Shown piece after piece: positions 1 to 64,000 of a stretch of 64,000 bases of DNA; within the stretch, counting starts at the first letter, position 1; each line of letters begins with the position of its first letter. The stretch covers positions 2,356,001 through 2,420,000 of the forward strand of contig NC_005027.1 of NCBI RefSeq assembly GCF_000196115.1. The letters run 5' to 3'. The notes beneath the pieces were generated by a model that had not been told where the DNA came from, made no database searches, and was given only the letters and a program-made list of their open reading frames with translations. Origin of the DNA: Rhodopirellula baltica SH 1 (lineage in GTDB: Bacteria; Planctomycetota; Planctomycetia; Pirellulales; Pirellulaceae). Position numbers and translations under genes: made by a program.

Positions 1-726
1 TTTGCCGCGGTCGTCAACGCATTGCTGATCGCTAAATTCATCTATCCCGGCTGGTTGTCCGGGGCACTGGTCATGCTGGCCTGCTGGATTGCCGTCGCCG
101 CCTGGGTCGTGCTGACGGTACGTTCGTTCCGCGAACTGCCATTGCTACTGGCGCCGCGGCAAGTCAGCGATCAACCGGACCGCTTCGCCGAGGCTCAGCT
201 CGCCTATTTAACGGGCAACTACGCGTTGGCAGAAGAGGCGTTGACAGCAGGATTGTCAATCGAACCGCGTGATCCGCCCGCTTTGCTGCTCCTGGCCGCC
301 GTGCTGAGACACACCGGGCGACTGAACGCCGCTGATGCCCTGCTGACCGAAATTCCAAAATTAGAAGCCGCCGCCGCTTGGAACCTGGAATGGGAAAGCG
401 AACGCGCCCGTCTGGAACGCGACCTCGATGCACGAGGCGAACTGCAGGACGACGCTGACCCTGGTCACGAAACACCTGAGAACATCGAAGACACCGACAC
501 CAGCCCACCACCTGCCGCCTCAACGGCCGAATCAGCAAGCGAAACAACCGGCCCCCATCCTGCTGTCGCGGAAGCGTCGGACGACGGTGAAGCAGACATG
601 GCCGATGACGATGAATCCGATCCTGCAACGCTCTCCATCGACACAGCACTGCAATCCTTCTCGCCCAATGAGGAACATGACCTCGATGACGAGCGACCAA
701 ACTCCGGTTATTCAGAAGCGGCCTGA
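1..726 (+). CDS. membrane-anchored protein with a TPR-like segment, 5' end outside window
   Basis: The reading frame is open from the first base, so the true start lies upstream; a TTG at 22 is only the first in-window candidate. The N-terminal part seen here carries a hydrophobic segment (ALVMLACWIAVAAWVVLTV), followed by a helical alanine/leucine-rich stretch (FAEAQLAYLTGNYALAEEAL, then PALLLLAAVLRHTGRLNAAD) that reads like one or two tetratricopeptide repeats. The last 90 residues are acidic and rich in Glu, Asp, Ser and Thr, probably disordered. I do not recognise a specific family. A role as a membrane-tethered assembly or scaffold protein is inference only. The DUF1559 gene starts 51 bases downstream on the same strand. 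Confidence 0.7.
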   Translation, partial: FAAVVNALLIAKFIYPGWLSGALVMLACWIAVAAWVVLTVRSFRELPLLLAPRQVSDQPDRFAEAQLAYLTGNYALAEEALTAGLSIEPRDPPALLLLAAVLRHTGRLNAADALLTEIPKLEAAAAWNLEWESERARLERDLDARGELQDDADPGHETPENIEDTDTSPPPAASTAESASETTGPHPAVAEASDDGEADMADDDESDPATLSIDTALQSFSPNEEHDLDDERPNSGYSEAA

Positions 727-777
727 TCTCGTTTCAGCGTTCTTCGCGGAGACGCGTTCGCTCGATAAAATCAGAGC

Positions 778-1734
778 ATGAATGCTTTCCCCGCTCGCCG
801 ACATCTTCCATCTCGCCCCACTTCTTCCCCAAGCAGCGACTGCAAAAGGCCGCGACACGCTGGTGTGTCATTGGTGGAAGTCATCGTTGTGGTGTTCATC
901 CTCATCATTCTGCTGGCGTTGTCGATTCCGTTTGTTCGCAACATGCGTGAGCTGACTCGACGAAGCAATTGCGATCAGAATTTGATCCGCTTGGGACTAG
1001 CCATGCAGGCCTACTCGACCGACCAAGCCCACCTGCCTTCCGGAACCGCATCATTCAACGCAACCTTTCGATTTTGGCCGGACGTCCCATCGCCGGACGA
1101 ACCCAACACCGATGCCTCGCCAGTCGATCTTGCCATCGTCAGCGAACCCGATGGCTATCATCACAACTGGGCACTGGCCTCACTCCCGTACGTTGACCAA
1201 GTGGGACTGTTTCAATCGGTTGATACCGCAGCAAGTATCTATTCCGATTCCAATCGCCTGATTCGCGAAACGATGATTCCGGTCTTCCGCTGCCCGTCGG
1301 ATGATTCTGTGCCCACGAACGCGAGCTATGCGGGACTGCACCATTCCACGGCCAGCCCAATCCGAGCGTCCAACGACGGACTGATGTTCCTCAATGGTTG
1401 GGTTCGCCCGGAAGAAGTCCCTGACGGAATGTCCTCGACGATCCTGTTCGGCGAGAAGCTTTCCTTCGCGGGAGAACTTGGATGGTGCAGTGGCACGCGG
1501 TCAACGCTTCGCAACGCCGGACACGTGATCAACACGATTCCGCAAGCTGACCAACTTGAGAACCCGAGCTTTGTCGGCGGATTAGGAAGCCGACATTTTG
1601 GTGGAGCCAGCATCATCAAAGGTGACGGAGCAGTGACGTTTATCTCGGAAACAATCGATCAACCGCTGTTCCGATCGATGGTCAATCGCAACGACCAACT
1701 GGAACTCGGAACCGACGCGGCAACCACTGAATGA
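778..1734 (+). CDS. DUF1559 family pseudopilin-like protein
   Basis: The N-terminus has a type IV pilin/type II secretion pseudopilin signature: a basic leader, then G29 followed by VSLVE with Glu at position +5 and a long hydrophobic helix (VIVVVFILIILLALSIPFV). Prepilin peptidase should cleave after G29. The rest is the planctomycete DUF1559 body, including the conserved N-x(2)-IRLGLAMQAY stretch after the helix and the C-terminal H-x(9)-DG motif (HFGGASIIKGDGAV). These proteins are massively amplified in planctomycetes and thought to be envelope or pseudopilus components, with no proven individual role. The leader is longer than in the second copy (40117-41352), and the Phe usual at +1 is Val here. 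Confidence 0.9.
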   Translation: MNAFPARRHLPSRPTSSPSSDCKRPRHAGVSLVEVIVVVFILIILLALSIPFVRNMRELTRRSNCDQNLIRLGLAMQAYSTDQAHLPSGTASFNATFRFWPDVPSPDEPNTDASPVDLAIVSEPDGYHHNWALASLPYVDQVGLFQSVDTAASIYSDSNRLIRETMIPVFRCPSDDSVPTNASYAGLHHSTASPIRASNDGLMFLNGWVRPEEVPDGMSSTILFGEKLSFAGELGWCSGTRSTLRNAGHVINTIPQADQLENPSFVGGLGSRHFGGASIIKGDGAVTFISETIDQPLFRSMVNRNDQLELGTDAATTE

Positions 1735-1792
1735 TCCTGGACGAGCCGGCTCAGATGCGCTGCCGACGAATTGCCCTGGGGTCCACCAAACC

Positions 1793-2854
1793 TCAACCGA
1801 GGTCTTTTTCCCACTGACGGCCTTGTTCGTCTTCAGTGAACTTCAGCGTAGCAAATTGTTCCTTCAACTTCACCGCATTGGAATCAATCGTCGTTTCAAC
1901 CGTGAAGATCTGGCGGTTGGAAAGTGCCTGCACGATCGACGAGACCAGAAACTGCTCATGCGTCGACAATTCGCGTTCGGCCATCGATGCTACGAAACCC
2001 TTCTTGGGCTGCGGCGCGGGAAAACCATTCAGCTCAACCGGATGCATTAAACGCAGCGAGAGAATCGATCGGGCCCCATCCATGACCTGGCCTTCCGGAT
2101 CGCCCACCCATAAATCCATCGCGGCGAGCTGCTCGTTGGTTTGGTGATCAACCAAAACATTGCGTTCCATATCGAAATGGCTCATCGCGACCGCCGTGCG
2201 ATGGTTCAGCGGCAACATCGGCAAGCGATCGATCCGCGTCGAACGACGCAGTTGCAGAAATTCGCGATTGACCGGCGGGCGATAGGTCGATGTGTTCACG
2301 ACCAAACGCAACAAACTACGTGCAACATGGAATCCATGCCGAGACAACAACGACGCCACGCGTGCGTCCGTCACGGGGACTCCCAACCCATGCCCAATCG
2401 GCGGCAACCCGCCATAACCATTTCGTGCATCGCGAACGGGCCCGACACAAATGCGTTTGACTCCCGCGTCCGCGGCCCGCTGCATCGTTTCGATCAACAA
2501 CGAATCGCACATCGACAAACCGGCTTCGCCAGCAAAGCAAATTGCGGCGACCAACGATGTTGGCACCGCATCCACTTCGGGGACTTCCGCGATGGCTTCG
2601 GGCGAATCGCTTTCCAGCAATTCGGGTGGCGGCGATTGCCAATCGTCAGAGAACTGATGGCACCACGCCACCACTTCACCATCGACCTCGGCAACCAAAA
2701 GACTGGCCGGATCAAAGAACGTTCGCGAAAGCACGGCACGTTCCAAGATCGAAACGCTGACCGGCGGAATCTGACCGGCGGTTTCCCAGTGACGCATCCA
2801 AACGTCAAATAGGCCGGGAAGATCAGAGTTGCGAAACGGACGGATGTTCGCCAT
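1793..2854 (-). CDS. GNAT-superfamily N-acetyltransferase-like protein
   Basis: The N-terminus (IRPFRNSDLPGLFDVWMRHW, then LLVAEVDGEVVAWCHQF) is the beta1-alpha1 to beta4 pattern of a GCN5-related acetyltransferase. A later segment (DAGVKRICVGPVRDARNGYGGLPPIGHGLGVPVTDARVASLLSRHGF) looks like a second, diverged GNAT half with the typical C-terminal LLxxxGF, so the 353 residues probably hold two tandem GNAT folds. Substrate unknown. The gene lies 109 bases downstream of the DapA-family gene on the same strand and could be read through from it. ATG start at 2854. No signal peptide, so cytoplasmic. Confidence 0.75.
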   Translation of the reverse strand: MANIRPFRNSDLPGLFDVWMRHWETAGQIPPVSVSILERAVLSRTFFDPASLLVAEVDGEVVAWCHQFSDDWQSPPPELLESDSPEAIAEVPEVDAVPTSLVAAICFAGEAGLSMCDSLLIETMQRAADAGVKRICVGPVRDARNGYGGLPPIGHGLGVPVTDARVASLLSRHGFHVARSLLRLVVNTSTYRPPVNREFLQLRRSTRIDRLPMLPLNHRTAVAMSHFDMERNVLVDHQTNEQLAAMDLWVGDPEGQVMDGARSILSLRLMHPVELNGFPAPQPKKGFVASMAERELSTHEQFLVSSIVQALSNRQIFTVETTIDSNAVKLKEQFATLKFTEDEQGRQWEKDLG

Positions 2855-2963
2855 GAGGGTAAAACACGGTGCAATGAAAACGAAACAGGTCGGTGGTTCA
2901 TCCTACCGTGAAATCGCTTTCATGTGTCCCACACACCAGTCTCATCACGCGGGATTGCGGACA

Positions 2964-3947
2964 CTACTTTTCGAGTTGTTCCATCACGCGGCGAGCGATC
3001 ACTTGGATCGCTTCCAATGGCAACTCCGACGAACCGGTCATCTTTGCTTGGGTGGATCGAACCATCGCATTGATCTCTCGTTCCGCCGTCACGATCAATG
3101 CTTGTTGCTTGTCCGACAATGGAACGCGGCCTCGACCAAGGTCCCATCCACGCGCTCGCGCTCCCGCGCGGAAGCCCGCCGGAAACTCTCCCAGGCCGAT
3201 CATCGCGTCGAACAACGGCAGCAACATGTACTGCAACTCCATCGCTAGTTTGTGATCACCGTCGGCGCAAGCCCGATGAATCGCACGCGTCAGCTCAGGC
3301 AATACGCCACTGGTCGCGTTCGTTCCACCATCTGCTCCCGCGATCAACATGGGCGCGAGTGCAGCATCCCACCCTGTCAGAAACGAAAAATCGTCTCGCA
3401 TCGGTCGGATCGCGGCCATCATTCGCATCAAGTTCGGTAGATCACCGGAACTGTCTTTCAAACCGATGATTCGCGGGTACTCTTCCGCCAATCGGATCAC
3501 CACATCGACTTCGATCGGCGACGCAAACAAAGGAATGTTGTACAGCGTCACGTCGACCCGCACGCCGCGAGCGATGTGGGCGTAGTAAGCGTGAACGCCT
3601 TCGCTGCTGATCGGATAATAAAAAGGCGCGACGATCGCGACCGCTCGAACCCCCATGTCGCCATAAGCATTGCAGGCCTCGATCGTTTCTTCGACGTTGG
3701 CCTCCGCCGCCCCCGCCAATACGGGAACCCGTCCGGCTGCTTGATCAACGACAATCCGAACGATGTGACGGCGTTCCTCCGCGGTGAAACGAACGAACTC
3801 ACCCGTGCTGCCATTGGGGTACAAACCATCGACGCCATGGTCGATCAACCAATCGACATACCCACGCAGCTTGTCTTCATCAACGCGTCCCCGGTCATCC
3901 ACCGGCGTGATGTTGGGAGTCAAAATGCCGGAGATGCGTCGATTCAT
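2964..3947 (-). CDS. dihydrodipicolinate synthase/N-acetylneuraminate lyase family aldolase
   Basis: A class I aldolase TIM barrel of 327 residues, within the usual 290-330. Visible hallmarks are the GSTGE carboxylate-binding loop (residues 46-50), the catalytic tyrosine in LYNIP (Y136) and the Schiff-base lysine in GLKDSSGD (K164). The family includes DapA, NanA and 2-keto-3-deoxy sugar-acid aldolases. The sequence alone does not fix the substrate, but the GLYPNGSTGE wording and the lack of other lysine genes nearby favour a sugar-acid or sialate-type substrate over lysine biosynthesis. It begins 8 bases after the stop of the thioredoxin-like gene, so the two are probably cotranscribed. Confidence 0.88.
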   Translation of the reverse strand: MNRRISGILTPNITPVDDRGRVDEDKLRGYVDWLIDHGVDGLYPNGSTGEFVRFTAEERRHIVRIVVDQAAGRVPVLAGAAEANVEETIEACNAYGDMGVRAVAIVAPFYYPISSEGVHAYYAHIARGVRVDVTLYNIPLFASPIEVDVVIRLAEEYPRIIGLKDSSGDLPNLMRMMAAIRPMRDDFSFLTGWDAALAPMLIAGADGGTNATSGVLPELTRAIHRACADGDHKLAMELQYMLLPLFDAMIGLGEFPAGFRAGARARGWDLGRGRVPLSDKQQALIVTAEREINAMVRSTQAKMTGSSELPLEAIQVIARRVMEQLEK

Positions 3948-3955
3948 GCTGAGTG

Positions 3956-4561
3956 TCAGTTCGGAGAGGAAGGAGCCAACCCCAGCAGTTCATGGAGTCG
4001 GTCAGGTGGCTGATAGCCTACTCGGTGAGCGATCACTTTGCCGCGCGGAACGGCTAACAATGTCGTCGGATAAGTGGTCACTGGAATCCGAGCCAGGATA
4101 TTCGGATTCGTATCGGGCCGCAGGATGATCGGCACAAAACCATTGGCGAGTCGAGACCGGATGCTCGCATCGCAGAAAGTGTTTTGTTTCATCGCGTCGC
4201 AAAAGCGACAATCCTCTGACGTGATGAAAATCAGCATCGGTCGCCCAGAACGCCGAGCGGCAGCCCATCCCGAGTCAAAATCATCGTGCCACATTGGCGT
4301 GTCTGCCGAAACAAGCTCGGTGGCACTCGGTCGAGCCACTTTCGATGCAGACAAACTCGAAACCACCTTGCCGATGATGGGCATCTCGGCACTTGCGGTG
4401 GATGAGAAGAGCCCAATGAATGCGGTCATCGCCGCCATCCGCCATCCATAGCTAAACCGAAAAAGAAAAGAAACGCATCGTCCGATACGCGGCGAAACAG
4501 ATTGGCGATCATCGCCGGTTCCGCAAATCCGGTTGCTTCCCGCAACCACTGACTGAGCCAT
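3956..4561 (-). CDS. exported thioredoxin-fold protein
   Basis: The C-terminal half is a thioredoxin fold with a CRFC redox centre (about residues 118-121 from this start) in the context MLIFITSEDCRFCDAMK, followed by VTTYPTTLLAVPRGK, the cis-proline loop region. An Ala-rich hydrophobic stretch (MAAMTAFIGLFSSTASA) resembles a signal peptide, so the protein is probably periplasmic. Start choice: the ATG at 4561 is preceded by GAGGGG at good spacing, whereas the ATG at 4438, directly before the hydrophobic stretch, has no ribosome-binding site; starting at 4561 leaves an unusually long 40-residue n-region. Likely a thiol reductase or thiol-handling protein. Partner unknown; cotranscribed with the DapA-family gene. 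Confidence 0.78.
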   Translation of the reverse strand: MAQSVVAGSNRICGTGDDRQSVSPRIGRCVSFLFRFSYGWRMAAMTAFIGLFSSTASAEMPIIGKVVSSLSASKVARPSATELVSADTPMWHDDFDSGWAAARRSGRPMLIFITSEDCRFCDAMKQNTFCDASIRSRLANGFVPIILRPDTNPNILARIPVTTYPTTLLAVPRGKVIAHRVGYQPPDRLHELLGLAPSSPN

Positions 4562-4998
4562 GAGATTTCCCCTCGTAAGGCAAAGACACAACCCTCACAG
4601 CGAAAAGACGGAAGCCATGAGGACCTAGAACGGTCGAAACCTATGCGTCTGAAAATGGCCTCACAAGTGTCAAAAATTAGCGATCGGGCAATTTGCGTCG
4701 TTTTTATGACGACAGCCTAGAAAACGCTCGATCGCCGCCCCTCGATCGGAACATGCTTCACCCTCACGCGGTGAAATCAGCCGCAAACGCCTAGACAAAC
4801 GACCACCGGCAATGGTCTTTGGCTGGCGCGGCTAATCCGTTCACCGATTCGGATCAGACGGCATGCAAGGTTGCAACAACCGTCTTTGACTCGTCGCTTA
4901 GCAATGAGCGGGAAGCAAGTGTCAGTTACCTTTTTGTGCGAAGCACCCCATGGGCCGTTCCGGCAAAAGGTACCTGACAACTATTCCCCGACCGATTC
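4562..4998. other. 437-base intergenic region
   Basis: No convincing gene. It is bounded by the start of the thioredoxin-like gene and the stop of ruvA. The ruvA-proximal end holds an imperfect inverted repeat (4920-4979, listed separately). The remainder should contain the promoter of the thioredoxin-like gene, but I see no convincing -35/-10 pair. Confidence 0.6.
4920..4979. repeat. REP-like inverted repeat downstream of ruvA
   Basis: Left arm 4920-4934 (TGTCAGTTACCTTTT) and right arm 4965-4979 (AAAAGGTACCTGACA) are complementary at 14 of 15 positions around a 30-base GC-rich spacer. It sits 19 bases after the ruvA stop codon. It may end nusB-ruvA transcription or be a dispersed palindromic element. 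No second copy was found in this window. Confidence 0.65.
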
Positions 4999-5622
4999 TT
5001 ACTTGGACCGCTGATAGATTGCGGTGAGCAAGGACTCGGTGTCTTTGAACTTCTTGCCCGTTGCCAACGTTTCGTCGATCAACTTACGAGCATCCGACTC
5101 GGAGTGCCCCAGCGTGACCAATGCATCGTAGGTATCCGAAACGATTGGAGATTCGACTTCCATCGCATCGGCAACTTCTCCCCCAGCGACCATCAACGCG
5201 AAACGAGGCATTTTGCGACGCAGTTTCGCGATGACCTTTTCGCTGGTTGCCGGTCCGATGCCGGGAAGCGCTGACAACGTTTTCGCGTCTTGCTCTTCAA
5301 TCAAAACGGCGAGCTCTTTGACGGGTCGAACCATCGCCCGAAGAGCCTTCTTCACGCCAACACCATCGACACTGCAGAACAGGTCAAAGAACTGTCGCTC
5401 GGGTAGCGTTGAAAATCCGATTAGCCGCGGAGTGAGGCGTCCGCCTTGAGCGTTGCCCTCGATGTAGTCCAGCGTGTGCAACCGAACTTCGTTGCCGATC
5501 TGGTTTTGCAACTGCCGGCGGGTGTAGTCGCCCACGTAGACTTCATAGTCAAACGGGGCCGCCTGGATGATGACACTGATCTCGCCCACTTGGACCAGTT
5601 TGCCAGCAATCGAAACGATCAT
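4999..5622 (-). CDS. ruvA: Holliday junction branch migration complex subunit RuvA
   Basis: Tetrameric DNA-binding subunit that loads the RuvB motor on Holliday junctions during recombinational repair. The 207 residues match the usual length of about 200. The N-terminal OB fold starts [14 protein letters not shown]; two helix-hairpin-helix motifs follow, one at [19 protein letters not shown] and one at [20 protein letters not shown]; the C-terminal UBA-like RuvB-binding domain is [20 protein letters not shown]. Its ATG overlaps the nusB stop by 4 bases (ATGA), implying translational coupling. ruvC is not adjacent: it lies at 32047-32583 next to cysS. No ruvB in the window. Confidence 0.96.
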
Positions 5623-6056
5623 GAGGAAACAGATTCAGGATTGGAGTGATACTTGAACAACCGATCCAGAACACCGTTGATGAACCGCGGGCTGTTTTCG
5701 CCGCCATAGCGTTTCGCCAAGGTCAACGCCTCGGAAATCGCCACTTGGCCGGGCGTTCCACTGTAGAGAATCTCGTAGGCTCCCAAACGCAACACGTTGC
5801 GATCTGTCACCGGCATGCGGTGCAGGGCCCAGTTCGTGGAAAGCTTGGTGAGCTTCGCGTCGATGTCATCGCGACGCGCCATCGTGCCATCCAAAAGCTC
5901 AGCCGCAAAATCCGTGAGGACCTTTCGACCTTGCAAACGGGAGCGGATGAATTTGCGTGACGTGGCTGCATCACGCCAATCATTGAGATCGGCTTCGTAG
6001 AGAAGCTGCAGGACTATTTCGCGGGCGCGTCGACGTGTGGACATGCGAGCGATCAT
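5619..6056 (-). CDS. nusB: transcription antitermination factor NusB
   Basis: All-helical RNA-binding factor that acts with NusE/S10 at boxA sites to promote rRNA transcription. Family signature visible: [18 protein letters not shown] at the N-terminus (the A-x(3)-LQ-LY motif), [33 protein letters not shown] in the middle and [28 protein letters not shown] at the C-terminus. 145 residues, normal length. ATG at 6056 is taken; an internal ATG at 6044 is also possible. Coupled to ruvA by a 4-base overlap. Confidence 0.96.
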
Positions 6057-6109
6057 CCCGCAGGGACCTCAGAAGTGTCAACTAGGCCACAACAAAAATC
6101 GACCATGAC

Positions 6110-6145
6110 AAAAAGCCGGCCACTTCGATGAAGTGAGCCGGCTTT
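6110..6145 (-). terminator. intrinsic terminator of the iscA-type gene
   Basis: Long hairpin: AAAGCCGGC (6112-6120) plus CACTTC (6121-6126) pair with GAAGTG (6130-6135) plus GCCGGCTTT (6137-6145), with one bulged A. On the minus strand the stem is followed by a T run. It lies about 30 bases after the stop of the iron-sulfur gene. Confidence 0.85.
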
Positions 6146-6177
6146 CGATGAATTTTCTTGGTAATCGAGCGAGCCGA

Positions 6178-6510
6178 CTACGCTTGGAACGAGCTTCCGC
6201 AACCGCAGCTTTTCACAGCGTTCGGGTTGTTGAACGTGAAGCCTTGTTTTTCGAGGCTGTCGTACCAGTCGACTTCGGTGCCGTCGAGGTAGAGCGAGCT
6301 CTTCTTGTCGACCACGACGCTGACACCGTGGCAGTCATACTTTGAATCAGCCTTCATGTCGAAGCTGTCGTCGAAGTTCAACGTGTAGTTGAATCCGCTG
6401 CAGCCACCGCCGGCGACACCAATCCGCAATAGCATCGAATCGTCGAAGTTGTGTTCCTTGCGAAAACGCATGACTTCTTCGGCCGCGCGCTCAGTCAATT
6501 TGATTGCCAT
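6178..6510 (-). CDS. A-type iron-sulfur cluster carrier protein (IscA/ErpA/SufA family)
   Basis: 110-residue HesB/IscA-fold protein that carries and delivers Fe-S clusters to apoproteins. The three conserved cysteines are present: C37 in [11 protein letters not shown] and C102/C104 in the C-terminal SCGCGSSF. The start [19 protein letters not shown] is typical. Sequence alone cannot separate IscA, ErpA and SufA, so no symbol is given. No other isc or suf genes are nearby; the gene stands alone with its own terminator. The flanking upstream space is shared with the divergently transcribed oxidoreductase. Confidence 0.93.
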
Positions 6511-7085
6511 CGTTCGGATGATCCTCGTGAATGGATGGACAGTTGTTTGAAGTTAGGTCCGAGTCGGAACTGCACAGAACGAGTTGCCCGAACTTGTTCC
6601 ATCGACATAAACAGTCAATGGCCATATTCGTTCACTGCCCGCAGCCATGCAAATCGTTTCAACAATGCAAACGGCTTGCCAATGCCAAAACCAGTCAACT
6701 TGGCAGTTTTTGCACCAATCGGCCCACTACTTAGTGATTGACGATTGTACCCGCAGGCCGGCCAAATCAACAACCTCTTTTCGCACCGAAGGAGTGTCCG
6801 GTTCATTTTGCCTCCGAAGGTGCGGGTTCGGAATGCAACCACCCAGCACCGGGTTGCTAGCATTCAACACGGTGTTTCCCGCCATTTTTGACATCGCCGC
6901 ACGCCCCGGGAATCGTTGGCAAACGTTTCTGCCGGGTGAAATCTGCCCGTCAAGAATTGAAATTTTGGCCCGCAAGCTGCTCGACCGGTAAAATGCTCCA
7001 CGGCAGGCGGAGGTTCGCTGAGATCGATCACAGCGAGTCTTTTCGCGTGTCCTTTTCTCTTCTATCGCACCGTCAGGTGATCTCT
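6511..7085. other. 575-base divergent intergenic region
   Basis: It separates the iscA-type gene (minus) from the Tat oxidoreductase gene (plus). Short frames exist on both strands but show no family signature or good ribosome-binding site. It should contain both divergent promoters; I cannot point to convincing -35/-10 boxes. Confidence 0.55.
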
Positions 7086-8531
7086 ATGTCCGATTCTCTC
7101 GCCAACCGCATTGGTCGCGGCGCAGCGGCCAACCGCCGTTCTTTTTTGAAACGCTCATCGCTCGCCGCCGCATCCGTGATGGTGGTTTCGCCGCACGTGT
7201 TGGGTGGTCCGGGCAAAACGCCCCCCAGCGACCAATTTCGATTCGCTCAGATCGGCGTCGGCGGCCAGGGGGCACGCGATGTCCGCCGGATGATCCACGC
7301 CGGAGGAACCCCCGTCGCACTATGCGATGTCGATGTCCAACGTGCGGGCAAAACATTTTGCCAGCACCCAGACGTCGAACGATTCACTGACTATCGAGTG
7401 ATGTTGGATGAATTCGACAAGGAATTCGACGCGGTGGTCATCAGCACCCCCGATCACACCCACGCCACGATTGGCTTGGCCGCGATACGTCATGGCAAAC
7501 ATGTTTACATGCAATGCCCGATGGCCCGGACGTTTGACGAAGTCCAACGATTGAAGGCTGCGGCAAAGCAATCCGGGTTGGCGATCCAGATGGGCAACCA
7601 GGGTCATTCCAGCCTGCACATGCGAGCGTTCAGGGACATCATCGAGCGCGGTGTGATCGGCGAAATTGAATCCGTGCATTGTTGGACCGATCGCCCTGAG
7701 TGGCCGCAAGGCATGACCTCGGTGCCTACATCGACAACAGCTCCAATTTCACTTGACTGGGATCTATGGCTCGGCCCCGTCGCAGATCGTCCGTTCTGCA
7801 AAGGCTACCTGCCGGTCGCTTGGCGTGGATGGTGGGACTTCGGCACCGGTGCACTCGGTGATATGGGTTGCCACCTGCTTGACCCCGCTTTCACGACCAT
7901 GGGTTTGCAACTGCCTCGTCGCATCACCGCTGACTGCGAAACCGCGACGTCGATCGCTTATCCGGTTTGGTCACAAATCGAGATGGAGTTCGACGCGACG
8001 GATGTTTGCCCGAATGGGCTGAAGCTGACTTGGTACGACGGCGGCAAACAACCCGAAACCCCAACCATCATCGCCGATGAAACGACTGGCGAACCAGGCT
8101 ATTCGGCTGGTGGAAGCGGATGCATGATTGTCGGCAAGAAGATGACATTGGTTGGATCAACGCTTGCAGGCGAACCGGACCAAATGCCACAAATCGTCGC
8201 CGTTTCCAGCGACGATGACAACGAACTCGCGGAAGCACGCCAAGCCGGACGCAAACGCGTGGAGCAACTCTCCGCAGAAAACGATGAAACGTCGAAATCT
8301 CATTACGAACGTTGGATTCAAGCAGCTCGTGAAGGCAAGTCGGAATCATTGACCAGTGATTTGCAGATCGCTGGAACGATGACGCAGTCAGCGCTGCTCG
8401 GCTGCATCGCAACTCGCTACCCCGGTCAGACATTGACCTGGGGCGACGAGAAACAACAGTTCGCTGGCTCCGAAGAAGCCAACTCGTTTCTGAGCTTCGA
8501 ACCTCGCGAAGGCTATCTTTACGAAGCCTGA
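7086..8531 (+). CDS. Tat-exported Gfo/Idh/MocA family oxidoreductase
   Basis: 481 residues from the ATG at 7086, preceded by AGGTGA at good spacing; the frame is open further upstream but without a better start. A twin-arginine signal (NRRSFLKRSSLAAASVMVV, about residues 16-34) marks export in folded, cofactor-loaded form. A Rossmann fold follows: FAQIGVGGQGARDVRRM, then VVISTPDHTHATIGLAAIRHGKHVYMQCPMART. In MocA proteins the last motif is normally EKP; here the Lys of EKP is replaced (QCP), as in many planctomycete homologues. The C-terminal part has GWWDFGTGALGDMGCHLLD, typical of the exported clade. Predicted NAD(P)-dependent dehydrogenase of an unknown sugar or polyol. Confidence 0.9.
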   Translation: MSDSLANRIGRGAAANRRSFLKRSSLAAASVMVVSPHVLGGPGKTPPSDQFRFAQIGVGGQGARDVRRMIHAGGTPVALCDVDVQRAGKTFCQHPDVERFTDYRVMLDEFDKEFDAVVISTPDHTHATIGLAAIRHGKHVYMQCPMARTFDEVQRLKAAAKQSGLAIQMGNQGHSSLHMRAFRDIIERGVIGEIESVHCWTDRPEWPQGMTSVPTSTTAPISLDWDLWLGPVADRPFCKGYLPVAWRGWWDFGTGALGDMGCHLLDPAFTTMGLQLPRRITADCETATSIAYPVWSQIEMEFDATDVCPNGLKLTWYDGGKQPETPTIIADETTGEPGYSAGGSGCMIVGKKMTLVGSTLAGEPDQMPQIVAVSSDDDNELAEARQAGRKRVEQLSAENDETSKSHYERWIQAAREGKSESLTSDLQIAGTMTQSALLGCIATRYPGQTLTWGDEKQQFAGSEEANSFLSFEPREGYLYEA

Positions 8532-8579
8532 GATGACTTCGAGCCCGGGTCAAAACGACGTCTTGCCCGCATCCGCCAA

Positions 8580-8647
8580 CCTGTATCACGGTGGTCCCCC
8601 ACCGTGAACTTAAGACGCGTCTCGGTGGGGGACCACCGAGCTACAGG
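8580..8647. repeat. long palindromic repeat between convergent genes
   Basis: The arms 8580-8604 and 8623-8647 are nearly perfect reverse complements. The core CGGTGGTCCCCCACCG pairs with CGGTGGGGGACCACCG, flanked by CCTGTA/TACAGG, around an 18-base loop. It lies between the stops of the oxidoreductase (8531, plus) and the cytochrome c fusion (8675, minus). It probably acts as a bidirectional transcription stop and may belong to a dispersed repeat family; no second copy was seen here. Confidence 0.75.
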
Positions 8648-8674
8648 TTTGGCGTCGACGTGGCAGAACTCATG

Positions 8675-11600
8675 TCATGACTTTTTCTTCAGCCCCATCA
8701 GATACTCCACAACGTCCACCAAACCTTGTTGGTCGGTCGTGTGATGCAAGTTCTCAGGCATGATCGACTTCTCGCTCTTTTTAACGTCGACGATCTCATC
8801 CTGATCGAACTCCAAATCAATCGCTTCCGCCGTTCGCAGCACGAGCTTCTCATCCGTCTCGGAAACCAGAACACCGTTGACCACGCGGCCATCTTCGGTC
8901 AGCGCGATCATGTTTTCGTAGTTGTGACTGATGCCGGCACTGGGTGCCAAAATCGACGTGAACATCGCTTCGCGAGAAAGCTTCGAACCGATCTCGGACA
9001 AGTCCGGGCCGACTTGCTTTCCGAATCCATCCACGATGTGGCAGCTCGCACACGTTGCGACGCCACGAAAGATTGCCATGCCCTTCTTAGAGTCGCCACT
9101 CAAACGCACCAGCTCGTCCAGCGGTGGCAGAGGCTTGCTGTCCGCCGCCGCGGGTTGCGGCAACAACTCCTTGGCACGTTTGGCGATCTCATCGTTGGCA
9201 CTGCGTCCAAGCAAACCACCTGCCAACAAATGAGTGTCAGCGGGCAGCTTCTTCTCTTCCGTCATCTTCAGCAATTCTTCCGCACCACCGTTGGATTTGG
9301 CCATGGCACGCACGGAAGCACTACGCAGTCCGTAGTCCATCTCCGCATCGCCTGCGGTCTTCGCCAACAACCCGATCGCCCGTCCGTTGCCAAGCGACCC
9401 AAGCAACGACACCACGCGTCCGAGTTGGCCATGATCGTACTTCGAGTCTTTGTCCAAAATGCTAACGAACCGGTTCCATCCGTCCTTTCGCTTCAACAAC
9501 AAACGCAATGCCGATAGCGACAGATTGTCGTCTCCCTGACGAAGCATCGTTGCGATGAGCTGATCATCCATGTCGCGAATTTCAAACTGATCTACCAGCT
9601 CGACAAAGTCCGGATCATCCGCGCGACTTCGGATGTAATCCGTGATCGCCAATTGCGTCTTCGGGAATTTCACCGGATCGAAATCGGGCATCCGCTTCAC
9701 GGTGCGAACCAGAACCTGCGGATCGACTTCTTCCCCGTTGTTCTCATCAGGCAACAAATGACGAAGAACCAATCCGCGAACGGCATCGGGATGGTACTCC
9801 AGCGATCGGAAATAACGTTTGGTTTCGTCACCGGACATTCCACCAGCCAACAACTCAACCATCTTGGCGGCCGCATCGTCGGTTCGCAGACGCCAAACCA
9901 AATCTCGACCCGCAGGCGTGTTCCATTCGCCTCCGTTGGCCTTCATCCATGAGGCAAAGCACTCCTCCGCTCGCAAATCACTTCCGATGCCAAGAGCTTC
10001 CAACATCCAGCGATCCTTTCCGTCGTAATGCTGAGCAAGCTTTGCCCAAACGTTCGGCATCGCATCGGATTCATCAAACCGCAATGCGACCGCCAGCTCA
10101 CGCCGGACCGCAGCGGAAGAATCACCAGCCGCATCGCCGCAAACATTCGCAACGGAGAGACCAAGTTGTTTGCACAACCGAATCGCGGTGCAACGAATGT
10201 TGACGTCTTCATCGCCGAGAGCCTTTTCCACATACTTCCGGCCTTGGCCTACAATCCTGCCAAGCGACCACAACGCCCGTGCCCGAAAGCGAGGGTTTTC
10301 GTCTTGGTAAAGCGAAAGCAACGCATCTTCGGCTTCCGCACCCATCGCGTGCAGCTTTTGCCAAGCAAGATAGCGAACTGAACGGTTCGGATTTTTCATC
10401 GCCGCGATGGCTCCATCGACCGACGACAAATCAAACTTCGGCACTGAGTACTTCACGCCCGGCGGAGCCACCCGAAAAAGTCGTCCGCGATCACTGTCTT
10501 TTTGATGGTGACCACCAACGCCGGGATCGTACCAATCGGTCACGAACAACGATCCATCGGGAGCCACGCACACATCCGCGGGACGAAACCAATTGTCCGT
10601 CGTTCCAGTAATCAACGGTTCGATGGTCGCCGAATACCCGGCACCATCCGTTTTCATTGGATAGGCCCTCACAACGTTGGGTCCCGGATCGCAGTGGATC
10701 ACTTCGTCCCAAAATCGCTTCGGCAACAAGCGGCCTTCGTACATGCAAATTCCACTCGGAGATCCAGCGCCGGTTTGCAGAACATTGGGAACGACGCCTG
10801 GGTCGTTCAAGTGCCAGTGTTGCAGCGGAATCTCATCCTCCAGATTGATTCGATCGGCCCGCCAAGATGCACCGGTTCGTTCGTCTCGGTAGCCGTAGTT
10901 GCCTTGTTCCATCACAAAGTTGATACGAGTCCCGCGGTTGCCATCATCATCGTTGTCGCTTTGCCACAACGCGCCGAAAGAGTCGACGGTGGTTTCCCAA
11001 TTGTTGCGAAAGTTGTGAGCGAGGACTTCGAAGTTTGAACCATCCAAGTCGCATCGAAATGGCATCCCGCCGAACAACGGCTTTCCATCGTCGACGACGG
11101 CTCGACCATGAATGTCGACGACCGTTTCGCCGTTAGCATCCTTGACCTGCATCCCAGTGTTGCCGAAGTTCCAATAAAGCTTGCCGTCATCACCGAACAA
11201 GAATGAGTGAGCCGAGTGATCGTGCTGAGGTTGTCCCGTTTCAGTGAACAAGGCAACCTTCGAATCTGGAACATCGTCGCCGTCGGTGTCCGTGAATTTC
11301 CAAATCGTTGGCGAGGCGGAAACGATGACTTCATTTCCGAGCACACAAATCCCCATTGCCGAATCAATGTCGCGGCCTTGGTAATAGGTGTGGATGTGAT
11401 CGAGATTGCCGTCGCCCGTGGTGTCTTCCAAAATCAGAATCCGATCGCCTTCAGGACGAGCCCCTTGGTTGCGGCGATAGTTCATGACATCGCAAACCCA
11501 AACGCGACCGCGATGATCGATGTCGAGATTGGTCAGGCTGGACAAATCCGGCTCGCTTCCCATCAACGTCACCTCCAAACCTTCGGCCACCTCCAAACCC

Positions 11601-13168
11601 GCGACGGCCTGTTCGGGCAAGCGCTGTTGATCGACCGCTTTCGCATCGACCTCGTTCAGATCGTTGGGGGCGGCACTGGCATAGACGGCAAAACGAACGC
11701 TGGTGTTGTTCCCGTTCTGCTGGTTGGTGCCGCCACTTTCCAAAGCCCCGGTCACGGTCAATTTGTCAAAGCCTGGCGGCACATCGAATTCGATCACGCT
11801 GGGAGCATGCGTCCCAATCGATGCCTTGCCTGCGGGCTGGTTTTGGACCAGCACCGGGCCACCGGAACAGTTGGCATTCTTGCGAACTTCGCCCCATCCC
11901 GCTCGCGCGGTCACCCAGCCTTGTTCAACCAAGTCCGACGTTCCCTTTGCACCATGCAACGTTGGATCCAACCAAGCCACATGATCGCAGGAATAGTCGT
12001 TGCCTCCTTCGCTGACCACCAAAAACAATTTGCGTCTGGCGACTTCATCAACTCCGCTCAAGTCCACCTCGATCGAAACGCGATGGTCCGGCGTTGCCGT
12101 TGTCACCAGCGGGCTAACGTAAAGCAGTTGTGGCGTGACCGCCGAAGTGGACTGCTTTGACGGTTGCTTCTTCTTCGATCCGTCTTTTGATTTGGTCTGA
12201 GTATTCAACGGGATGTCGAATTCCTTCGCGACTGCTTTCAGATCAAACTTCTTCGGTGGTTCGAAGTCTTGATCAGCCATCAACTGTTCCGCCGGGATTG
12301 GCTGCAACGAACCGGCCTCGGTTGTCGGATCATCACCAGCCGTCCAGCGAATCGCATTGGTCACCAATCGACGTACGGGAACGTGCGACCAATTCCAATG
12401 ATGGTGTCCGCCGGTGAACCCAAAACTGCGACCGCCGATCTCGGGTTCATAAGCCCAAGCGACCGTCTGCAGTTCACCCGCCGCAACCGACTTGCGAGCG
12501 TGCGGGTTGCCGGTGTGGGCACTATCCGGACGCCGCATCGTTGACTCGGGAGCAACCGCCTGCAGGATCGGAGTCAGCTTGCCTTTGTCCGAAAAACGCA
12601 AGTGGAAGTACCACTCGTCATTGGTCGAGAACGAATCCACACCGTGCGTGATCGGATGCTCAGGCAACGAATCAAATTTCGCGATCCAGTGCGGATTGAC
12701 GCTGTAGTGAATTTCAAAGTGCCCGCCCAACAACTCGACCATGTCATCGCCGGATTCACCGGGCGACATCTCAGTTGCGTAGTGCAAACAAACCAGGCCT
12801 CCGCCGCGTTTCAACAACGCTCGCAATTCATCGCGATGATCAAACGCGACATGTCGGCCTTGCCCGTCGCTGTAGAGAACAATGCTGTCGGCCGACTCCA
12901 CCTTGGAAGCATCGCTTGGCCAACCACGCACGACTTCGGTTTTGAGATTCGGGTTCGCTTCCAATAAAGATTGCTCGAGAACCTTCAAGCCGGCGTAGTG
13001 TTCATGAGCCCCGTAACCGTGACTAGGTTTTCCCGCGATCAGCAGGATCGATTTTTCAGATCCATCGGCGGACTGGGCCTCGGTGGCCAACATGTTCCAA
13101 GAGAGAACGGTACACGCGAATGCGGCGACCCAGGACCACGAGGTGGTCGGCAAGACATCATTTTTCAT
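8675..13168 (-). CDS. ThuA / PVC beta-propeller / HEAT / cytochrome c multidomain protein
   Basis: 1497-residue exported protein. Order: signal peptide (about 1-33); ThuA-like domain (about 40-285; KSILLIAGKPSHGYGAHEHY, GGLVCLHYATE, GFTGGHHHWNW); a Ser/Lys-rich linker; a beta-sandwich reminiscent of NPCBM-type carbohydrate-binding modules (about 345-510); a PVC-type membrane-bound dehydrogenase beta-propeller (about 520-925; RVWVCDVMNYRRNQG, DSFGALWQSDNDDDGNRG, DVCVAPDGSLFVTDWYDPGVGGH); a HEAT-repeat array (about 930-1340); and a C-terminal planctomycete cytochrome c domain with the haem motif CASCH (about residue 1375). The architecture suggests periplasmic carbohydrate oxidation with electrons passed to the c-type haem. 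Substrate unknown. Confidence 0.9.
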   Translation of the reverse strand: MKNDVLPTTSWSWVAAFACTVLSWNMLATEAQSADGSEKSILLIAGKPSHGYGAHEHYAGLKVLEQSLLEANPNLKTEVVRGWPSDASKVESADSIVLYSDGQGRHVAFDHRDELRALLKRGGGLVCLHYATEMSPGESGDDMVELLGGHFEIHYSVNPHWIAKFDSLPEHPITHGVDSFSTNDEWYFHLRFSDKGKLTPILQAVAPESTMRRPDSAHTGNPHARKSVAAGELQTVAWAYEPEIGGRSFGFTGGHHHWNWSHVPVRRLVTNAIRWTAGDDPTTEAGSLQPIPAEQLMADQDFEPPKKFDLKAVAKEFDIPLNTQTKSKDGSKKKQPSKQSTSAVTPQLLYVSPLVTTATPDHRVSIEVDLSGVDEVARRKLFLVVSEGGNDYSCDHVAWLDPTLHGAKGTSDLVEQGWVTARAGWGEVRKNANCSGGPVLVQNQPAGKASIGTHAPSVIEFDVPPGFDKLTVTGALESGGTNQQNGNNTSVRFAVYASAAPNDLNEVDAKAVDQQRLPEQAVAGLEVAEGLEVTLMGSEPDLSSLTNLDIDHRGRVWVCDVMNYRRNQGARPEGDRILILEDTTGDGNLDHIHTYYQGRDIDSAMGICVLGNEVIVSASPTIWKFTDTDGDDVPDSKVALFTETGQPQHDHSAHSFLFGDDGKLYWNFGNTGMQVKDANGETVVDIHGRAVVDDGKPLFGGMPFRCDLDGSNFEVLAHNFRNNWETTVDSFGALWQSDNDDDGNRGTRINFVMEQGNYGYRDERTGASWRADRINLEDEIPLQHWHLNDPGVVPNVLQTGAGSPSGICMYEGRLLPKRFWDEVIHCDPGPNVVRAYPMKTDGAGYSATIEPLITGTTDNWFRPADVCVAPDGSLFVTDWYDPGVGGHHQKDSDRGRLFRVAPPGVKYSVPKFDLSSVDGAIAAMKNPNRSVRYLAWQKLHAMGAEAEDALLSLYQDENPRFRARALWSLGRIVGQGRKYVEKALGDEDVNIRCTAIRLCKQLGLSVANVCGDAAGDSSAAVRRELAVALRFDESDAMPNVWAKLAQHYDGKDRWMLEALGIGSDLRAEECFASWMKANGGEWNTPAGRDLVWRLRTDDAAAKMVELLAGGMSGDETKRYFRSLEYHPDAVRGLVLRHLLPDENNGEEVDPQVLVRTVKRMPDFDPVKFPKTQLAITDYIRSRADDPDFVELVDQFEIRDMDDQLIATMLRQGDDNLSLSALRLLLKRKDGWNRFVSILDKDSKYDHGQLGRVVSLLGSLGNGRAIGLLAKTAGDAEMDYGLRSASVRAMAKSNGGAEELLKMTEEKKLPADTHLLAGGLLGRSANDEIAKRAKELLPQPAAADSKPLPPLDELVRLSGDSKKGMAIFRGVATCASCHIVDGFGKQVGPDLSEIGSKLSREAMFTSILAPSAGISHNYENMIALTEDGRVVNGVLVSETDEKLVLRTAEAIDLEFDQDEIVDVKKSEKSIMPENLHHTTDQQGLVDVVEYLMGLKKKS

Positions 13169-13589
13169 GGAAGCGGGAGAACCAAGGTTCCAGGTGGGAG
13201 GATTCCGGCGGGGTGAAACGACAACGGCAGCCGACGCGAAACTCGATGTAGGCGTCGAACTGGAGATCCCGATCCCGGGGCAAGGATGATCGCATCACCC
13301 TTCGCCGAGAACAAGAAAGCTCTGAGACCCGTTGTCACTCACTAACAGGGAATCTGATTGTAACCCAACAAGAAGTCCATGGAGTTGCGATCGATTCGCA
13401 TTCGGGTAACCAAATGAAACCGATCACGGCCTCCGCAATCCGGAAGACCGGAAATCGACTCCGGAACCAAAACCAAACCGATGTTTCGAGCTGCCCGCTG
13501 CAGCGGTTTCGACACGCTGGTTCCCTAGCATGGACGCGGCGACTCGATCTCTGCTGAGATCCAGAATCGCCGAGCCAGAACGGCTCTGC
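13169..13589. other. 421-base intergenic region
   Basis: No gene found. It should hold the promoter of the giant cytochrome c fusion gene (minus strand, start 13168) and the 3' end of the ppnP transcript. I see no strong terminator hairpin or repeat. Confidence 0.55.
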
Positions 13590-13868
13590 TCAGCTGTAAA
13601 AGCAGAGGTACGCGGTGGGCTCGATCACTCGAACCTGGAACTTTTGATTGGCATCGATTCGGAACTCGGATCCGGCTGGGTAAGCTCGAAACCCAGGTTC
13701 GCCGGGAAGTTTGGCTTCCAGTTTGCCCGAGACGATTTTCATCAGCTCTTTTTCGCTGGTTCCAAATTCGTAGTCGCCCACCAGCATCACGCCGGACGTC
13801 GCACGGCCTTCGCCATTTTCGAAGGCGATGGAAGTGACGTTGCCGTCGAAGTATTCGTTGACTTGCAT
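13590..13868 (-). CDS. ppnP: pyrimidine/purine nucleoside phosphorylase (DUF1255 family)
   Basis: A 92-residue single-domain cupin close to the E. coli PpnP length of 94. It phosphorolyses nucleosides to free base and ribose-1-phosphate. Hallmarks: VNEYFDGNVTSIAFE at the start, GRATSGVMLVGDYEFGTSEKE, and the C-terminal FQVRVIEPTAYLCFY. Start set at the ATG at 13868, which has GGAGAT upstream; a longer frame to 13946 adds 26 residues not expected in the family. Same strand as the aminotransferase gene upstream, with a gap of about 95 bases. Confidence 0.93.
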   Translation of the reverse strand: MQVNEYFDGNVTSIAFENGEGRATSGVMLVGDYEFGTSEKELMKIVSGKLEAKLPGEPGFRAYPAGSEFRIDANQKFQVRVIEPTAYLCFYS

Positions 13869-13964
13869 GATGAGATCTCCGCGAAAGGGAACTTGGGACA
13901 GGAACGGCGAGGAAGATAATTCAACCCTCACATCTTCGCGAGCCACATTCCTGATCGGATTTGC

Positions 13965-15299
13965 TCACACCATTTTGGAAAGACAACCCGCCACACGTTC
14001 GGCAACGTCCGGCGTCAGCAAGGCTCGATGGTCGATGACCAGCAGCGATTCGCTTAGGTTGGCTGCATTGGCAAGCGAAACCGGTTTGCTGCTTCGGCGA
14101 TCACTCGTTCGATGCATCGCCCGAAATCCTTCACCGCAGGGCAGCTGAATTGTTCGCAATTGCTGAATCACCTTCGCTCGGATCTCAGCGTTTTTCGCGA
14201 GCACCGGAAACTTGTATGGAGCCCGTATCAAATTCGGGTCCTCGTCCCAAACCGCTGCACATCCGACCGACGCCCAATCCAGTTCGCTCAATCGCTGGGC
14301 GTTGTGACATCGAATTCGATTGGACTGGGCCAACCATTCCAGTTGCGGTAACAACGCGGCACACTGCAGTGGTGACATGGGAAACGTGTCGCTCGGGCGA
14401 TCGACGATGCCCTTCAATTTTTGATACTTGCCCTCGTGTTCGGTCGCCAATGCACCACCGTTGCCGCATGTCAGAGGCTTGCTGCCGCCAAAGCTGTACG
14501 TGGTCCAATCCGCGAAAGAACCGACCGGCACAAAAGCCGTTGAGCCATCCGCGTTTGGTTTGATCCGTCCCGCGCTCATCGCCTGACAAGCGTCCTCGAC
14601 CAAAAACCATTTGCGTTGCCGGCACAGATCGGCGAGTTTTTCTGATTGGATGAGCTGACCGTGCAAATGCGAAACCAGCAAAATTGACTCCGGCGGTGCC
14701 TGAATCTGCTCAATCGACTCGAGCGACGGCGAGATTCCCGTTGAAGTTCGGCCGTTCCGCGTCCCCGAAGTGGGCTGCGTGTCGCACAGCACCGGGCGTC
14801 CGCCCAGCAATTCGACAGTTCGAAAATTGCCGGGGTAATCGTAGGCGGACAAAATCACCTGAATCGCCTCGATCCGCTTTGTACCGGCCGGTCCAACTCC
14901 CAATGCTCGTAGAGCCAACTCGATCGCGGACGATCCTGACGGACACAACCGGACTTTGGCGGGGCCCCCGAATGCCGTGATTCCGTCTGGCGCAGACCAT
15001 TCCCCCGCGGCCAGACCCACCGAGTTCCGGCAACGCTCGTAGACACCGGCTTGTTCACTTTTGGCAGCGGTGGTCTCGGGATACGTGCCCCACTGACCAT
15101 CACCTAAGACTTCTGAGACCGATTTTTCGATCTGGATGGTCAGTTTCGCGTGTTTTGGCGGCCATGCCGGCCACCCATCGGAGGCAACGTCGAACGATTC
15201 TTCAGCGGGAAGATCCAAGGGATTCTCAGTGCTACGCAAAGGAGGATGGCGAGGCAAGTTAGGGCTGGGCTTGTGGCGATTTTTTTGCTTCCATATCAT
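13965..15299 (-). CDS. DegT/DnrJ/EryC1/StrS family PLP-dependent aminotransferase
   Basis: 444 residues of the fold-type I sugar-aminotransferase family. PLP-site residues are visible: SGSSAIELALRALG (phosphate binding, about 121-134), the cofactor Asp in FLVEDACQA (D236), and the Schiff-base lysine in SFGGSKPLTCGNGGA (K274). These enzymes usually convert keto-sugars of nucleotide sugars for surface glycans, or act as sensor-like relatives. The Asn after SKPLTCG is typical of the family. The N-terminal 50 residues are Pro-rich and not part of the fold. No sugar-nucleotide genes are adjacent, so the pathway is unknown. Confidence 0.9.
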   Translation of the reverse strand: MIWKQKNRHKPSPNLPRHPPLRSTENPLDLPAEESFDVASDGWPAWPPKHAKLTIQIEKSVSEVLGDGQWGTYPETTAAKSEQAGVYERCRNSVGLAAGEWSAPDGITAFGGPAKVRLCPSGSSAIELALRALGVGPAGTKRIEAIQVILSAYDYPGNFRTVELLGGRPVLCDTQPTSGTRNGRTSTGISPSLESIEQIQAPPESILLVSHLHGQLIQSEKLADLCRQRKWFLVEDACQAMSAGRIKPNADGSTAFVPVGSFADWTTYSFGGSKPLTCGNGGALATEHEGKYQKLKGIVDRPSDTFPMSPLQCAALLPQLEWLAQSNRIRCHNAQRLSELDWASVGCAAVWDEDPNLIRAPYKFPVLAKNAEIRAKVIQQLRTIQLPCGEGFRAMHRTSDRRSSKPVSLANAANLSESLLVIDHRALLTPDVAERVAGCLSKMV

Positions 15300-15385
15300 G
15301 CCGCATTGCGAAAGACGCAGGCAACCACCAGCCAGGACGGCTGGGGCCGCGTCAAGCTAGTGTCATCATCCCCGGAACCTCTGTC

Positions 15386-15805
15386 TTGTTGCCCTCTTCC
15401 GATCTGTTCTTAACCGATCTACCGCGGCAGGCAAACTTGCTCGCCTTTCAGTTGCTGGCACAGGACGCAGCGCCCGCTGGAGAGTCGTCGATTCTACAGC
15501 GAATTCTCGAAAACCCTCTGATTTTGCCTGTCGGCGTCGTGGCGATCTTCTACGTCACGTACTTCGGCCCGGAACGACGACGTCGTGCCGAGGAAGCAAA
15601 GATGATGTCTTCGATGGCCAAGAACGATCGCGTGGTCACAATCGGCGGCATCCACGGAACGATCGTTTCAGCAGCACCAGACAGTGAAACGGTGACGTTG
15701 AAGATCGACGAAAACGGTTCGACACGCATCAAAGTCAATCGGTCAGCCATCGTCAAAATCGTCGGCGAACCGAAAAACAAACCCGACAACGATTCGTCGG
15801 ACTGA
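15386..15805 (+). CDS. yajC: preprotein translocase subunit YajC
   Basis: Small single-pass inner-membrane partner of SecDF in the Sec holotranslocon. 139 residues from a TTG at 15386. One transmembrane helix (PLILPVGVVAIFYVTYF), then the family motif RRRRAEEAKMMSSMAKNDRVVTIGGIHGTIVS, and a conserved beta-rich cytoplasmic part (TVTLKIDENGSTRIKVNRSAIVKIV). The N-terminal extension of about 35 residues before the helix is longer than in E. coli. The start is uncertain: no ATG is available before the helix. yajC directly upstream of secDF is a common bacterial arrangement. Confidence 0.94.
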   Translation: MLPSSDLFLTDLPRQANLLAFQLLAQDAAPAGESSILQRILENPLILPVGVVAIFYVTYFGPERRRRAEEAKMMSSMAKNDRVVTIGGIHGTIVSAAPDSETVTLKIDENGSTRIKVNRSAIVKIVGEPKNKPDNDSSD

Positions 15806-15883
15806 CCTCTTCCCAAACCATCCTTCCCACAGCGACTGGTTTTGGTCGCAGCGGACACATCGCACCCGTACTTAGAAACCACG

Positions 15884-18800
15884 ATGGATCTTTCGACTCT
15901 CCCCGATTTTTGCCAATCGATTTCGGCACAGTGGCTCGCTCAAACCGACGCTGCCGTTGCCAACGAAGTCTCCAAGGGCATCAGCATCGAACAGTTCTTG
16001 ACGCTGCTCAGCGCCGCAGCCGTCCTGATTCTGCCGTTCATTGTTGGCAACTTCTTGGCGAAATCCTTGAAGATGCCAACTTATGGCACTCGCTTCGGTT
16101 TCATCTTGCTCGCGATCACCGCCAGCGGCGTGACCCTTGCAAACAAGCTCCCCAGCCTCGGTATCGACCTGTCGGGCGGTACGATCTTGGTTTACGAACT
16201 GGATCCGGAAAAGCAAGCGGCTGTCATCGAAAGCGGAGGACAACGGATTACCAGTGAAGATTTGGTCGGTCCCCTTACCCGCCGAATCAACCCCGCGGGC
16301 ACGCAAGAAATCGTCATTCGCCCCTATGGCGAACAACAAATCGAAATCATCATTCCCGAGAAAGATCCCGACGCGGTTGAACGCATCAAAGGCCTAGTCG
16401 AAGAAGCCGGACAACTCCGTTTCGCAATTTTGGCTAACCAGTTTGATCACCAAACGCTGATCAACGAAGCGATCGAACAAGCTGAGTCGACTCAGCCCGG
16501 CGTCGCGACCAAGGACATGGTTGGTTCACCAGAAGACTCGCTCTACGGCATCTGGGCTCGCATCGGATTCGAAGAAAAAGAAACTGATGGCATTCGTCCG
16601 ATGCTGGTTCCAATCAGCGGTGCCTTGGCTCGCAACCCACGCACCGGTGCGATCCTGAACGTTCCAGCCGAAGCCCGAGTGGGCGATGAAACCGTTTCAG
16701 TCGCGAGATGGTTGCAGACCCAAGACTTCGACAACATCGAAGTCCTGATGGTGATCAACCCCAAGCTGGACATCCTGGGTGAAGACCTTGCTTACGCCGC
16801 CAGCACCTTCGATGAGAAGGGAGCCCCTGCGGTTGCCTTTACGTTGACCGACATGGGTTCCGGACGTTTCCGCGCCCTGACAACCAACAACGCTCCCGAT
16901 GGTTCCCGCACTCGCCAATTGGGCATCGTGCTCGATGATGAGCTGCTTTCGGCTCCATCGATCCAAGAGCCCATGAACAAGAACGGTCGCATTACGGGTA
17001 ACTTTACCCGCGATCAAGTCGACTCGTTGGTTCAAATCCTGAAGGCTGGCCAGTTGCCAGCCACCGTGACCAAGCAACCCATCGCTGAAAACGAAGTGGG
17101 TGCAACCTTGGGTGCGGACACCCGGACAAAGGGTCTGTACTCGATCGCAATTTCGCTTGGCTTGGTGCTCGTCTTTATCTTGGTCTACTACCGATTCGCC
17201 GGCGTCGTCGCCTGCATCGCATTGATCATGAACATGGCGATGATCTTGGCCACGATGGTCTTTATCAACCAACCGTTGACCCTGCCCGGTTTGGCCGGTT
17301 TGGTTTTGACGGTCGGTATGTCGGTCGACGCGAACGTTCTGATCTTCGAACGCATCCGAGAAGAACTGAGCAAGGGCGCGAAGGCTCGCATGGCGATTCG
17401 CAACGGTTTCGCTCGAGCGACCACGACGATCATCGATGCCAACCTGACCACACTGATCACCGCCATCGTTCTCTATGCGATCGGTACCGACCAAATCCGT
17501 GGCTTTGCCGTCACGTTGATCTTGGGCATCCTGTACTCGATGTTCACCGCCATTTACGTTTCGCGAACGATCTTCGACTTGGCCGAACGCCGCGGATTCT
17601 TGTCGCTCGGAATGTCCGATGGTGTGAACAGCATTCGCTCGGCTTTCGCCGGTGGTGGCCAGTTCAACTTCATCAGCAAAGGCAAGGTCACCCTGACCAT
17701 GTCGGCCATCTTGGTCGTTTGCGGTCTCGCCGCCTTGTTCGCTCGCGGACAAAGCATCCTGGACATCGACTTCGCTGGTGGTTCCTCGGTTCAATTCCGA
17801 GTCGACGAGCCGACCAAGGCTGATGAAATTCGCGAGATCATGAACAAAGCCGTCGCCGCCTCCGACAACAGCTCGGTTCAATTCACGGTCAACGGAGTTT
17901 CAATGGAGGGAACCGAAGAAGGCACCGTCTTCAAAATCGACTCCTCGGTTGAACGAGTTGAAGACCTCAAACGAGTCATCCAAGAAGGCTTCGCTGCCTC
18001 CGAATCGGTTGGCTTGGTCACCTACAGCGTCGACATCACCCCCGCAGACCTGCCAGGTGCAACGCCGGAAGACGCCGCTCCTGAAGCGGAAGAAACAAGC
18101 TCGTCCGATCCTGCTGAACCATCCGAAACCTCGACCAGCCAATGGCAATCGGTGGACAACGGTGTGATGCTGGTCGTGGCTCAAGCAGACGACGACGAAG
18201 AAGCTGCTGCTGAAGAAACCAATGCCGAAGAAGCTCCGGAAACCGAAGCAGACGCTGCGGAATCAGACGGGCCCAAAATGGAAGCCCGTGAATTTCCCGG
18301 CCTCGCTTTCAGCACCTCCGACATCTCGCTCGGCATCAAGGGGGCCGATGGAGTCGCAGTCAAAAACGAAGAAGGCTTGGTCGACTCGATCGTGGCCGCT
18401 GCCGAATCCGCTGGCGTGCCAATCAACAAGGACGGCATTGTTGTCAAACCTCTCGGTGAAGACATCGAAGCCTGGTCACCGGGTTCGACTTTGGCGTTCC
18501 CGAAATGGCGTGTCCAATTGCCTCTCGGCGGTGACAACGCGATCAAGGTCATGGCTGAAATGGAAAAACAACTCGACAGCGATCCAGTTTGGATCAGCAG
18601 CAGTGCCGTTGGTGCTCGCGTCGCTGGCGATATGATCAGCCGTGCATTCGGAGCTCTGTTCGCTTCGCTGCTTTGCATCATCGGTTACATCTGGTTCCGA
18701 TTCCAACGCGTCATCTACGGCTTCGCCGCTGTCGTCGCCTTGCTTCACGACGTCGCCATCACGCTCGGTGCGATCGCGATCAGCTACTGGGTTGCCGATG

Positions 18801-19180
18801 CACTTGGCTTCTTGCTGATCGACCCGTTCAAGATCTCGCTGACGGTTGTCGCCGCATTGCTGACAATCATCGGTTACTCGCTCAACGACACGATCGTGGT
18901 CTTTGACCGTATTCGTGAAACGAAGGGCAAAGCCCCACGCTTGACCGGCGAAATGATTAACACCAGCATCAACCAAACGCTCAGCCGAACGTTGCTGACA
19001 TCGTTGACGACGTTGATCGTGGTCGTGCTGTTGTACGCCTTCGGCGGCGAAGGCATTCACGCCTTTGCGTTTGCTTTGGTGATCGGCGTCATCGTCGGTA
19101 CCTACAGTAGCGTGTTCGTCGCCAGCCCCGTGCTTTTGTGGTTGGTGGAACGAGCCGAGAAAAAAGCAGCCAACGCTTGA
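15884..19180 (+). CDS. secDF: fused protein translocase subunit SecDF
   Basis: Proton-motive-force driven translocation motor of the Sec pathway; SecD and SecF are one chain of 1098 residues from the ATG at 15884 (a TTG at 15842 is an alternative). An extra hydrophobic helix (FLTLLSAAAVLILPFIVGNF) precedes the SecD body. SecD marks: GIDLSGGTILVYEL, ATLGADTRTKGLYSIAISLGLVLVFILVYYRFAG and GMSVDANVLIFERIREELSKGAK. SecF marks: ILDIDFAGGSSVQFRV and the matching GYSLNDTIVVFDRIRETKGKAPR. An unusual Glu/Asp/Ala-rich insertion of about 80 residues (about 722-802) interrupts the SecF periplasmic domain. Followed by a strong intrinsic terminator. Confidence 0.95.
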   Translation: MDLSTLPDFCQSISAQWLAQTDAAVANEVSKGISIEQFLTLLSAAAVLILPFIVGNFLAKSLKMPTYGTRFGFILLAITASGVTLANKLPSLGIDLSGGTILVYELDPEKQAAVIESGGQRITSEDLVGPLTRRINPAGTQEIVIRPYGEQQIEIIIPEKDPDAVERIKGLVEEAGQLRFAILANQFDHQTLINEAIEQAESTQPGVATKDMVGSPEDSLYGIWARIGFEEKETDGIRPMLVPISGALARNPRTGAILNVPAEARVGDETVSVARWLQTQDFDNIEVLMVINPKLDILGEDLAYAASTFDEKGAPAVAFTLTDMGSGRFRALTTNNAPDGSRTRQLGIVLDDELLSAPSIQEPMNKNGRITGNFTRDQVDSLVQILKAGQLPATVTKQPIAENEVGATLGADTRTKGLYSIAISLGLVLVFILVYYRFAGVVACIALIMNMAMILATMVFINQPLTLPGLAGLVLTVGMSVDANVLIFERIREELSKGAKARMAIRNGFARATTTIIDANLTTLITAIVLYAIGTDQIRGFAVTLILGILYSMFTAIYVSRTIFDLAERRGFLSLGMSDGVNSIRSAFAGGGQFNFISKGKVTLTMSAILVVCGLAALFARGQSILDIDFAGGSSVQFRVDEPTKADEIREIMNKAVAASDNSSVQFTVNGVSMEGTEEGTVFKIDSSVERVEDLKRVIQEGFAASESVGLVTYSVDITPADLPGATPEDAAPEAEETSSSDPAEPSETSTSQWQSVDNGVMLVVAQADDDEEAAAEETNAEEAPETEADAAESDGPKMEAREFPGLAFSTSDISLGIKGADGVAVKNEEGLVDSIVAAAESAGVPINKDGIVVKPLGEDIEAWSPGSTLAFPKWRVQLPLGGDNAIKVMAEMEKQLDSDPVWISSSAVGARVAGDMISRAFGALFASLLCIIGYIWFRFQRVIYGFAAVVALLHDVAITLGAIAISYWVADALGFLLIDPFKISLTVVAALLTIIGYSLNDTIVVFDRIRETKGKAPRLTGEMINTSINQTLSRTLLTSLTTLIVVVLLYAFGGEGIHAFAFALVIGVIVGTYSSVFVASPVLLWLVERAEKKAANA

Positions 19181-19223
19181 TCAACCGCCGCGGACCATCC
19201 GCGACGATCAGTTAGCTCACACG

Positions 19224-19257
19224 AACTCCCTTTCGATTCATCGGAAGGGAGTTTTTT
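19224..19257 (+). terminator. intrinsic terminator after secDF
   Basis: AACTCCCTT (19224-19232) pairs with AAGGGAGTT (19245-19253) around a 12-base loop and runs into a six-T tract. It is 43 bases after the secDF stop codon. Confidence 0.9.
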
Positions 19258-19326
19258 CGTGTCTGTACCGCAATCGGCCGAACTCAATCGACTATCATCC
19301 GACGTCCCACCTTCCATCCCCACCTC

Positions 19327-20823
19327 ATGGAAATTGCCGTGATAAATCGAGTCAGTCCAATCGCGATTGCAATCGCGATGATCTTCTGCTGCTCCCCGGC
19401 TCAATCGCGGGCCGGCCAACCCAACATCCTTTTGATCTTCATCGACGATCTTGGCTGGAAGGATATCGGCTGCTACGGCAACGACTTTGTTGAGACGCCA
19501 CGCATCGATCAACTCGCCGCCGAAGGATTGCGGTTCACCAACTTCTACGCATCGGGCGCTGTGTGCTCACCCACTCGATGCGCCCTGCAATCGGGCCAGA
19601 ACCAAGCTCGTATCGGCATCACCGCACACATCCCCGGTCACTGGCGCCCGTTTGAACGAGTCATCACGCCGCAAACCACCATGGCCTTGCCTCTGGACAC
19701 GGTCACCATAGCCGAATCATTGAAAGCATCTGGTTACACGACCGGCTACGTCGGCAAGTGGCACCTCGGCAATGGCCCCGAATTTCAACCCGATCGGCAA
19801 GGCTACGACTTCAGCGCCGTCATTGGCGGCCCACACCTTCCGGGTCGTTATCGGGTCCAAGGGCGATCGGACCTGAAGCCCAAACCGAACCAGTATCGAA
19901 CGGATTTCGAAGCCGATCTGTGCATCGACTTCATGCGTCAAAACAAAGACCAACCGTTCTTCTTGATGCTGTCCCCCTTTGCGGTTCACATTCCGTTGGC
20001 CGCGATGTCAGAGAAGGTTCAAAAGTACGAGGCGATGGCAAAGCAAACCGGCAACTCGCTGCCTCATCCGGTCTACGCGGCCATGATCGAACATTGCGAT
20101 GACATGGTCGGTCGATTGGTTGATTCACTGGAACAACTCGACATTGCCGACGACACGATGATCGTCTTCACATCCGACAATGGCGGTCTCTACAAACGAT
20201 ACGACTACCGCGAATCAGCCGACGACTTGGTCAGCAGCCAAGCACCACTCAAAGGTGAAAAAGGTTCGCTTCACGAAGGAGGCATTCGCGTTCCATTGAT
20301 CATCCGCCATCCAGCGACCGTGAAATCAGCGGGCGTGTGTGACGAGCCAACGATCAGCCATGACTTCTACCCAACGTTCGTCGAGATGGCCGGAGGCGAA
20401 TTGCCGATCAATCAAACCATCGACGGTCACAGCCTACTGCCACTGATGACGGCCCCAACCCAAACGCTCGACCGCGACGCGTTGCACTGGCACTACCCCC
20501 ACTATCACCACGACCGTCCCGCCAGTGCCATTCGGGAACGAGATTGGAAGCTGATCGAGTACTTGGACGGAACCGGCGACGTTGAACTCTACAATTTGGC
20601 AGATGACCTGGGCGAAACGAAGAACCTGGCCTCCGAAAAGCAAGGCCGGGCCGGCGATCTGAAACGCAAGCTGACAACCTGGCGTAGCAGCGTGCTCGCA
20701 CGAACTCCAATTCCGAACCCGAGTTACGATCCCGAGCGTGCTCACGAATGGTGGAACCTCAAAAGCGGCAAACCAGTCCCCAGCGAACAACGCAAACGGT
20801 TCCCACCCACCGAAAAAGACTGA
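19327..20823 (+). CDS. exported type I sulfatase (arylsulfatase family)
   Basis: 498 residues with a signal peptide (MEIAVINRVSPIAIAIAMIF, cleavage near residue 28). The metal site starts with NILLIFIDDLGWKDIGCYG (D40, D41). The catalytic motif is CSPTRCALQSG, with C80 as the cysteine converted to formylglycine by a sulfatase-maturing enzyme. Further family marks: TGYVGKWHLG, TMIVFTSDNGG and ALHWHYPHY. Type I sulfatases release sulfate from sulfated glycans, abundant in marine algae; planctomycetes carry many. Substrate cannot be told from sequence. No maturase or glycan-degradation partner is adjacent. Confidence 0.93.
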   Translation: MEIAVINRVSPIAIAIAMIFCCSPAQSRAGQPNILLIFIDDLGWKDIGCYGNDFVETPRIDQLAAEGLRFTNFYASGAVCSPTRCALQSGQNQARIGITAHIPGHWRPFERVITPQTTMALPLDTVTIAESLKASGYTTGYVGKWHLGNGPEFQPDRQGYDFSAVIGGPHLPGRYRVQGRSDLKPKPNQYRTDFEADLCIDFMRQNKDQPFFLMLSPFAVHIPLAAMSEKVQKYEAMAKQTGNSLPHPVYAAMIEHCDDMVGRLVDSLEQLDIADDTMIVFTSDNGGLYKRYDYRESADDLVSSQAPLKGEKGSLHEGGIRVPLIIRHPATVKSAGVCDEPTISHDFYPTFVEMAGGELPINQTIDGHSLLPLMTAPTQTLDRDALHWHYPHYHHDRPASAIRERDWKLIEYLDGTGDVELYNLADDLGETKNLASEKQGRAGDLKRKLTTWRSSVLARTPIPNPSYDPERAHEWWNLKSGKPVPSEQRKRFPPTEKD

Positions 20824-20912
20824 TCGGCCATGCCGCCCAACTCAGTGACGCCGTATCACGCGATTTCCCAAATACGCCCCTACTGCCTTGGGTTGAATCG
20901 ATGGTTACTTCG

Positions 20913-20976
20913 CGCATGTCTGCGACATGGCTGGCCCGCTAATGCCGACAGAGGGCCTCTGTCGGCTACGTGGTTG
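20913..20976 (+). repeat. dispersed palindromic repeat, half copy
   Basis: It matches the right half of the full copies at 21118-21262 and 22037-22196: CGCATGTCTG..ACATG, then the perfect 23-base palindrome at 20944-20966 (arms GCCGACAGAGG and CCTCTGTCGGC around one G), then CTACGTGGTTG. Confidence 0.8.
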
Positions 20977-21117
20977 TTTGTAAAGCGAAGACCAGCATGA
21001 ATCGACAAGCCACACCGACTGGCAGTTCAGGACCGTCACCAATCAAGTCGACGTTTTGCGATGCCCACCATCCCCGCTGCAACCATCAACAAACTCGCAG
21101 CACCCCTCGACCAGCAA

Positions 21118-21262
21118 CCTGTAGCCGACTGAGGCCCTCAGTCGGCCTGAGCCCCCCAATCGCTGCAAGCGATTGAACTCCACTGCGGACGCGACGGCAC
21201 AAACAAACGCATGCCTGCCACATGCAGATCTGTTTTGCCGACAGTGGGCCTCTGTCGTTTGC
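21118..21262 (+). repeat. dispersed palindromic repeat, full copy 1
   Basis: It begins CCTGTAGCC and contains a perfect 23-base palindrome at 21124-21146 (arms GCCGACTGAGG and CCTCAGTCGGC), then a conserved middle (CGCTGCAAGCGATTGA), the CACATGC motif and a second, here imperfect, palindrome near 21237-21258. It ends about 70 bases before the antitoxin start. Confidence 0.85.
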
Positions 21263-21330
21263 CGTCGCAGAAACGATCTCAATTGCACGGTCTTTCGTCG
21301 ATGGTAGAATATGAACATGGAGAGCCAAAT

Positions 21331-21558
21331 ATGACCGTTGAACAAGCGATTAGCGAGATTTCTGCCCTGCCACCGAATGATCAGCTTCGTATCGTGCAAG
21401 CGATTTGGGATCGGTTACCGGACGGCGTTGGTACCGATTTGACCGAGTCCCAACGTGCTGAACTAGACCGACGCTGGGCGGAATACAAGGCGGACCCTAC
21501 GACCGCACTCAGTGAAGAAGAGTTTCGAGAGCGTATCAGGATTGCTCGCAGCCGATGA
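21331..21558 (+). CDS. addiction-module antitoxin (putative addiction module component family)
   Basis: 75 residues. The sequence MTVEQAISEISALPPNDQLR, then VQAIWDRLP, then LTESQRAELDRRWAEYKADP and SEEEFRERI matches the short helical antitoxins paired with ParE/RelE-type toxins. ATG at 21331 is preceded by GGAGAG at good spacing; an in-frame ATG at 21301 is less likely. Its stop overlaps the toxin start by 4 bases (ATGA). It should neutralise the toxin by direct binding and may autoregulate the pair; no operator was identified. Confidence 0.9.
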   Translation: MTVEQAISEISALPPNDQLRIVQAIWDRLPDGVGTDLTESQRAELDRRWAEYKADPTTALSEEEFRERIRIARSR

Positions 21559-21845
21559 AGGCACGACTCACCGCGCACACCGAATCTGATCTATTGCGCG
21601 CGATTGATTGGTTCGATCGTCTCTCGTTGGGCCTGGGCGACAAGTTCGAGGCTGAATTCTACCTGGCCCTCGAAAGGGTCAAGGTGAATCCAGAATCATT
21701 CGCACCGGATCACACGGGATACCGTCCTTGTCGACTGAAACGCTTTACCGCGGTTCTATACTTCCGGATTGACGCGTCTGATGTGGTGGTGGTTGGACTC
21801 TTCACCAGCGGTGAGAATGAACGTGGCCTGCAAAACCGCAGATGA
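21555..21845 (+). CDS. ParE/RelE-superfamily toxin
   Basis: 96-residue toxin with the ParE/RelE fold: TAHTESDLLRAIDWFDRLSLGLGDKFEAEFYLALERVKVNPESF, then YRPCRLKRFTAVLYFRID and VVVVGLFTSGENERG. The central arginine/lysine-rich strand (RPCRLKRF) is typical. The target, gyrase or ribosome-bound mRNA, is not decidable by eye. Translationally coupled to the upstream antitoxin. The pair lies between two full copies of a dispersed palindromic repeat, which suggests acquisition or mobility. Confidence 0.9.
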   Translation: MKARLTAHTESDLLRAIDWFDRLSLGLGDKFEAEFYLALERVKVNPESFAPDHTGYRPCRLKRFTAVLYFRIDASDVVVVGLFTSGENERGLQNRR

Positions 21846-22285
21846 AGTTCCAAATCGGGATAGGGGTCGCTCACACGCGTCCCTTTCACACCAACCAGCA
21901 CGCTGGACGCCCGACGTCATGGAAAGACGCCAGGCCCCCACTGCCCTTTATCGCGAAGCCAAGACTGCCACGGTAAGACACGCTCAACGAAATCAGTTTC
22001 TCCAGAAAAGAAAAAGCTTTCGCAAACCTTTTCCAGCCTGTAGCCGACTGAGGCCCTCAGTCGGCCTGAGCGCACCAAACGCTGCAAGCGATTGACCTCC
22101 CCAGCAGGCACGAGAACACGAACAAACGCATGTCTGCCACATGCGGATCTGTTTTGCCGACAGAGGGCCTCTGTCGGTTACGTGGTTGCTCGTGTTGCGA
22201 ATACCACCCAACTGACTTTCGCCACGACAGTGAATGAGCAGGGGTGCTGAAAACGCGTCTCAGCATTGTGATCCGTTCACGCGGC
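21846..22285. other. intergenic region downstream of the toxin-antitoxin pair
   Basis: 440 bases holding the second full palindromic repeat copy (22037-22196) and no supported gene. It separates the toxin (plus) from the oxidase subunit III gene (minus), which end toward each other. Confidence 0.65.
22037..22196 (+). repeat. dispersed palindromic repeat, full copy 2
   Basis: A direct repeat of 21118-21262 with the same order: palindrome 22043-22065 (arms GCCGACTGAGG/CCTCAGTCGGC), CGCTGCAAGCGATTGA middle, CACATGC motif, second palindrome 22156-22178 (GCCGACAGAGG against CCTCTGTCGGT), then TACGTGGTTG, shared with the half copy at 20976. Confidence 0.85.
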
Positions 22286-22894
22286 CTACAGCGTGATGCC
22301 TGAGAAACCGCCGGTGGTGGCCACGAACGTGGCCAGCATGCACAACCAAACCAGGTCCAAAAAATGCCAGTACTGGGCAGCGAAGTCGACTGGCCAATGT
22401 CGCTCGTGATCGTATTTGCCGAGCATTGATCGCACCGACACGATGCCCAACGCGATCACTCCGCCGGCCACATGAAGTGCATGCAAGAAGGCCAGGACAA
22501 CCACCATGCCCGCAACACCTTTGCCGGTTCCGCCCTGCATGGCAGGACCACCGAGCAACCCCAGCATCGCAACATATTGAATCGCCATGAATGCGACCGC
22601 AGCGATCGCACTGAGGGCGAGCAGCGAAGCCGTCAGAACACGCTTTGATCGCCGAACCGAACGCGTCGACCAGTGAACCAAGCCACTGATACAAAGCAGC
22701 AACACGGTGCTAGTCAGAAATGAATTTGGCAACGGAACGGATGACTGAACGTCACCAAGACGACTGCTCGCATAGATACCGTACAGCAGCAAACTGCTGA
22801 AAAAGAACACCAGCAGCGTTCCGAGGAACAGCCAACCACCTTGTCGATAGCGTCGGTCGGTCGGAAGAACACTGACGGGCATGAGCGATTTCAA
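22286..22894 (-). CDS. haem-copper oxidase subunit III (cytochrome c oxidase subunit III family)
   Basis: 202-residue polytopic membrane protein with five or so helices. Family marks: GWLFLGTLLVFFFSSLLLYGIY at the start, FLHALHVAGGVIALGIVSVRSM and the C-terminal HWPVDFAAQYWHFLDLVWLCMLATF, which corresponds to the YWHFVDxVW motif of subunit III. It would stabilise the catalytic subunit I of a terminal oxidase. No subunit I or II gene is in the window, so it is an orphan copy, or the rest is encoded elsewhere. ATG at 22894. Confidence 0.88.
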   Translation of the reverse strand: MKSLMPVSVLPTDRRYRQGGWLFLGTLLVFFFSSLLLYGIYASSRLGDVQSSVPLPNSFLTSTVLLLCISGLVHWSTRSVRRSKRVLTASLLALSAIAAVAFMAIQYVAMLGLLGGPAMQGGTGKGVAGMVVVLAFLHALHVAGGVIALGIVSVRSMLGKYDHERHWPVDFAAQYWHFLDLVWLCMLATFVATTGGFSGITL

Positions 22895-23013
22895 CTGGCA
22901 GGGGAAAACTGAAGCGTCGGTTCATTGAACCGATGCGAACTGCCAAGTTTAACCGCTTCGCCAAATTCCCACAGTCGCCCCGTGCTTGATCGGGCGTCTT
23001 GATGCGGCCCGAT

Positions 23014-23238
23014 TCAGGCAGCCCGTCGCTGCACCAAATCGTCCTGCAATGCGACGATGGCCGCATCGAGTGATCCCAACGAAGCGACCAATTGCTGAAT
23101 CCCACGAGCAAATTCTGGACGTGGGTCGAATCCCATGTCTCCCAACAATTCCTGGACCTCCTCGACCTCCATCTGCAGAATCAATTCTTCGGCGGTCAGT
23201 TCGTTGGCGGGTGGACGCTGGTTTGAATCGGATGACAT
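23014..23238 (-). CDS. small uncharacterised acidic protein
   Basis: 74 residues: acidic helical N-terminal half (LTAEELILQMEVEEVQELLGDMGFD) and a second helix (FARGIQQLVASLGSLDAAIVALQDDL). No family recognised and no signal peptide or membrane segment. It is the last gene of the minus-strand thiS-thiG-slyX run, about 140 bases after the slyX stop. Codon use and the coherent helical composition favour a real gene; function unknown. Confidence 0.6.
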   Translation of the reverse strand: MSSDSNQRPPANELTAEELILQMEVEEVQELLGDMGFDPRPEFARGIQQLVASLGSLDAAIVALQDDLVQRRAA

Positions 23239-23379
23239 GTGTGGCAGCCAAAAGCGATGGGAGGAAACGAGACACGGTCATCTCTGCCATCGGCAATCGC
23301 AACAGCCCGCCTGAACCGAAAACTCTGCCTAATCGGAACAAACTTCCTCAGCGACGATTCAATGCATCTTTCGGCGAAC

Positions 23380-23595
23380 TCAATAGTGCGGCGGCTTTTC
23401 GTCTTCCAATTCGCCACCCCGTTCGCTGACCTTGCCCTTGAGCTCTTTCAATTGATCGACCATTCGCTTCATCTCGCGATCGCGCCGCTGAGCGTCGAGC
23501 GACAATTCGGTCACAATTTCATTGAGCTGCTCACAAACACGCTGCGTGTGAACGAGTGCGATTTCCAGTTCGGTGATTCGATCTTCCATCGACAT
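23380..23595 (-). CDS. slyX: SlyX family coiled-coil protein
   Basis: 71 residues of almost pure coiled coil (MEDRITELEIALVHTQRVCEQLNEIVTELSLDAQRRDREM) ending in the family-typical PPHY C-terminus. SlyX is a small conserved protein of unknown function, known in E. coli beside slyD. The ATG at 23595 lies 2 bases after the thiG stop; an in-frame ATG at 23589 is a second candidate. The tight spacing implies cotranscription with thiG. Confidence 0.88.
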   Translation of the reverse strand: MSMEDRITELEIALVHTQRVCEQLNEIVTELSLDAQRRDREMKRMVDQLKELKGKVSERGGELEDEKPPHY

Positions 23596-23597
23596 GA

Positions 23598-24461
23598 TCA
23601 AGATCCAATTTCATCGGCTTGCGAGCCGTACGGTCGCGTGCTGATCACGCCTTCCTGTGGACTACTCGCGGTTCCGTACAAACGTTTCGGGATGCGTCCG
23701 GCCAATGCAGCGTGCCGTCCGGCATCGACCGCCATCCTCATCGCGTGTGCCATCCGAACGGGTTCACGAGCGTGAGCGATCGCGGTGTTCAACAACACGC
23801 CGTCGGCTCCCAATTCCATCGCCACGGACACATCGCTGGCCGTTCCAACTCCCGCATCGATGATGACGGGATAGTCTTCGTCATCTTCTTTCAGATATTC
23901 CAAAATGATCTGCAAATTGGCGGGATTCAAAATTCCCGCGCCGCTACCGATCGGACTGCCCGCTGGCATGACCGCCGCCGCACCAACTTTCTTCAGACGC
24001 TGAGCCGTGACCGGACAATCGCTGGTGTAGCACAACACCGAAAAACCATCCGCCGCCAACTGCTCGCACGCCGCCACAGTTTCCACCGGATCGGGCAGCA
24101 ACGTCTTGGAATCACCGAGCACTTCCAGTTTCACCCAGTCTGAACCAGGGTTGCCAAGCGTCCGCAGGATCTCTCGTCCCAAATTTGCCGCACGCACGGC
24201 ATCTGCCGCGGTGTAACACCCCGCCGTGTTCGGCAGCAGGATGTAGCGATCGGAATCAATGAAATCCAGAATGTTCTGGCCCGTCCGTTCGTACAGACGT
24301 TCGCGACGAACTGCGACGGTCACACACTCGGTGCCGGATGCGTCCAACGAATCACGCATCTGCTCCATCGTGTCGTAACGCCCCGTGCCGACCAACAAGC
24401 GGCTGGTCAGCGTGTGCGATCCAATCTTCAGCGGTGAATCGGAGAGAGCGTCGGTGGACAT
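23598..24461 (-). CDS. thiG: thiazole synthase ThiG
   Basis: TIM-barrel enzyme forming the thiazole phosphate of thiamine from 1-deoxy-D-xylulose 5-phosphate, dehydroglycine/iminoglycine and ThiS thiocarboxylate. 287 residues. Hallmarks: [38 protein letters not shown], the Schiff-base lysine in WVKLEVLGD (K111), [14 protein letters not shown], and the phosphate loop [33 protein letters not shown]-terminal tail follows [15 protein letters not shown]. It lies 196 bases downstream of thiS on the same strand. Confidence 0.96.
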
Positions 24462-24657
24462 AGAAAAAAGATGGTGCGAAAAGGCAAAGAAGCGTGACAG
24501 CGAATCAATTGACGTGCATCGGGTCTGGTGACACCGTCCTGATCAGACAACCGATCGCTCGCAACAACAATCCCCAATCACCCATCCGCCCCTCAATCCG
24601 CCAGACAATTTCAACCGGTCGATCGGCTTTGAATCGTCGACCGACGAGCTGATGGAT

Positions 24658-24870
24658 TCAACCGCCTCCGACCAACGTCACCACTTCGACACGGTCACCC
24701 TCGGCAACGATTGTGGCGCCGTATTCCTCTCGCGGCACGACGTCCTCGTTGACCTCAACGGCCAAGTAATTCTTTGGGACCTCGACCGTCACCAGCAGTT
24801 CGTCGATCGGCATCGGCCGATCGATCTGTGTGGGACGTCCGTTGACTGTAATGTCAATCATGCGACTCAA
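24658..24870 (-). CDS. thiS: sulfur carrier protein ThiS
   Basis: 70-residue ubiquitin-like sulfur carrier. It ends VVTLVGGG, giving the C-terminal Gly-Gly needed for adenylation and thiocarboxylate formation; the N-terminal strand is [15 protein letters not shown]. It donates sulfur to ThiG, encoded just downstream. Its ATG overlaps the stop of the sugar isomerase gene by 4 bases. The adenylating partner ThiF is not in the window. Confidence 0.93.
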
Positions 24871-25871
24871 TCGTTCTCTTCGTCGAAGGCTGCGTCGAAC
24901 GCACGATTACTCGGCGAGAAATCCAATTTCTTGGTGAACTCGCAAGCCTCGCGGGCACCGAAGGTTCGTTCCATTCCGCTATCTTCCCACTCGATAGACA
25001 GAGGTCCTTGGTAGTCGATCTCGTTGAGTGCGCGGATGATCTCTTCGAAGTTCACGCCACCCCGACCGGGGCTACGGAAATCCCAACCGCGTCGCGAATC
25101 ACCAAAGTTCAAATGGCTGGCGTTGATGCCTGTTCGTCCGTCCAACGTCACAATCGCGTCTTTGATGTGCACGTGGTAGATACGATCGGGGAACATGCGA
25201 ATGAACTGAACCGGATCGATGCCCTGCCAGATCAGGTGGCTGGGGTCAAAGTTGAAACCAAACTCGGGACGATTGTCCAACGCTTCCAAAGCACGTTGAG
25301 CGGTGTAGATGTCAAACGCGATTTCAGTGGGGTGAACTTCCAACGCGAAACGCACGCCGCATTCGCCGAACACATCCAGAATTGGATTGAAGCGTTCTGC
25401 CAACAATTCGAATCCAGCATCGATCATCTTTGGCGGAACCGGTGGGAACGAATACAGCAAGTGCCAAATGCTGCTGCCGGTGAAGCCGTTGACCACATCG
25501 ACACCAAACTTTTGCGCCGCACGAGCGGTATTCTTCAGTTCCTCGATCGCACGATCGTTGACGCCTTCTGGTTTGCCATCGCCCCAAACGTAATCAGGCA
25601 GGATGGACTTGTGTCGCTCATCGATGTTGTCCAGGACGGCCTGCCCGACCAAGTGAGCGCTAATGGCGTGGCACTGCAGATTGTGCTTGGCGAGAAGAGC
25701 GTGCTTCTTTTCGCAGTAGTCATCTTCGGCGAGTGCTTTGTCGACTTCAAAGTGATCGCCCCAGCAAGCCAATTCGATCCCATCGTATCCGAAATCGGCG
25801 GTCATGGCTGCCATCTCTTCGATCGGCAAATCCGCCCATTGACCAGTGAAAATCGTAACGGGACGTGGCAT
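24867..25871 (-). CDS. sugar phosphate isomerase/epimerase (xylose isomerase-like TIM barrel)
   Basis: 334 residues of the AP-endonuclease-2/xylose-isomerase-like barrel. Metal-ligand motifs are visible: the Glu in [53 protein letters not shown] and the final [13 protein letters not shown]. It probably isomerises or epimerises a sugar or inositol-type substrate using a divalent metal. No signal peptide, so cytoplasmic. Its 4-base overlap with thiS is unexpected for a sugar enzyme and is noted as a finding. Confidence 0.88.
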
Positions 25872-26198
25872 GGAGGTCTCCAGGAAAATGGGGAATCGGA
25901 TCCATCAAACGGATCACAACACAGGAATCGACGCCCTCGGGGCGACGCGGCGGCATTATCGCCGAACACTGTTCCCCGGGCAATTCCCCTGCATCCAATG
26001 AATCCAACTCCCAGTCGACTCTCCAATCCATTCTTTCACAACCACTTCTCCACTCTTTCACAACCACATCCGCCCGGCACTTCTGCCCGACCACATTCGT
26101 CCGGAACACGCCCGTCTCACTCACAGCCGTCCAGCATTCGCACCACGGCACCACTCTCGGTGGCGAATCACGACTGCGGCAAAACGTGATCGACCGCG
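25872..26198. other. 327-base intergenic region
   Basis: No gene supported. It lies upstream of the isomerase gene and downstream of the CBS-domain gene, both minus strand. It should carry the promoter of the isomerase-thiS-thiG run and the CBS transcript end; neither is obvious. Confidence 0.5.
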
Positions 26199-26720
26199 TC
26201 AGACACGCCGGTCATCGGACGAGAAAATCGCACTGAGATACAACCCGGTTGGCGTGTTGGACTTCACCGGCGTTTCCATGTGACTTCGAACCGCACGCAT
26301 CACGTCTCGCCTTGAGATCTGCCCTCTCAATCGTCCTTCGCTGTCCAAGACCGGCAATCGACGACAAGCAGCATCAAGAAACGTCTGCGCAATCGTCAGC
26401 AAATCAGTCTCTTCACTGATCGTTGGTGGATTCTTGTCCGTCAGGTCGCCGACCGGAATGCTTGGAAGATTTTCGTAAGCCATGCCGACGACAAACTTCA
26501 TGCACGACTTCTCGGAAAAGACACCGACAAAGTGACCGTCTCCATCCACCACGGGTGCACCCGAGATACGTTGTCGCAGCAACACATCGAGAGCCTCCAA
26601 CGCATCCATCGTCGGCGACAATGTGATGAGATTCCGAACCATCATCTCTCGAGCCGTGACGTGTGGCATGGTTCCGGGGCTCGGTGTGGGAAGCGTGGCA
26701 GTTCCAATTGTTTTTGTCAT
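26199..26720 (-). CDS. CBS-domain pair protein
   Basis: 173 residues from the ATG at 26720, which has GAGG upstream; the frame continues to 26780 without a better start. Two CBS motifs: VTAREMMVRNLITLSPTMDALEALDVLLRQRISGAPVVDGDGHFVGVFSEKSCMK, then VGDLTDKNPPTISEETDLLTIAQTFLDAACRRLPVLDSEGRLRGQISRRDVMRAV. Such pairs form a Bateman module that binds adenine nucleotides and senses energy state. There is no attached effector domain, so it would act on a partner or bind the ligand alone. Partner unknown. Confidence 0.92.
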   Translation of the reverse strand: MTKTIGTATLPTPSPGTMPHVTAREMMVRNLITLSPTMDALEALDVLLRQRISGAPVVDGDGHFVGVFSEKSCMKFVVGMAYENLPSIPVGDLTDKNPPTISEETDLLTIAQTFLDAACRRLPVLDSEGRLRGQISRRDVMRAVRSHMETPVKSNTPTGLYLSAIFSSDDRRV

Positions 26721-26999
26721 GACGAGGTCCTCATCTGAAAAGGGGCAAGGTCGATCGAAAAGGTCTTCACCTGAGATCACTTTGAGGCGTCGGCTAAGAC
26801 TCGGTCAAGAAAATTCCATCGCGCAAATCGCAACCGCCGCTCGTTCACAACGTTCCCGAGGATCCCACTTGCCACTGAAGCAGTCCGTTGGGGTCGCAAT
26901 ACACGGTAAAATGCGTCACAAAGGCATTTAACAAACCCCAACTGCGAGATGAAAAGTTGGGGTTGTGAAACTTGTCACGCAGTGCACCAGGAGAGTGGA

Positions 27000-27479
27000 A
27001 TGTTGGGTCGTTGGGTCGAATTCGAATTTGATTGCTTGCCGCTTCGAACCATCACGCGGTTGGATGTCCCGCTCGATGCTTCACCGAATTACGAGGCCTT
27101 TGTCCTGCGAGTCAAAGCAGCACTCGCCAAACACGGCACCTACAACACGTACTACCTGCATCGTGCCCGTTGCGTCTTTCACCTGACCAACGATCCCGAT
27201 CGTGGACGGGTTGAGTTTCATGTCGAAGGCGTCGTGATGACCGGCGAAAAAGATCTGAAGACGAAGGCGGTCGACCTGACAGTCACTCTCGGCGAAGAAA
27301 CCTGCGATTGGCTCAACGAACCCGCCGTCGAGTTTTTGGCCGAATCGGTCAAGCATTCCATCGCTGTGGAGTTCGACCGTTACATCCAGGCCGGCGATCT
27401 GACTCAGACCGAGAAACGCTTGGAAAAAATCCAACGACAAATCGAAGAAGGCGACGGCTTCCAAGCCATGTATTTGTGA
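27000..27479 (+). CDS. uncharacterised 159-residue protein
   Basis: Start set at the ATG at 27000, preceded by AGGAGAG; the frame is open upstream to 26949. No signal peptide. The body has several beta strands (WVEFEFDCLPLRTITRLDVP, RCVFHLTNDPDRGRVEFHVEG, AVDLTVTLGEETCDWLN) and a helical, charged C-terminus (LTQTEKRLEKIQRQIEEGDGF). I do not recognise the family; similar unannotated proteins are probably confined to planctomycetes (inference). It stands alone between the CBS gene and the lipoprotein gene. Confidence 0.75.
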   Translation: MLGRWVEFEFDCLPLRTITRLDVPLDASPNYEAFVLRVKAALAKHGTYNTYYLHRARCVFHLTNDPDRGRVEFHVEGVVMTGEKDLKTKAVDLTVTLGEETCDWLNEPAVEFLAESVKHSIAVEFDRYIQAGDLTQTEKRLEKIQRQIEEGDGFQAMYL

Positions 27480-27743
27480 TCTTCGCGTTCAATCCAACTC
27501 ATTTCGACTTCACGGATCTCTTGACACCACCCCCGCTGAGTTCCTAGTTAACGAGTCGCCCTGTGGTTTCGCCCCGTGCGTTCGTCGCATGGGCCGCCTG
27601 TATGACGGTCACCAGACATTCGACCGCCTGTATCAATTGGATTGAATTTGCCGATTTGGCTTCACTGGACGATTGAATCAGTCGATCCAACAGCTGGAAC
27701 CATTTCGACAACACCATTCCGCCTCCGACGGAAGGACGCGACG

Positions 27744-28796
27744 ATGACAACTCGATCAGCTCAAACTCGAAAAGCCGCGCGAACTCTAATCGCCCACGCC
27801 GCCATCGGTTTTTGCGTGACGGCGAGCATCGTTTCCACCGGTTGCCGCAGCGGACGCCCCAGCTTGAACATGTTCAGCATGCGAGGTGAACCCTCCGCTG
27901 AAACGCTCGCTGGCACCGGCCCCACGCAAACCTACCCGCAACCACCGTCCTCCAAAGCCACCCCAAACGCGATCGCATCGATCGCCGGTGGAACAGCACC
28001 CGCGACCACGCCAGGCGGAACGTCGCCCAATATGTACGCGTCCAGCACCGCTGGCATGCCAACCGTCGAAAGCACACCCGGCGTTCCGAGCACACCGACA
28101 TCGCCCGTCAGCAACCCCTACGGTTCAGTCGCGTCGCAATCCAACGGATCGCTGCCGCCAGCCTCGTATGCTTTGCCCGGCAACCAAACACCGTCGCAAC
28201 CGGCCAGCTACGCTGCCGCGTCAGCGAACGGATACGCGATGGGAACCCAACCATCCGCAACCACACCGACAGCTTCGGCTCAAAACACAACGCCTCGTCC
28301 AACCGCGATGCCTCCGATCACGGTGCCGTCGACTTCGCCACCAGCAGGTGCGGATGCAATCGCATCCAGCTCCAAGACATCCGCCAGCAAAAGCAACGGA
28401 TTCACTTTGCCCGGAGCTGACCTCGACGCAATCGTCGCTCAACAACCGTCCAGCAAATCGACACCGGGGTCCGCGTTCTCGCTGCCAAGCGACCTGACCG
28501 CCGGCCCAAGTGCATCCAGCCAAGCAAGCACGTCACCTGCCATTTCGGCCATCGAATTGCCTGACGACCTGAGCAACACGATTTCGGATGCATCTGACAA
28601 AGTCGCTTCCGCCGCAAGCACGGCGACCAAAGCAACTGCTGATGCAGCCGCCAAAGCAGCTTCGACCGTGACCGAGTCGCCGAGCTACCAAACCGCAACC
28701 GGGGCCAGCTCATCCAACACGGTCAAACCAGCCGGCTACACTCCCGGCAGCACCGGTGCCTCGCAGGCTTACCCCAGCTCATCGATGATTCGCTGA
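27744..28796 (+). CDS. low-complexity Ser/Thr/Ala/Pro-rich exported lipoprotein
   Basis: 350 residues from the ATG at 27744 (GAAGGA upstream). The N-terminus is a signal sequence (TLIAHAAIGFCVTASIVSTG) with a lipobox-like STGC at C34. The whole mature part is low complexity: Ser, Thr, Ala, Pro, Asn and Gly, with no globular domain visible except short hydrophobic motifs repeated as FTLPGADLDAIV, FSLPSDLTAG and IELPDDLSNTI. Probably an extended surface or cell-wall-spanning lipoprotein; candidates for glycosylation are many (inference). Confidence 0.8.
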   Translation: MTTRSAQTRKAARTLIAHAAIGFCVTASIVSTGCRSGRPSLNMFSMRGEPSAETLAGTGPTQTYPQPPSSKATPNAIASIAGGTAPATTPGGTSPNMYASSTAGMPTVESTPGVPSTPTSPVSNPYGSVASQSNGSLPPASYALPGNQTPSQPASYAAASANGYAMGTQPSATTPTASAQNTTPRPTAMPPITVPSTSPPAGADAIASSSKTSASKSNGFTLPGADLDAIVAQQPSSKSTPGSAFSLPSDLTAGPSASSQASTSPAISAIELPDDLSNTISDASDKVASAASTATKATADAAAKAASTVTESPSYQTATGASSSNTVKPAGYTPGSTGASQAYPSSSMIR

Positions 28797-28917
28797 CATC
28801 GACGATTTGCTGAACGGTCGCTGGCCCACGCATTCAATCGCGTGAGCCCATCACCGCCGGCCAAAAATTAGCGAGCGTGAACAACACCAAGGGCCGCCTT
28901 CCAGCTTGCTCGCCCTT

Positions 28918-30273
28918 TCAATCTTGCCCGTGCTGCTCGCTGATGCAGTAAACCTTCGTCAGCGTTCGGATCAGAAGCTTGCCTTCAACAACGCTCGGCG
29001 TCGCGATGCAAAGCTCATCCAGCGGATTGGTTTGCAGGATCTCAAACTCGGGCCCAGCCTGAACGACATAGGTCAGCCCCTGCTCGCTCAGGCAGAACAC
29101 CTTGCCGTCGTAGGCCCACGGCGAAGATGTAAACGAACCCTTCGGTGAAAACCGCTTCTTTCCGTAGACCTCTTCGCCAGTCTTCGCGTCGTGGCAAGTC
29201 ATGAAGCCTTGGTCATACACCGTGTACAGATAATCGCCGTAGACAATCTGCGTCGTGTTGTACGGTGAAGCCCGCGGCTGATACCACTCGATGAATTCGC
29301 TGTTCGCGAACCCGTCTTCGGTATCGATCCTGCCTGATGCACCTGGGCGAATCGCAAACGTCGGCCGGTGCGCGTCACCAACATAGCCCGACGATAAGTA
29401 GCAAAACCCATGGGCGGCAAAGGGTGACGGAATGACCAAGATGGACATGTCACCTTCAAAACTCCACAGCTCCTTCCCATCAAGCGAATAACTCCGATTG
29501 ACTCGCTGGCCGGGCACAACGATCTCGGTACGAAGCTCGTTCTCCCAGACAAACGGGGTCGCCCAGGACATCACCTCGTCACGTGGCGTCCGCCAAAGCT
29601 GATCACCCGTTCGCGTATCGAATGAGGCGATCCAAGACTCCTCCTTGTTGTCATAGACAACGAACACCTGGCCCGCATGAACAACCGGGGATGCCGCCGC
29701 GCCGTAATCCATGTTCGTTTTCTTTGGATCAATCATCCGCGACCACAGCAACTCGCCATCCAGCCCGTAACAATACAGTCCCAGATCGCCAAACAAGACA
29801 TACAGCCGCTCGCCATCGGTCGCAGGAGTCTCCGCGGCATACGAACTCTTGGGATGCCGCGGAACAACTGGCCGGCCGGCGTGAGCTTCGCGTTTCCAAA
29901 GTTCCTTGCCGCTGCCCAAGTCGAAGCAACAGACCATCCAGTGATGCACACCCTTCGCTGGATCACGAACGCCCTCACCCAAATACAAACCTCCCTGTGG
30001 CGGCGTATTGGCCTCGTCCGCGACAACCGAAGACACAAACACCCGGTCGCCAATCACGATCGGACTGCCCCAACCCTGCCCCGGAATATCGACCACCCAA
30101 GCAACATTGGTTTCTTTATCCCACGTCGCCGGCAACCCCGGATGATCCTCCGCGACTCCGGTCGCATCCGCACCTCGAAATCGCGTGAAGTCGTCGCCGA
30201 CACCGCTACCGGCCGCCCCCAATGCAACTGCAAGAAACGCAAACGAGCCAACCAACCAATTCATCGTGCACAT
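28918..30273 (-). CDS. exported PQQ-like beta-propeller repeat protein
   Basis: 451 residues with a signal peptide (WLVGSFAFLAVALGAAGSGVG). Beta-propeller blades with the outer-membrane assembly/quinoprotein-like pattern: DFTRFRGADATGVAEDHPGLPATWDKETNVAWVVDIPGQGWGSPIV, then CFDLGSGKELWKRE, LYCYGLDGELLWSR, ASFDTRTGDQLWRTP, YSLDGKELWSFEG and CHDAKTGEEVYGKKRF. This family is common in planctomycetes and resembles PQQ-dependent dehydrogenase propellers, but the calcium and PQQ ligands are not evident, so catalysis is uncertain. Runs on the same strand downstream of the DoxX-like/LRR gene. Confidence 0.88.
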   Translation of the reverse strand: MCTMNWLVGSFAFLAVALGAAGSGVGDDFTRFRGADATGVAEDHPGLPATWDKETNVAWVVDIPGQGWGSPIVIGDRVFVSSVVADEANTPPQGGLYLGEGVRDPAKGVHHWMVCCFDLGSGKELWKREAHAGRPVVPRHPKSSYAAETPATDGERLYVLFGDLGLYCYGLDGELLWSRMIDPKKTNMDYGAAASPVVHAGQVFVVYDNKEESWIASFDTRTGDQLWRTPRDEVMSWATPFVWENELRTEIVVPGQRVNRSYSLDGKELWSFEGDMSILVIPSPFAAHGFCYLSSGYVGDAHRPTFAIRPGASGRIDTEDGFANSEFIEWYQPRASPYNTTQIVYGDYLYTVYDQGFMTCHDAKTGEEVYGKKRFSPKGSFTSSPWAYDGKVFCLSEQGLTYVVQAGPEFEILQTNPLDELCIATPSVVEGKLLIRTLTKVYCISEQHGQD

Positions 30274-30421
30274 ACCATCTCTCGCCGTGGATCAAATTCA
30301 TGTGCCCTCGAACATAACCGGAACTCAGCCCTCCGGCACCCTTCCCAGCGCAACGTTTCGCAGCACCGACTCAGCCTGAAAGACGCGGCCCACAACGCCG
30401 TCTTTCCCCAAGCACTTACGA

Positions 30422-31993
30422 TCACTCAAATCCGTCGTAAGGATCCTTGATTACGCGAGCAATCGCCTCTGCGGTGACCTTGGTTCCTTCGCACTCAATG
30501 TGCTGCAAGAAAGGCAGGCTTTTCAGATGAGCGATGCCTTCGTCGGTGATTGCGGTCCGATCGAGCCCAATGCCGGTGAGCAAACGCAACTGCGACAGCT
30601 TCGACAGATCACTATCCTTCACCCCGGTCCCGGCGAGCTGAATTTGCATCAAATTCGGCAACCGAGCCACGTGATCCAGCAGCGATGGATCGAAATTTTC
30701 AGGCGTGAACTCGACCGCGAAAATGGGCTGCCCTTTTTCGCGACGGACCATCCGCACCCCCGCCTTTTGCAATTCAAAGAGCGACCGGCGACTGTCCACC
30801 CCAACGCCGCTGACCGCGGGTGGCTCTCGCCCCTGAACACCAGCTGACTCGCCAACTTCTAGCAAGTCAAGACTTCCAACGGACAAACCATCAAAGAACG
30901 TATCTCGATCGATCTCTTTAGCTCGTTGCCGCGAGTCCAACACATAGAAAGCGTCACTCAACCAAGGCCGCGGGTCCGCGAGATGCAACTTGTCGCCCGG
31001 CTTCGCAACCTGCTCGAAGTAGATCCGAATCGTTCGACGCTCTTTCGGAAAAGGAACGTGCAATTCCCCCCAGCCTTCGATCGGCAGCGTGCTAGTTTTT
31101 GTGGTTATCAAACCCTGCGGGATCGAAGCGGAATAAAGCACGCCCGAAAATCCGTGGTCCAACAATCCACCATAGAAACCAACTGGCGCGATCAAACCGG
31201 CGGCACAAACCAGCCTCTCCCAGCCGAAGGTTGGATACCACGTCTTCGTGGTCAACAACACCCAAGACCCAATCACCGCGACCGACAAGTTCCACGGAAG
31301 CACGCTTTCGTTCCAATTCACCAAAAGCGGCGAGATCGTCAGCGCAATTCCAACGTGCATCGCCGCGCATGCGGGCGCCGCCCATCGAGGCCGAAAGATT
31401 GCGAGCACGCCCACCGCTAGCTCAACCAACGCGACGACCAAGGCGAACGACATGTAAGTTGCATCGGCGTCCAGACCGCTGCGTTCAACCAACCAATGCG
31501 ACGCATAACCGAACCAGTCCGGCGACAACAGCTTGTGAATCCCCGCCCAAACCCAAGTCGACACTAAGAACCAACGAGCGATTCGGTGGCCAGCCTCCCA
31601 AACGCACGCCGTCATCAACAACGCAATCGAAAAGAACTGTGGCTGAAGACGGAACTGGTCAAAAATCGCCGCGACGATTAACACACCCCAGTGCACCGCC
31701 ATTCCCGATCGAGGACGAATCACCACCCAGACCAGCGAAGCGATCAGCATCCAGCCAAACGAGATTTGCGGCAGATCAAAGGTCGGCAAATGCGGTGGCA
31801 TCTGACGCACCTGCCAAAGCGGCCAAGTGATCGCGATGGTGACGCATTGACTGGCGACTCCAAACAACAGCAACCCATAGCGAGTGCGCCCAAGCTGACT
31901 CGCCACTTGACCGGAAAACCCCGACTGCGACGACGGCACACGAATTGTCGGATCACTCAAGGAATCAGCCACACTTCCGCTGGAAGAAAACAC
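30422..31993 (-). CDS. polytopic membrane protein (DoxX/HTTM-like) fused to leucine-rich repeats
   Basis: 523 residues starting at a GTG (no ATG or strong ribosome-binding site nearby). The first 300 residues hold about eight hydrophobic helices, with a motif similar to DoxX/vitamin-K-dependent carboxylase-like membrane proteins (WFLVSTWVWAGIHKLLSPDWF; VALVELAVGVLAIFRPRW). The C-terminal 130 residues switch to leucine-rich repeats (LLDHVARLPNLMQIQLAGTG, LSKLSQLRLLTGIGLDRTAI, IAHLKSLPFLQHIECEGTKV), typical of planctomycete intracellular or periplasmic LRRs. The fusion suggests a membrane protein with a protein-binding tail. Function unknown. Confidence 0.78.
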   Translation of the reverse strand: MFSSSGSVADSLSDPTIRVPSSQSGFSGQVASQLGRTRYGLLLFGVASQCVTIAITWPLWQVRQMPPHLPTFDLPQISFGWMLIASLVWVVIRPRSGMAVHWGVLIVAAIFDQFRLQPQFFSIALLMTACVWEAGHRIARWFLVSTWVWAGIHKLLSPDWFGYASHWLVERSGLDADATYMSFALVVALVELAVGVLAIFRPRWAAPACAAMHVGIALTISPLLVNWNESVLPWNLSVAVIGSWVLLTTKTWYPTFGWERLVCAAGLIAPVGFYGGLLDHGFSGVLYSASIPQGLITTKTSTLPIEGWGELHVPFPKERRTIRIYFEQVAKPGDKLHLADPRPWLSDAFYVLDSRQRAKEIDRDTFFDGLSVGSLDLLEVGESAGVQGREPPAVSGVGVDSRRSLFELQKAGVRMVRREKGQPIFAVEFTPENFDPSLLDHVARLPNLMQIQLAGTGVKDSDLSKLSQLRLLTGIGLDRTAITDEGIAHLKSLPFLQHIECEGTKVTAEAIARVIKDPYDGFE

Positions 31994-32046
31994 ACACAGC
32001 AGAAGTCTAGCACCTTCTCGTCACCCCGCCCTGATCAGACCACGGG

Positions 32047-32583
32047 TCACGCCAACGCTTGGTCGATCGGGTTGTTGGCCAGGTAGTGCCCGCACAAAGA
32101 AATTGCCATCGCGTCGGCGACGTCGGCGGGTTCGGGAACCGACTGCAGATTCAATTGCATCTTCACCGCCAACTGAATCTGACTTTTCGGCGCACGACCG
32201 TTTCCGGTCATCACCTTTTTGACGCGAGTTGGCTCGTAATGCTCGACGGGAACACCAGCCGAAGCGGCAGCCAAACAAATCACGCCACGAGCGTGCCCCA
32301 TCAGGATCGCCGTGCGAGGCCGATCGTAATGCGAAAACAATTGCTCCAACGCCATCAGGTCCACGGCATGCACCGCGAAAACCTCTGACAACCCAACATG
32401 GATTTCACGCAGACGTTCGGGAAGCGTGTCGGAACGACGTGATTTAATCACACCCGCTTCACGCAGACACAAACGCGGTCCCTCTCGCGAGATCACCGCA
32501 TAACCAGTGGTGTTGAGCCCCGGGTCGATTCCTAAAATGCAGGAAGCCGATCCAGGACGAGCCGTTACGACTTGCGTTCCCAA
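32047..32583 (-). CDS. ruvC: crossover junction endodeoxyribonuclease RuvC
   Basis: Holliday junction resolvase, 178 residues. The RNase H-like active site is complete: D20 in [15 protein letters not shown]80 in DLMALEQLF, and D154/D157 in [14 protein letters not shown]. It starts at a TTG at 32583 preceded by GAAGGAAGG, and this start lies inside the cysS 3' end (19-base overlap), an unusual weak start codon that couples it to cysS. ruvA lies 27 kb away with nusB. Confidence 0.94.
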
Positions 32584-34184
32584 GAGGTGCCTTCCTTCTT
32601 ATCGAGCAACGCGACACCCAAATCAGCCAATCGATCTCGGATCGCATCGCCGGTTGCGTAATCCTTTCGCTCGCGAGCTTCCTTGCGAAGGTTGATCAAC
32701 AAATGCACGACGGAATCAAGCAACTCCGCATCCGCTTCATCACCGCCGGATGTGGCCGGTGGCTTTGCAAACAACCCGAGCACGCGAGACAACTCCGCGA
32801 TGACCGATGTCGCTTTGACCAGCGATTCCACGGCGGGCGATTTTGCATCGGCACCGGCGGCGAGCTGATTCGCATCGATGTGTCGATTGAGAGTCCGCAA
32901 CGCATCAAACAACACGCTGATCGCGGCACCGGTGTTGAAATCGTCATCCATCGCGGCCAGGAACTTTTCTCGAATCGCGTGGATCTCGGTCAGCAACGCG
33001 TCGCCGGCTGGATCAAACCCACCATCTGCACGCCGAGTCGCCGCGGACAAATCGTAGAACGAATCGCCGGTGATCTCAGCAAAACGGTCGAAGTAGCGAT
33101 AGAACGCTTCCAACGACGTGCCCGCTTCAGCCAAGGTTTCTTCGTTGTAAACAATCGTGCTTCGGTACTGCGTCCGCAAAAGGAAGAACCGAATGCGTTC
33201 TCCGGTCTGACTGCGAATTAGATCCGCCAATCCACCCGCACCCTTGCTGCGACTGATCTTGCCCGACGCTTGCTCTTCCACACTAGCCGCTTCCGCCGCC
33301 GCGTTTTCGCGATCGCTCTTGCCGCCGACTTTGCCTTTCTCTCCGGCTCGCATCAGTCCGTTGTGCATCCAATACTTCACCATCGGTGCACCGTGGCAGC
33401 ACGTGCTCTGCGCTCGTTCGTTTTCATGGTGGGGGAACATCAAATCCAATCCACCACCGTGAATATCAAATGTCTCGCCCAAAATCTCGTGACTCATCGC
33501 GGAACACTCGATGTGCCAACCGGGTCGCCCTTCGCCCCATGGGCTGTCCCAGAAAGGTTCGCCGGGGCGAGCTGATTTCCAAAGTGCAAAGTCGCCGGGG
33601 TTGCGTTTCTTGGCTGCCGCACCGCCGCCTTCGCCTTGTTGATCTTCCACCGAACGATTCGACAATTGGCCGTATCCTGGATCCTTCGTCACATCGAAGA
33701 ACACATCGCCATCGATCGCATAAGCAAAGCCCTTTGATTCCAGCGACCCAATGAACGCGATGATCTGCGGCATGTGGTCCGTCGCACGCGGCAGGTGGTC
33801 AATCTGATTGACACCCAACTCACGCAAGTTGGCCAGATAGTCCGCGGTCATCTCAACCGCGATCTGGCTCATCGGAATGCCGCGTTCTTTCGATTTGCCG
33901 ATCAGCTTGTCGTCAACGTCGGTGATGTTCACCACCCAAGTCACTTCGTACCCGCTGTACGTCAGATAGCGTTTGATGGTGTCGAAGATGACCGGGCCAA
34001 CCATGTGTCCAATGTGCGACTCGGCATAAACCGTCGGCCCGCACAAATACATTCCCACCCGAGGAGCACGCAGTGGCAAAAACGGCTCTTTGGTTTTGCT
34101 CAACGTGTTGTAAACACGAATAGCGGGCTGGGCGGACGAAGGGGAGGCGACCGATGCGGTCGGGTCGGCGGCGGTCATGCTCAT
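32565..34184 (-). CDS. cysS: cysteinyl-tRNA synthetase with a modified KMSKS region
   Basis: 539 residues from the ATG at 34184 (34178 also possible); the open frame continues to 34451 but upstream residues look non-homologous. Class I synthetase: zinc-binding Cys in [19 protein letters not shown] with the HIGH motif SHIGH, then HIECSAM and [19 protein letters not shown]. The second signature is a KISRSKG variant of KMSKS, preceded by an insertion of about 25 residues rich in Lys, Glu and Ala (after [13 protein letters not shown]). A C-terminal anticodon-binding part ends in [15 protein letters not shown]. Overlaps ruvC by 19 bases. Confidence 0.93.
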
Positions 34185-34617
34185 CAGCGTGCGTGCGATA
34201 TGAATGGAGCGAAGGCGAGGCGTCCTCGCGAATTGAGTGAGCCAGGAAGTATAGGGAATCAGTCCGGCTTGGATCGAGCCCGCTTTTGAAACCCGTCCCA
34301 AACCGTTCGCAACCCTGCAACTCCAACGTTTTCGCCGAGCAAACGCTGCCAAGCCCCATTTCTGCACTGACAAATGGACACCCCGGCAAACACGGCAAAC
34401 TAGGGAGCTTTGGTCATCGCCTCTTCCATTCGCCGCGACCAAACTTTCCATCGCGAATTTTGGATCCCAAAATCAGGCCGAACGCTACGATGCCAAGATG
34501 CGTAGCAATCGCACTCTCAAGCCATTCGTGACGCAAACTCCTTCGAAGGCATTTCCCTTCGTTGACGCATCCAACGGCTCCGGCCACCTCATTTGCCCCA
34601 CTTCGGAAAGCGGCACC

Positions 34618-35217
34618 ATGTCCAAAATCTCGCTTCTCACACTGTTGTCCTTGGCACTGTTCGCCTTCACAGGCTGCCAGCCCTCCAGTGCCCCAGACAA
34701 CGCTGCCACCACGGAAACCAGCGACAGCCACGACGATCACGATCATGACGGCCACGAGGGTCACGACCATGACGGGCACGATCATGAGGGTCATGATCAC
34801 GAAGGCCATGACCACGCCGCTCACGGCAACGAGACCATTGACGCGGCCGCCGCTGGACTGAGCACCGACGCATTGGTTCATCTCGAAAAAGCCAACGCGC
34901 CCAAAACGCTCGCCGACGCGATCAAGAAACTGACCAGCATGCAGTCGACCATTGCAGGCGGCTTTGCTGATGACGACGTTGATTCGATCCACAACGAATT
35001 GCACGAGATCGGAACGCTGCTCGAACAAACCGAAACGCTGGCAAAAGAGAGCGATCTGGGCGACGAGAAAAAGAAACAAGCACTCGCCGCGATTGACACT
35101 CTTTTCGATGCATTCGGCTCGGTCGATGCCAAACTACATGGTGACGAAGGTGCCGACTTCAGCGAAGTAAGTGGCGACATCGAAGACGCAATCAAAGTGC
35201 TCGGAGGCCTGAAATGA
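34618..35217 (+). CDS. histidine-rich lipoprotein
   Basis: 199 residues from the ATG at 34618. Signal peptide with lipobox FTGC (C20). Residues about 36-70 contain a dense His/Asp/Glu repeat (units of GHDHEG and GHDHDG), a metal-binding sequence like those of zinc, nickel or cobalt transporters and chaperones. The C-terminal 120 residues are helical and charged (LSTDALVHLEKANAPKTLADAIKKLTSMQSTI). The stop overlaps the next gene's ATG by 4 bases, so the two lipoproteins are coupled. Metal binding is inference from composition. Confidence 0.82.
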   Translation: MSKISLLTLLSLALFAFTGCQPSSAPDNAATTETSDSHDDHDHDGHEGHDHDGHDHEGHDHEGHDHAAHGNETIDAAAAGLSTDALVHLEKANAPKTLADAIKKLTSMQSTIAGGFADDDVDSIHNELHEIGTLLEQTETLAKESDLGDEKKKQALAAIDTLFDAFGSVDAKLHGDEGADFSEVSGDIEDAIKVLGGLK

Positions 35218-35741
35218 TATCTCGCCTGAAATGCCTCGCACTCGGCACCGCTTGCTTCGCATTCGCGGTCGGCTGCGAACCCGGCACGAACGAAACCGCA
35301 TCAACGGACGCCGATCCGACGGTGATCCTCAATGAAGCTCCGTCCGACCCGTTGTCGCTGACCGAAGTCAAAGAGCAGTTCACGGACGAGGAAGCGGAAG
35401 CTCCCAACGAAATCACTTTAGTCGGCAAAGTCGACGCGGGTGAATTCGAAGCCTTTGAACCGAACTCAGCCACGTTCATGCTCAGCGAACTGCCCGACGA
35501 AGATCACACGGGCGGCGATCCTGATCACGCGGACAACTGCCCGTTCTGCAAACGCCGACTCGCCAACGCGCCGAAAGCCGTTGTGAAATTGGTCGACGAA
35601 TCTGGAACCGTTCGAGCAACCCGAGCGGACAAGTTGGCCGGTCTCTCCAAAGGGGACGTGGTCACCGTTTCGGGAACGGTCAGCTACGACGAAGGCGTGA
35701 ATCTGATCACTATCCAGTCGCAGAAGATTCACATTCGCTAG
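35214..35741 (+). CDS. lipoprotein with CPFC motif and OB-fold-like C-terminus
   Basis: 175 residues. Signal peptide with lipobox AVGC (C21). The middle has a CPFCKRR motif in the context DHADNCPFCKRRLANAPK, which may bind metal or be redox active. The surrounding strands (EITLVGKVDAGEF, GLSKGDVVTVSGTVSYDEGVNLITIQSQKIHI) look like an OB-fold or NigD-like nucleic-acid/oligosaccharide-binding fold. Translationally coupled to the upstream His-rich lipoprotein, suggesting a joint envelope role in metal handling (inference). Confidence 0.75.
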   Translation: MISRLKCLALGTACFAFAVGCEPGTNETASTDADPTVILNEAPSDPLSLTEVKEQFTDEEAEAPNEITLVGKVDAGEFEAFEPNSATFMLSELPDEDHTGGDPDHADNCPFCKRRLANAPKAVVKLVDESGTVRATRADKLAGLSKGDVVTVSGTVSYDEGVNLITIQSQKIHIR

Positions 35742-35933
35742 CGGATTCGGCCTACCCCGCCGCCAGAATGGACATAAACCCCGCTAAAAATAGCTCTTTT
35801 CAATTTTTCTGTGAAAACTGAAGACTAGAACCCCACCACAACCAACGGGAATCTGTTATAGTCCCCCTCGTGGTGGTATAGCTCACGCACTCGGCGCGGG
35901 AAACATCACGGTTTACACGAAGGAATTAGAAGA

Positions 35934-36131
35934 ATGGCAGAAGGTACAATCAAACGGCTCACCGACAAAGGCTTCGGTTTCATCGACACTGGAGGGCCGA
36001 AAGACTTGTTCTTCCACTGCACGAATGTCGAAGGCGCGAGTTACGACGAACTGCAAGAAGGTCAAAAAGTCACTTACACTGAAGGTCGCGGTCCCAAAGG
36101 ACCTTGTGCCGAAAACGTGACTCCTGCCTGA
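35934..36131 (+). CDS. cold-shock domain protein
   Basis: 65-residue single cold-shock domain that binds single-stranded RNA or DNA. RNP1 is KGFGFI (residues 12-17) and RNP2 lies in DLFFHCTNVEG. Length normal for CspA-type proteins. AAGGAATTAGAAGA precedes the ATG. The upstream leader is long (about 75 bases after a possible -10) and flanked by a CCACCAC/GTGGTGG inverted repeat (35833-35839 and 35870-35876), which could form a leader structure. Followed by an intrinsic terminator. Confidence 0.93.
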   Translation: MAEGTIKRLTDKGFGFIDTGGPKDLFFHCTNVEGASYDELQEGQKVTYTEGRGPKGPCAENVTPA

Positions 36132-36159
36132 ACGGCTTGATCTCGAAGATAAAATTGAC

Positions 36160-36191
36160 ACCGCCATTGAGACCCTTGATGGCGGTTTTTT
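36160..36191 (+). terminator. intrinsic terminator of the cold-shock gene
   Basis: ACCGCCAT (36160-36167) pairs with ATGGCGGT (36179-36186) around an 11-base loop, followed by six T residues. It lies 28 bases after the cold-shock stop codon and faces the convergent gene at 36315. Confidence 0.9.
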
Positions 36192-36211
36192 AATGCGCTG
36201 ACGCAAACGCG

Positions 36212-36243
36212 AGTGGCCCAGCAAACAAGTGGCCCAGCAAACA
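36212..36243. repeat. 16-base tandem duplication
   Basis: AGTGGCCCAGCAAACA occurs twice head to tail (36212-36227 and 36228-36243) in the gap between the cold-shock terminator and the coiled-coil gene. No function visible. Confidence 0.85.
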
Positions 36244-36314
36244 AGACTCTCACCCAGCATTGCTCAAACCAGCCAATCGCAACTCGCCTCTGCCCAATAC
36301 AGATTGGCGTTTCG

Positions 36315-36806
36315 CTACTGCGACAAATCCAATTTGCTACCGCCAGACGATTCGCCACGATTCGCCTGCTGACCGTAACCTTGAGCGGCTCGTCGCGAAC
36401 CATCGTTCTGCTGCAACTGAGCCGCAACTTCATCACGGCTGCTGGTCAGCATCTCTTCGCTCGCCTGCTCACGAGCCATCAATTCGCGGTGCATTTCATC
36501 GCACTTCGCGTTTCGTTGCCGATGTTCCTCCGACACACGATGCGTCTCGCCCAATCGGGCCCGCTCGGTTTTTAGCTGCTCCGACGCCTGCACCAATTGC
36601 TCCACCGCACGCTGCTTCTGACTCAGCACTCGCATCAGCTCGTTCATGTGCCCGTCCGAAATCGCGGCCTCCTGTTGAAACGTTAATTCCAACAGCAACT
36701 GCAACAATTCGAATCGACGATCGATGATCGCTTCCATGTTCTCGTTCCCATCCATTGATGAATCGATGCTCGCGTCGCGGCCCCAATCAGAACGGACCAC
36801 CGGCAT
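36315..36806 (-). CDS. coiled-coil protein, FlgN-like or uncharacterised
   Basis: Up to 163 residues; start uncertain between ATGs at 36806, 36755 and 36737 (none has a strong ribosome-binding site). The core is a long coiled coil (IIDRRFELLQLLLELTFQQEAAISDGHMNELMRVLSQKQRAVEQL; LGETHRVSEEHRQRNAKCDEMHRELMAREQ). The two-helix organisation and length resemble FlgN-type flagellar chaperones, but I cannot confirm the family. The C-terminal tail is polar and Gly/Gln/Ser-rich. It follows the large TPR gene on the same strand by 82 bases. Confidence 0.65.
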   Translation of the reverse strand: MPVVRSDWGRDASIDSSMDGNENMEAIIDRRFELLQLLLELTFQQEAAISDGHMNELMRVLSQKQRAVEQLVQASEQLKTERARLGETHRVSEEHRQRNAKCDEMHRELMAREQASEEMLTSSRDEVAAQLQQNDGSRRAAQGYGQQANRGESSGGSKLDLSQ

Positions 36807-36888
36807 ACACGCTTGAGCGACCCGCAGTATCCACCCGGCGACTGTCGCACGTCAACGCAACCTTCCATCACACAATCGTGACGCTTCG

Positions 36889-39486
36889 TCACGGCGCCGT
36901 TTGATTGGTCAGCTGTGCCCCTTGGTCGAGCCTTTCGACCATCCAGGCCAAGTAGCGTTCCCAACCAGCACGATCATACCGCGTGACCATGTCAAATTCG
37001 TCGTCCCATTGGGCTCCGATTCTTCCGAGCACCACGTTTGCCTGCCGGATCAACAGATCCGCTTCGCGAACTCGACCGATCTTTCGCATCATCTGCGACT
37101 GCCCCAAGAAAGCTTCCAAGGAGGCTGGCTCGTTCATGTACCGCAATGCCATGTCACGATAAGCGTCCGCCGCTTCTGCGAACCGCCCCATGTCACGAAG
37201 CGTGTCCGCTTGACCGATCAACGAATTGCGAAGCAGTGCGCGCTGCTTGTCACTCAAATCACTGTCACGTTGTTGGTTCTGCAAAAAATTGGACAGCATC
37301 GCGAATTGATCCAACGCCGCCTGCCGACCCGCGTTCGCTTTCTGGCTCAACCCACGACGAGCCGTGTCCTGGAGCTCCGTTGACTCCAGCTCGACCTCCG
37401 GTAATTCCGCCGTCAACAAATGCCCACGGGCCAATGAGTACGCGGCGGTTTGTGTTCGGGGCATGGGCCAATATCGCTTCACCGCTTCATCCAATCGTCG
37501 CATCGCCAGTTGCAATGTCGGACGAGTCGAACGCAACGCTTCCACACGCTCGTTCCACTTCAACTCGCGTGACTTCAGTGTCTGTGACAAACTTTCCGCG
37601 AACAACATCTCGCCCAACGTCAGCAACGAGTCTCGCCAAGCCGGACTTTGCGGAGTCAACTGACCATCACTGAGATTGTCCTCCAACCATTCGCGAGCTC
37701 GCTCGCGATCGCCCAGATCCGCCGCCGCTTGAGCAGCCAACAGTCGAGCGTCATAACGCATCGGATCGCGGTCGTATTCGATGATGCATGTCTGCAACGA
37801 ATCGATCGCCCCTTTCGCATTTCCGTCTGCAAGCAAAGCCCGCCCGTGCGCCACCAAAGCTCGCGGAATTCGACCGCGTTCTTCGTATCGAAGGTAATCC
37901 TCCAGCAAAATCGCACTGCGTGAAAAGTGGCGGCCTTTCTGATACGACTCGATCGCCAGCCAAAGCGTCGGCACGTATTCCTCAGTGTCAAATTGTTCCT
38001 TCGCGGCCGCCGCAAACGCGTCTCCCGCACCGCGGAACTGCTCCCGCGCCAAGACGGATGCATCTCTGGACAACTCGCCTCCTGGACCCAACCCAGCCGC
38101 CAACGTTGCTTCGCCCCAATCTCGGTAAGCGATCCCGGCTTGGCTGTGTGAACTCGCCACACCCAACACCGGAGACGTGACCGTGGCGGTTTCGACCGCG
38201 GGCGCAAATTGGCCAGCACCACGCAGCATCGCGATGGCGTCAATGATTCTTTGCTTGACGTTCTCTCGAACGATTTCGGGGAAATCCAAAAACTGACTCT
38301 GGCCAATTTCTCGCACCAAATAACGAGATGTTTGGGCCACGTCTTCGCCCATACCTCGACTGGCCAGCAACTCGATTTCTGATATACCGCCTTCCAAACC
38401 ACGATCATCAAACGGTCGCTGCTGCCTCGCTTGAGTCAGGCGGGCCAACGCCAGATCGGGATCGTTAAGCAGCAAATACGATTGAGCGACCAACAAACGA
38501 GCACTGCCCGCAACCTTGGGATCCGCTTCGCGTTGCAATTGGTCCAGCACCTTGATGACGTCATTCAGCTCGGCTTTCGTTTCTGGTGGCAGCTCACGTC
38601 CGGCGACGATCGGAACGCCGGCGATCAACTGTGCCGAAATCGACGGTGGCAACGCTTCAATCACGCGACCAACTCGTGCCAACCCACGTTGCAAACTCAA
38701 CTGGTCACGAAGCTGCAATGCCCATGGCATTTGAGACGTCACTTCGCTAGAGATGTCTTCCTCGACCCGAGCGATCACGGGGAGCGAATCGTCATACCGC
38801 TTCAACTGATTCAACAACTCGATTCGCAGGATCTCTGCTTCGCTTCGGCGTCGTGCGTCCAAACTCGACTCTTCCAAGTGAGCCACAATCGTCCGAAGCG
38901 CTTCGTCCGGCTTAGCGGTGATCGATGACGCGAGTGATCGAGCCAGCAATGGCAACAACTCAGCTCGCAACGTCAAGTCGATCTCAACAGCCTGCTTCAA
39001 ATGCTTCGCTGCCTGTGCGTGCCGTCCCATCGCATGCAAGGTCGCACCCAACATCCGATGCCCCTCCGAATCGCGGCCTTCCGGAAAGCCAAGGTCGTGA
39101 GCTCGTTGCAGATAAGGCAACGCCTTTTCCATTTGCTCATGTCGATCCCGCGGTGCGACGGCTTGGTTCGCTCTCGCGTGTGTGCCAGCACCGATCAAGA
39201 ACTGCTGCATCGGGTACAGCTCCATGTGATCTTCGTTCAGCTGGTCCAACCCCGATCTCTCAGCGAGGTCGCCAGCGACCACGATGTTGCCCGCCACGTA
39301 TTGGGCGGACGCCAAATTCATGGCTTGCACCGCATCGATCTCTCGACCGCCAGCCACGATCGAAAACATGTATGCAAATCCCACCATCGTAAACATCGTC
39401 ACGAACGCGAGCGAAAGCACAGTGGTCTTGGACCGCTTGCTCGCCGGTGCGGGGTTGTCGTTCTTGGATTCGTCAGGATCAGCCAC
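36889..39486 (-). CDS. membrane-anchored TPR-repeat protein
   Basis: 865 residues. A single N-terminal membrane helix (TTVLSLAFVTMFTMVGFAYMFSIVAG, residues 21-46) after a short charged tail, then a long periplasmic region of helical repeats with TPR-like patterns (EKALPYLQRAHDLGFPEGRDSEGHRMLGATLHAMGRHAQAAKHLKQAVEI; ARALVAHGRALLADGNAKGAIDSLQTCI; LIGQADTLRDMGRFAEAADAYRDMALRYMNEPASLEAFLGQSQMMRKIG). Probably a scaffold for envelope complexes. Possibly cotranscribed with the coiled-coil gene downstream. Specific role unknown. Confidence 0.8.
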   Translation of the reverse strand: MADPDESKNDNPAPASKRSKTTVLSLAFVTMFTMVGFAYMFSIVAGGREIDAVQAMNLASAQYVAGNIVVAGDLAERSGLDQLNEDHMELYPMQQFLIGAGTHARANQAVAPRDRHEQMEKALPYLQRAHDLGFPEGRDSEGHRMLGATLHAMGRHAQAAKHLKQAVEIDLTLRAELLPLLARSLASSITAKPDEALRTIVAHLEESSLDARRRSEAEILRIELLNQLKRYDDSLPVIARVEEDISSEVTSQMPWALQLRDQLSLQRGLARVGRVIEALPPSISAQLIAGVPIVAGRELPPETKAELNDVIKVLDQLQREADPKVAGSARLLVAQSYLLLNDPDLALARLTQARQQRPFDDRGLEGGISEIELLASRGMGEDVAQTSRYLVREIGQSQFLDFPEIVRENVKQRIIDAIAMLRGAGQFAPAVETATVTSPVLGVASSHSQAGIAYRDWGEATLAAGLGPGGELSRDASVLAREQFRGAGDAFAAAAKEQFDTEEYVPTLWLAIESYQKGRHFSRSAILLEDYLRYEERGRIPRALVAHGRALLADGNAKGAIDSLQTCIIEYDRDPMRYDARLLAAQAAADLGDRERAREWLEDNLSDGQLTPQSPAWRDSLLTLGEMLFAESLSQTLKSRELKWNERVEALRSTRPTLQLAMRRLDEAVKRYWPMPRTQTAAYSLARGHLLTAELPEVELESTELQDTARRGLSQKANAGRQAALDQFAMLSNFLQNQQRDSDLSDKQRALLRNSLIGQADTLRDMGRFAEAADAYRDMALRYMNEPASLEAFLGQSQMMRKIGRVREADLLIRQANVVLGRIGAQWDDEFDMVTRYDRAGWERYLAWMVERLDQGAQLTNQTAP

Positions 39487-40116
39487 TTGGGCACCTCAAT
39501 AGGGAGCCTCTCGCGATACCAAATCTCAAGTCCTGACCGCAACTGCGGCGTGAAAACACGAAAGAACTCTGATTCTCAGATCCCCCCAAACCTCACCAAA
39601 CGGCCCGACAGCAGCGAAACGGACAGCCTAACGGGCAGACACGTCACCATCGGATCTCCGGACGGCTCTAGAAAACAACAGTTTTTTTTTCGTCACCGCC
39701 CCCTCCACCGCGTGTCGCAATTCCATACCAGCGACAGCCCCCAATACGCCGAGACACGCGGACTCCAAGCGATCGCGTCGCAGCGAATTTTCAATCGTTC
39801 AATCTTCCTGTTCAATTTGCATAATGGAACTCCACAGACCTCTAGCGGCCGCTAAGAGTGCCGGACCACCACTTTACACGTCTATGACGTACTTCCAGGG
39901 TCGTCGGCAACGAACTCAATTTGGCTGTCTGCGATTCTCCGCAATGCCCCGCCAGTTGGGTAGCGTGAGAAGACGACCTCGCTCGAACCATCACAGGCCC
40001 ACTCCAGCGAATGTCGCAAATTCATTCCCGCAGGCCGCAATCCCGCGGTGTACTTGGCTCTTTCACCCCTACCCTGAGACGGTTTCTTTTCTTCTCTTCA
40101 ATCTCATGGAGTTCTC
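39487..40116. other. 630-base divergent intergenic region
   Basis: It separates the TPR gene (minus) from the second DUF1559 gene (plus). I find no convincing gene: frames in it lack family signatures and ribosome-binding sites. A palindrome TAGCGGCCGCTA sits near 39843. Promoters for both flanking genes are expected here, but I cannot place them. Confidence 0.5.
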
Positions 40117-41352
40117 ATGCGCAATACATCTCGCGCGAACCAGCACGGTTTTACTTTGGTGGAACTGCTGGTTGTCATCGCCATCATTGGCGTCCTAGTT
40201 GGGTTGCTTCTTCCCGCGGTTCAAGCGGCTCGTGAAGCGGCCCGTCGAATGAGCTGCAGCAACAACTTCAAACAAATTGGTTTGGCGCTGCACAACTACC
40301 ACTCGGCGTACAACCAAGTTCCTGAGCAGCAAGGCGGAACGCACGGAACCGGCACCAACGCTTGGTCCGCAGCAACAGGCAACAACCGTCTGGACCTCTC
40401 GTGCCTTGTCGGCTTGACCCCATTCTTCGAACAACAAGGCTTGTGGGAACAAATCAGCAATCCCTACCAGGTCACCGAGGGATCCGCCGGCATTGGCAAC
40501 GTCTACGCTCCGATGGGCCCTTGGCCCGGCCGCCCACTCAACTCGGCGACCAATGCGGCCGGCGGCTTCTACGCTCCTTGGATGACCAGCCTTCCGATGC
40601 TGCGTTGCCCCAGTGACCCTGGCTTCGGCTTGCCCGGTCAAGGACGCACGAACTACGGACCATGCCTGGGCGACTCAACCGACACGACTTGGGGTGGCTA
40701 TCGAAACCGAGCCAACGGTGTCGTGACAAGCAATTCGTCCTACCAATCTCGCGTTCGAGCCTCACAACGAGGATTCTTCCGCAACCAACAAAAATCTGCC
40801 TTCCGTGACGTCTTGGACGGTCTGTCCAACACGATCGCTTTTGGCGAAATCGTCACCGACTTGGGCGATAGCGACACTCGCACCAAACCAGTCGACGGGG
40901 CGGTCAACCTGCTGAACATCGGCGGCAACACCTCCTGCGAAGGCTTCGTCGATCCAGAGCGTCCTCAGTTTTGGCTTAGCTCCGCCCCCAAGGTCGGCAG
41001 CGACGAACAAACCCGAGGAATGAAGTGGGCTTACGGCAGTCCCGTCAGCCAACAAGTCTTCACGATGCTGACACCGAACTCTCCGTTGTGCATTAACAAC
41101 ACCAACATCGTTTCCATCGCGACCTGCCCAATGGGAAGTCGCCACCAAGGTGGATGCCACGTTCTGATGGGTGACGGTGCTGTCAGATTCATCACTGATT
41201 CGATCGATGCTGGTAACGCGGATCGCGGACAAGTCGGAGCTCACGCTCAACACAACGACCCAGAATCGACCCCAGGGTCAGAAAGTCCATACGGCTTGTG
41301 GGGTGCACTCGGCACCCGAAGCGCCAAAGAAGTCCTCTCGGGAGAATTTTGA
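40117..41352 (+). CDS. DUF1559 family pseudopilin-like protein
   Basis: 411 residues. Classic prepilin signature: short basic leader, G11 followed by [51 protein letters not shown], the defining planctomycete DUF1559 N-terminus, and the C-terminal H-x(9)-DG motif ([14 protein letters not shown]). Leader cleavage should occur after G11. It ends 4 bases before a small lipoprotein gene on the same strand and shares its terminator. Function uncharacterised; probably an envelope or pseudopilus component. Confidence 0.94.
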
Positions 41353-41356
41353 TCCA

Positions 41357-41539
41357 ATGCGAATCGCCACCTCCAACCTTCTCGCTCTCGCACTGCTTGC
41401 GTTCATCGCAACGGCAGTCGGCTGCGGCGAATCAGAATCCGGTCCATCGTCCGACCCGGACCAAATCCAAGAATACCTGGATAACAATCCGGAAGCCGCA
41501 AACGCGGACATGGATCCACCACCAGATCCGCAAATGTAG
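41357..41539 (+). CDS. small lipoprotein downstream of the DUF1559 gene
   Basis: 60 residues from the ATG at 41357. The signal peptide MRIATSNLLALALLAFIATA ends in lipobox AVGC (C23); the remaining 37 residues are acidic and Pro-rich (GESESGPSSDPDQIQEYLDN..). Only 4 bases separate it from the DUF1559 stop. Small lipoproteins behind DUF1559 genes recur in planctomycetes (from memory), suggesting a functional pair. Function unknown. Confidence 0.8.
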   Translation: MRIATSNLLALALLAFIATAVGCGESESGPSSDPDQIQEYLDNNPEAANADMDPPPDPQM

Positions 41540-41570
41540 TCTTCTGAAGACGATCGAATGAAATGACAAG

Positions 41571-41597
41571 ACGCCGGCCATCCTTGGTCGGCGTTTT
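41571..41597 (+). terminator. intrinsic terminator of the DUF1559-lipoprotein operon
   Basis: ACGCCGGCCA (41571-41580) pairs with TGGTCGGCGT (41585-41594), one G-U pair, TCCT tetraloop, followed by TTTT. It lies 31 bases after the lipoprotein stop. Confidence 0.92.
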
Positions 41598-41797
41598 GCA
41601 TTGAATGGCAACCAGCAGCCGCAATCTTACAACCAGTCACTAAAGCAACAACGCACCAAACACTTCACCAGCCTTACGATCGCAACGACAATTGCGAGAG
41701 GCGCACCGCTTCGGGCTGCGGAACGGTTGGTAATGACCGTCAGCTACCTTCTGCTGAAACAGTCGACTGGGCGTCTTGCCCAAACGCTACCCACCAT

Positions 41798-44104
41798 TCA
41801 CTTCACGCGCACTGGTTTATCCGCCAGCCACACGAGCAATTGGTCGCCTTTCACTGTATGAAGTGGCAAGGCACCTGAAGCATCCCGCACGGTCGCGAGC
41901 GAACCGTTCTTGCTCCATTTGTAAGTCCCCGGTGGCAGCAACACATCGACGTCCCCGCCGACAGTGGACTCGATCAATACCCATCGACATTGGCCAGCTT
42001 CCATGCGGCCACTGACAAGATACCCACCCTCACCACGAAAACGCACCATCTTCACATCAGGCCAACGAGTTGGCACGGCGGGAAAGACTGCCAGCTTTCC
42101 ACCATGACTTTGCAGCATCATCTCTTGCATCGCCGTCGCACCATGCAACGGAGTCTCCATCACTGGCAAACCAATCTCTGAATAGAAAGTGTTCGGACGC
42201 AAGTACGGTCGCAGTTTCTCAAGGTACTCCAGTGCGGAATCACCATCGCCCAGCAGTGACGCCATGCAAGAACTGGCGGTGTAGGAATACCCAGCGATGC
42301 CTCGGCCAAACGAACGCCAATGATTGAGACTCCGCTCGATCAATTCACGGCTTTCTTCCGAGCGAGGAGTGATTGTTCGCAGCGGGTAGATCGCCATCAA
42401 ATGAGACCAATGTCGATGCCCATTGGTCAACCAAACGTCTCTGCCAACCGCTCGGCCGGTCTCGTTTGTTTGCACCGCTACCAAGTTTTGCGATAGATCT
42501 CGCCACGTCGGCAACAACGGTTCGTCTTCCACGGACAACTGCTTCTCTTCAGCAAGCTCGATCAATCGGTCGATCCCCCAACGCAACAAATCCAAGTCAT
42601 ACGTGCAATCCTCAGCCAATCGATATTCAGGACTGAAGGTCCGCGGAAGATGCAGCGTTCCATCGACGTCGGGTTCTAAGAAATGCCGGTAATAATTAAC
42701 CGCCCGAGTCAGTAAGGGATACAAGGTTTCATCACGGATCGAATCGTCAGCCCAATACCGACACTCCAGGTCAACGTTGTGCAACGCCCACAACAAATTG
42801 GCGCATTCCGCACCAATCTTTGGATCCATCTCGGGACGCCCCCCAGGCTGCCCCGCATGGGCGATTAGATCCCATCCCGATGACGATCGCCCAATCGCTG
42901 ATGAATCATGGCGGTATGGCTCCGCAACATTTTCGATCAAACGCTCTTGGTTATCGTGCAACTTCTGACGAAGCGCTGAAACGGTCCCGCGACGATTCGC
43001 CGTGTACCCGCCCGCGTGAGACAACTGCACGTTGAGGTTCCACCAAGTCGCACTCCAAGCCGTCGGCTGCAACCAAGGCCCCTGGTTATCAATGATCCAA
43101 CCTCGATCGCGAGTGGCGCACGCAAGCTTGTATTGCTGGATCCAATAGAAAGAATCCCAAAACGGATCCCCAGTCTGAAGAAAGCTTTGCGAGTAGTAGT
43201 TGTGCCACCATTCGCGATGGCTTCCGATCCAACTCTCGTGATCAGCACTCATCGCCGACCGAACCGCCGCGACAACACGATCGGATGCATCGGACTCCGG
43301 AAACGAGTGCTGGACACTCAACCACAACTGTGTCCGATCGGCGTCACGCTGCGTCGTCCATGCGACCGCGGTCTGGCCACCGGCCACCAAATCCTGGACG
43401 ACCAATTGAATTCCGTCGTCTGTTTCGATGATCTTTGGCGTGGGATGCGAAGCCTTTCGTTCCGCCTTCGCTCGAACCGCCCTGGGGCTTTTCGCTAACG
43501 TCGGAACATAAACAAACTTGGCATCGCTCAGCTCACCAGTCGTTTGCAGTTCGCAATGAATCACCGGTTCGGTCGCGTGGGCAATCGCAGTCCACTTCGC
43601 ATCCCCTTCGGCGGCTTGGATCGTCCCGCTGGCCTCGGCGTTCCACAACCCGATGCGAGACGCTCCACCGGAAATGTCCGCGGGCAATCGAAGTTCAAGA
43701 TGTCCGATGAAGTGCCGTCCGCGGTTGAGCACTTCGACATGCTTTTCAGACAAATCGTCTTCTTGCCATGGTCGATGGTCGTGAGCAGCCGAACAACCAA
43801 CATCGAACCGAACCGTCCGATCATCCACTTGATAAACCAGCGTGCCCTGTTCTCCATTTCCCGTGAACGGTGCCTCGTCCCATGAACGCGACATCGTGTC
43901 ACGATGCCAATCGCATTGTTTGAGAAACGCGGGCCAATCAACGAGGTTGTCCAGTGAAATCGAGGGACGCGTTTCGTCGATTTCATGTTCACCGGTCACT
44001 TGAGCAGATCCCGTTTGACCGCCCATCAAACCACAACCAACCAACAACCCGCACCAAATGGAAACAACGAGCAAAACTTGATGACGAGCGGTGGGCGGAT
44101 TCAT
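41798..44104 (-). CDS. exported glycoside hydrolase, GH95-like (alpha-L-fucosidase/galactosidase type)
   Basis: 768 residues from the ATG at 44104 (a GTG at 44146 is less likely). Lipoprotein signal with lipobox LVGC (C24). An N-terminal beta-sandwich begins WDEAPFTGNGEQGTLVYQVDDRTVRFDVGCSAAHDHRPW, as in GH95; the (alpha/alpha)6 barrel is seen in LQPTAWSATWWNLNVQLSHAGGYTANRRG, KIGAECANLLWALHNVDLECRYW and FSPEYRLAEDCTYDLDLLRWGIDRLIELAEE; a C-terminal beta domain follows. GH95 enzymes remove fucose or galactose from sulfated or plant glycans, fitting the sulfatase nearby. Assignment to GH95 rather than GH65-like families needs a profile search. Confidence 0.78.
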   Translation of the reverse strand: MNPPTARHQVLLVVSIWCGLLVGCGLMGGQTGSAQVTGEHEIDETRPSISLDNLVDWPAFLKQCDWHRDTMSRSWDEAPFTGNGEQGTLVYQVDDRTVRFDVGCSAAHDHRPWQEDDLSEKHVEVLNRGRHFIGHLELRLPADISGGASRIGLWNAEASGTIQAAEGDAKWTAIAHATEPVIHCELQTTGELSDAKFVYVPTLAKSPRAVRAKAERKASHPTPKIIETDDGIQLVVQDLVAGGQTAVAWTTQRDADRTQLWLSVQHSFPESDASDRVVAAVRSAMSADHESWIGSHREWWHNYYSQSFLQTGDPFWDSFYWIQQYKLACATRDRGWIIDNQGPWLQPTAWSATWWNLNVQLSHAGGYTANRRGTVSALRQKLHDNQERLIENVAEPYRHDSSAIGRSSSGWDLIAHAGQPGGRPEMDPKIGAECANLLWALHNVDLECRYWADDSIRDETLYPLLTRAVNYYRHFLEPDVDGTLHLPRTFSPEYRLAEDCTYDLDLLRWGIDRLIELAEEKQLSVEDEPLLPTWRDLSQNLVAVQTNETGRAVGRDVWLTNGHRHWSHLMAIYPLRTITPRSEESRELIERSLNHWRSFGRGIAGYSYTASSCMASLLGDGDSALEYLEKLRPYLRPNTFYSEIGLPVMETPLHGATAMQEMMLQSHGGKLAVFPAVPTRWPDVKMVRFRGEGGYLVSGRMEAGQCRWVLIESTVGGDVDVLLPPGTYKWSKNGSLATVRDASGALPLHTVKGDQLLVWLADKPVRVK

Positions 44105-44273
44105 AGACGCAATCACTTCGGGCGACAATTCAGAGACAGTCAACACACCGTGCTGATGTTAATCGCGGCCAAGAAAAAACACACCACACCCGCCAGCACT
44201 CGAGAGGCCTTTACCGAAAACCTTGACGGTGTTGCGATCGCCTGTATCGTCGACGCAAATCATTCTTGCAAAT

Positions 44274-45242
44274 TCAATCCGGGTTCACCGCCAAATGCTC
44301 CAGCAAATACGACAGTACCGTAGAGTGCTCCACATCAGCTCCCTTGTAATGCAACTCGCATTCAACGCCTGACTCCCGGAGCTTCTCCTGCAACTTGACG
44401 CCAAAATTAGACGTGTGGGTTGGATCACCTTGTTTCTGACCGATCTTGGGTTCATCGCTGTAAAACATGTAGATCGGAGGGTCATCCGATGACACGTGCT
44501 CGATTGGTGAATAGGCCTTGATCCACGGCAGCAACCTTTCTCTCGCTTCCAAGAACCTCGCGAACTGGACCGGTTTCTTGTCACCCTTTTCCGCGAACTG
44601 ACCGAACGCGTGCCCTCCGTACCAACTGTTCGGGGTCCACTCTCGCATTTGTTTTGGATCAAGCGTTGTTTGCGGACGGATCACAGCGGCCCCCATCAGA
44701 CGCGTGGACTGGCGTGCGATTGGATTGTCACTGGATGGATCTTTCATGTCATCGTGCAACGCCAACCACAACGATGTGCATGCACCGGCGGATCCCCCCA
44801 CTGCGATCATTCGATCCGGATCAATGCCAAACCGCTTTTTGTGATAGCGCACGAACTGCAACGCGGCAGCACAATCCGTCATGGGTGCTTTCACCGGCGG
44901 CGTGACATGCCCGGCCAAAGCATCTTGGATGTATCGATACTGAACAGAAATCACGGTGATCCCCGAATCAAGTAACTGCGGCAACATCCCCATCAAGTTT
45001 GCATCGGTCTGCGATCCACCACGCCATCCACCGCCGTGGATGTAAAAGACACACGGTGTGGGCTGATCCGAGCGACTGGTCGGCTTCCAATACATCAATT
45101 GTTGCTTGCGATGATCGCCGTACGAGATCCCGGTTTCGGTTGGCTCGGGATTAACGACCGCCTTGGGCGTTTGTGCAGCGACCGCTCCGGTGAAGCAGGC
45201 AGCAAAACAACCAGCTCGAAGAATGGATTGAGCAAGAATCAT
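44274..45242 (-). CDS. exported alpha/beta-hydrolase (carboxylesterase/lipase family)
   Basis: 322 residues from the ATG at 45242. Signal peptide MILAQSILRAGCFAACFTGA. Hormone-sensitive-lipase-like marks: oxyanion hole HGGGW (69-73), nucleophile elbow GGSAG (149-153, S151), a C-terminal region PPIYMFYSDEP likely holding the acid, and His in ADVEHST (H306). The open frame continues far upstream of 45242 without a start that adds homologous sequence. Probably a periplasmic deacetylase or esterase acting on glycan substituents, given the neighbouring glycosidase and sulfatase (inference). Confidence 0.87.
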   Translation of the reverse strand: MILAQSILRAGCFAACFTGAVAAQTPKAVVNPEPTETGISYGDHRKQQLMYWKPTSRSDQPTPCVFYIHGGGWRGGSQTDANLMGMLPQLLDSGITVISVQYRYIQDALAGHVTPPVKAPMTDCAAALQFVRYHKKRFGIDPDRMIAVGGSAGACTSLWLALHDDMKDPSSDNPIARQSTRLMGAAVIRPQTTLDPKQMREWTPNSWYGGHAFGQFAEKGDKKPVQFARFLEARERLLPWIKAYSPIEHVSSDDPPIYMFYSDEPKIGQKQGDPTHTSNFGVKLQEKLRESGVECELHYKGADVEHSTVLSYLLEHLAVNPD

Positions 45243-45531
45243 TTTGTTTCGCAGAAAAAAACGGAACCGTGTATGTGTCGAACATAGAAGTTCCGTAGTT
45301 CTACCCGATACGGCGTGCGAGTGTCGAAGGTCCTCCGCGAGATCGATCCATCCCATCTTCATCGTCTCCGTCACCAGCGCTCTTCGGTACAACCTTTGCT
45401 CGGTTCGCTCATTGATTTGGCACCCCAGGTTTTGCATGGCTGCCTGCCACCTACTCTTCCCCAACGAGTGGTGAGCGCAATCACGCACAACGTGAAAGCA
45501 TTCGCTGCTCTCCCCCCCACAAACAACTTGG

Positions 45532-47604
45532 ATGAACTCAATGAGACGAATCGAACGACACCGCCGTGCCACCCACTGCTTGGCCGTCGGGACCGCTGCC
45601 TTGTTTGGCCTTGGAGCGATCACTTCTTGGGCGCAGCCACCCACGCCCATCCCCGCTGGTATTGAGTCTTTCGATGAAGACTCGTCCCGGTCCGAGATGC
45701 AAGCATCCAACACGTCGGATGAAGAGGGAGTTGACTACCTCACCCGCGGCCCATTGCACGAAGCCTTCGCGGATCCTTATGCACGCGATCCCAAACCCAA
45801 CCCTATCATCAGCGAGCAGCCGCCCGAGCCGATTGACGAGCTGCCACCGGAGTATCGGCCGGACGGAGACAATGTGCGTTGGATCCCCGGATACTGGGCT
45901 TGGGATGACGAGCGAGAAGACTTTTTGTGGATCAGCGGAGTGTGGCGAGACACCCCTCCGAATCGTCGCTGGGTAGCTGGCTATTGGGAAGAAGCTTCCA
46001 ACGGTTTCCGCTGGGTTGATGGCTTCTGGACTGAATCGAACGCTCGCGAGGTTGCCTATTTGCCAGCACCATCGGAGTCAGTTGAGGAAGGTCCTTCAGC
46101 TCCTGCCCCCAGTGAAAACCATTTCTATGTCCCGGGCCACTGGACCTATCAAGCAAACGACTACCAGTGGCAACCAGGGTACTGGGCCAAAGCTCAACCC
46201 AACTGGGTTTGGGTTCCGTCGCAGTACTACTGGACACCGCGTGGCTGCGTCTATCGAAACGGATATTGGGACTACGACTTGCCTGACCGAGGCATCGTCT
46301 TCACACCGGTCTACTACCGGCAACGCACCTACACGCAACCAAACTATGTCTACCGACCACGGTACGCTCTGGATACAACGTCGGCGTTGCTGGTGAACCT
46401 ATTCCTGCGTTCAAACACCAACCGCTACTACTTTGGTGACTACTACGGAAGCAACTACTCCAATTCGTATTACCCGTGGATCAACTATTCGCAACGCCGA
46501 AATTCCTATGACCCACTGTACGCGTACTATTCCGCCCGCGGTGTCGGTCAAAACTCAAGAACGCTGGATTGGATCAACCGTCGCTATGACTACTTCTCGA
46601 AGAATGACGGATTCCGACCGCCTCGTACAGTAGCTGACCAACGTCGCTTCCTTCAAACCAACGCTCAAAACACCGATGGCTTGGATTCAGGAATTTTACG
46701 AGTGGCAGCGATCGCTGAAAGCATGAACAGTCTGGTCAACGACGAGCGTTCTGGCTTGAATTTGCAACGTATCAACGATTCCGTACTGGACAACTTCCGG
46801 CGAGACATTCGCGAAACGACCAATGATCTGATCAATCGCCGTCGAGAATTCGAAGTCGGCTCGCGTTCGGAAACCGATGTTGATGCGGAAACGGATAACT
46901 CCGAGGCCTCCGCCAACGCGAACGTCGATACAAACGCACGATTGCAATTGCCCGAAGTGCTTCGAAATGCGAATGAAGAGACGAACCTACGGTCACGCTC
47001 GAATCAACGGGCGCGAACGAATGAGCGAGACGGCAATCCAATCGAACGCCTCGAACGACAATCGCGAGAAGCAACCGACGATGCGATCGGAGAGCTTCGT
47101 GAACGAGTCAACGATGGCCAAGGTCAAACGCGAAACGCCCGCGAACGGCTGGAAGGCGCTCGAGACAATCAGTCACCACGCGCAACCGATAACTTGCCGG
47201 CGAACGGTTCGCCGACAAATGGCGTGCCTGATGGATTGAACCAGGAACTGAACCGCCAGCAAGATCAGATGCGAGATCGTCTGCAACAACTTCGGCAAGA
47301 AGGACGAGCGCGACCACAACGTCCCGACGACTGGCCAACTCGACAACCACGCACCAACCGCGGTGGTGGCATTCCTGAAATCCCTACACGCGGCAATCGT
47401 GACGCTGGTCGAGGAACTCCTGGCCAAGGTGGCGGCGTCCCCGGAATCGGTGACGCACTGAATCGGGCGGGCGGCAACTTGCCCGGTACCCCCAAAACGC
47501 CCAACGTTCGCGGTGGCGTCCGCGGCGGAGGGAATTCCGGCGGAGCCAACCTAGGCGGAAAAAGTCTAGGCGAAGCAATTGGCGGTGCACTCGGTGGAAA
47601 TTGA
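45532..47604 (+). CDS. WxxGYW-repeat protein (YXWGXW family), large version
   Basis: 690 residues. Signal peptide MNSMRRIERHRRATHCLAVG and following, cleavage near residue 35. Eight or so aromatic repeats of the form WxPGYW (WIPGYWAW, WISGVWRD, WVAGYWEE, WVDGFWTE, YVPGHWTY, WQPGYWAK, YRNGYWDY) between about residues 100 and 260. After a Tyr-rich middle (SRTLDWINRRYDYF), the C-terminal third is Asn/Arg/Gln-rich and ends in glycine-rich runs, probably disordered. YXWGXW proteins occur in the outer envelope of planctomycetes and proteobacteria, function uncharacterised. Ends in a strong terminator. Confidence 0.85.
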   Translation: MNSMRRIERHRRATHCLAVGTAALFGLGAITSWAQPPTPIPAGIESFDEDSSRSEMQASNTSDEEGVDYLTRGPLHEAFADPYARDPKPNPIISEQPPEPIDELPPEYRPDGDNVRWIPGYWAWDDEREDFLWISGVWRDTPPNRRWVAGYWEEASNGFRWVDGFWTESNAREVAYLPAPSESVEEGPSAPAPSENHFYVPGHWTYQANDYQWQPGYWAKAQPNWVWVPSQYYWTPRGCVYRNGYWDYDLPDRGIVFTPVYYRQRTYTQPNYVYRPRYALDTTSALLVNLFLRSNTNRYYFGDYYGSNYSNSYYPWINYSQRRNSYDPLYAYYSARGVGQNSRTLDWINRRYDYFSKNDGFRPPRTVADQRRFLQTNAQNTDGLDSGILRVAAIAESMNSLVNDERSGLNLQRINDSVLDNFRRDIRETTNDLINRRREFEVGSRSETDVDAETDNSEASANANVDTNARLQLPEVLRNANEETNLRSRSNQRARTNERDGNPIERLERQSREATDDAIGELRERVNDGQGQTRNARERLEGARDNQSPRATDNLPANGSPTNGVPDGLNQELNRQQDQMRDRLQQLRQEGRARPQRPDDWPTRQPRTNRGGGIPEIPTRGNRDAGRGTPGQGGGVPGIGDALNRAGGNLPGTPKTPNVRGGVRGGGNSGGANLGGKSLGEAIGGALGGN

Positions 47605-47633
47605 TCGCTGACATCGCTTCCATGATCACAATC

Positions 47634-47680
47634 GCGGGCCCGCCAGAAGAACTCTCCTGGCGGGCCCGCTTCATTCTTTC
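47634..47680 (+). terminator. intrinsic terminator of the WxxGYW gene
   Basis: GCGGGCCCGCCAG (47634-47646) pairs perfectly with CTGGCGGGCCCGC (47657-47669) around a 10-base loop, followed by a T-rich stretch. It lies 30 bases after the stop codon and, as a perfect inverted repeat, could also stop transcripts from the convergent gene ending at 47890. Confidence 0.82.
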
Positions 47681-47889
47681 CAACGGCCGCATGTCAGGAT
47701 GCCGCCCGAGGTAACTTGATTGCATCAGCGCTTGGGCCCCATCCATTCACCCGAATCCCACCCGAACTCGATTGTGCCAAGACCGCCAATCGACGAACTC
47801 GGTGAAGCATCCTTTTGAGACTGTTTTCACGTACAAGTCGGCGGTACGCCTTCCACTGATTCATCGCTTGGATGGTCCGAGTGAATTCA

Positions 47890-48900
47890 TCATTCCTTAC
47901 TGATCACCGGGGCCAAATACAAATTGCGATATGAGACGTTGGTGTGGTCGCCTTGCAGGTAAATCGGTCCTGGCTCATCTGGGTTGGTTTGAATCGCCCC
48001 CGCGGTCGGTCGAGAAATCGGTTCGTTGTCGATGACCTTCTGGCCATTGAGCACCACGGTCACGTGACGGTCCACCAAAGTGATATCGTACGTTTGCCAC
48101 TCGCCTCCAGCTCGCCCCGCATTCTTCGCTGGGGCAATCTCGCCGAAGATCGCCCCCACCCCTTGGATGCCTTGCATCCGGCTGTCACGGTCCACCACTT
48201 GAGCCTCGTACATGCCTCGCAAGTAAACGCCGCTATTGCGTTGTGACTCAACGAGAAATTCAAGGTGCAACCAAAAGTCCTCGAACGATTCCAGTGTCTT
48301 CAAATTGGCGTGGTCACCGGTCGCACTGAAATCGGTCTTCGGCGTGTTGTTCTGCAGCACGCCATCGACCACAGACCAGCCATTCGTTTTATCCGGCTCA
48401 TGAGTGACCCAACCGGTCAGGTCCTTGCCATTGAAAAGGGCAATTGGGTGTCCGAACTGAACCTTGGAAAGGTCCGGACGATCCGCAGGCATCCCGGAGA
48501 TCTTCGTCCCCGTGAACGTCACGCGATCCGATTCCCGTTCTGCATGTGTTCTCACCATCACACCATCCAACTCACCGTTCACCAATCCGACGTTCACGCT
48601 AGTCGTGCTCACGCGTTTGCCTTTCGACTTTTTAGCCATGTCGAATTTGACACGTCCATCAACGACGTCGACATCATGGAAGGGGCCCAGCGAACCAACA
48701 TAGATTCGAAGCGACACAACTGGTTTGCCAGATTGCTCTTCCACTCTCATCCAAGCCGGTTCACCTGTAGACAGGTCCAGCGACCAATCACCAAGCAACC
48801 TCGATGGAAAGGTTTCGCCATGAACCGTCCCAACCAGAAATGCCGCGAAGCCAAAGAACACGACTACGCCGGCCAAACAAGCATCAGAAAGAAGCTTCAT
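47890..48900 (-). CDS. DUF1080 (3-keto-disaccharide hydrolase-like) exported protein
   Basis: 336 residues from the ATG at 48900, which directly precedes a signal peptide (SDACLAGVVVFFGFAAFLVG); the longer frame to 48990 adds a second hydrophobic stretch and is less likely. After an N-terminal beta region comes the DUF1080 concanavalin-like fold: IALFNGKDLTGWVTHEPDKTNGWSVVDGVLQNN, FEDFWLHLEFLVESQRNSGVYLRGMYEAQVVD, GEWQTYDITLVDRHVTVVLNGQKVIDN and GPIYLQGDHTNVSYRNLYLAPV. DUF1080 domains include 3-keto-glycoside hydrolases and carbohydrate-binding proteins. Very common in planctomycetes. Substrate unknown. Confidence 0.87.
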   Translation of the reverse strand: MKLLSDACLAGVVVFFGFAAFLVGTVHGETFPSRLLGDWSLDLSTGEPAWMRVEEQSGKPVVSLRIYVGSLGPFHDVDVVDGRVKFDMAKKSKGKRVSTTSVNVGLVNGELDGVMVRTHAERESDRVTFTGTKISGMPADRPDLSKVQFGHPIALFNGKDLTGWVTHEPDKTNGWSVVDGVLQNNTPKTDFSATGDHANLKTLESFEDFWLHLEFLVESQRNSGVYLRGMYEAQVVDRDSRMQGIQGVGAIFGEIAPAKNAGRAGGEWQTYDITLVDRHVTVVLNGQKVIDNEPISRPTAGAIQTNPDEPGPIYLQGDHTNVSYRNLYLAPVISKE

Positions 48901-49175
48901 CACAATCTTGCAAAGTAAACGAGAGAGAAAAAGCAAGAAAACAACCCGACTCGCCGCCAAATATCTCACCACCTGAACGAACGCAATCATAAGCCAAACT
49001 CGTCACCGACATTGCCAAACACGCGTCCACCCGCCAAGTCACGTCGCGCGGACAAAGACCGCACCAATTCACCTCGCCCCAAAACAGGAACAAGTGGCGG
49101 AATGCATCTTGGAACAGCGATTTCATTTGCAATCGCTCAACAACCGAGAACTTGCCACCAATCCAACCTAAGACA

Positions 49176-49601
49176 ATGAAACAGCGAATCCTCCTCGGCT
49201 CACCCAAGCAAGTTTCCTATGGTTTGCTCGCCCTTCGCGTCGCTTTCGGCTGCTTCATGTTGGTTCACGGCCTGCAAAAAGTCATAGGGTTCTCAACGAT
49301 CTCGGAAGGATTCCCCGACCCGCTTGGCATGGGACATCAATTGAGCCTCGTTTGTGCCATCGCCACAGAAGTCGGCTGTTCGATCCTATTGATTCTCGGC
49401 CTCGGAACACGCGTCGCCGTTTCGGGGCTCGCTTTCACGATGTTCGTCGCCTTGTTCTTGGTTCACGGCAGCGACCCTTGGAAGGCCAAAGAACTCGCCG
49501 CGGTCTACCTCGCAGTCTACACCGTGATTTTCATCACCGGCCCCGGCGAATGGTCCCTCGACCAAGTACTATCCAAACAAAGCGAACCGAGAAAAAGTTA
49601 A
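49176..49601 (+). CDS. DoxX family membrane protein
   Basis: 141 residues from the ATG at 49176 (a TTG at 49152 is less likely). Four transmembrane helices: LLALRVAFGCFMLVHGLQKVI, LSLVCAIATEVGCSILLILGLGTRVAV, FTMFVALFLVHG and LAAVYLAVYTVIFI. The RVxxGxFMLxHGxQK opening is the DoxX signature. DoxX proteins are linked to quinone or thiosulfate redox and to oxidative stress in other phyla; role here unknown. It lies upstream of the MoxR/VWA cluster on the same strand. Confidence 0.87.
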   Translation: MKQRILLGSPKQVSYGLLALRVAFGCFMLVHGLQKVIGFSTISEGFPDPLGMGHQLSLVCAIATEVGCSILLILGLGTRVAVSGLAFTMFVALFLVHGSDPWKAKELAAVYLAVYTVIFITGPGEWSLDQVLSKQSEPRKS

Positions 49602-49810
49602 CTCGGCCCGGCCCACTGCAAGCGGCTTACAGAGACATATCCAGCTTTGTCGATGATCCGCGAAAGCAATTGATTCCTTAGCGAGCACAAATGCGATTGT
49701 CAAAATAGGAAATCATTCCGTGACGTTACAACACGCGGTCTCAATGCCGTGGCAGAATGAGCGAATCATTTCTGGCACGGACATGTCTTCATCGCGGGGA
49801 GAACGCACGA

Positions 49811-50704
49811 ATGGTTGCGCAATCGGAGATTGCTTGGGTACCGGGGGAACGTGATTACAAAATCGGACTTTGCTCCGGCAAACTCGTTTGCCAAAACCCA
49901 AAAGGCAAAACGCTTGCGTCCCTGCCGAAATGGTTGAAAGAGTCCGACGCGGCTGAATCTCTCAAGGCGCTCGCGGAATGGTTGGACGAACATCGAAGCG
50001 AATGCGTACACACGGTTGAACGCTGGATGCTTCGGTCGCTGCCGGTCCCCTGCGAGGTGCTGCAAGAAGTTTGGGCGGACGCGATCTGGCGGGAGAGCCT
50101 TGAAAACCTTGTGGTGGCACCGGTCGACGCCAATGGGGAACCCAACTTTGAAAAAACTGGTCTGCTACGCGACGTCGACTCAAAACGCGGGTTTGGTGTC
50201 ATCGATCTGGATGGCGAGACCCAGTGGCACAAATCAACCGGCGTGATGGTTCCCCATCCCATTCTGATTGCTGACCTCGCAGATCTTCGCGAACTCGCCG
50301 GTGACCTGGCGATCTCCCAAACCGTTGATCAGCTCTATCGAAGCGTTAACCAACCCACACCGACACAAGCGAGTTTGAAATCGATCAGCGACTACGCCGA
50401 CGGAGTGTTTGAGCAACTGAACTATGCGTTGTCTCACTGTCGACGACTGGGGTACCCCGTTCGTGGCGGCTACGCGACGTGCCGGGTTTGGGAAAACGAA
50501 ACCATGACAGAAGCCCGCTATTTCGTTGGGGACGAATACCCTGAATCCGAAACCTATACGGGCCAATTGGTGTTCGTCGACGAAGGTGAAAAAGCAGTCA
50601 AGATCGGCGACCTCGGCGCAGTCACGTTCAGCGAAGGTGTTCGAATGGCGGCAGCAATCTACGCGAAGCGAAAAGTGGAAGATTCACCGGAGGAATCAGC
50701 ATGA
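49811..50704 (+). CDS. DUF4132/MolR-like small protein, first gene of the MoxR/VWA cluster
   Basis: 297 residues from the ATG at 49811 (GGGGAG upstream); a longer frame begins at 49757. No signal peptide. Residues about 90-290 follow the plan of the DUF4132 C-terminal region: EVWADAIWRESLENLVV, then VPHPILIADLADLRELAGDL, then a helix ending in QTVDQLYR, and a beta-rich end (ATCRVWENETMTEARYFVGD, TGQLVFVDEGEKAVKIGDL). If right, this is a detached DUF4132 end module; no WGR domain is seen. DUF4132 homology is inference from residue patterns. The stop overlaps the next ATG by 4 bases (ATGA). Confidence 0.6.
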   Translation: MVAQSEIAWVPGERDYKIGLCSGKLVCQNPKGKTLASLPKWLKESDAAESLKALAEWLDEHRSECVHTVERWMLRSLPVPCEVLQEVWADAIWRESLENLVVAPVDANGEPNFEKTGLLRDVDSKRGFGVIDLDGETQWHKSTGVMVPHPILIADLADLRELAGDLAISQTVDQLYRSVNQPTPTQASLKSISDYADGVFEQLNYALSHCRRLGYPVRGGYATCRVWENETMTEARYFVGDEYPESETYTGQLVFVDEGEKAVKIGDLGAVTFSEGVRMAAAIYAKRKVEDSPEESA

Positions 50705-53700
50705 GCCCAGCAAAAAAGAAATCCGGTCAATCCACCAAAGCCGCCACGAAAACTTCGCCTAGCAAAGCAACCACGAAACCCAAAGCAGTCAAAAAAGCAA
50801 CTCAAAAGAAGACCGCTCCGGCGCCAGGCACCACCCAGTCCAAGGCAGGGAAGAAGCCTGTCTCCAAGAAACCCGTTGCCAAACGCTCCGCAGAGCAAAT
50901 CCGTACGGACGCGCAGTTGGCTGCCGGCGGAATGGTTCACGTCCATTCAAAAGTCGACACGAATGCGACCGAGAAGGTTGTGGCGCGACGGTACACTGGC
51001 GCAGCTCTGGGCGACCAAGTTGTGGTGCGACTGAGTGCTGATCGCCTGGGTCCGGCAGAAGATCTGGCGATGGAATACTTGGGGCTAAAACCTGACGGTG
51101 AAAGCAAGCCGATTGCGTTGCGAAGTCGCCAGGCAATGGGCTTTGCAAGTTGGGCCTTGATCACTCACCCGGAAAACGCCAGGGATGCCTTGGATCTGGT
51201 CAAACGCATCAAAGCAGCGGCTAGAAAGGCGAAGTCGAAGCCGGGACATGCGATGGATTCCTTCGTGGAAATGGCGGGTGAACTGAATCGTTCTGTCCGC
51301 CATTTTTTGCCCCCGTTTTGGGAAGAGGCCGCTCGCATTTACAAAGACCTCGGCAACACAACCTACGCCGGCCGCGCGATCGGCAAAGCGTTGGAAGCGG
51401 AGCGGGTTCATGCGCTGGATGTGGATCCACACCGACGCCGAGATGCCGTGCTGGAGTTCACGCTCAGCGGTTGTCTTTCCGGCAAAGCGTTGTCCGAATA
51501 CACACGCGACCTCGCGAATCAGTTCGCTCCCGCGGAAGCCTTCGAAACGTTGATGGACCTGATGGTTCGGCGGACCATGGGCGGAATGCCACCAATGGCA
51601 ACCGCGGCAAAGGACCTGGCAAAATTCGCCAAGGCTGCGGGCAGAAACCCCCACGAGGAGGTCGACTCGTTTCTGCAGAACGTGATTTCGTCCCCGGCAA
51701 TGTCACGGACTTCCATGCAATTTTGGAAATCAGTGAAAAAGAACGTTGCGCGTCTGGTCGCTGCGGATGATGCGTTCGGTGTTTGGTTGCTGGCGCACAC
51801 CGACCCGCAAGCTTCCTACCAAGGTGACAGTCCTGTGTGGGAATGGTTGAATTTGTTAGACGAATGGAACGTGCTGCCTCTGCTCGGAAAGCCCGCTTCT
51901 GAATTGCCTGCCGGGGTCGAGATTCCCGGCGGCCGAGCCGGTTGGATTGGACGACTCGCATCCGTTGAGACATCTCCCCAACCACGACTGTTTGATTTGA
52001 TCTCGCTCGCCGCAGATGCGATTCGAGACGAGGCCGTGCCGATCCCTCTCAATGGAAGAGGTTACTACGGTGGAGTGCTTGACGCAGACGCATTGGAATG
52101 GATGCTGGAACTGAAACTTCCCATCGGCCAATTCCATGAGCACCGAGCGATCAGTTTCGAAGGATGGTTGCGAGCCGAGGTCGATCATGAACGCCGGAAC
52201 TCGCAACTGTCGCACCTGATTGCAGATGAACGATTTGGGCCCAAGGTCTACTCCGCGTTTCCTGAACTGGTCACGTTCACCGGCAGCGTTCGTGAGCGGC
52301 GTAGTTATGGACGCACTCTCGCGGCCCAACGCAGTTTCGAACAGGCGGCGGCGAACCATGACGCCGTGCGAGAACTTTGGTGGCGGTTCCTCGACAACCA
52401 TCTGCAAAAACTCGAACAGGGCGGTTTGTACGACGCTGAGACCAGCCTGAACGCATTGGTCAGGTGCGCAGGATCCACCACGGGCGAACAATTCCCTGAA
52501 CTAGAAAAGCGGCTCAAAAAGATTGACATGGTCGCAGTTCTGCAACGAACTCTCGCCGCCGGTGTGCTCGATGAATTTGGGTGGCCAGCGTTGGACGCCT
52601 TCGGTGACGAACAAGCACTCCCAGTGAATTCGCGACGCCACGCTGTTGTCGACACAAGCTTTCCCTTCGTCACGTTGCTGGTCAATGGAAAGGTCGAATC
52701 GATCGGTCCCACAGGCCACCGGACACTGGGTGAGTTTCAACTTGGCAAGGATCAATACGTTCAAACAATCATTCCGGTCGGTGATGACGCAGTCATCGGT
52801 TTGCAGGACACCAGTGCAGGCTACCAAAACCAGATTGCATGGTTGAGTGAAGGTGGAAAGGGGCAGAAGACAGACCAATACTTCTATGGTTTGGATATCG
52901 AGATGCTTCTGCCGCACGATGGTGGAGTGTTTTACGGAAGCCGAGTTTTGAGGCCCGGTGATCAATCCCTTCCCTCCTCGCAACATTGGTTCTCGGATGG
53001 TGAGCGATTTTGGACGCTAAAGAATCGGTATCAGGTGTGGAACGAATTCGACTCATCCGATGACACTCCAAACAAGCCAACGGCGAGCCTACAAGAAATC
53101 GATCCGATCACTGGCGAGCCAATTCGCGATAGCATTCCGCCCTGGTTCGAAGACCAGGCACCTCATGGAGGCATGGTGAATTGGCAAATGTCACATTGGC
53201 TGCCCGCTCCTCCGGAAATCAAACAATCGCCTCTTGGAGTGGCGGATGGAAAATTTGGCTTTCGTGTCGTTCAGCGACGCGATCATCGCTATGAAAGTCG
53301 CGGCATCGACGGACGAGAAATTGTCTTGTCCAGCCCTCCGGCACAAGGAGGTGGCATCACGTTCGCAACAGCGATCATTGACAAGCCTGCGACCGACTCA
53401 CATTGGTATGTTTCCAATGGAGAAGAATTGGTCGATGCCGACAGCGGGATGAAGATCGCCAACCTTTCCGGCAACGTCACACGGTATTGCGAGGGGCAAC
53501 CGATGAAGCTGCCCACGCTGTTCTATCACTATTATCAAGTTCGCAGCGCCGGAAGCTCCGCCAAACTTCGCAAGATCAGTCTGAAACAGGCCAAGCAACT
53601 CTTCGAAGCAGGTGCCATTGAACACGAAGCCTTGAAGACCAAGGTGGACCCTAAAAGCCCCGATCCCAATCGCGAAGCTGGTGCCGCAGCCGTTCAGAAA

Positions 53701-55998
53701 TTTCTCGCGAAAGCGCCACCGCGTTTGGTGAAGGGGATTGCTCGCATCTCACGCATTGCTGCGGTTGAGAAACTTTCACTCGACAAGCTCATCAGCAAGG
53801 TGGATGGAACGGCCGATGATGCCAAACAAGCCAAGAAATTGGCCAGCACTCAAACGGCGGCCGACCCGCTGAATGATCAAGCTGTCAGAAACGGGCTGAC
53901 GGAGTTGCAAATCCCGCTCGATTCCATCCAGGTCCCGACCAGTTCGTATGGTGCCCATCGGAATGCGTTGTCCCCTGAGCAATTGGTCGCCGCGACCAAA
54001 TTTTTCGCGGGAGGTGAAGTGGAAAAGCAGCCTCGCGGACAAGGCGTTTTCTTCGGCCTGATCGACGATGCCGCCTCCGCCGCTTGGAAGGCGTTCTGGG
54101 ACAACGCTCATCGTGGCGCCGACGACGGTGTGCCACCGAAGCAACGAATTGCCGGTCCCTATCAAGACGCCCTGCGATTCGTCGCGGACTGCGGCATTTT
54201 GGACCTCCCCGGAAAAATGGTCGTCCATGTCGCCGAGGTTCCCGATGAAGCGGTCGCGAAGAGACTCGCCAAAGCGGGAAAAGGCCTGGATGATGATCGC
54301 GCGGTCGCGTTCATCGAAGGCAAGACTCGTCATCTGGCTTACAAAATCCATAGCTACATGGCCGATCGAGTCGTGGTGCTTTCTTATAGCGAGTCGGGTG
54401 AGCCCAAACCGCCGAAGTCCTATGCGATCATCGATTCCGCACCGCTGCGAAAACGATGGACGGGAAAATCCGTTCGGCACTTTCTCGAAGCCGTTTCGAA
54501 CGTCGAAACCTTGCCACTCGTTTCAACAGAAAAGCTGGCGAACGCTGCCGAAACCTTGGGAGTCTCGCCGATTGAAGTTGCTCTGGGATGGATGGCCAAT
54601 TTCCGAACCGTCCATTACGGGCAAGAGAAGCTGACCAAAGAACTGCGAGCCCACTACGGTTGGAAGGTCAACGAAATCAAGACTGCCGTGACAGCCGCTG
54701 ACGCTGATCCTGTCCCCCTGTCCATTCTTGCAAATGGATGTCGCCGTGATTGCGCGGGAGCTCTCGGCAAAAACATCGATCGCTGCTTTGATTTCATGGT
54801 GGAAGCTTGGAAAGAAACCCAAAAGGCCAGTGTCCAGTTGCCGACAAAAGTGATCGGTCAATTGCAAAACTTGCGTGGCGGTTACTTCCGTTTCGACATC
54901 AAGTTGTTCAGCGAATTTTTGGCTGCCCCGTTGAGTTCCCCTGTCCTGATGACACGTGAACTTGAATTCGGGTACAACGAACAACGACATCGAGAAGTTT
55001 TAGAAGGATCGCTGAATCCGCCTTTGACGTTCTCGTTGGGAGAAGCGTTGCCGATCTTGCCGGCTGCCATTCGCTACCTGAACTACAGCCTGCCTCATGG
55101 CGATCCAGCACGAACGAAAATCCCTGCACTGATCGATGCGGTCCGAGACCACTTGCTCAACCCAAAGACAGCCTTGCCGATGGGGTGCAGCAGGACACAG
55201 CCTTACCGTGCAGATCAAGAAACGGACGTGGAGGGCACCATCGAAACGTTTTCCACCATGATTGCGAAATGCCAACCTGCTCCGGGTGGTTTCCACACCT
55301 TTGACAGCGGACTGGTCGTGGGTGCGATCTTGCCACCGGCGGTGGATATGTGGTTCCGGCCCGCTCAATTGCAGAACGAATCGGACGCAGGAGCCTTGCA
55401 CGTAGCGGCTGCTTTGACGTTCGATTGGGAAACCGACGGAACCCGACATCTGCACTTCGCCGACTTCACACAGATCATGCGAAGTGATGAGATGACGCGA
55501 ATCGCTGACCACAACCGGCAACCGACTCTGACGGTTGGAGCATGGGAGCAGGACCCTCGAGTCTCGTCTCCCGAAACGGTCAATGTCGCAGCAAAGAAAT
55601 GCAAGTTGAGCGAGGATGCGGCGACGTTGTATTTGCAACTCCTGGCCCTTCCCGATTGCACCGCCGTCAACATCAAATCTTGGAATGATTGGACCACAGC
55701 AAGATTCAAAAAAGCGAGCGAGGAATTGGTTGCGGGCGAGTACGTTGTGTCCGCCAAACGCAGCCGCGCCGGTCGCGACGTGTTCCTGCCAGGTGGATGG
55801 GAAGCCTTGAAACTGCCCAACTTGCCAATCGAAACGTGGAAGCTACCGCTGTTTGGGTACACCAATTCAGAACCCCTGCGAGGCGGATACGCGAGCCTGA
55901 TTGTGTGCCCGCGAACACTCCCCGATCAATTCGCAAAGGCTTGGCAACGGATCGAGGATGGTGACACGCCCAAGTACGAAGAAGCAATGCCGGGCTAG
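50701..55998 (+). CDS. giant uncharacterised protein with histone-H1-like tail, MoxR/VWA cluster
   Basis: 1765 residues, cytoplasmic. The first 65 residues are Lys/Ala/Ser/Thr-rich (PAKKKSGQSTKAATK, then KKPVSKKPVAKRS), like a histone H1 tail, suggesting nucleic-acid contact. A helical region follows (ARDALDLVKRIKAAARKAKSKPGHAMDSFVEMAGELNRSVRHFLPPFWEEAARIYKDLGNTTYAGRAIGKAL). The middle (about 640-1000) is rich in beta strands with repeats like TLLVNGKVESIGPTGHRTLG and AVIGLQDTSAGYQNQIAWLSEGG, possibly a beta-propeller. The C-terminus has a winged-helix-like stretch (DWTTARFKKASEELVAGEYVVSAKRSRAGRDVFLPGGWEALKLPNLPIETWKLPLFGY). Similar large proteins occur next to SWIM/MoxR/VWA genes in actinobacteria (from memory). 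No enzymatic motif found. Confidence 0.85.
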   Translation: MSPAKKKSGQSTKAATKTSPSKATTKPKAVKKATQKKTAPAPGTTQSKAGKKPVSKKPVAKRSAEQIRTDAQLAAGGMVHVHSKVDTNATEKVVARRYTGAALGDQVVVRLSADRLGPAEDLAMEYLGLKPDGESKPIALRSRQAMGFASWALITHPENARDALDLVKRIKAAARKAKSKPGHAMDSFVEMAGELNRSVRHFLPPFWEEAARIYKDLGNTTYAGRAIGKALEAERVHALDVDPHRRRDAVLEFTLSGCLSGKALSEYTRDLANQFAPAEAFETLMDLMVRRTMGGMPPMATAAKDLAKFAKAAGRNPHEEVDSFLQNVISSPAMSRTSMQFWKSVKKNVARLVAADDAFGVWLLAHTDPQASYQGDSPVWEWLNLLDEWNVLPLLGKPASELPAGVEIPGGRAGWIGRLASVETSPQPRLFDLISLAADAIRDEAVPIPLNGRGYYGGVLDADALEWMLELKLPIGQFHEHRAISFEGWLRAEVDHERRNSQLSHLIADERFGPKVYSAFPELVTFTGSVRERRSYGRTLAAQRSFEQAAANHDAVRELWWRFLDNHLQKLEQGGLYDAETSLNALVRCAGSTTGEQFPELEKRLKKIDMVAVLQRTLAAGVLDEFGWPALDAFGDEQALPVNSRRHAVVDTSFPFVTLLVNGKVESIGPTGHRTLGEFQLGKDQYVQTIIPVGDDAVIGLQDTSAGYQNQIAWLSEGGKGQKTDQYFYGLDIEMLLPHDGGVFYGSRVLRPGDQSLPSSQHWFSDGERFWTLKNRYQVWNEFDSSDDTPNKPTASLQEIDPITGEPIRDSIPPWFEDQAPHGGMVNWQMSHWLPAPPEIKQSPLGVADGKFGFRVVQRRDHRYESRGIDGREIVLSSPPAQGGGITFATAIIDKPATDSHWYVSNGEELVDADSGMKIANLSGNVTRYCEGQPMKLPTLFYHYYQVRSAGSSAKLRKISLKQAKQLFEAGAIEHEALKTKVDPKSPDPNREAGAAAVQKFLAKAPPRLVKGIARISRIAAVEKLSLDKLISKVDGTADDAKQAKKLASTQTAADPLNDQAVRNGLTELQIPLDSIQVPTSSYGAHRNALSPEQLVAATKFFAGGEVEKQPRGQGVFFGLIDDAASAAWKAFWDNAHRGADDGVPPKQRIAGPYQDALRFVADCGILDLPGKMVVHVAEVPDEAVAKRLAKAGKGLDDDRAVAFIEGKTRHLAYKIHSYMADRVVVLSYSESGEPKPPKSYAIIDSAPLRKRWTGKSVRHFLEAVSNVETLPLVSTEKLANAAETLGVSPIEVALGWMANFRTVHYGQEKLTKELRAHYGWKVNEIKTAVTAADADPVPLSILANGCRRDCAGALGKNIDRCFDFMVEAWKETQKASVQLPTKVIGQLQNLRGGYFRFDIKLFSEFLAAPLSSPVLMTRELEFGYNEQRHREVLEGSLNPPLTFSLGEALPILPAAIRYLNYSLPHGDPARTKIPALIDAVRDHLLNPKTALPMGCSRTQPYRADQETDVEGTIETFSTMIAKCQPAPGGFHTFDSGLVVGAILPPAVDMWFRPAQLQNESDAGALHVAAALTFDWETDGTRHLHFADFTQIMRSDEMTRIADHNRQPTLTVGAWEQDPRVSSPETVNVAAKKCKLSEDAATLYLQLLALPDCTAVNIKSWNDWTTARFKKASEELVAGEYVVSAKRSRAGRDVFLPGGWEALKLPNLPIETWKLPLFGYTNSEPLRGGYASLIVCPRTLPDQFAKAWQRIEDGDTPKYEEAMPG

Positions 55999-56136
55999 AG
56001 ATCGCTTGATCGACACTGCACTACCAATCGGTCGTGCAGCGTGACGACGCATGACGCAGGTCATCGTAGGATCGCCCGAGAAGGCTCGCTCCATTGCATC
56101 CGCAATTTTGATACACACTCACCGAGATGGAACCCA

Positions 56137-57339
56137 GTGGCAAAGAAAAAGTCCAGAACGACAACGACCTCCGCTCGTTCAACGCCTGATGGTCCAACGT
56201 CCGATCGCCGCATTCAATTGCCTCCCGCTGAAGTTCGATATGCAGACGAACTCAAAGCGCTTCGCGAATCGGACAACCTGCCGCGTCCCGAGGGTTGGTC
56301 CCTGTCTCCTCAAGCGGTCGTGGATTTCATCTGCGGCAGCGACGGAGTGAAGGTTGGCAAAACCAAGGCAACGTCGTGTGTGATTAGCGAAAAATTTGTG
56401 GGCTCGCGAGACATCGTGCAACGATGCGTTGTCACACTCGCTGGCGAACGCGGGTTGATGATGGTTGGTGAACCTGGCACCGCGAAATCCATGCTGGGTG
56501 AATTGCTTGCCGTGGCGATCAGTGGCACCGGATCATTGGCCGTCCAAGGGACCGCCGGAACCACCGAAGACCAAATCAAGTACGGTTGGAACTATGCGAT
56601 GCTGCTTGATCGCGGCCCCGTTCACGAAGCACTTGTTCCTTCACCAGTCATGACCGCCATGCGAGACGGCAAAGTCGTTCGCTTTGAAGAAATCACGCGT
56701 TGCTTGCCGGAAGTCCAAGATGCTCTGATCTCCATCCTGAGTGAACGCAGAATGATGATTCCCGAGATGGACCAGGCCGGCGACGACAACGCAAACAGTG
56801 TTTTCGCGAGCCCTGGCTTTTCCATCATTGCGACTGCGAACCTCCGCGACCGAGGCGTGTCAGAGATGTCCGCCGCGTTGAAGCGGCGATTCAATTTTGA
56901 AACCATTGCCCCGATCGCTGATGAAGTCCGCGAACGTGAACTCGTTTCCACCCGGGCGGCAGCGTTGTTGGCGGAAACCGGCGCGCAGGCAACGGTGGAC
57001 CAATCGCTCGTCGAATTGCTGGTCACCGTTTTTCGTGATTTGCGGAACGGACGCAGCGACGAGGGCTGGCAAATTTCGCGTCCGAGCACGGTCATGAGCA
57101 CAGCCGAAGCGGTGGCCGTCGCGACAGCGATCACCCGCGAATGCGTCTTCTTCCCGAGTGGATTTGATCCCGTCTCTCGCATGCCGGGACACTTGCTTGG
57201 GGTGGTGATGAAAGACGAGGCAAAGGATCGCGAACGATTGCTGGCGTACTGGGACGGCCCCGTTCGTCGCCGCGCCGAAGACGGGTCCCCACTTTGGAAA
57301 CGTTTGGTGGAACTGCGCGGCGTGCTGGAAGAAGAATAG
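56137..57339 (+). CDS. MoxR-family AAA+ ATPase (YehL-like)
   Basis: 400 residues from a GTG at 56137 (GAGATGGAA upstream); the frame extends upstream to 56041. AAA+ core: Walker A GEPGTAKS (111-118), Walker B VVRFEE (180-185), sensor 1 ATAN (232-235) and RRF arginine finger region near 250; the long helical insert typical of MoxR lies after the Walker A (LAVQGTAGTTEDQIKYGWNYAMLLDRGPVHEALV). MoxR ATPases act with VWA-domain proteins as chaperones that insert metals or remodel substrates (RavA-ViaA, NorQ-NorD, CbbQ-CbbO). Here the VWA partner is fused to DUF5682 in the next gene, 11 bases downstream. Confidence 0.95.
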   Translation: MAKKKSRTTTTSARSTPDGPTSDRRIQLPPAEVRYADELKALRESDNLPRPEGWSLSPQAVVDFICGSDGVKVGKTKATSCVISEKFVGSRDIVQRCVVTLAGERGLMMVGEPGTAKSMLGELLAVAISGTGSLAVQGTAGTTEDQIKYGWNYAMLLDRGPVHEALVPSPVMTAMRDGKVVRFEEITRCLPEVQDALISILSERRMMIPEMDQAGDDNANSVFASPGFSIIATANLRDRGVSEMSAALKRRFNFETIAPIADEVRERELVSTRAAALLAETGAQATVDQSLVELLVTVFRDLRNGRSDEGWQISRPSTVMSTAEAVAVATAITRECVFFPSGFDPVSRMPGHLLGVVMKDEAKDRERLLAYWDGPVRRRAEDGSPLWKRLVELRGVLEEE

Positions 57340-57350
57340 GTCTCACGCTC

Positions 57351-60300
57351 ATGCAACCGCTTCTCCAATCCCGAACACCTTGGCTGATCGGCGTCCGACA
57401 TCATTCGGCAGCACTCGCCCGTGCCATGCCCGCAATGTTGAATGACTTCGCACCGGAATGTTTGTTGGTCGAATTGCCAGGCGATCTGCAGGATTGGATC
57501 GAACACCTCGCCGATCCACAAACAATCGCCCCCGTCGCAATCTCAGCCGTGCACCCGGAGCATGGTCTGTTTTTCTATCCCTTGGCTGACTTCTCGCCAG
57601 AATGGGTGGCAATCCGCTGGGCAAAACAACGCGGGATTCCCGTCGTCGCATGTGATCTGTCGGTCGCTGCAAAATCACAGCTTGCCCACTCGGATTCCGA
57701 AGAACCGACAGATGACGTTCCCGGCCCGTTCGAAAATCACGGGCATCACGACGTTGTTACGACTGGACTCGATGAACTGCTCCGTCGCTGTGGAGAGACC
57801 GATACCGGTGGCCTTTGGCAACGATTGGTTGAATCGCCTGGCTTTGGTTCGGATCACGAATCGATCCGTCGTGCCGGCCTGATGTTCGGATGGGCAGTGC
57901 GTGAGAGTTCGCCAGTCGTTTCGCATCGTGATTTGCTCCGAGAGGCCGCGATGCGAACCGCCATTCGCCAGGCGCCCGCTCACTCCGCTGCCGTCGTGGG
58001 TGCATTCCATGCCGCCGCTCTGCTTCCGTCGGTGATCGAATCTTCCGAAGAACAGGACCTACAATTGTTGGATGGTGTTTCGGTTGAATCGAGCGCATCG
58101 GTTGGTGTATCGCTCGTGCCTTACTCTTTCGAGCAACTCGATGAACGCAGCGGTTACCCGGCAGGAGTTCGCGATCCCGTCTGGCATCAGCGAATGTTGG
58201 AATCATCCACTGCGGAACAGGCCGATGCAGCGTCCGCGGAATTGGTCACCGCCATTTGTCGGCATTTGCGAAAACAAGGACACGTCGCGGGAATGCCCGA
58301 CGCTTGCGAGTCGCTACGGATGATGCGGGATTTGGCGAGACTTCGTGGTTTGCCCGTTGCAGGTCGTGGCGAGATGGTCGAAGCGATCCAAAGCTGCCTG
58401 GTACAAGGTGACTTGATGGGACGCGGTCGCGCCGTTGCGAGTGCTGCTGAATCCGTCTTGATCGGTCATCGAACCGGTTGTGTGACTCCCTTGGCTCCCA
58501 GGTGTGGGCTCGCCGTTGAAATCGACGACCAACTCGCGGCGTTGAAACTGCCGGGCCGTGAATCGTTCGGAGAAGACTCCCACCCAACATCCCCCCGCTC
58601 ATCCAATCGTTATCAACGCGGATCACGTTCACAGCGAGACAGCGAAACGAAAGAGATCAAACTGGATGTGCTCCGCAGCCCTCGTGACCGAGCGCGTGCC
58701 GTGGTGCTGCGTCGCTTCAATGCCGCGGGGATTCCCTACGCGGTCCGTGTCGACGAAGTCCAACAGGGACACCGGGAAAACTTAGTCGAGCGATGGCAGA
58801 TTGGATGGCAACAGGGCACCTCCGCGACCATTGAATCGGTCTCACGATATGGAGTGACATTGCGGCAGGTGGTCGAAGGAATGGTGAGGGCAGTCGGCAA
58901 AACTCCTGGCCAATCGGAAGCAGAGGCGGAGACGTTGCCCGCCAACATTTTGCATCGTCTGCAAATCGCGACTCAGTGCGGACTGGTCACGCTGGCTCGC
59001 CAAGCATTGCAACAGCTCAGCGGTTCATTCCGTCAGGCAGCGGGTCTGTCTCAGTTAGTGGAAGCAATCACAGTCATCACACAAATTCACGCTGGTCAGG
59101 TGCCAGGCCTGCCGTCGGACAAGAACGCCGCCTACCCACCATGGGTCGAGACCTTCGCCTTGCCGGATGCGGAAACGCAAATCAACGAACTTTTGCAAAC
59201 CTGCCTGCAGCGACTCTCTGGCATCGGTGGATCCAATGATCCCGCCGATGTGATGGCAATCGTCGATCTGCTGGATTGGCTGACCGGCGACTTGCAGGCT
59301 GTCACCCTTAGCGGCGATCAAACCAGCACCTCGGAATCATGCCGAGTGCAGATCGCACACTGGTGTCGACGAACCCAACGCACGGGGAGTGATCGCATGC
59401 GAGGTGCTGCGGCGGCAGCCTTGTCTCGCTTGGACACATCCCCGGATGATTTCCGTGCAACCGAAACTGGCGACCAATGGACCGCGCTGACGAGAGGCTG
59501 GTTGGATTCAACCGGGAACCGCGAAGGTCGCCAGCGTCTTCAATACGCACTCGCCGGTGCGACTCAAGTCTTGCTGCCGCAGATGCAGAGCGACGCCTTT
59601 TGGCTGAGTGGAATTCATTCGGGTATCGCCGAGATGGGCGACGACGTTTTCTTGTCGCGGTTGCCTTCCTTGCGGGGTGCGTTCGCTGAGTTTTCCCCAG
59701 CCGATCGGCAGCGTTTGCTGCAAGTCTGCTTGTCGGAACTGGACGAACGCGGGTCAAACCTGGATAGCAGTGGCGCGTCGTTGTCCTCCATCCAGGAAGG
59801 CGATTCCGCGGCGATCACCGATGAACTGGGACGATTGCGAGAAGCCGACTTGGCGGGAAAAAGTGCGATCGACGCGGCCTACCCCGAGTGCCGCGATTGG
59901 TTGCAATCGTTTCGCTTCGACAACCAATCGCCGGGCGAAGGGGCCCCCCCTTCGATCAGTTCCAAGACGTCCGAGAGCTCACCTTCCCAGGCACATCGCC
60001 ACAACGACGAACTGAATTTGGCCGATCGATGGCGGCTGATCTTTGGATTGCCGCCCGAATCGGGAACACCACTGGCGATGCGATGTGCGTCGTCACTCGA
60101 TCAGCTTTATGGACGAGGGCATGGGGAAGGCTCTCGTGGCGGTCTAGCCAACGCACCTTCGGGAATGGGTGGCGGCACCGAGGCACCGGAACCAACAACA
60201 GCCCAGTGGGCCGAAGACCTCGAGGCTCTGTTTGGTAGCGATTTGTGCCAAGAAGTCTTGGGCACCGCTGCGGGCAACGGACGCTCCACCGCGATCGAAC

Positions 60301-61169
60301 TGCTTGACCCCGACACCGTCACCCCATCTCTCGAACTTTTGCAACAAGTCCTCTCGTTAGCGGGCGCAATGCCCGAGTCCAAGGTCGCTACCCTGAGACG
60401 GTTGGCCCGACGTTTGACCGAACAATTGGCTTCCGAGCTTGCGGTGCGACTGCAACCTGCAATGAACGGTCTGTCCTCCCCGCGACCGACACGGCGACGA
60501 GCTCGAAAGCTGAACTTGCCCCGCACCCTTCGCGACAACCTTGCCAATTGCCATCGACGAGCCGATGGACGGGCAACCATTGTCGCTGAAAAGCTGATGT
60601 TTCACTCGCCGTCGAAACGGCAGATGGATTGGCACGTGACGTTTGTCGTGGATGTCTCAGCGTCCATGTCAGCGTCGGTCATCTACAGCGCGTTGGTGGC
60701 AGCCGTGTTCGATGCTCTGCCCGCACTTTCGGTTCGCTTCTTGGCCTTCAGTACCGAAGTGCTCGACTTCAGCGAACAAGTCGCCGATCCCTTGTCGCTG
60801 TTGTTGGAAGTCCAGGTCGGCGGAGGCACGGACATCGGGCTGGGGCTTCGAGCGGCACGGGCGGGAGTGACCGTCCCGTCCCGAAGCATCGTGATTCTTG
60901 TTTCCGATTTTGAAGAAGGCGTGTCGGTCGGTCGGATGATCGCCGAAGTTCGCGAGCTTGTCGACGCAGGAGTCAAATGCCTTGGCTTGGCATCGCTCGA
61001 CGACTCCGGAGTGGCACGATTCCATCAAGGTTACGCGGCGATGATGGCGGGTGCGGGCATGCCGGTTGCAGCCGTCAGTCCAGAAAAATTGGCCCGCTGG
61101 GTCGGCGACCAAATCCGCGGCACCCAACAAGCAACCAACCCGTCCGCTGGTCTGGGAGGAATCGAGTGA
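57351..61169 (+). CDS. DUF5682-VWA fusion protein (YehM plus YehP type)
   Basis: 1272 residues from the ATG at 57351. N-terminus is DUF5682: WLIGVRHHSAALARAMPAMLNDFAPECLLVELPGDLQDWI, then PVAISAVHPEHGLFFYPLADFSPEWVAIRWAKQRGIPVVACDL. A long helical middle follows, with a Gly-rich, acidic linker near residue 940. The C-terminus (about 1095-1270) is a VWA domain of the CoxE/MoxR-partner type: MIDAS motif DVSASMS (D1101, S1103, S1105), GGGTDIG (Thr near 1159) and VSDFEEG (Asp near 1186). In E. coli the two parts are separate genes (yehM, yehP). The VWA should engage the MoxR ATPase encoded just upstream. Stop overlaps the SWIM gene start by 4 bases (GTGA). Confidence 0.92.
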   Translation: MQPLLQSRTPWLIGVRHHSAALARAMPAMLNDFAPECLLVELPGDLQDWIEHLADPQTIAPVAISAVHPEHGLFFYPLADFSPEWVAIRWAKQRGIPVVACDLSVAAKSQLAHSDSEEPTDDVPGPFENHGHHDVVTTGLDELLRRCGETDTGGLWQRLVESPGFGSDHESIRRAGLMFGWAVRESSPVVSHRDLLREAAMRTAIRQAPAHSAAVVGAFHAAALLPSVIESSEEQDLQLLDGVSVESSASVGVSLVPYSFEQLDERSGYPAGVRDPVWHQRMLESSTAEQADAASAELVTAICRHLRKQGHVAGMPDACESLRMMRDLARLRGLPVAGRGEMVEAIQSCLVQGDLMGRGRAVASAAESVLIGHRTGCVTPLAPRCGLAVEIDDQLAALKLPGRESFGEDSHPTSPRSSNRYQRGSRSQRDSETKEIKLDVLRSPRDRARAVVLRRFNAAGIPYAVRVDEVQQGHRENLVERWQIGWQQGTSATIESVSRYGVTLRQVVEGMVRAVGKTPGQSEAEAETLPANILHRLQIATQCGLVTLARQALQQLSGSFRQAAGLSQLVEAITVITQIHAGQVPGLPSDKNAAYPPWVETFALPDAETQINELLQTCLQRLSGIGGSNDPADVMAIVDLLDWLTGDLQAVTLSGDQTSTSESCRVQIAHWCRRTQRTGSDRMRGAAAAALSRLDTSPDDFRATETGDQWTALTRGWLDSTGNREGRQRLQYALAGATQVLLPQMQSDAFWLSGIHSGIAEMGDDVFLSRLPSLRGAFAEFSPADRQRLLQVCLSELDERGSNLDSSGASLSSIQEGDSAAITDELGRLREADLAGKSAIDAAYPECRDWLQSFRFDNQSPGEGAPPSISSKTSESSPSQAHRHNDELNLADRWRLIFGLPPESGTPLAMRCASSLDQLYGRGHGEGSRGGLANAPSGMGGGTEAPEPTTAQWAEDLEALFGSDLCQEVLGTAAGNGRSTAIELLDPDTVTPSLELLQQVLSLAGAMPESKVATLRRLARRLTEQLASELAVRLQPAMNGLSSPRPTRRRARKLNLPRTLRDNLANCHRRADGRATIVAEKLMFHSPSKRQMDWHVTFVVDVSASMSASVIYSALVAAVFDALPALSVRFLAFSTEVLDFSEQVADPLSLLLEVQVGGGTDIGLGLRAARAGVTVPSRSIVILVSDFEEGVSVGRMIAEVRELVDAGVKCLGLASLDDSGVARFHQGYAAMMAGAGMPVAAVSPEKLARWVGDQIRGTQQATNPSAGLGGIE

Positions 61170-63019
61170 ATCCCGAACTCCCTTCGATCGCTGCAGAATT
61201 GCTCGCCGAGATCATCGAAGCGGCGCCCGGTCGGGTTCGCAAACGTTTGGATCGCAATCCCGCAGCGGCATCCAACTGGCAATGGGAACAAGCCAACGGC
61301 GGATGGACCATTTCTGCTGGAGATGAGACGGTTCAGTTGCATCTGGGCGACCAGCAGACCGTGCTCAACAGTGAGATGGTGTCCTGCTCCTGCCTGTTGT
61401 CTCCCAAGTGCTTTCATCTTCTCGCCGTTGTCACCTCACTGACGATCGCCGATGAAGCGGAGCCGAAAACCGATCTCAAAACGGACCATGATGCTCCGAG
61501 CCAACCCGGGTCCGACGGCGACGATGTCGAAATCACCGACGGCATACGAGGTGCGGCCCAACAAAGCTTGCAGGCAATCGACAGCCTGTTGGTGAGTGGC
61601 GCACGGGCCAGCGGATTGATTATCCAGTCCACATTGCTTCGCGCCGCCCATCAATCCCGCGCCGAAGGCTTGGTGAACTTGTCCGCCAGCCTGATTCGCA
61701 TGGCCGAAGGAATCCAGCGACTGCGCGCGGGTGACGAACACGCGGATTGCGATCAACTTTGCCGAGACACAACCACCGCCATCGAAGCCGCTCACGGTTT
61801 GATTCGGGCCGACTCAGTCCCGAAGTCTCAGCTCGGATACGCTCGACGTCCGTTCTCACCCAATGCGCTGAAGCGGTTGACCGGCGTGGTGGCTGAACCA
61901 ATCTTGACGTTGAGTGGTTACGCTGGCGTGGTCACACACTTGATCGGCGACGATGGGGACATCTACCAAGTCGTCGAGACCCGGCCCGGAGACGCGAACC
62001 TGATCAACCAAGCCTATCGAGGCGGGATTGATTTGGGTGAGACAACGGCTTCGGCACAAGTCATCAGCCGCTCGCGGATCGACGTTCAAAACCTGACCAG
62101 TTCACCAGATGGTCGACTCGGAAAGGGCGGCAAAACCCGTTGGGCCATCCAGCCGGTGCAAGAAAGTCACGCTGCGGATCTCTCAACGTTGCATTGCCAT
62201 TGGACGAAAGACATTCGCGAACAAATCTCGCGAGTGTTTGATGCAACCGCTACGCCTGAACAGCCACTGCCCCGCGATCGCAACCTCGTCTGCGTCCAAG
62301 GCACCATCGTCGCTGCCAAGGGAGCGGGTGTCTTGTTTCAACCTGTTGATTGCAACGCCACACTGACGCTCGGGATCGCGATGGACAATGCGGCGGTGAT
62401 GTACCGGCAAAACCTTCAAATGTTGGCGAGGTGCCCCGGACTGTCGATCGAGATCTTCGCGAGATTGCGGTTGAACCAAGCGGGCTGGATGGATGCCCTG
62501 AGCTTTCGTGCGTTGTCCGAGGAAGTGACCTTTCCGGATCATTGGTTGGGCCGCTGTCATCTCGGACTTGATGCACTGCAACGACATCATTTTCAGAACA
62601 CTCAAAGATATGTCGAAGACGTCGAGCAACAACGAAAACAACCATCGCCAGCTGAACACAACGTATTAATTCGCAATGCCGTCGACACACGCAGTTCGAA
62701 GAGTGAATTGTTTCCAGGCCTCGAAAAACGTTGTGCAGCCATGGTGATCGGTGGTCGAAGTTCCGTCGGATCCATCAGTTCTCGCACTCACCGACAGGAC
62801 CATGCACGGCTGGTCGCTAGAGGCCAACGCACAGCGGCGGGTCTGTTGAACCACTTGGCGATGGCATGCGCCGAATCCCCAGCCGTCACGCGGCGTGGCA
62901 ACGTCAATCACGCTTCCGAAAAACACCGTCGCCCCCTCATCCTTGCCGTGATCGACCAATACTGCCGCGAATTCAGAAGCCACTACGAACGCGACCAATG
63001 GCGACGCTGGTTGGGTTGA
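61166..63019 (+). CDS. SWIM zinc-finger protein (YehQ-like)
   Basis: 617 residues from a GTG at 61166, preceded by GGGAGG at good spacing and overlapping the previous stop (GTGA). SWIM zinc finger near the N-terminus: C74-x-C76, C82-x-H84 in MVSCSCLLSPKCFH. SWIM fingers bind nucleic acid or protein. The rest is helical (IRGAAQQSLQAIDSLLVSGARASGLIIQSTLLRAAHQSRAEGLVNLSASLIRMAEG) with a C-terminal part of unknown fold. It ends the five-gene cluster. Role probably in substrate or nucleic-acid recognition (inference). Confidence 0.9.
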   Translation: MNPELPSIAAELLAEIIEAAPGRVRKRLDRNPAAASNWQWEQANGGWTISAGDETVQLHLGDQQTVLNSEMVSCSCLLSPKCFHLLAVVTSLTIADEAEPKTDLKTDHDAPSQPGSDGDDVEITDGIRGAAQQSLQAIDSLLVSGARASGLIIQSTLLRAAHQSRAEGLVNLSASLIRMAEGIQRLRAGDEHADCDQLCRDTTTAIEAAHGLIRADSVPKSQLGYARRPFSPNALKRLTGVVAEPILTLSGYAGVVTHLIGDDGDIYQVVETRPGDANLINQAYRGGIDLGETTASAQVISRSRIDVQNLTSSPDGRLGKGGKTRWAIQPVQESHAADLSTLHCHWTKDIREQISRVFDATATPEQPLPRDRNLVCVQGTIVAAKGAGVLFQPVDCNATLTLGIAMDNAAVMYRQNLQMLARCPGLSIEIFARLRLNQAGWMDALSFRALSEEVTFPDHWLGRCHLGLDALQRHHFQNTQRYVEDVEQQRKQPSPAEHNVLIRNAVDTRSSKSELFPGLEKRCAAMVIGGRSSVGSISSRTHRQDHARLVARGQRTAAGLLNHLAMACAESPAVTRRGNVNHASEKHRRPLILAVIDQYCREFRSHYERDQWRRWLG

Positions 63020-63330
63020 GTGAATACCCGCCAATGAGGCAGATACTGGAGTTGCCGGTCTCAACCTCTATCTAGCCTTGATGGAAGAAAGAGGATTGTG
63101 GTGCACTTGAGTCAGCAGAGTCGAACAAAATGCCTGACCGCAATTGAGGTCGTTACAATGAAGCGAGGATTGGCAGAGAAATTACGTTGATCCGTTTGGC
63201 GATTGGTTTTCTTCTGCTTGCATGCCGTTTTCATTCGCGGGATGCATCTCGACGACGCCTTGCTTTTCAGACGCATCGCCCTTTTGCGTCGCTACCCGAC
63301 TCCCCCGTTCCGCTGGAGCGACCAACATTC
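63020..63330. other. 311-base intergenic region
   Basis: It lies between the SWIM gene and the NYN gene. No gene beyond a possible N-terminal extension of the NYN frame from a TTG at 63187 (hydrophobic, LAIGFLLLACRF), which I do not take because the ATG at 63331 fits the family start. No strong terminator seen. Confidence 0.5.
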
Positions 63331-64000
63331 ATGCCCAACGCCCATCCCGAAGGTAGCATCGCGTTGCTGATTGATGCTGACAATGCACCGTCCTCCAAGA
63401 TCGAATTCATCATTTCTGAACTGGCCACCTACGGTATCGTCAACATTCGAAAGGCATACGGGAACTGGACCAAACGAGGCTTGGAAGGTTGGATCAATGT
63501 GCTACACGAGTACGCGATCGCACCGACTCAGTGCTTTGATTTGATCAAGGGCAAGAATGCAACCGACATGGCCTTGCTGATTGACGCGATGGACATTCTC
63601 TACACGAGACAGGTCAACACCTTCGGATTGGTTTCATCGGATTGCGACTTCACGCCGCTGGTCTGCCGTTTGCGGGAAGATGGCAAGCAAGTCATCGGAT
63701 TTGGACGTCAGAACTCGCCTGCACCATTTGTCTTGGCCTGCAGCCACTTCATCTACTTGGACGAAGAACCCACCGAGAAAGCGCCGCCCAAAAAGAGGCG
63801 GGAAAGTTCGGTATCGTCGCTGCAAAAGAACACGAAGCTCATGAACACGCTTCGAACCGCGGTGAAGGAAGCCGCCGATGACGATGGTTGGGCGGAACTC
63901 GGACCGGTCGGAGCTCATATCTCGAACCAAGGTCCCTTCAGTCATCGAACCTATGGGTTCCCCAAACTCAGTGACATGTTCGATGCAATCGATCTATTCG
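63331..64000 (+). CDS. NYN-domain ribonuclease with LOTUS/OST-HTH domain, 3' end outside window
   Basis: The frame is open to the end of the window, 223 residues seen. The N-terminal NYN (PIN-like, LabA/DUF88-type) nuclease: IALLIDADNAPSSKIEFIISELATYG (acidic residues D15, D17), TDMALLIDAMDILY and VSSDCDFTPLV. After a basic linker (KAPPKKRRESSVSSLQK) comes an OST-HTH/LOTUS module (LMNTLRTAVKEAADDDGWAELGPVGAHISNQGP, then YGFPKLSDMFDAIDLF) that binds RNA or partners. This pairing is common in bacterial NYN proteins, probably RNA-processing enzymes. ATG at 63331 with GGAGCG upstream. Confidence 0.9.
   Translation, partial: MPNAHPEGSIALLIDADNAPSSKIEFIISELATYGIVNIRKAYGNWTKRGLEGWINVLHEYAIAPTQCFDLIKGKNATDMALLIDAMDILYTRQVNTFGLVSSDCDFTPLVCRLREDGKQVIGFGRQNSPAPFVLACSHFIYLDEEPTEKAPPKKRRESSVSSLQKNTKLMNTLRTAVKEAADDDGWAELGPVGAHISNQGPFSHRTYGFPKLSDMFDAIDLF

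Follow-up and report, generated by a model that had tools for sequence, protein, structure and literature searches.

The window analysed here is a 64,000-nucleotide stretch of Rhodopirellula baltica SH 1 (NC_005027.1, 2,356,001 to 2,420,000), and all coordinates are positions in it. It carries a block of five plus-strand genes, referred to below as g1 to g5 (Table 1). Re-reading of the sequence reproduced the five genes and the four junctions between them exactly as the first-pass annotation had described them.

Table 1. Features of the gene block, in window positions
Feature	Position	Strand	Basis or remark
Five-gene MoxR-VWA cassette	49811-63019	+	ORFs and junctions read from sequence
g1, DUF4132 protein standing alone, 297 aa	49811..50704	+	Pfam DUF4132 1.9e-27; hhalign to YehI C-terminal part 98.4%, 8.5e-15
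g2, orphan protein, 1765 aa	50701..55998	+	Start in ATGA overlap with g1
Propeller-like all-beta part of g2 (modelled), residues ~649-924	52645..53472	+	AlphaFold model and Foldseek
g3, YehL-type MoxR AAA+ ATPase, 400 aa, GTG start	56137..57339	+	138-base gap after g2
g4, DUF5682-VWA fusion, 1272 aa	57351..61169	+	11-base gap after g3
Predicted TIKI/TraB-like domain, first ~290 residues of g4 DUF5682	57351..58220	+	Invariant residues; hhalign
VWA metal-ion site in g4, DVSAS ... GGGTD ... SDF	60651..60914	+	Sequence
g5, SWIM-motif relative of YehQ, 617 aa, GTG start	61166..63019	+	GTGA overlap with g4
SWIM motif CSCLLSPKCFH in g5	61385..61417	+	Sequence
Stretch absent from three sister genomes	49566..63284		Approximate edges, at the end of DNA similarity (BLAST)

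The proteins of the block

A Pfam profile search confirms the earlier assignment of DUF4132 to g1, of an AAA domain to g3 (AAA_5, 2.3e-38) and of both DUF5682 (1e-134) and VWA (VWA_CoxE, 1.8e-50) to g4, where the two are fused as claimed; this fusion is common to related cassettes elsewhere. For g2 and g5, Pfam returns nothing up to E 1. The MoxR protein g3 is 48.5% identical to YehL over 373 aligned positions (1e-107) and has an intact P-loop, GEPGTAKS, and the Walker B sequence RFEEITR. Its resemblance to GvpN in NCBIfam is weak (1.8e-7; 30.9 bits, with the cut-off at 266.8). In the 1291-residue g4 open frame VWA_CoxE matches residues 1049-1270, and the metal site within this match is intact. 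Of the 29 fused homologues above 1130 aa in length, 28 keep the DxSxS part of the site. Among separate VWA proteins, a metal-site pattern in which the first Asp may be followed by Gln or Glu matches 37 of 46, and a stricter pattern matches none of the 46 because it disallows these residues.

A MoxR ATPase with a VWA partner is also found in NorQ/NorD and RavA/ViaA, but the other gene partners differ, and in the present cassette DUF5682 replaces the NorD-type N-terminal domain. The MoxR-VWA-beta-propeller ternary systems (subsystem 4 in the excerpted text of PMC7159879) resemble the cassette in their TAKS-type P-loop and in the presence of another large protein, part of which is propeller-like. 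In contrast to them, g4 has no beta-propeller C-terminal to its VWA domain, and the bpMoxR model scores g3 below its cut-off (21.4 bits against 27).

The large protein g2 has no match in Pfam or PADLOC up to E 1, in PHROG up to 0.01 or in a PDB sequence search, and NCBIfam returned one row at E 0.22. Its family comprises 42 collected members, g2 included, and a Streptomyces homologue bears 'DNA-binding protein' as its sole annotation. The AlphaFold model of residues 570-1765 (pLDDT 87.3) suggests that the all-beta part listed in Table 1 is propeller-like. Clathrin terminal domains and WD40-type propellers are at the top of the best 50 of 319 Foldseek matches; the best E is 3.5e-3, with nothing below 1e-3.

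That g5 is a SWIM zinc-finger protein, as had been proposed, is borne out by its motif and by its kinship with YehQ but not by the Pfam SWIM model PF04434, which gives no row for it up to E 1. The motif C-x-C-x5-C-x-H is present in 15 of the 16 family members collected, and hhalign pairs g5 with the YehQ family at 99.7% (8e-27).

Conservation and relation to the Yeh genes

The order and strand of the genes are kept in all 41 fetched loci that have all five (37 of 80 plus 4 of 27 loci in tblastn searches that used the window proteins as queries). The recurrence of the five-gene order in other phyla is far beyond chance, and the homologues are found together, in agreement with the earlier description of a conserved multi-gene system. 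On the MoxR tree, with 98 labelled rows, the three partner sets can be explained by 2 changes, as few as three sets allow; they indicate which genes should be treated as one machine.

The cassette is patchily distributed, in 27 of 117 genomes of relatives. When positions 44000-64000 of the window were compared by BLAST with four sister genomes, the site was empty in three (L129, L130 and L132), so that the block seems to have been gained or lost whole; in the fourth (L131) the match is limited to part of the upstream gene, which is uninformative on this point. Mobile-element edges were considered and rejected: there is no tRNA in window positions 44000-64000, none of four direct-repeat families marks a boundary, the seven neighbouring frames scanned include no integrase, and the GC content of the block (0.54-0.60, against 0.53-0.58 around it) bears no clear foreign mark. 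Matches occur in 40 of 72,556 plasmid records, several of the 40 being chromosome-sized. Carriage by phages was likewise rejected, since g4 finds a match in one of 50,697 phage records and the at least 24 IMG/VR loci, with 23-34% identity over part of MoxR, are taken as other MoxR types. Of 5426 E. coli genomes, 5162 cover at least 80% of the yehL-Q query. YehI-type genes stand in tandem copies in several loci. The R. baltica transcriptome paper, in the portion available (PMC2754498), mentions VWA once, in a place that could not be connected with this locus.

The E. coli yehI-yehL-yehM-yehP-yehQ genes and the cassette have in common MoxR, DUF5682, VWA, DUF4132 and a YehQ-type SWIM protein. The parallel drawn between them in the first-pass annotation holds for g1, g3, g4 and g5: in profile comparison the C-terminal part of YehI matches g1 and YehQ matches g5, and g4 is 33% identical to YehP and 25% to YehM. 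It does not hold for g2, for which the idea of a diverged YehI was rejected, as the best hhalign E is only 0.21. Three marks of the YehL type are there, namely a YehL-like MoxR, linked DUF5682 and VWA, and a YehQ-type SWIM partner. However, DUF5682 and VWA are fused in R. baltica, DUF4132 is a gene of its own, the orphan g2 has no detected counterpart in E. coli, and a long single YehI ending in DUF4132 is absent. Because this YehI-type single protein is missing, the cassette was filed as a sister variant; it is a sister form of the Yeh set and not a copy of it.

The same core also occurs in a cassette of the order SWIM - DUF5691 - MoxR - DUF5682 - VWA (Deinococcus, Rhizobium and Methylosinus plasmids; some planctomycetes), which likewise has a SWIM protein, together with a HEAT/DUF5691 partner. 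In that cassette no DUF4132 or g2 was recognised, DUF5682 and VWA are separate, and the partners lie upstream.

The N-terminal region of DUF5682

The new observation made here concerns the first ~290 residues of DUF5682, which carry a His/Glu/His signature like that of the TIKI, TraB and ChaN hydrolases and are predicted to form a related domain. In all 63 homologues R16, H17, E41, S82-P83-E84, D102, R197-E198, G217 and H220 are invariant; in g4 they lie in the motifs GVRHH, VE41, SPE84, D102, RE198 and GAFH220. The His-Glu pair, stated in PMC6254334 to be conserved across TIKI-domain proteins, and the second His (GxxH) correspond to H17, E41 and H220.

Profile comparison points in the same direction. 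Against a first TraB family set hhalign gave 90% (1.5e-6), which dropped to 70.9% (3.8e-5) in local and 66.7% (7e-6) in global mode when the set had been cleaned; against four ChaN-family proteins it gave 68.3% (4.7e-5) locally and 88.8% (2.8e-7) globally. Eight control alignments, drawn only from families of the same MoxR-VWA system, were all at 0.19 or worse. A PDB sequence search with DUF5682 found no match (best E 0.035). With the 860-residue AlphaFold model (pLDDT 88.4), a PDB fold search had no match at E below 1e-3, and the titles among the best 50 of 616 are mostly helical-repeat proteins. DUF5682 differs from the TIKI/TraB/ChaN/Ere hydrolases in that the signature region is followed in g4 by a long helical region and the VWA domain.

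The full 2His/2Glu set of the Ere/RRSP enzymes is incomplete, as DUF5682 has no Glu at the usual place two residues before H17 (GVRHH), and for this reason it was not filed in that branch. E84 and E198 are invariant. PMC6254334 also describes a TIKI-superfamily member that lacks both the catalytic set and activity. The hydrolase activity of DUF5682 is a prediction.

Seven subfamilies of MoxR have been named, YehL among them (PMC3893208, in part). In the open literature searched, mentions of the YehL partners are incidental and come from lists of genomes, a microarray list, mutations selected by copper, and work on butanol in which a yehQ deletion strain was constructed. Naming the residues of a predicted enzyme domain makes it possible to put 'DUF5682' to the test, both in this cassette and in E. 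coli K-12, and the TIKI/TraB likeness of the central protein suggests a first job that can be tested for this MoxR-VWA machine.

A possible mechanism and its alternatives

By combining these observations it is possible to outline how the cassette might work. We consider, at a probability of about 0.4, that it is self-contained and encodes a machine that uses ATP to remodel proteins, with a hydrolase predicted to be built into it. The g3 protein would form the MoxR ring, onto which g4 would dock by its VWA domain with a finger in the pore, by analogy with NorD on NorQ (PMC9976466 and PMC13036017, both in excerpt). Hydrolysis of ATP would then move g4 and thereby either open its N-terminal TIKI/TraB-like domain or press this domain against a target, which might be chosen and held by g2 with its helical and propeller-like parts, g1 and g5.

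Somewhat less probably, the cassette assists as a chaperone or in metal insertion, in the way of NorQ/NorD, CbbQ/O or RavA/ViaA; DUF5682 would then serve purely as a structural adaptor, and the machine would break no bond. Characterised MoxR/VWA pairs do work in this manner, according to the portions of PMC9976466 and PMC3893208 consulted; the weak relation of g3 to GvpN and the near-universal presence of the Yeh form in E. coli fit such a role, and yehM mutations in a copper-evolution study (PMC12409786, in extract) are a loose hint at metal. Against this, the invariant polar residues of DUF5682 coincide with the TIKI/TraB signature and would be superfluous in a bare adaptor, and the seven neighbouring frames scanned include no recognisable metalloenzyme. 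A role in biological conflict, as an anti-phage system of the MoxR-VWA ternary kind, had been raised at the outset and now appears unlikely. Related MoxR-VWA systems have been proposed as conflict systems in PMC7159879, the excerpts of which contain no occurrence of YehL, DUF4132 or SWIM. The patchy presence and the empty sites in sisters, the tandem copies and the plasmid matches would suit it, but patchiness within the genus and empty sites are compatible with any accessory role. The best PADLOC defence profile reaches E 0.025, the seven neighbours scanned in the window include no recognisable defence gene, the phage records have the single g4 match, and the E. coli form is nearly universal.

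Still more doubtful is a machine for DNA damage or nucleoprotein clearing, with recognition proteins that carry DNA-associated modules. Neither g1-g5 nor E. coli YehI has a Pfam WGR or BRCT domain, whereas WGR is present in YehF and in one of the four YehI-type proteins scanned; at one locus (L042) BRCT and pentapeptide repeats adjoin the core, but the second pentapeptide case (L045) has no Pfam BRCT. SOS control as a shared feature was rejected: two patterns, one of them containing the letters of the E. coli yehF site itself, and neither representing the box types of other phyla, were run over the window, L002 and the 107 loci L022-L128, and among the matches in these 109 sequences the yehF site alone lies close before a first gene. 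In the boldest reading, which we regard as quite improbable, the cassette would be a protein-cutting counterpart of McrBC, an ATP-powered protease-like machine in which the MoxR ring drives a TIKI-type hydrolase carried on its own pore plug. It would be directed at proteins trapped on damaged DNA, either as nucleoprotein or as DNA-protein crosslinks, through exchangeable modules, namely WGR-HEAT-DUF4132, BRCT-pentapeptide, or g1 and g2 with SWIM. With regard to DNA damage, molR is listed as LexA-regulated (PMC11039860 and PMC4576408, in the parts available), and in Deinococcus, as far as the extract of PMC8533742 goes, DUF4132 and WGR genes go up upon depletion of DdrO.

Cassette genes and a predicted hydrolase domain

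The window spans positions 2356001-2420000 on the one contig, 7145576 bases long, that makes up the genome. It carries the cassette genes g1 to g5 with starts, overlaps and gaps that all agree with those of the first-pass annotation. Pfam matches were obtained to DUF4132, AAA_5, DUF5682 and VWA_CoxE; g2 and g5 gave no Pfam row up to E 1. The SWIM motif attributed to g5 was recovered as CSCLLSPKCFH (CxCx5CxH) and is present in 15 of 16 collected relatives. The proposed parallel with the E. coli yeh genes is borne out for g1, which aligns with the YehI family at its DUF4132 end (98.4%, 8.5e-15), and for g5, which aligns with the YehQ family profile over 577 columns (hhalign 99.7%, 8e-27). It is not borne out for g2, which aligned with none of six families (YehI, HEAT/DUF5691, g1, g4, YehQ, g5). 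The YehQ-type proteins of the planctomycete loci L041, L046 and L048 are without CxCxnCxH, so the zinc site appears dispensable there.

YehL is a named MoxR subfamily (PMC3893208), genome papers name two or more of yehL/M/P/Q together, and DUF4132 occurs in three papers of the open literature, PMC11674859 among them. No mention of DUF5682 was found in that open literature, to which the search was confined, and in the survey of MoxR-VWA conflict systems from 2020 (PMC7159879) a search for YehL gave no occurrence.

The model of g2 residues 570-1765 (pLDDT 87.3) has an all-beta section at about 649-924; much of the rest is helical, with mixed strands. The best-ranked Foldseek rows for this model were to clathrin terminal domains and to propellers of the WD40 type, at E 3.5e-3 and up. 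In Streptomyces, a homologue bears the annotation 'DNA-binding protein', with no reason given.

In 63 aligned DUF5682 homologues, R16, H17, E41, S82-P83-E84, D102, W156, E161, R197-E198, G217 and H220 (counted from the g4 start) are invariant. This pattern resembles that of the TIKI/TraB/ChaN/Ere enzymes, and the kinship was tested by hhalign. The first ~290 residues aligned with TraB-family frames from the fetched loci at 90% (1.5e-6), and at 70.9% (3.8e-5, local) and 66.7% (7e-6, global) when frames unlike the rest were removed. Against four ChaN-family proteins, the N-terminus gave 68.3% (4.7e-5) and 88.8% (2.8e-7). In both modes, the eight control alignments, made with families of the same system, came out at 0.19 or worse. 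In the global TraB alignment, H17 falls on the His of GTxH, E41 on the Glu after it, R197 on the Arg of RN and H220 on the His of GAGH. Some observations count against the enzyme reading. Foldseek with the 860-residue DUF5682 model (pLDDT 88.4) returned no row below 1e-3. Ere/RRSP enzymes have a four-residue set, of which one Glu is missing from its usual place in DUF5682; a TIKI-superfamily member without the catalytic set is described as inactive in the assay of PMC6254334. DUF5682 is likely to be related to these enzymes and is a predicted hydrolase.

The Walker B motif usually ends in Asp-Glu. In YehL relatives it ends in Glu-Glu (FEE or similar; 17 of 17 aligned), and the P-loop of g3, GEPGTAKS, keeps its TAKS in 16 of 17. 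The VWA DxSxS motif is found in 28 of 29 fused homologues. Among 46 VWA proteins encoded separately, a second pattern finds it in 37; of the nine outside that pattern, the five inspected all have MDQSGSM. In NorQ/NorD, which PMC9976466 likens to McrB-McrC, a VWA finger is reported to enter the pore of the MoxR ring, and the use of ATP is presumed to shift the partner protein (PMC9976466, PMC13036017). By analogy, the MoxR ring would drive g4 together with its hydrolase-like domain.

Coordinates of features in the window and in loci (L) fetched from other genomes
Feature	Coordinates	Remark
Cassette, g1-g5	window 49811-63019	plus strand
Walker B motif of g3	window 56677-56700	
NYN-LOTUS gene	window 63187 onward	NYN nuclease + OST-HTH/LOTUS domain, directly 3' of the cassette
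End of DNA similarity	window 49548-49565	L129, L130, L132
Restart of DNA similarity	window 63285-63305	L129, L130, L132
Pentapeptide-repeat protein	L042:12775-14964	beside DUF5682 core
Pentapeptide-repeat protein	L045:5908-8379	beside DUF5682 core
DUF5691 protein	L189:4183-7212	Hymenobacter plasmid; 1009 aa, DUF5691 in C-terminal half
LexA-like site	L002:450-465	E. coli K-12, directly 5' of yehF

Distribution and partner sets

The GTDB species collection was scanned with 17 aligned MoxR proteins. Out of 591 relatives confirmed, the best 80 were taken, a ranking that favours close kin; among the organisms named, Actinomycetota predominate, alongside some records of Myxococcota type and some of planctomycetes. 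By tblastn with the window's own proteins, all five genes occur in 37 of these 80 loci, only some of g1, g2 and g5 in nine, and g3 without any of the three in 34; all five occur in 4 of 27 planctomycete loci. Profiles built partly from the loci being counted, of which tblastn is independent, also found 41 loci with all five, with order and strand kept in 41/41.

Partners were called where at least 8 kb lay on both sides. This held for 56 of the best 80 (24 were too short): 31 combine the core (MoxR, DUF5682 and VWA) with g1, g2 and g5, 24 have YehI and YehQ, and L069 has g1, g2 and g5 with the DUF5682 N-terminus undetected. The 17 usable planctomycete loci (nine were too short and L028 is without MoxR) divide into four g1-g5 sets, four Yeh sets, three with SWIM and HEAT/DUF5691 proteins, and six with no recognised partner. 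In two of these six, L042 and L045, a pentapeptide-repeat protein lies nearby, a fourth partner type; it has a Pfam BRCT in L042 only, and in L045 a SWIM-like Cys/His stretch is visible by eye as well.

A quick maximum-likelihood MoxR tree comprised 112 rows, the window and 111 of 113 loci (L028 and L050, the latter on the same contig as L038 and removed by hand, were left out). On this tree, which carries a long-branch warning, the three partner sets change twice over 98 labelled rows, the fewest possible, with labels that depend on author-set score thresholds. Over all rows, including 14 unlabelled ones of which several are contig ends, there are three changes for g1-g5, four for Yeh and four for the DUF5691 type; the four states jointly require 11, where shuffling gave a mean of 50.4. 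The partner sets go with the core, and we read them as three stable subtypes of one machine. L026, L027, L030 and L032 lie within the DUF5691-type part, with no partner recognised within ~8 kb.

Two or three YehI-type matches, some partial, lie near the core in eight loci (L097, L098, L105, L106, L107, L110, L111, L125), and suggest repeated duplication. At L189, a SWIM-partner profile match hints at a fusion.

The cassette site in related genomes

Four sister genomes were examined at the cassette site. In L129, L130 and L132, the interval between the similarity edges measures 603, 790 and 425 bases, versus ~13.7 kb in the window; in L131 the match is limited to part of the upstream gene. The genus supplied 12 further genomes for comparison, six with DUF5682 and six without it. 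Three of the bearers (L037, L039, L040) have the g1-g5 set, and in the other three (L026, L027, L032) no partner of the core was recognised. A tblastn search with three flanking proteins of the window gave no match in 11 loci, of which some are short contigs; L037, L039 and L040 have no flanking frame in common at 1e-5. The block thus occupies different places in related genomes, and it seems to come and go whole.

Seven neighbour frames were scanned: a TPR protein, DUF1559 with an N-methylation motif, GH95-like, esterase-like, WXXGXW, 3-keto-disaccharide hydrolase-like and, downstream, the NYN-LOTUS protein. The gene for the last is a flank common to three sister genomes and lies outside the cassette.

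Possible roles

The candidate explanations of the machine's role overlap one another, and we lean to physiological remodelling or proteolysis. Patchy occurrence and tandem copies would fit a role in biological conflict; however, no defence profile matched, and of 5426 E. coli genomes, 5162 cover at least 80% of yehL-Q and 5177 cover at least 80% of yehI. A role in DNA damage is favoured by the WGR domain of YehF and of one in four YehI-type proteins scanned, by the BRCT in one partner protein (L042), and by reported links to LexA (PMC11039860, PMC4576408) and DdrO (PMC8533742), but outside E. coli neither SOS-box type tried sits close before a first gene.

Among the yeh genes, yehM is reported as mutated in populations exposed to copper (PMC12409786), yehP is listed among genes lowered in simulated microgravity (PMC3589462), and a yehQ deletion strain is recorded in K-12 BW25113. 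The LexA-like site before yehF, found with a pattern that had been given the letters of that site itself, agrees with papers listing molR as LexA-regulated.
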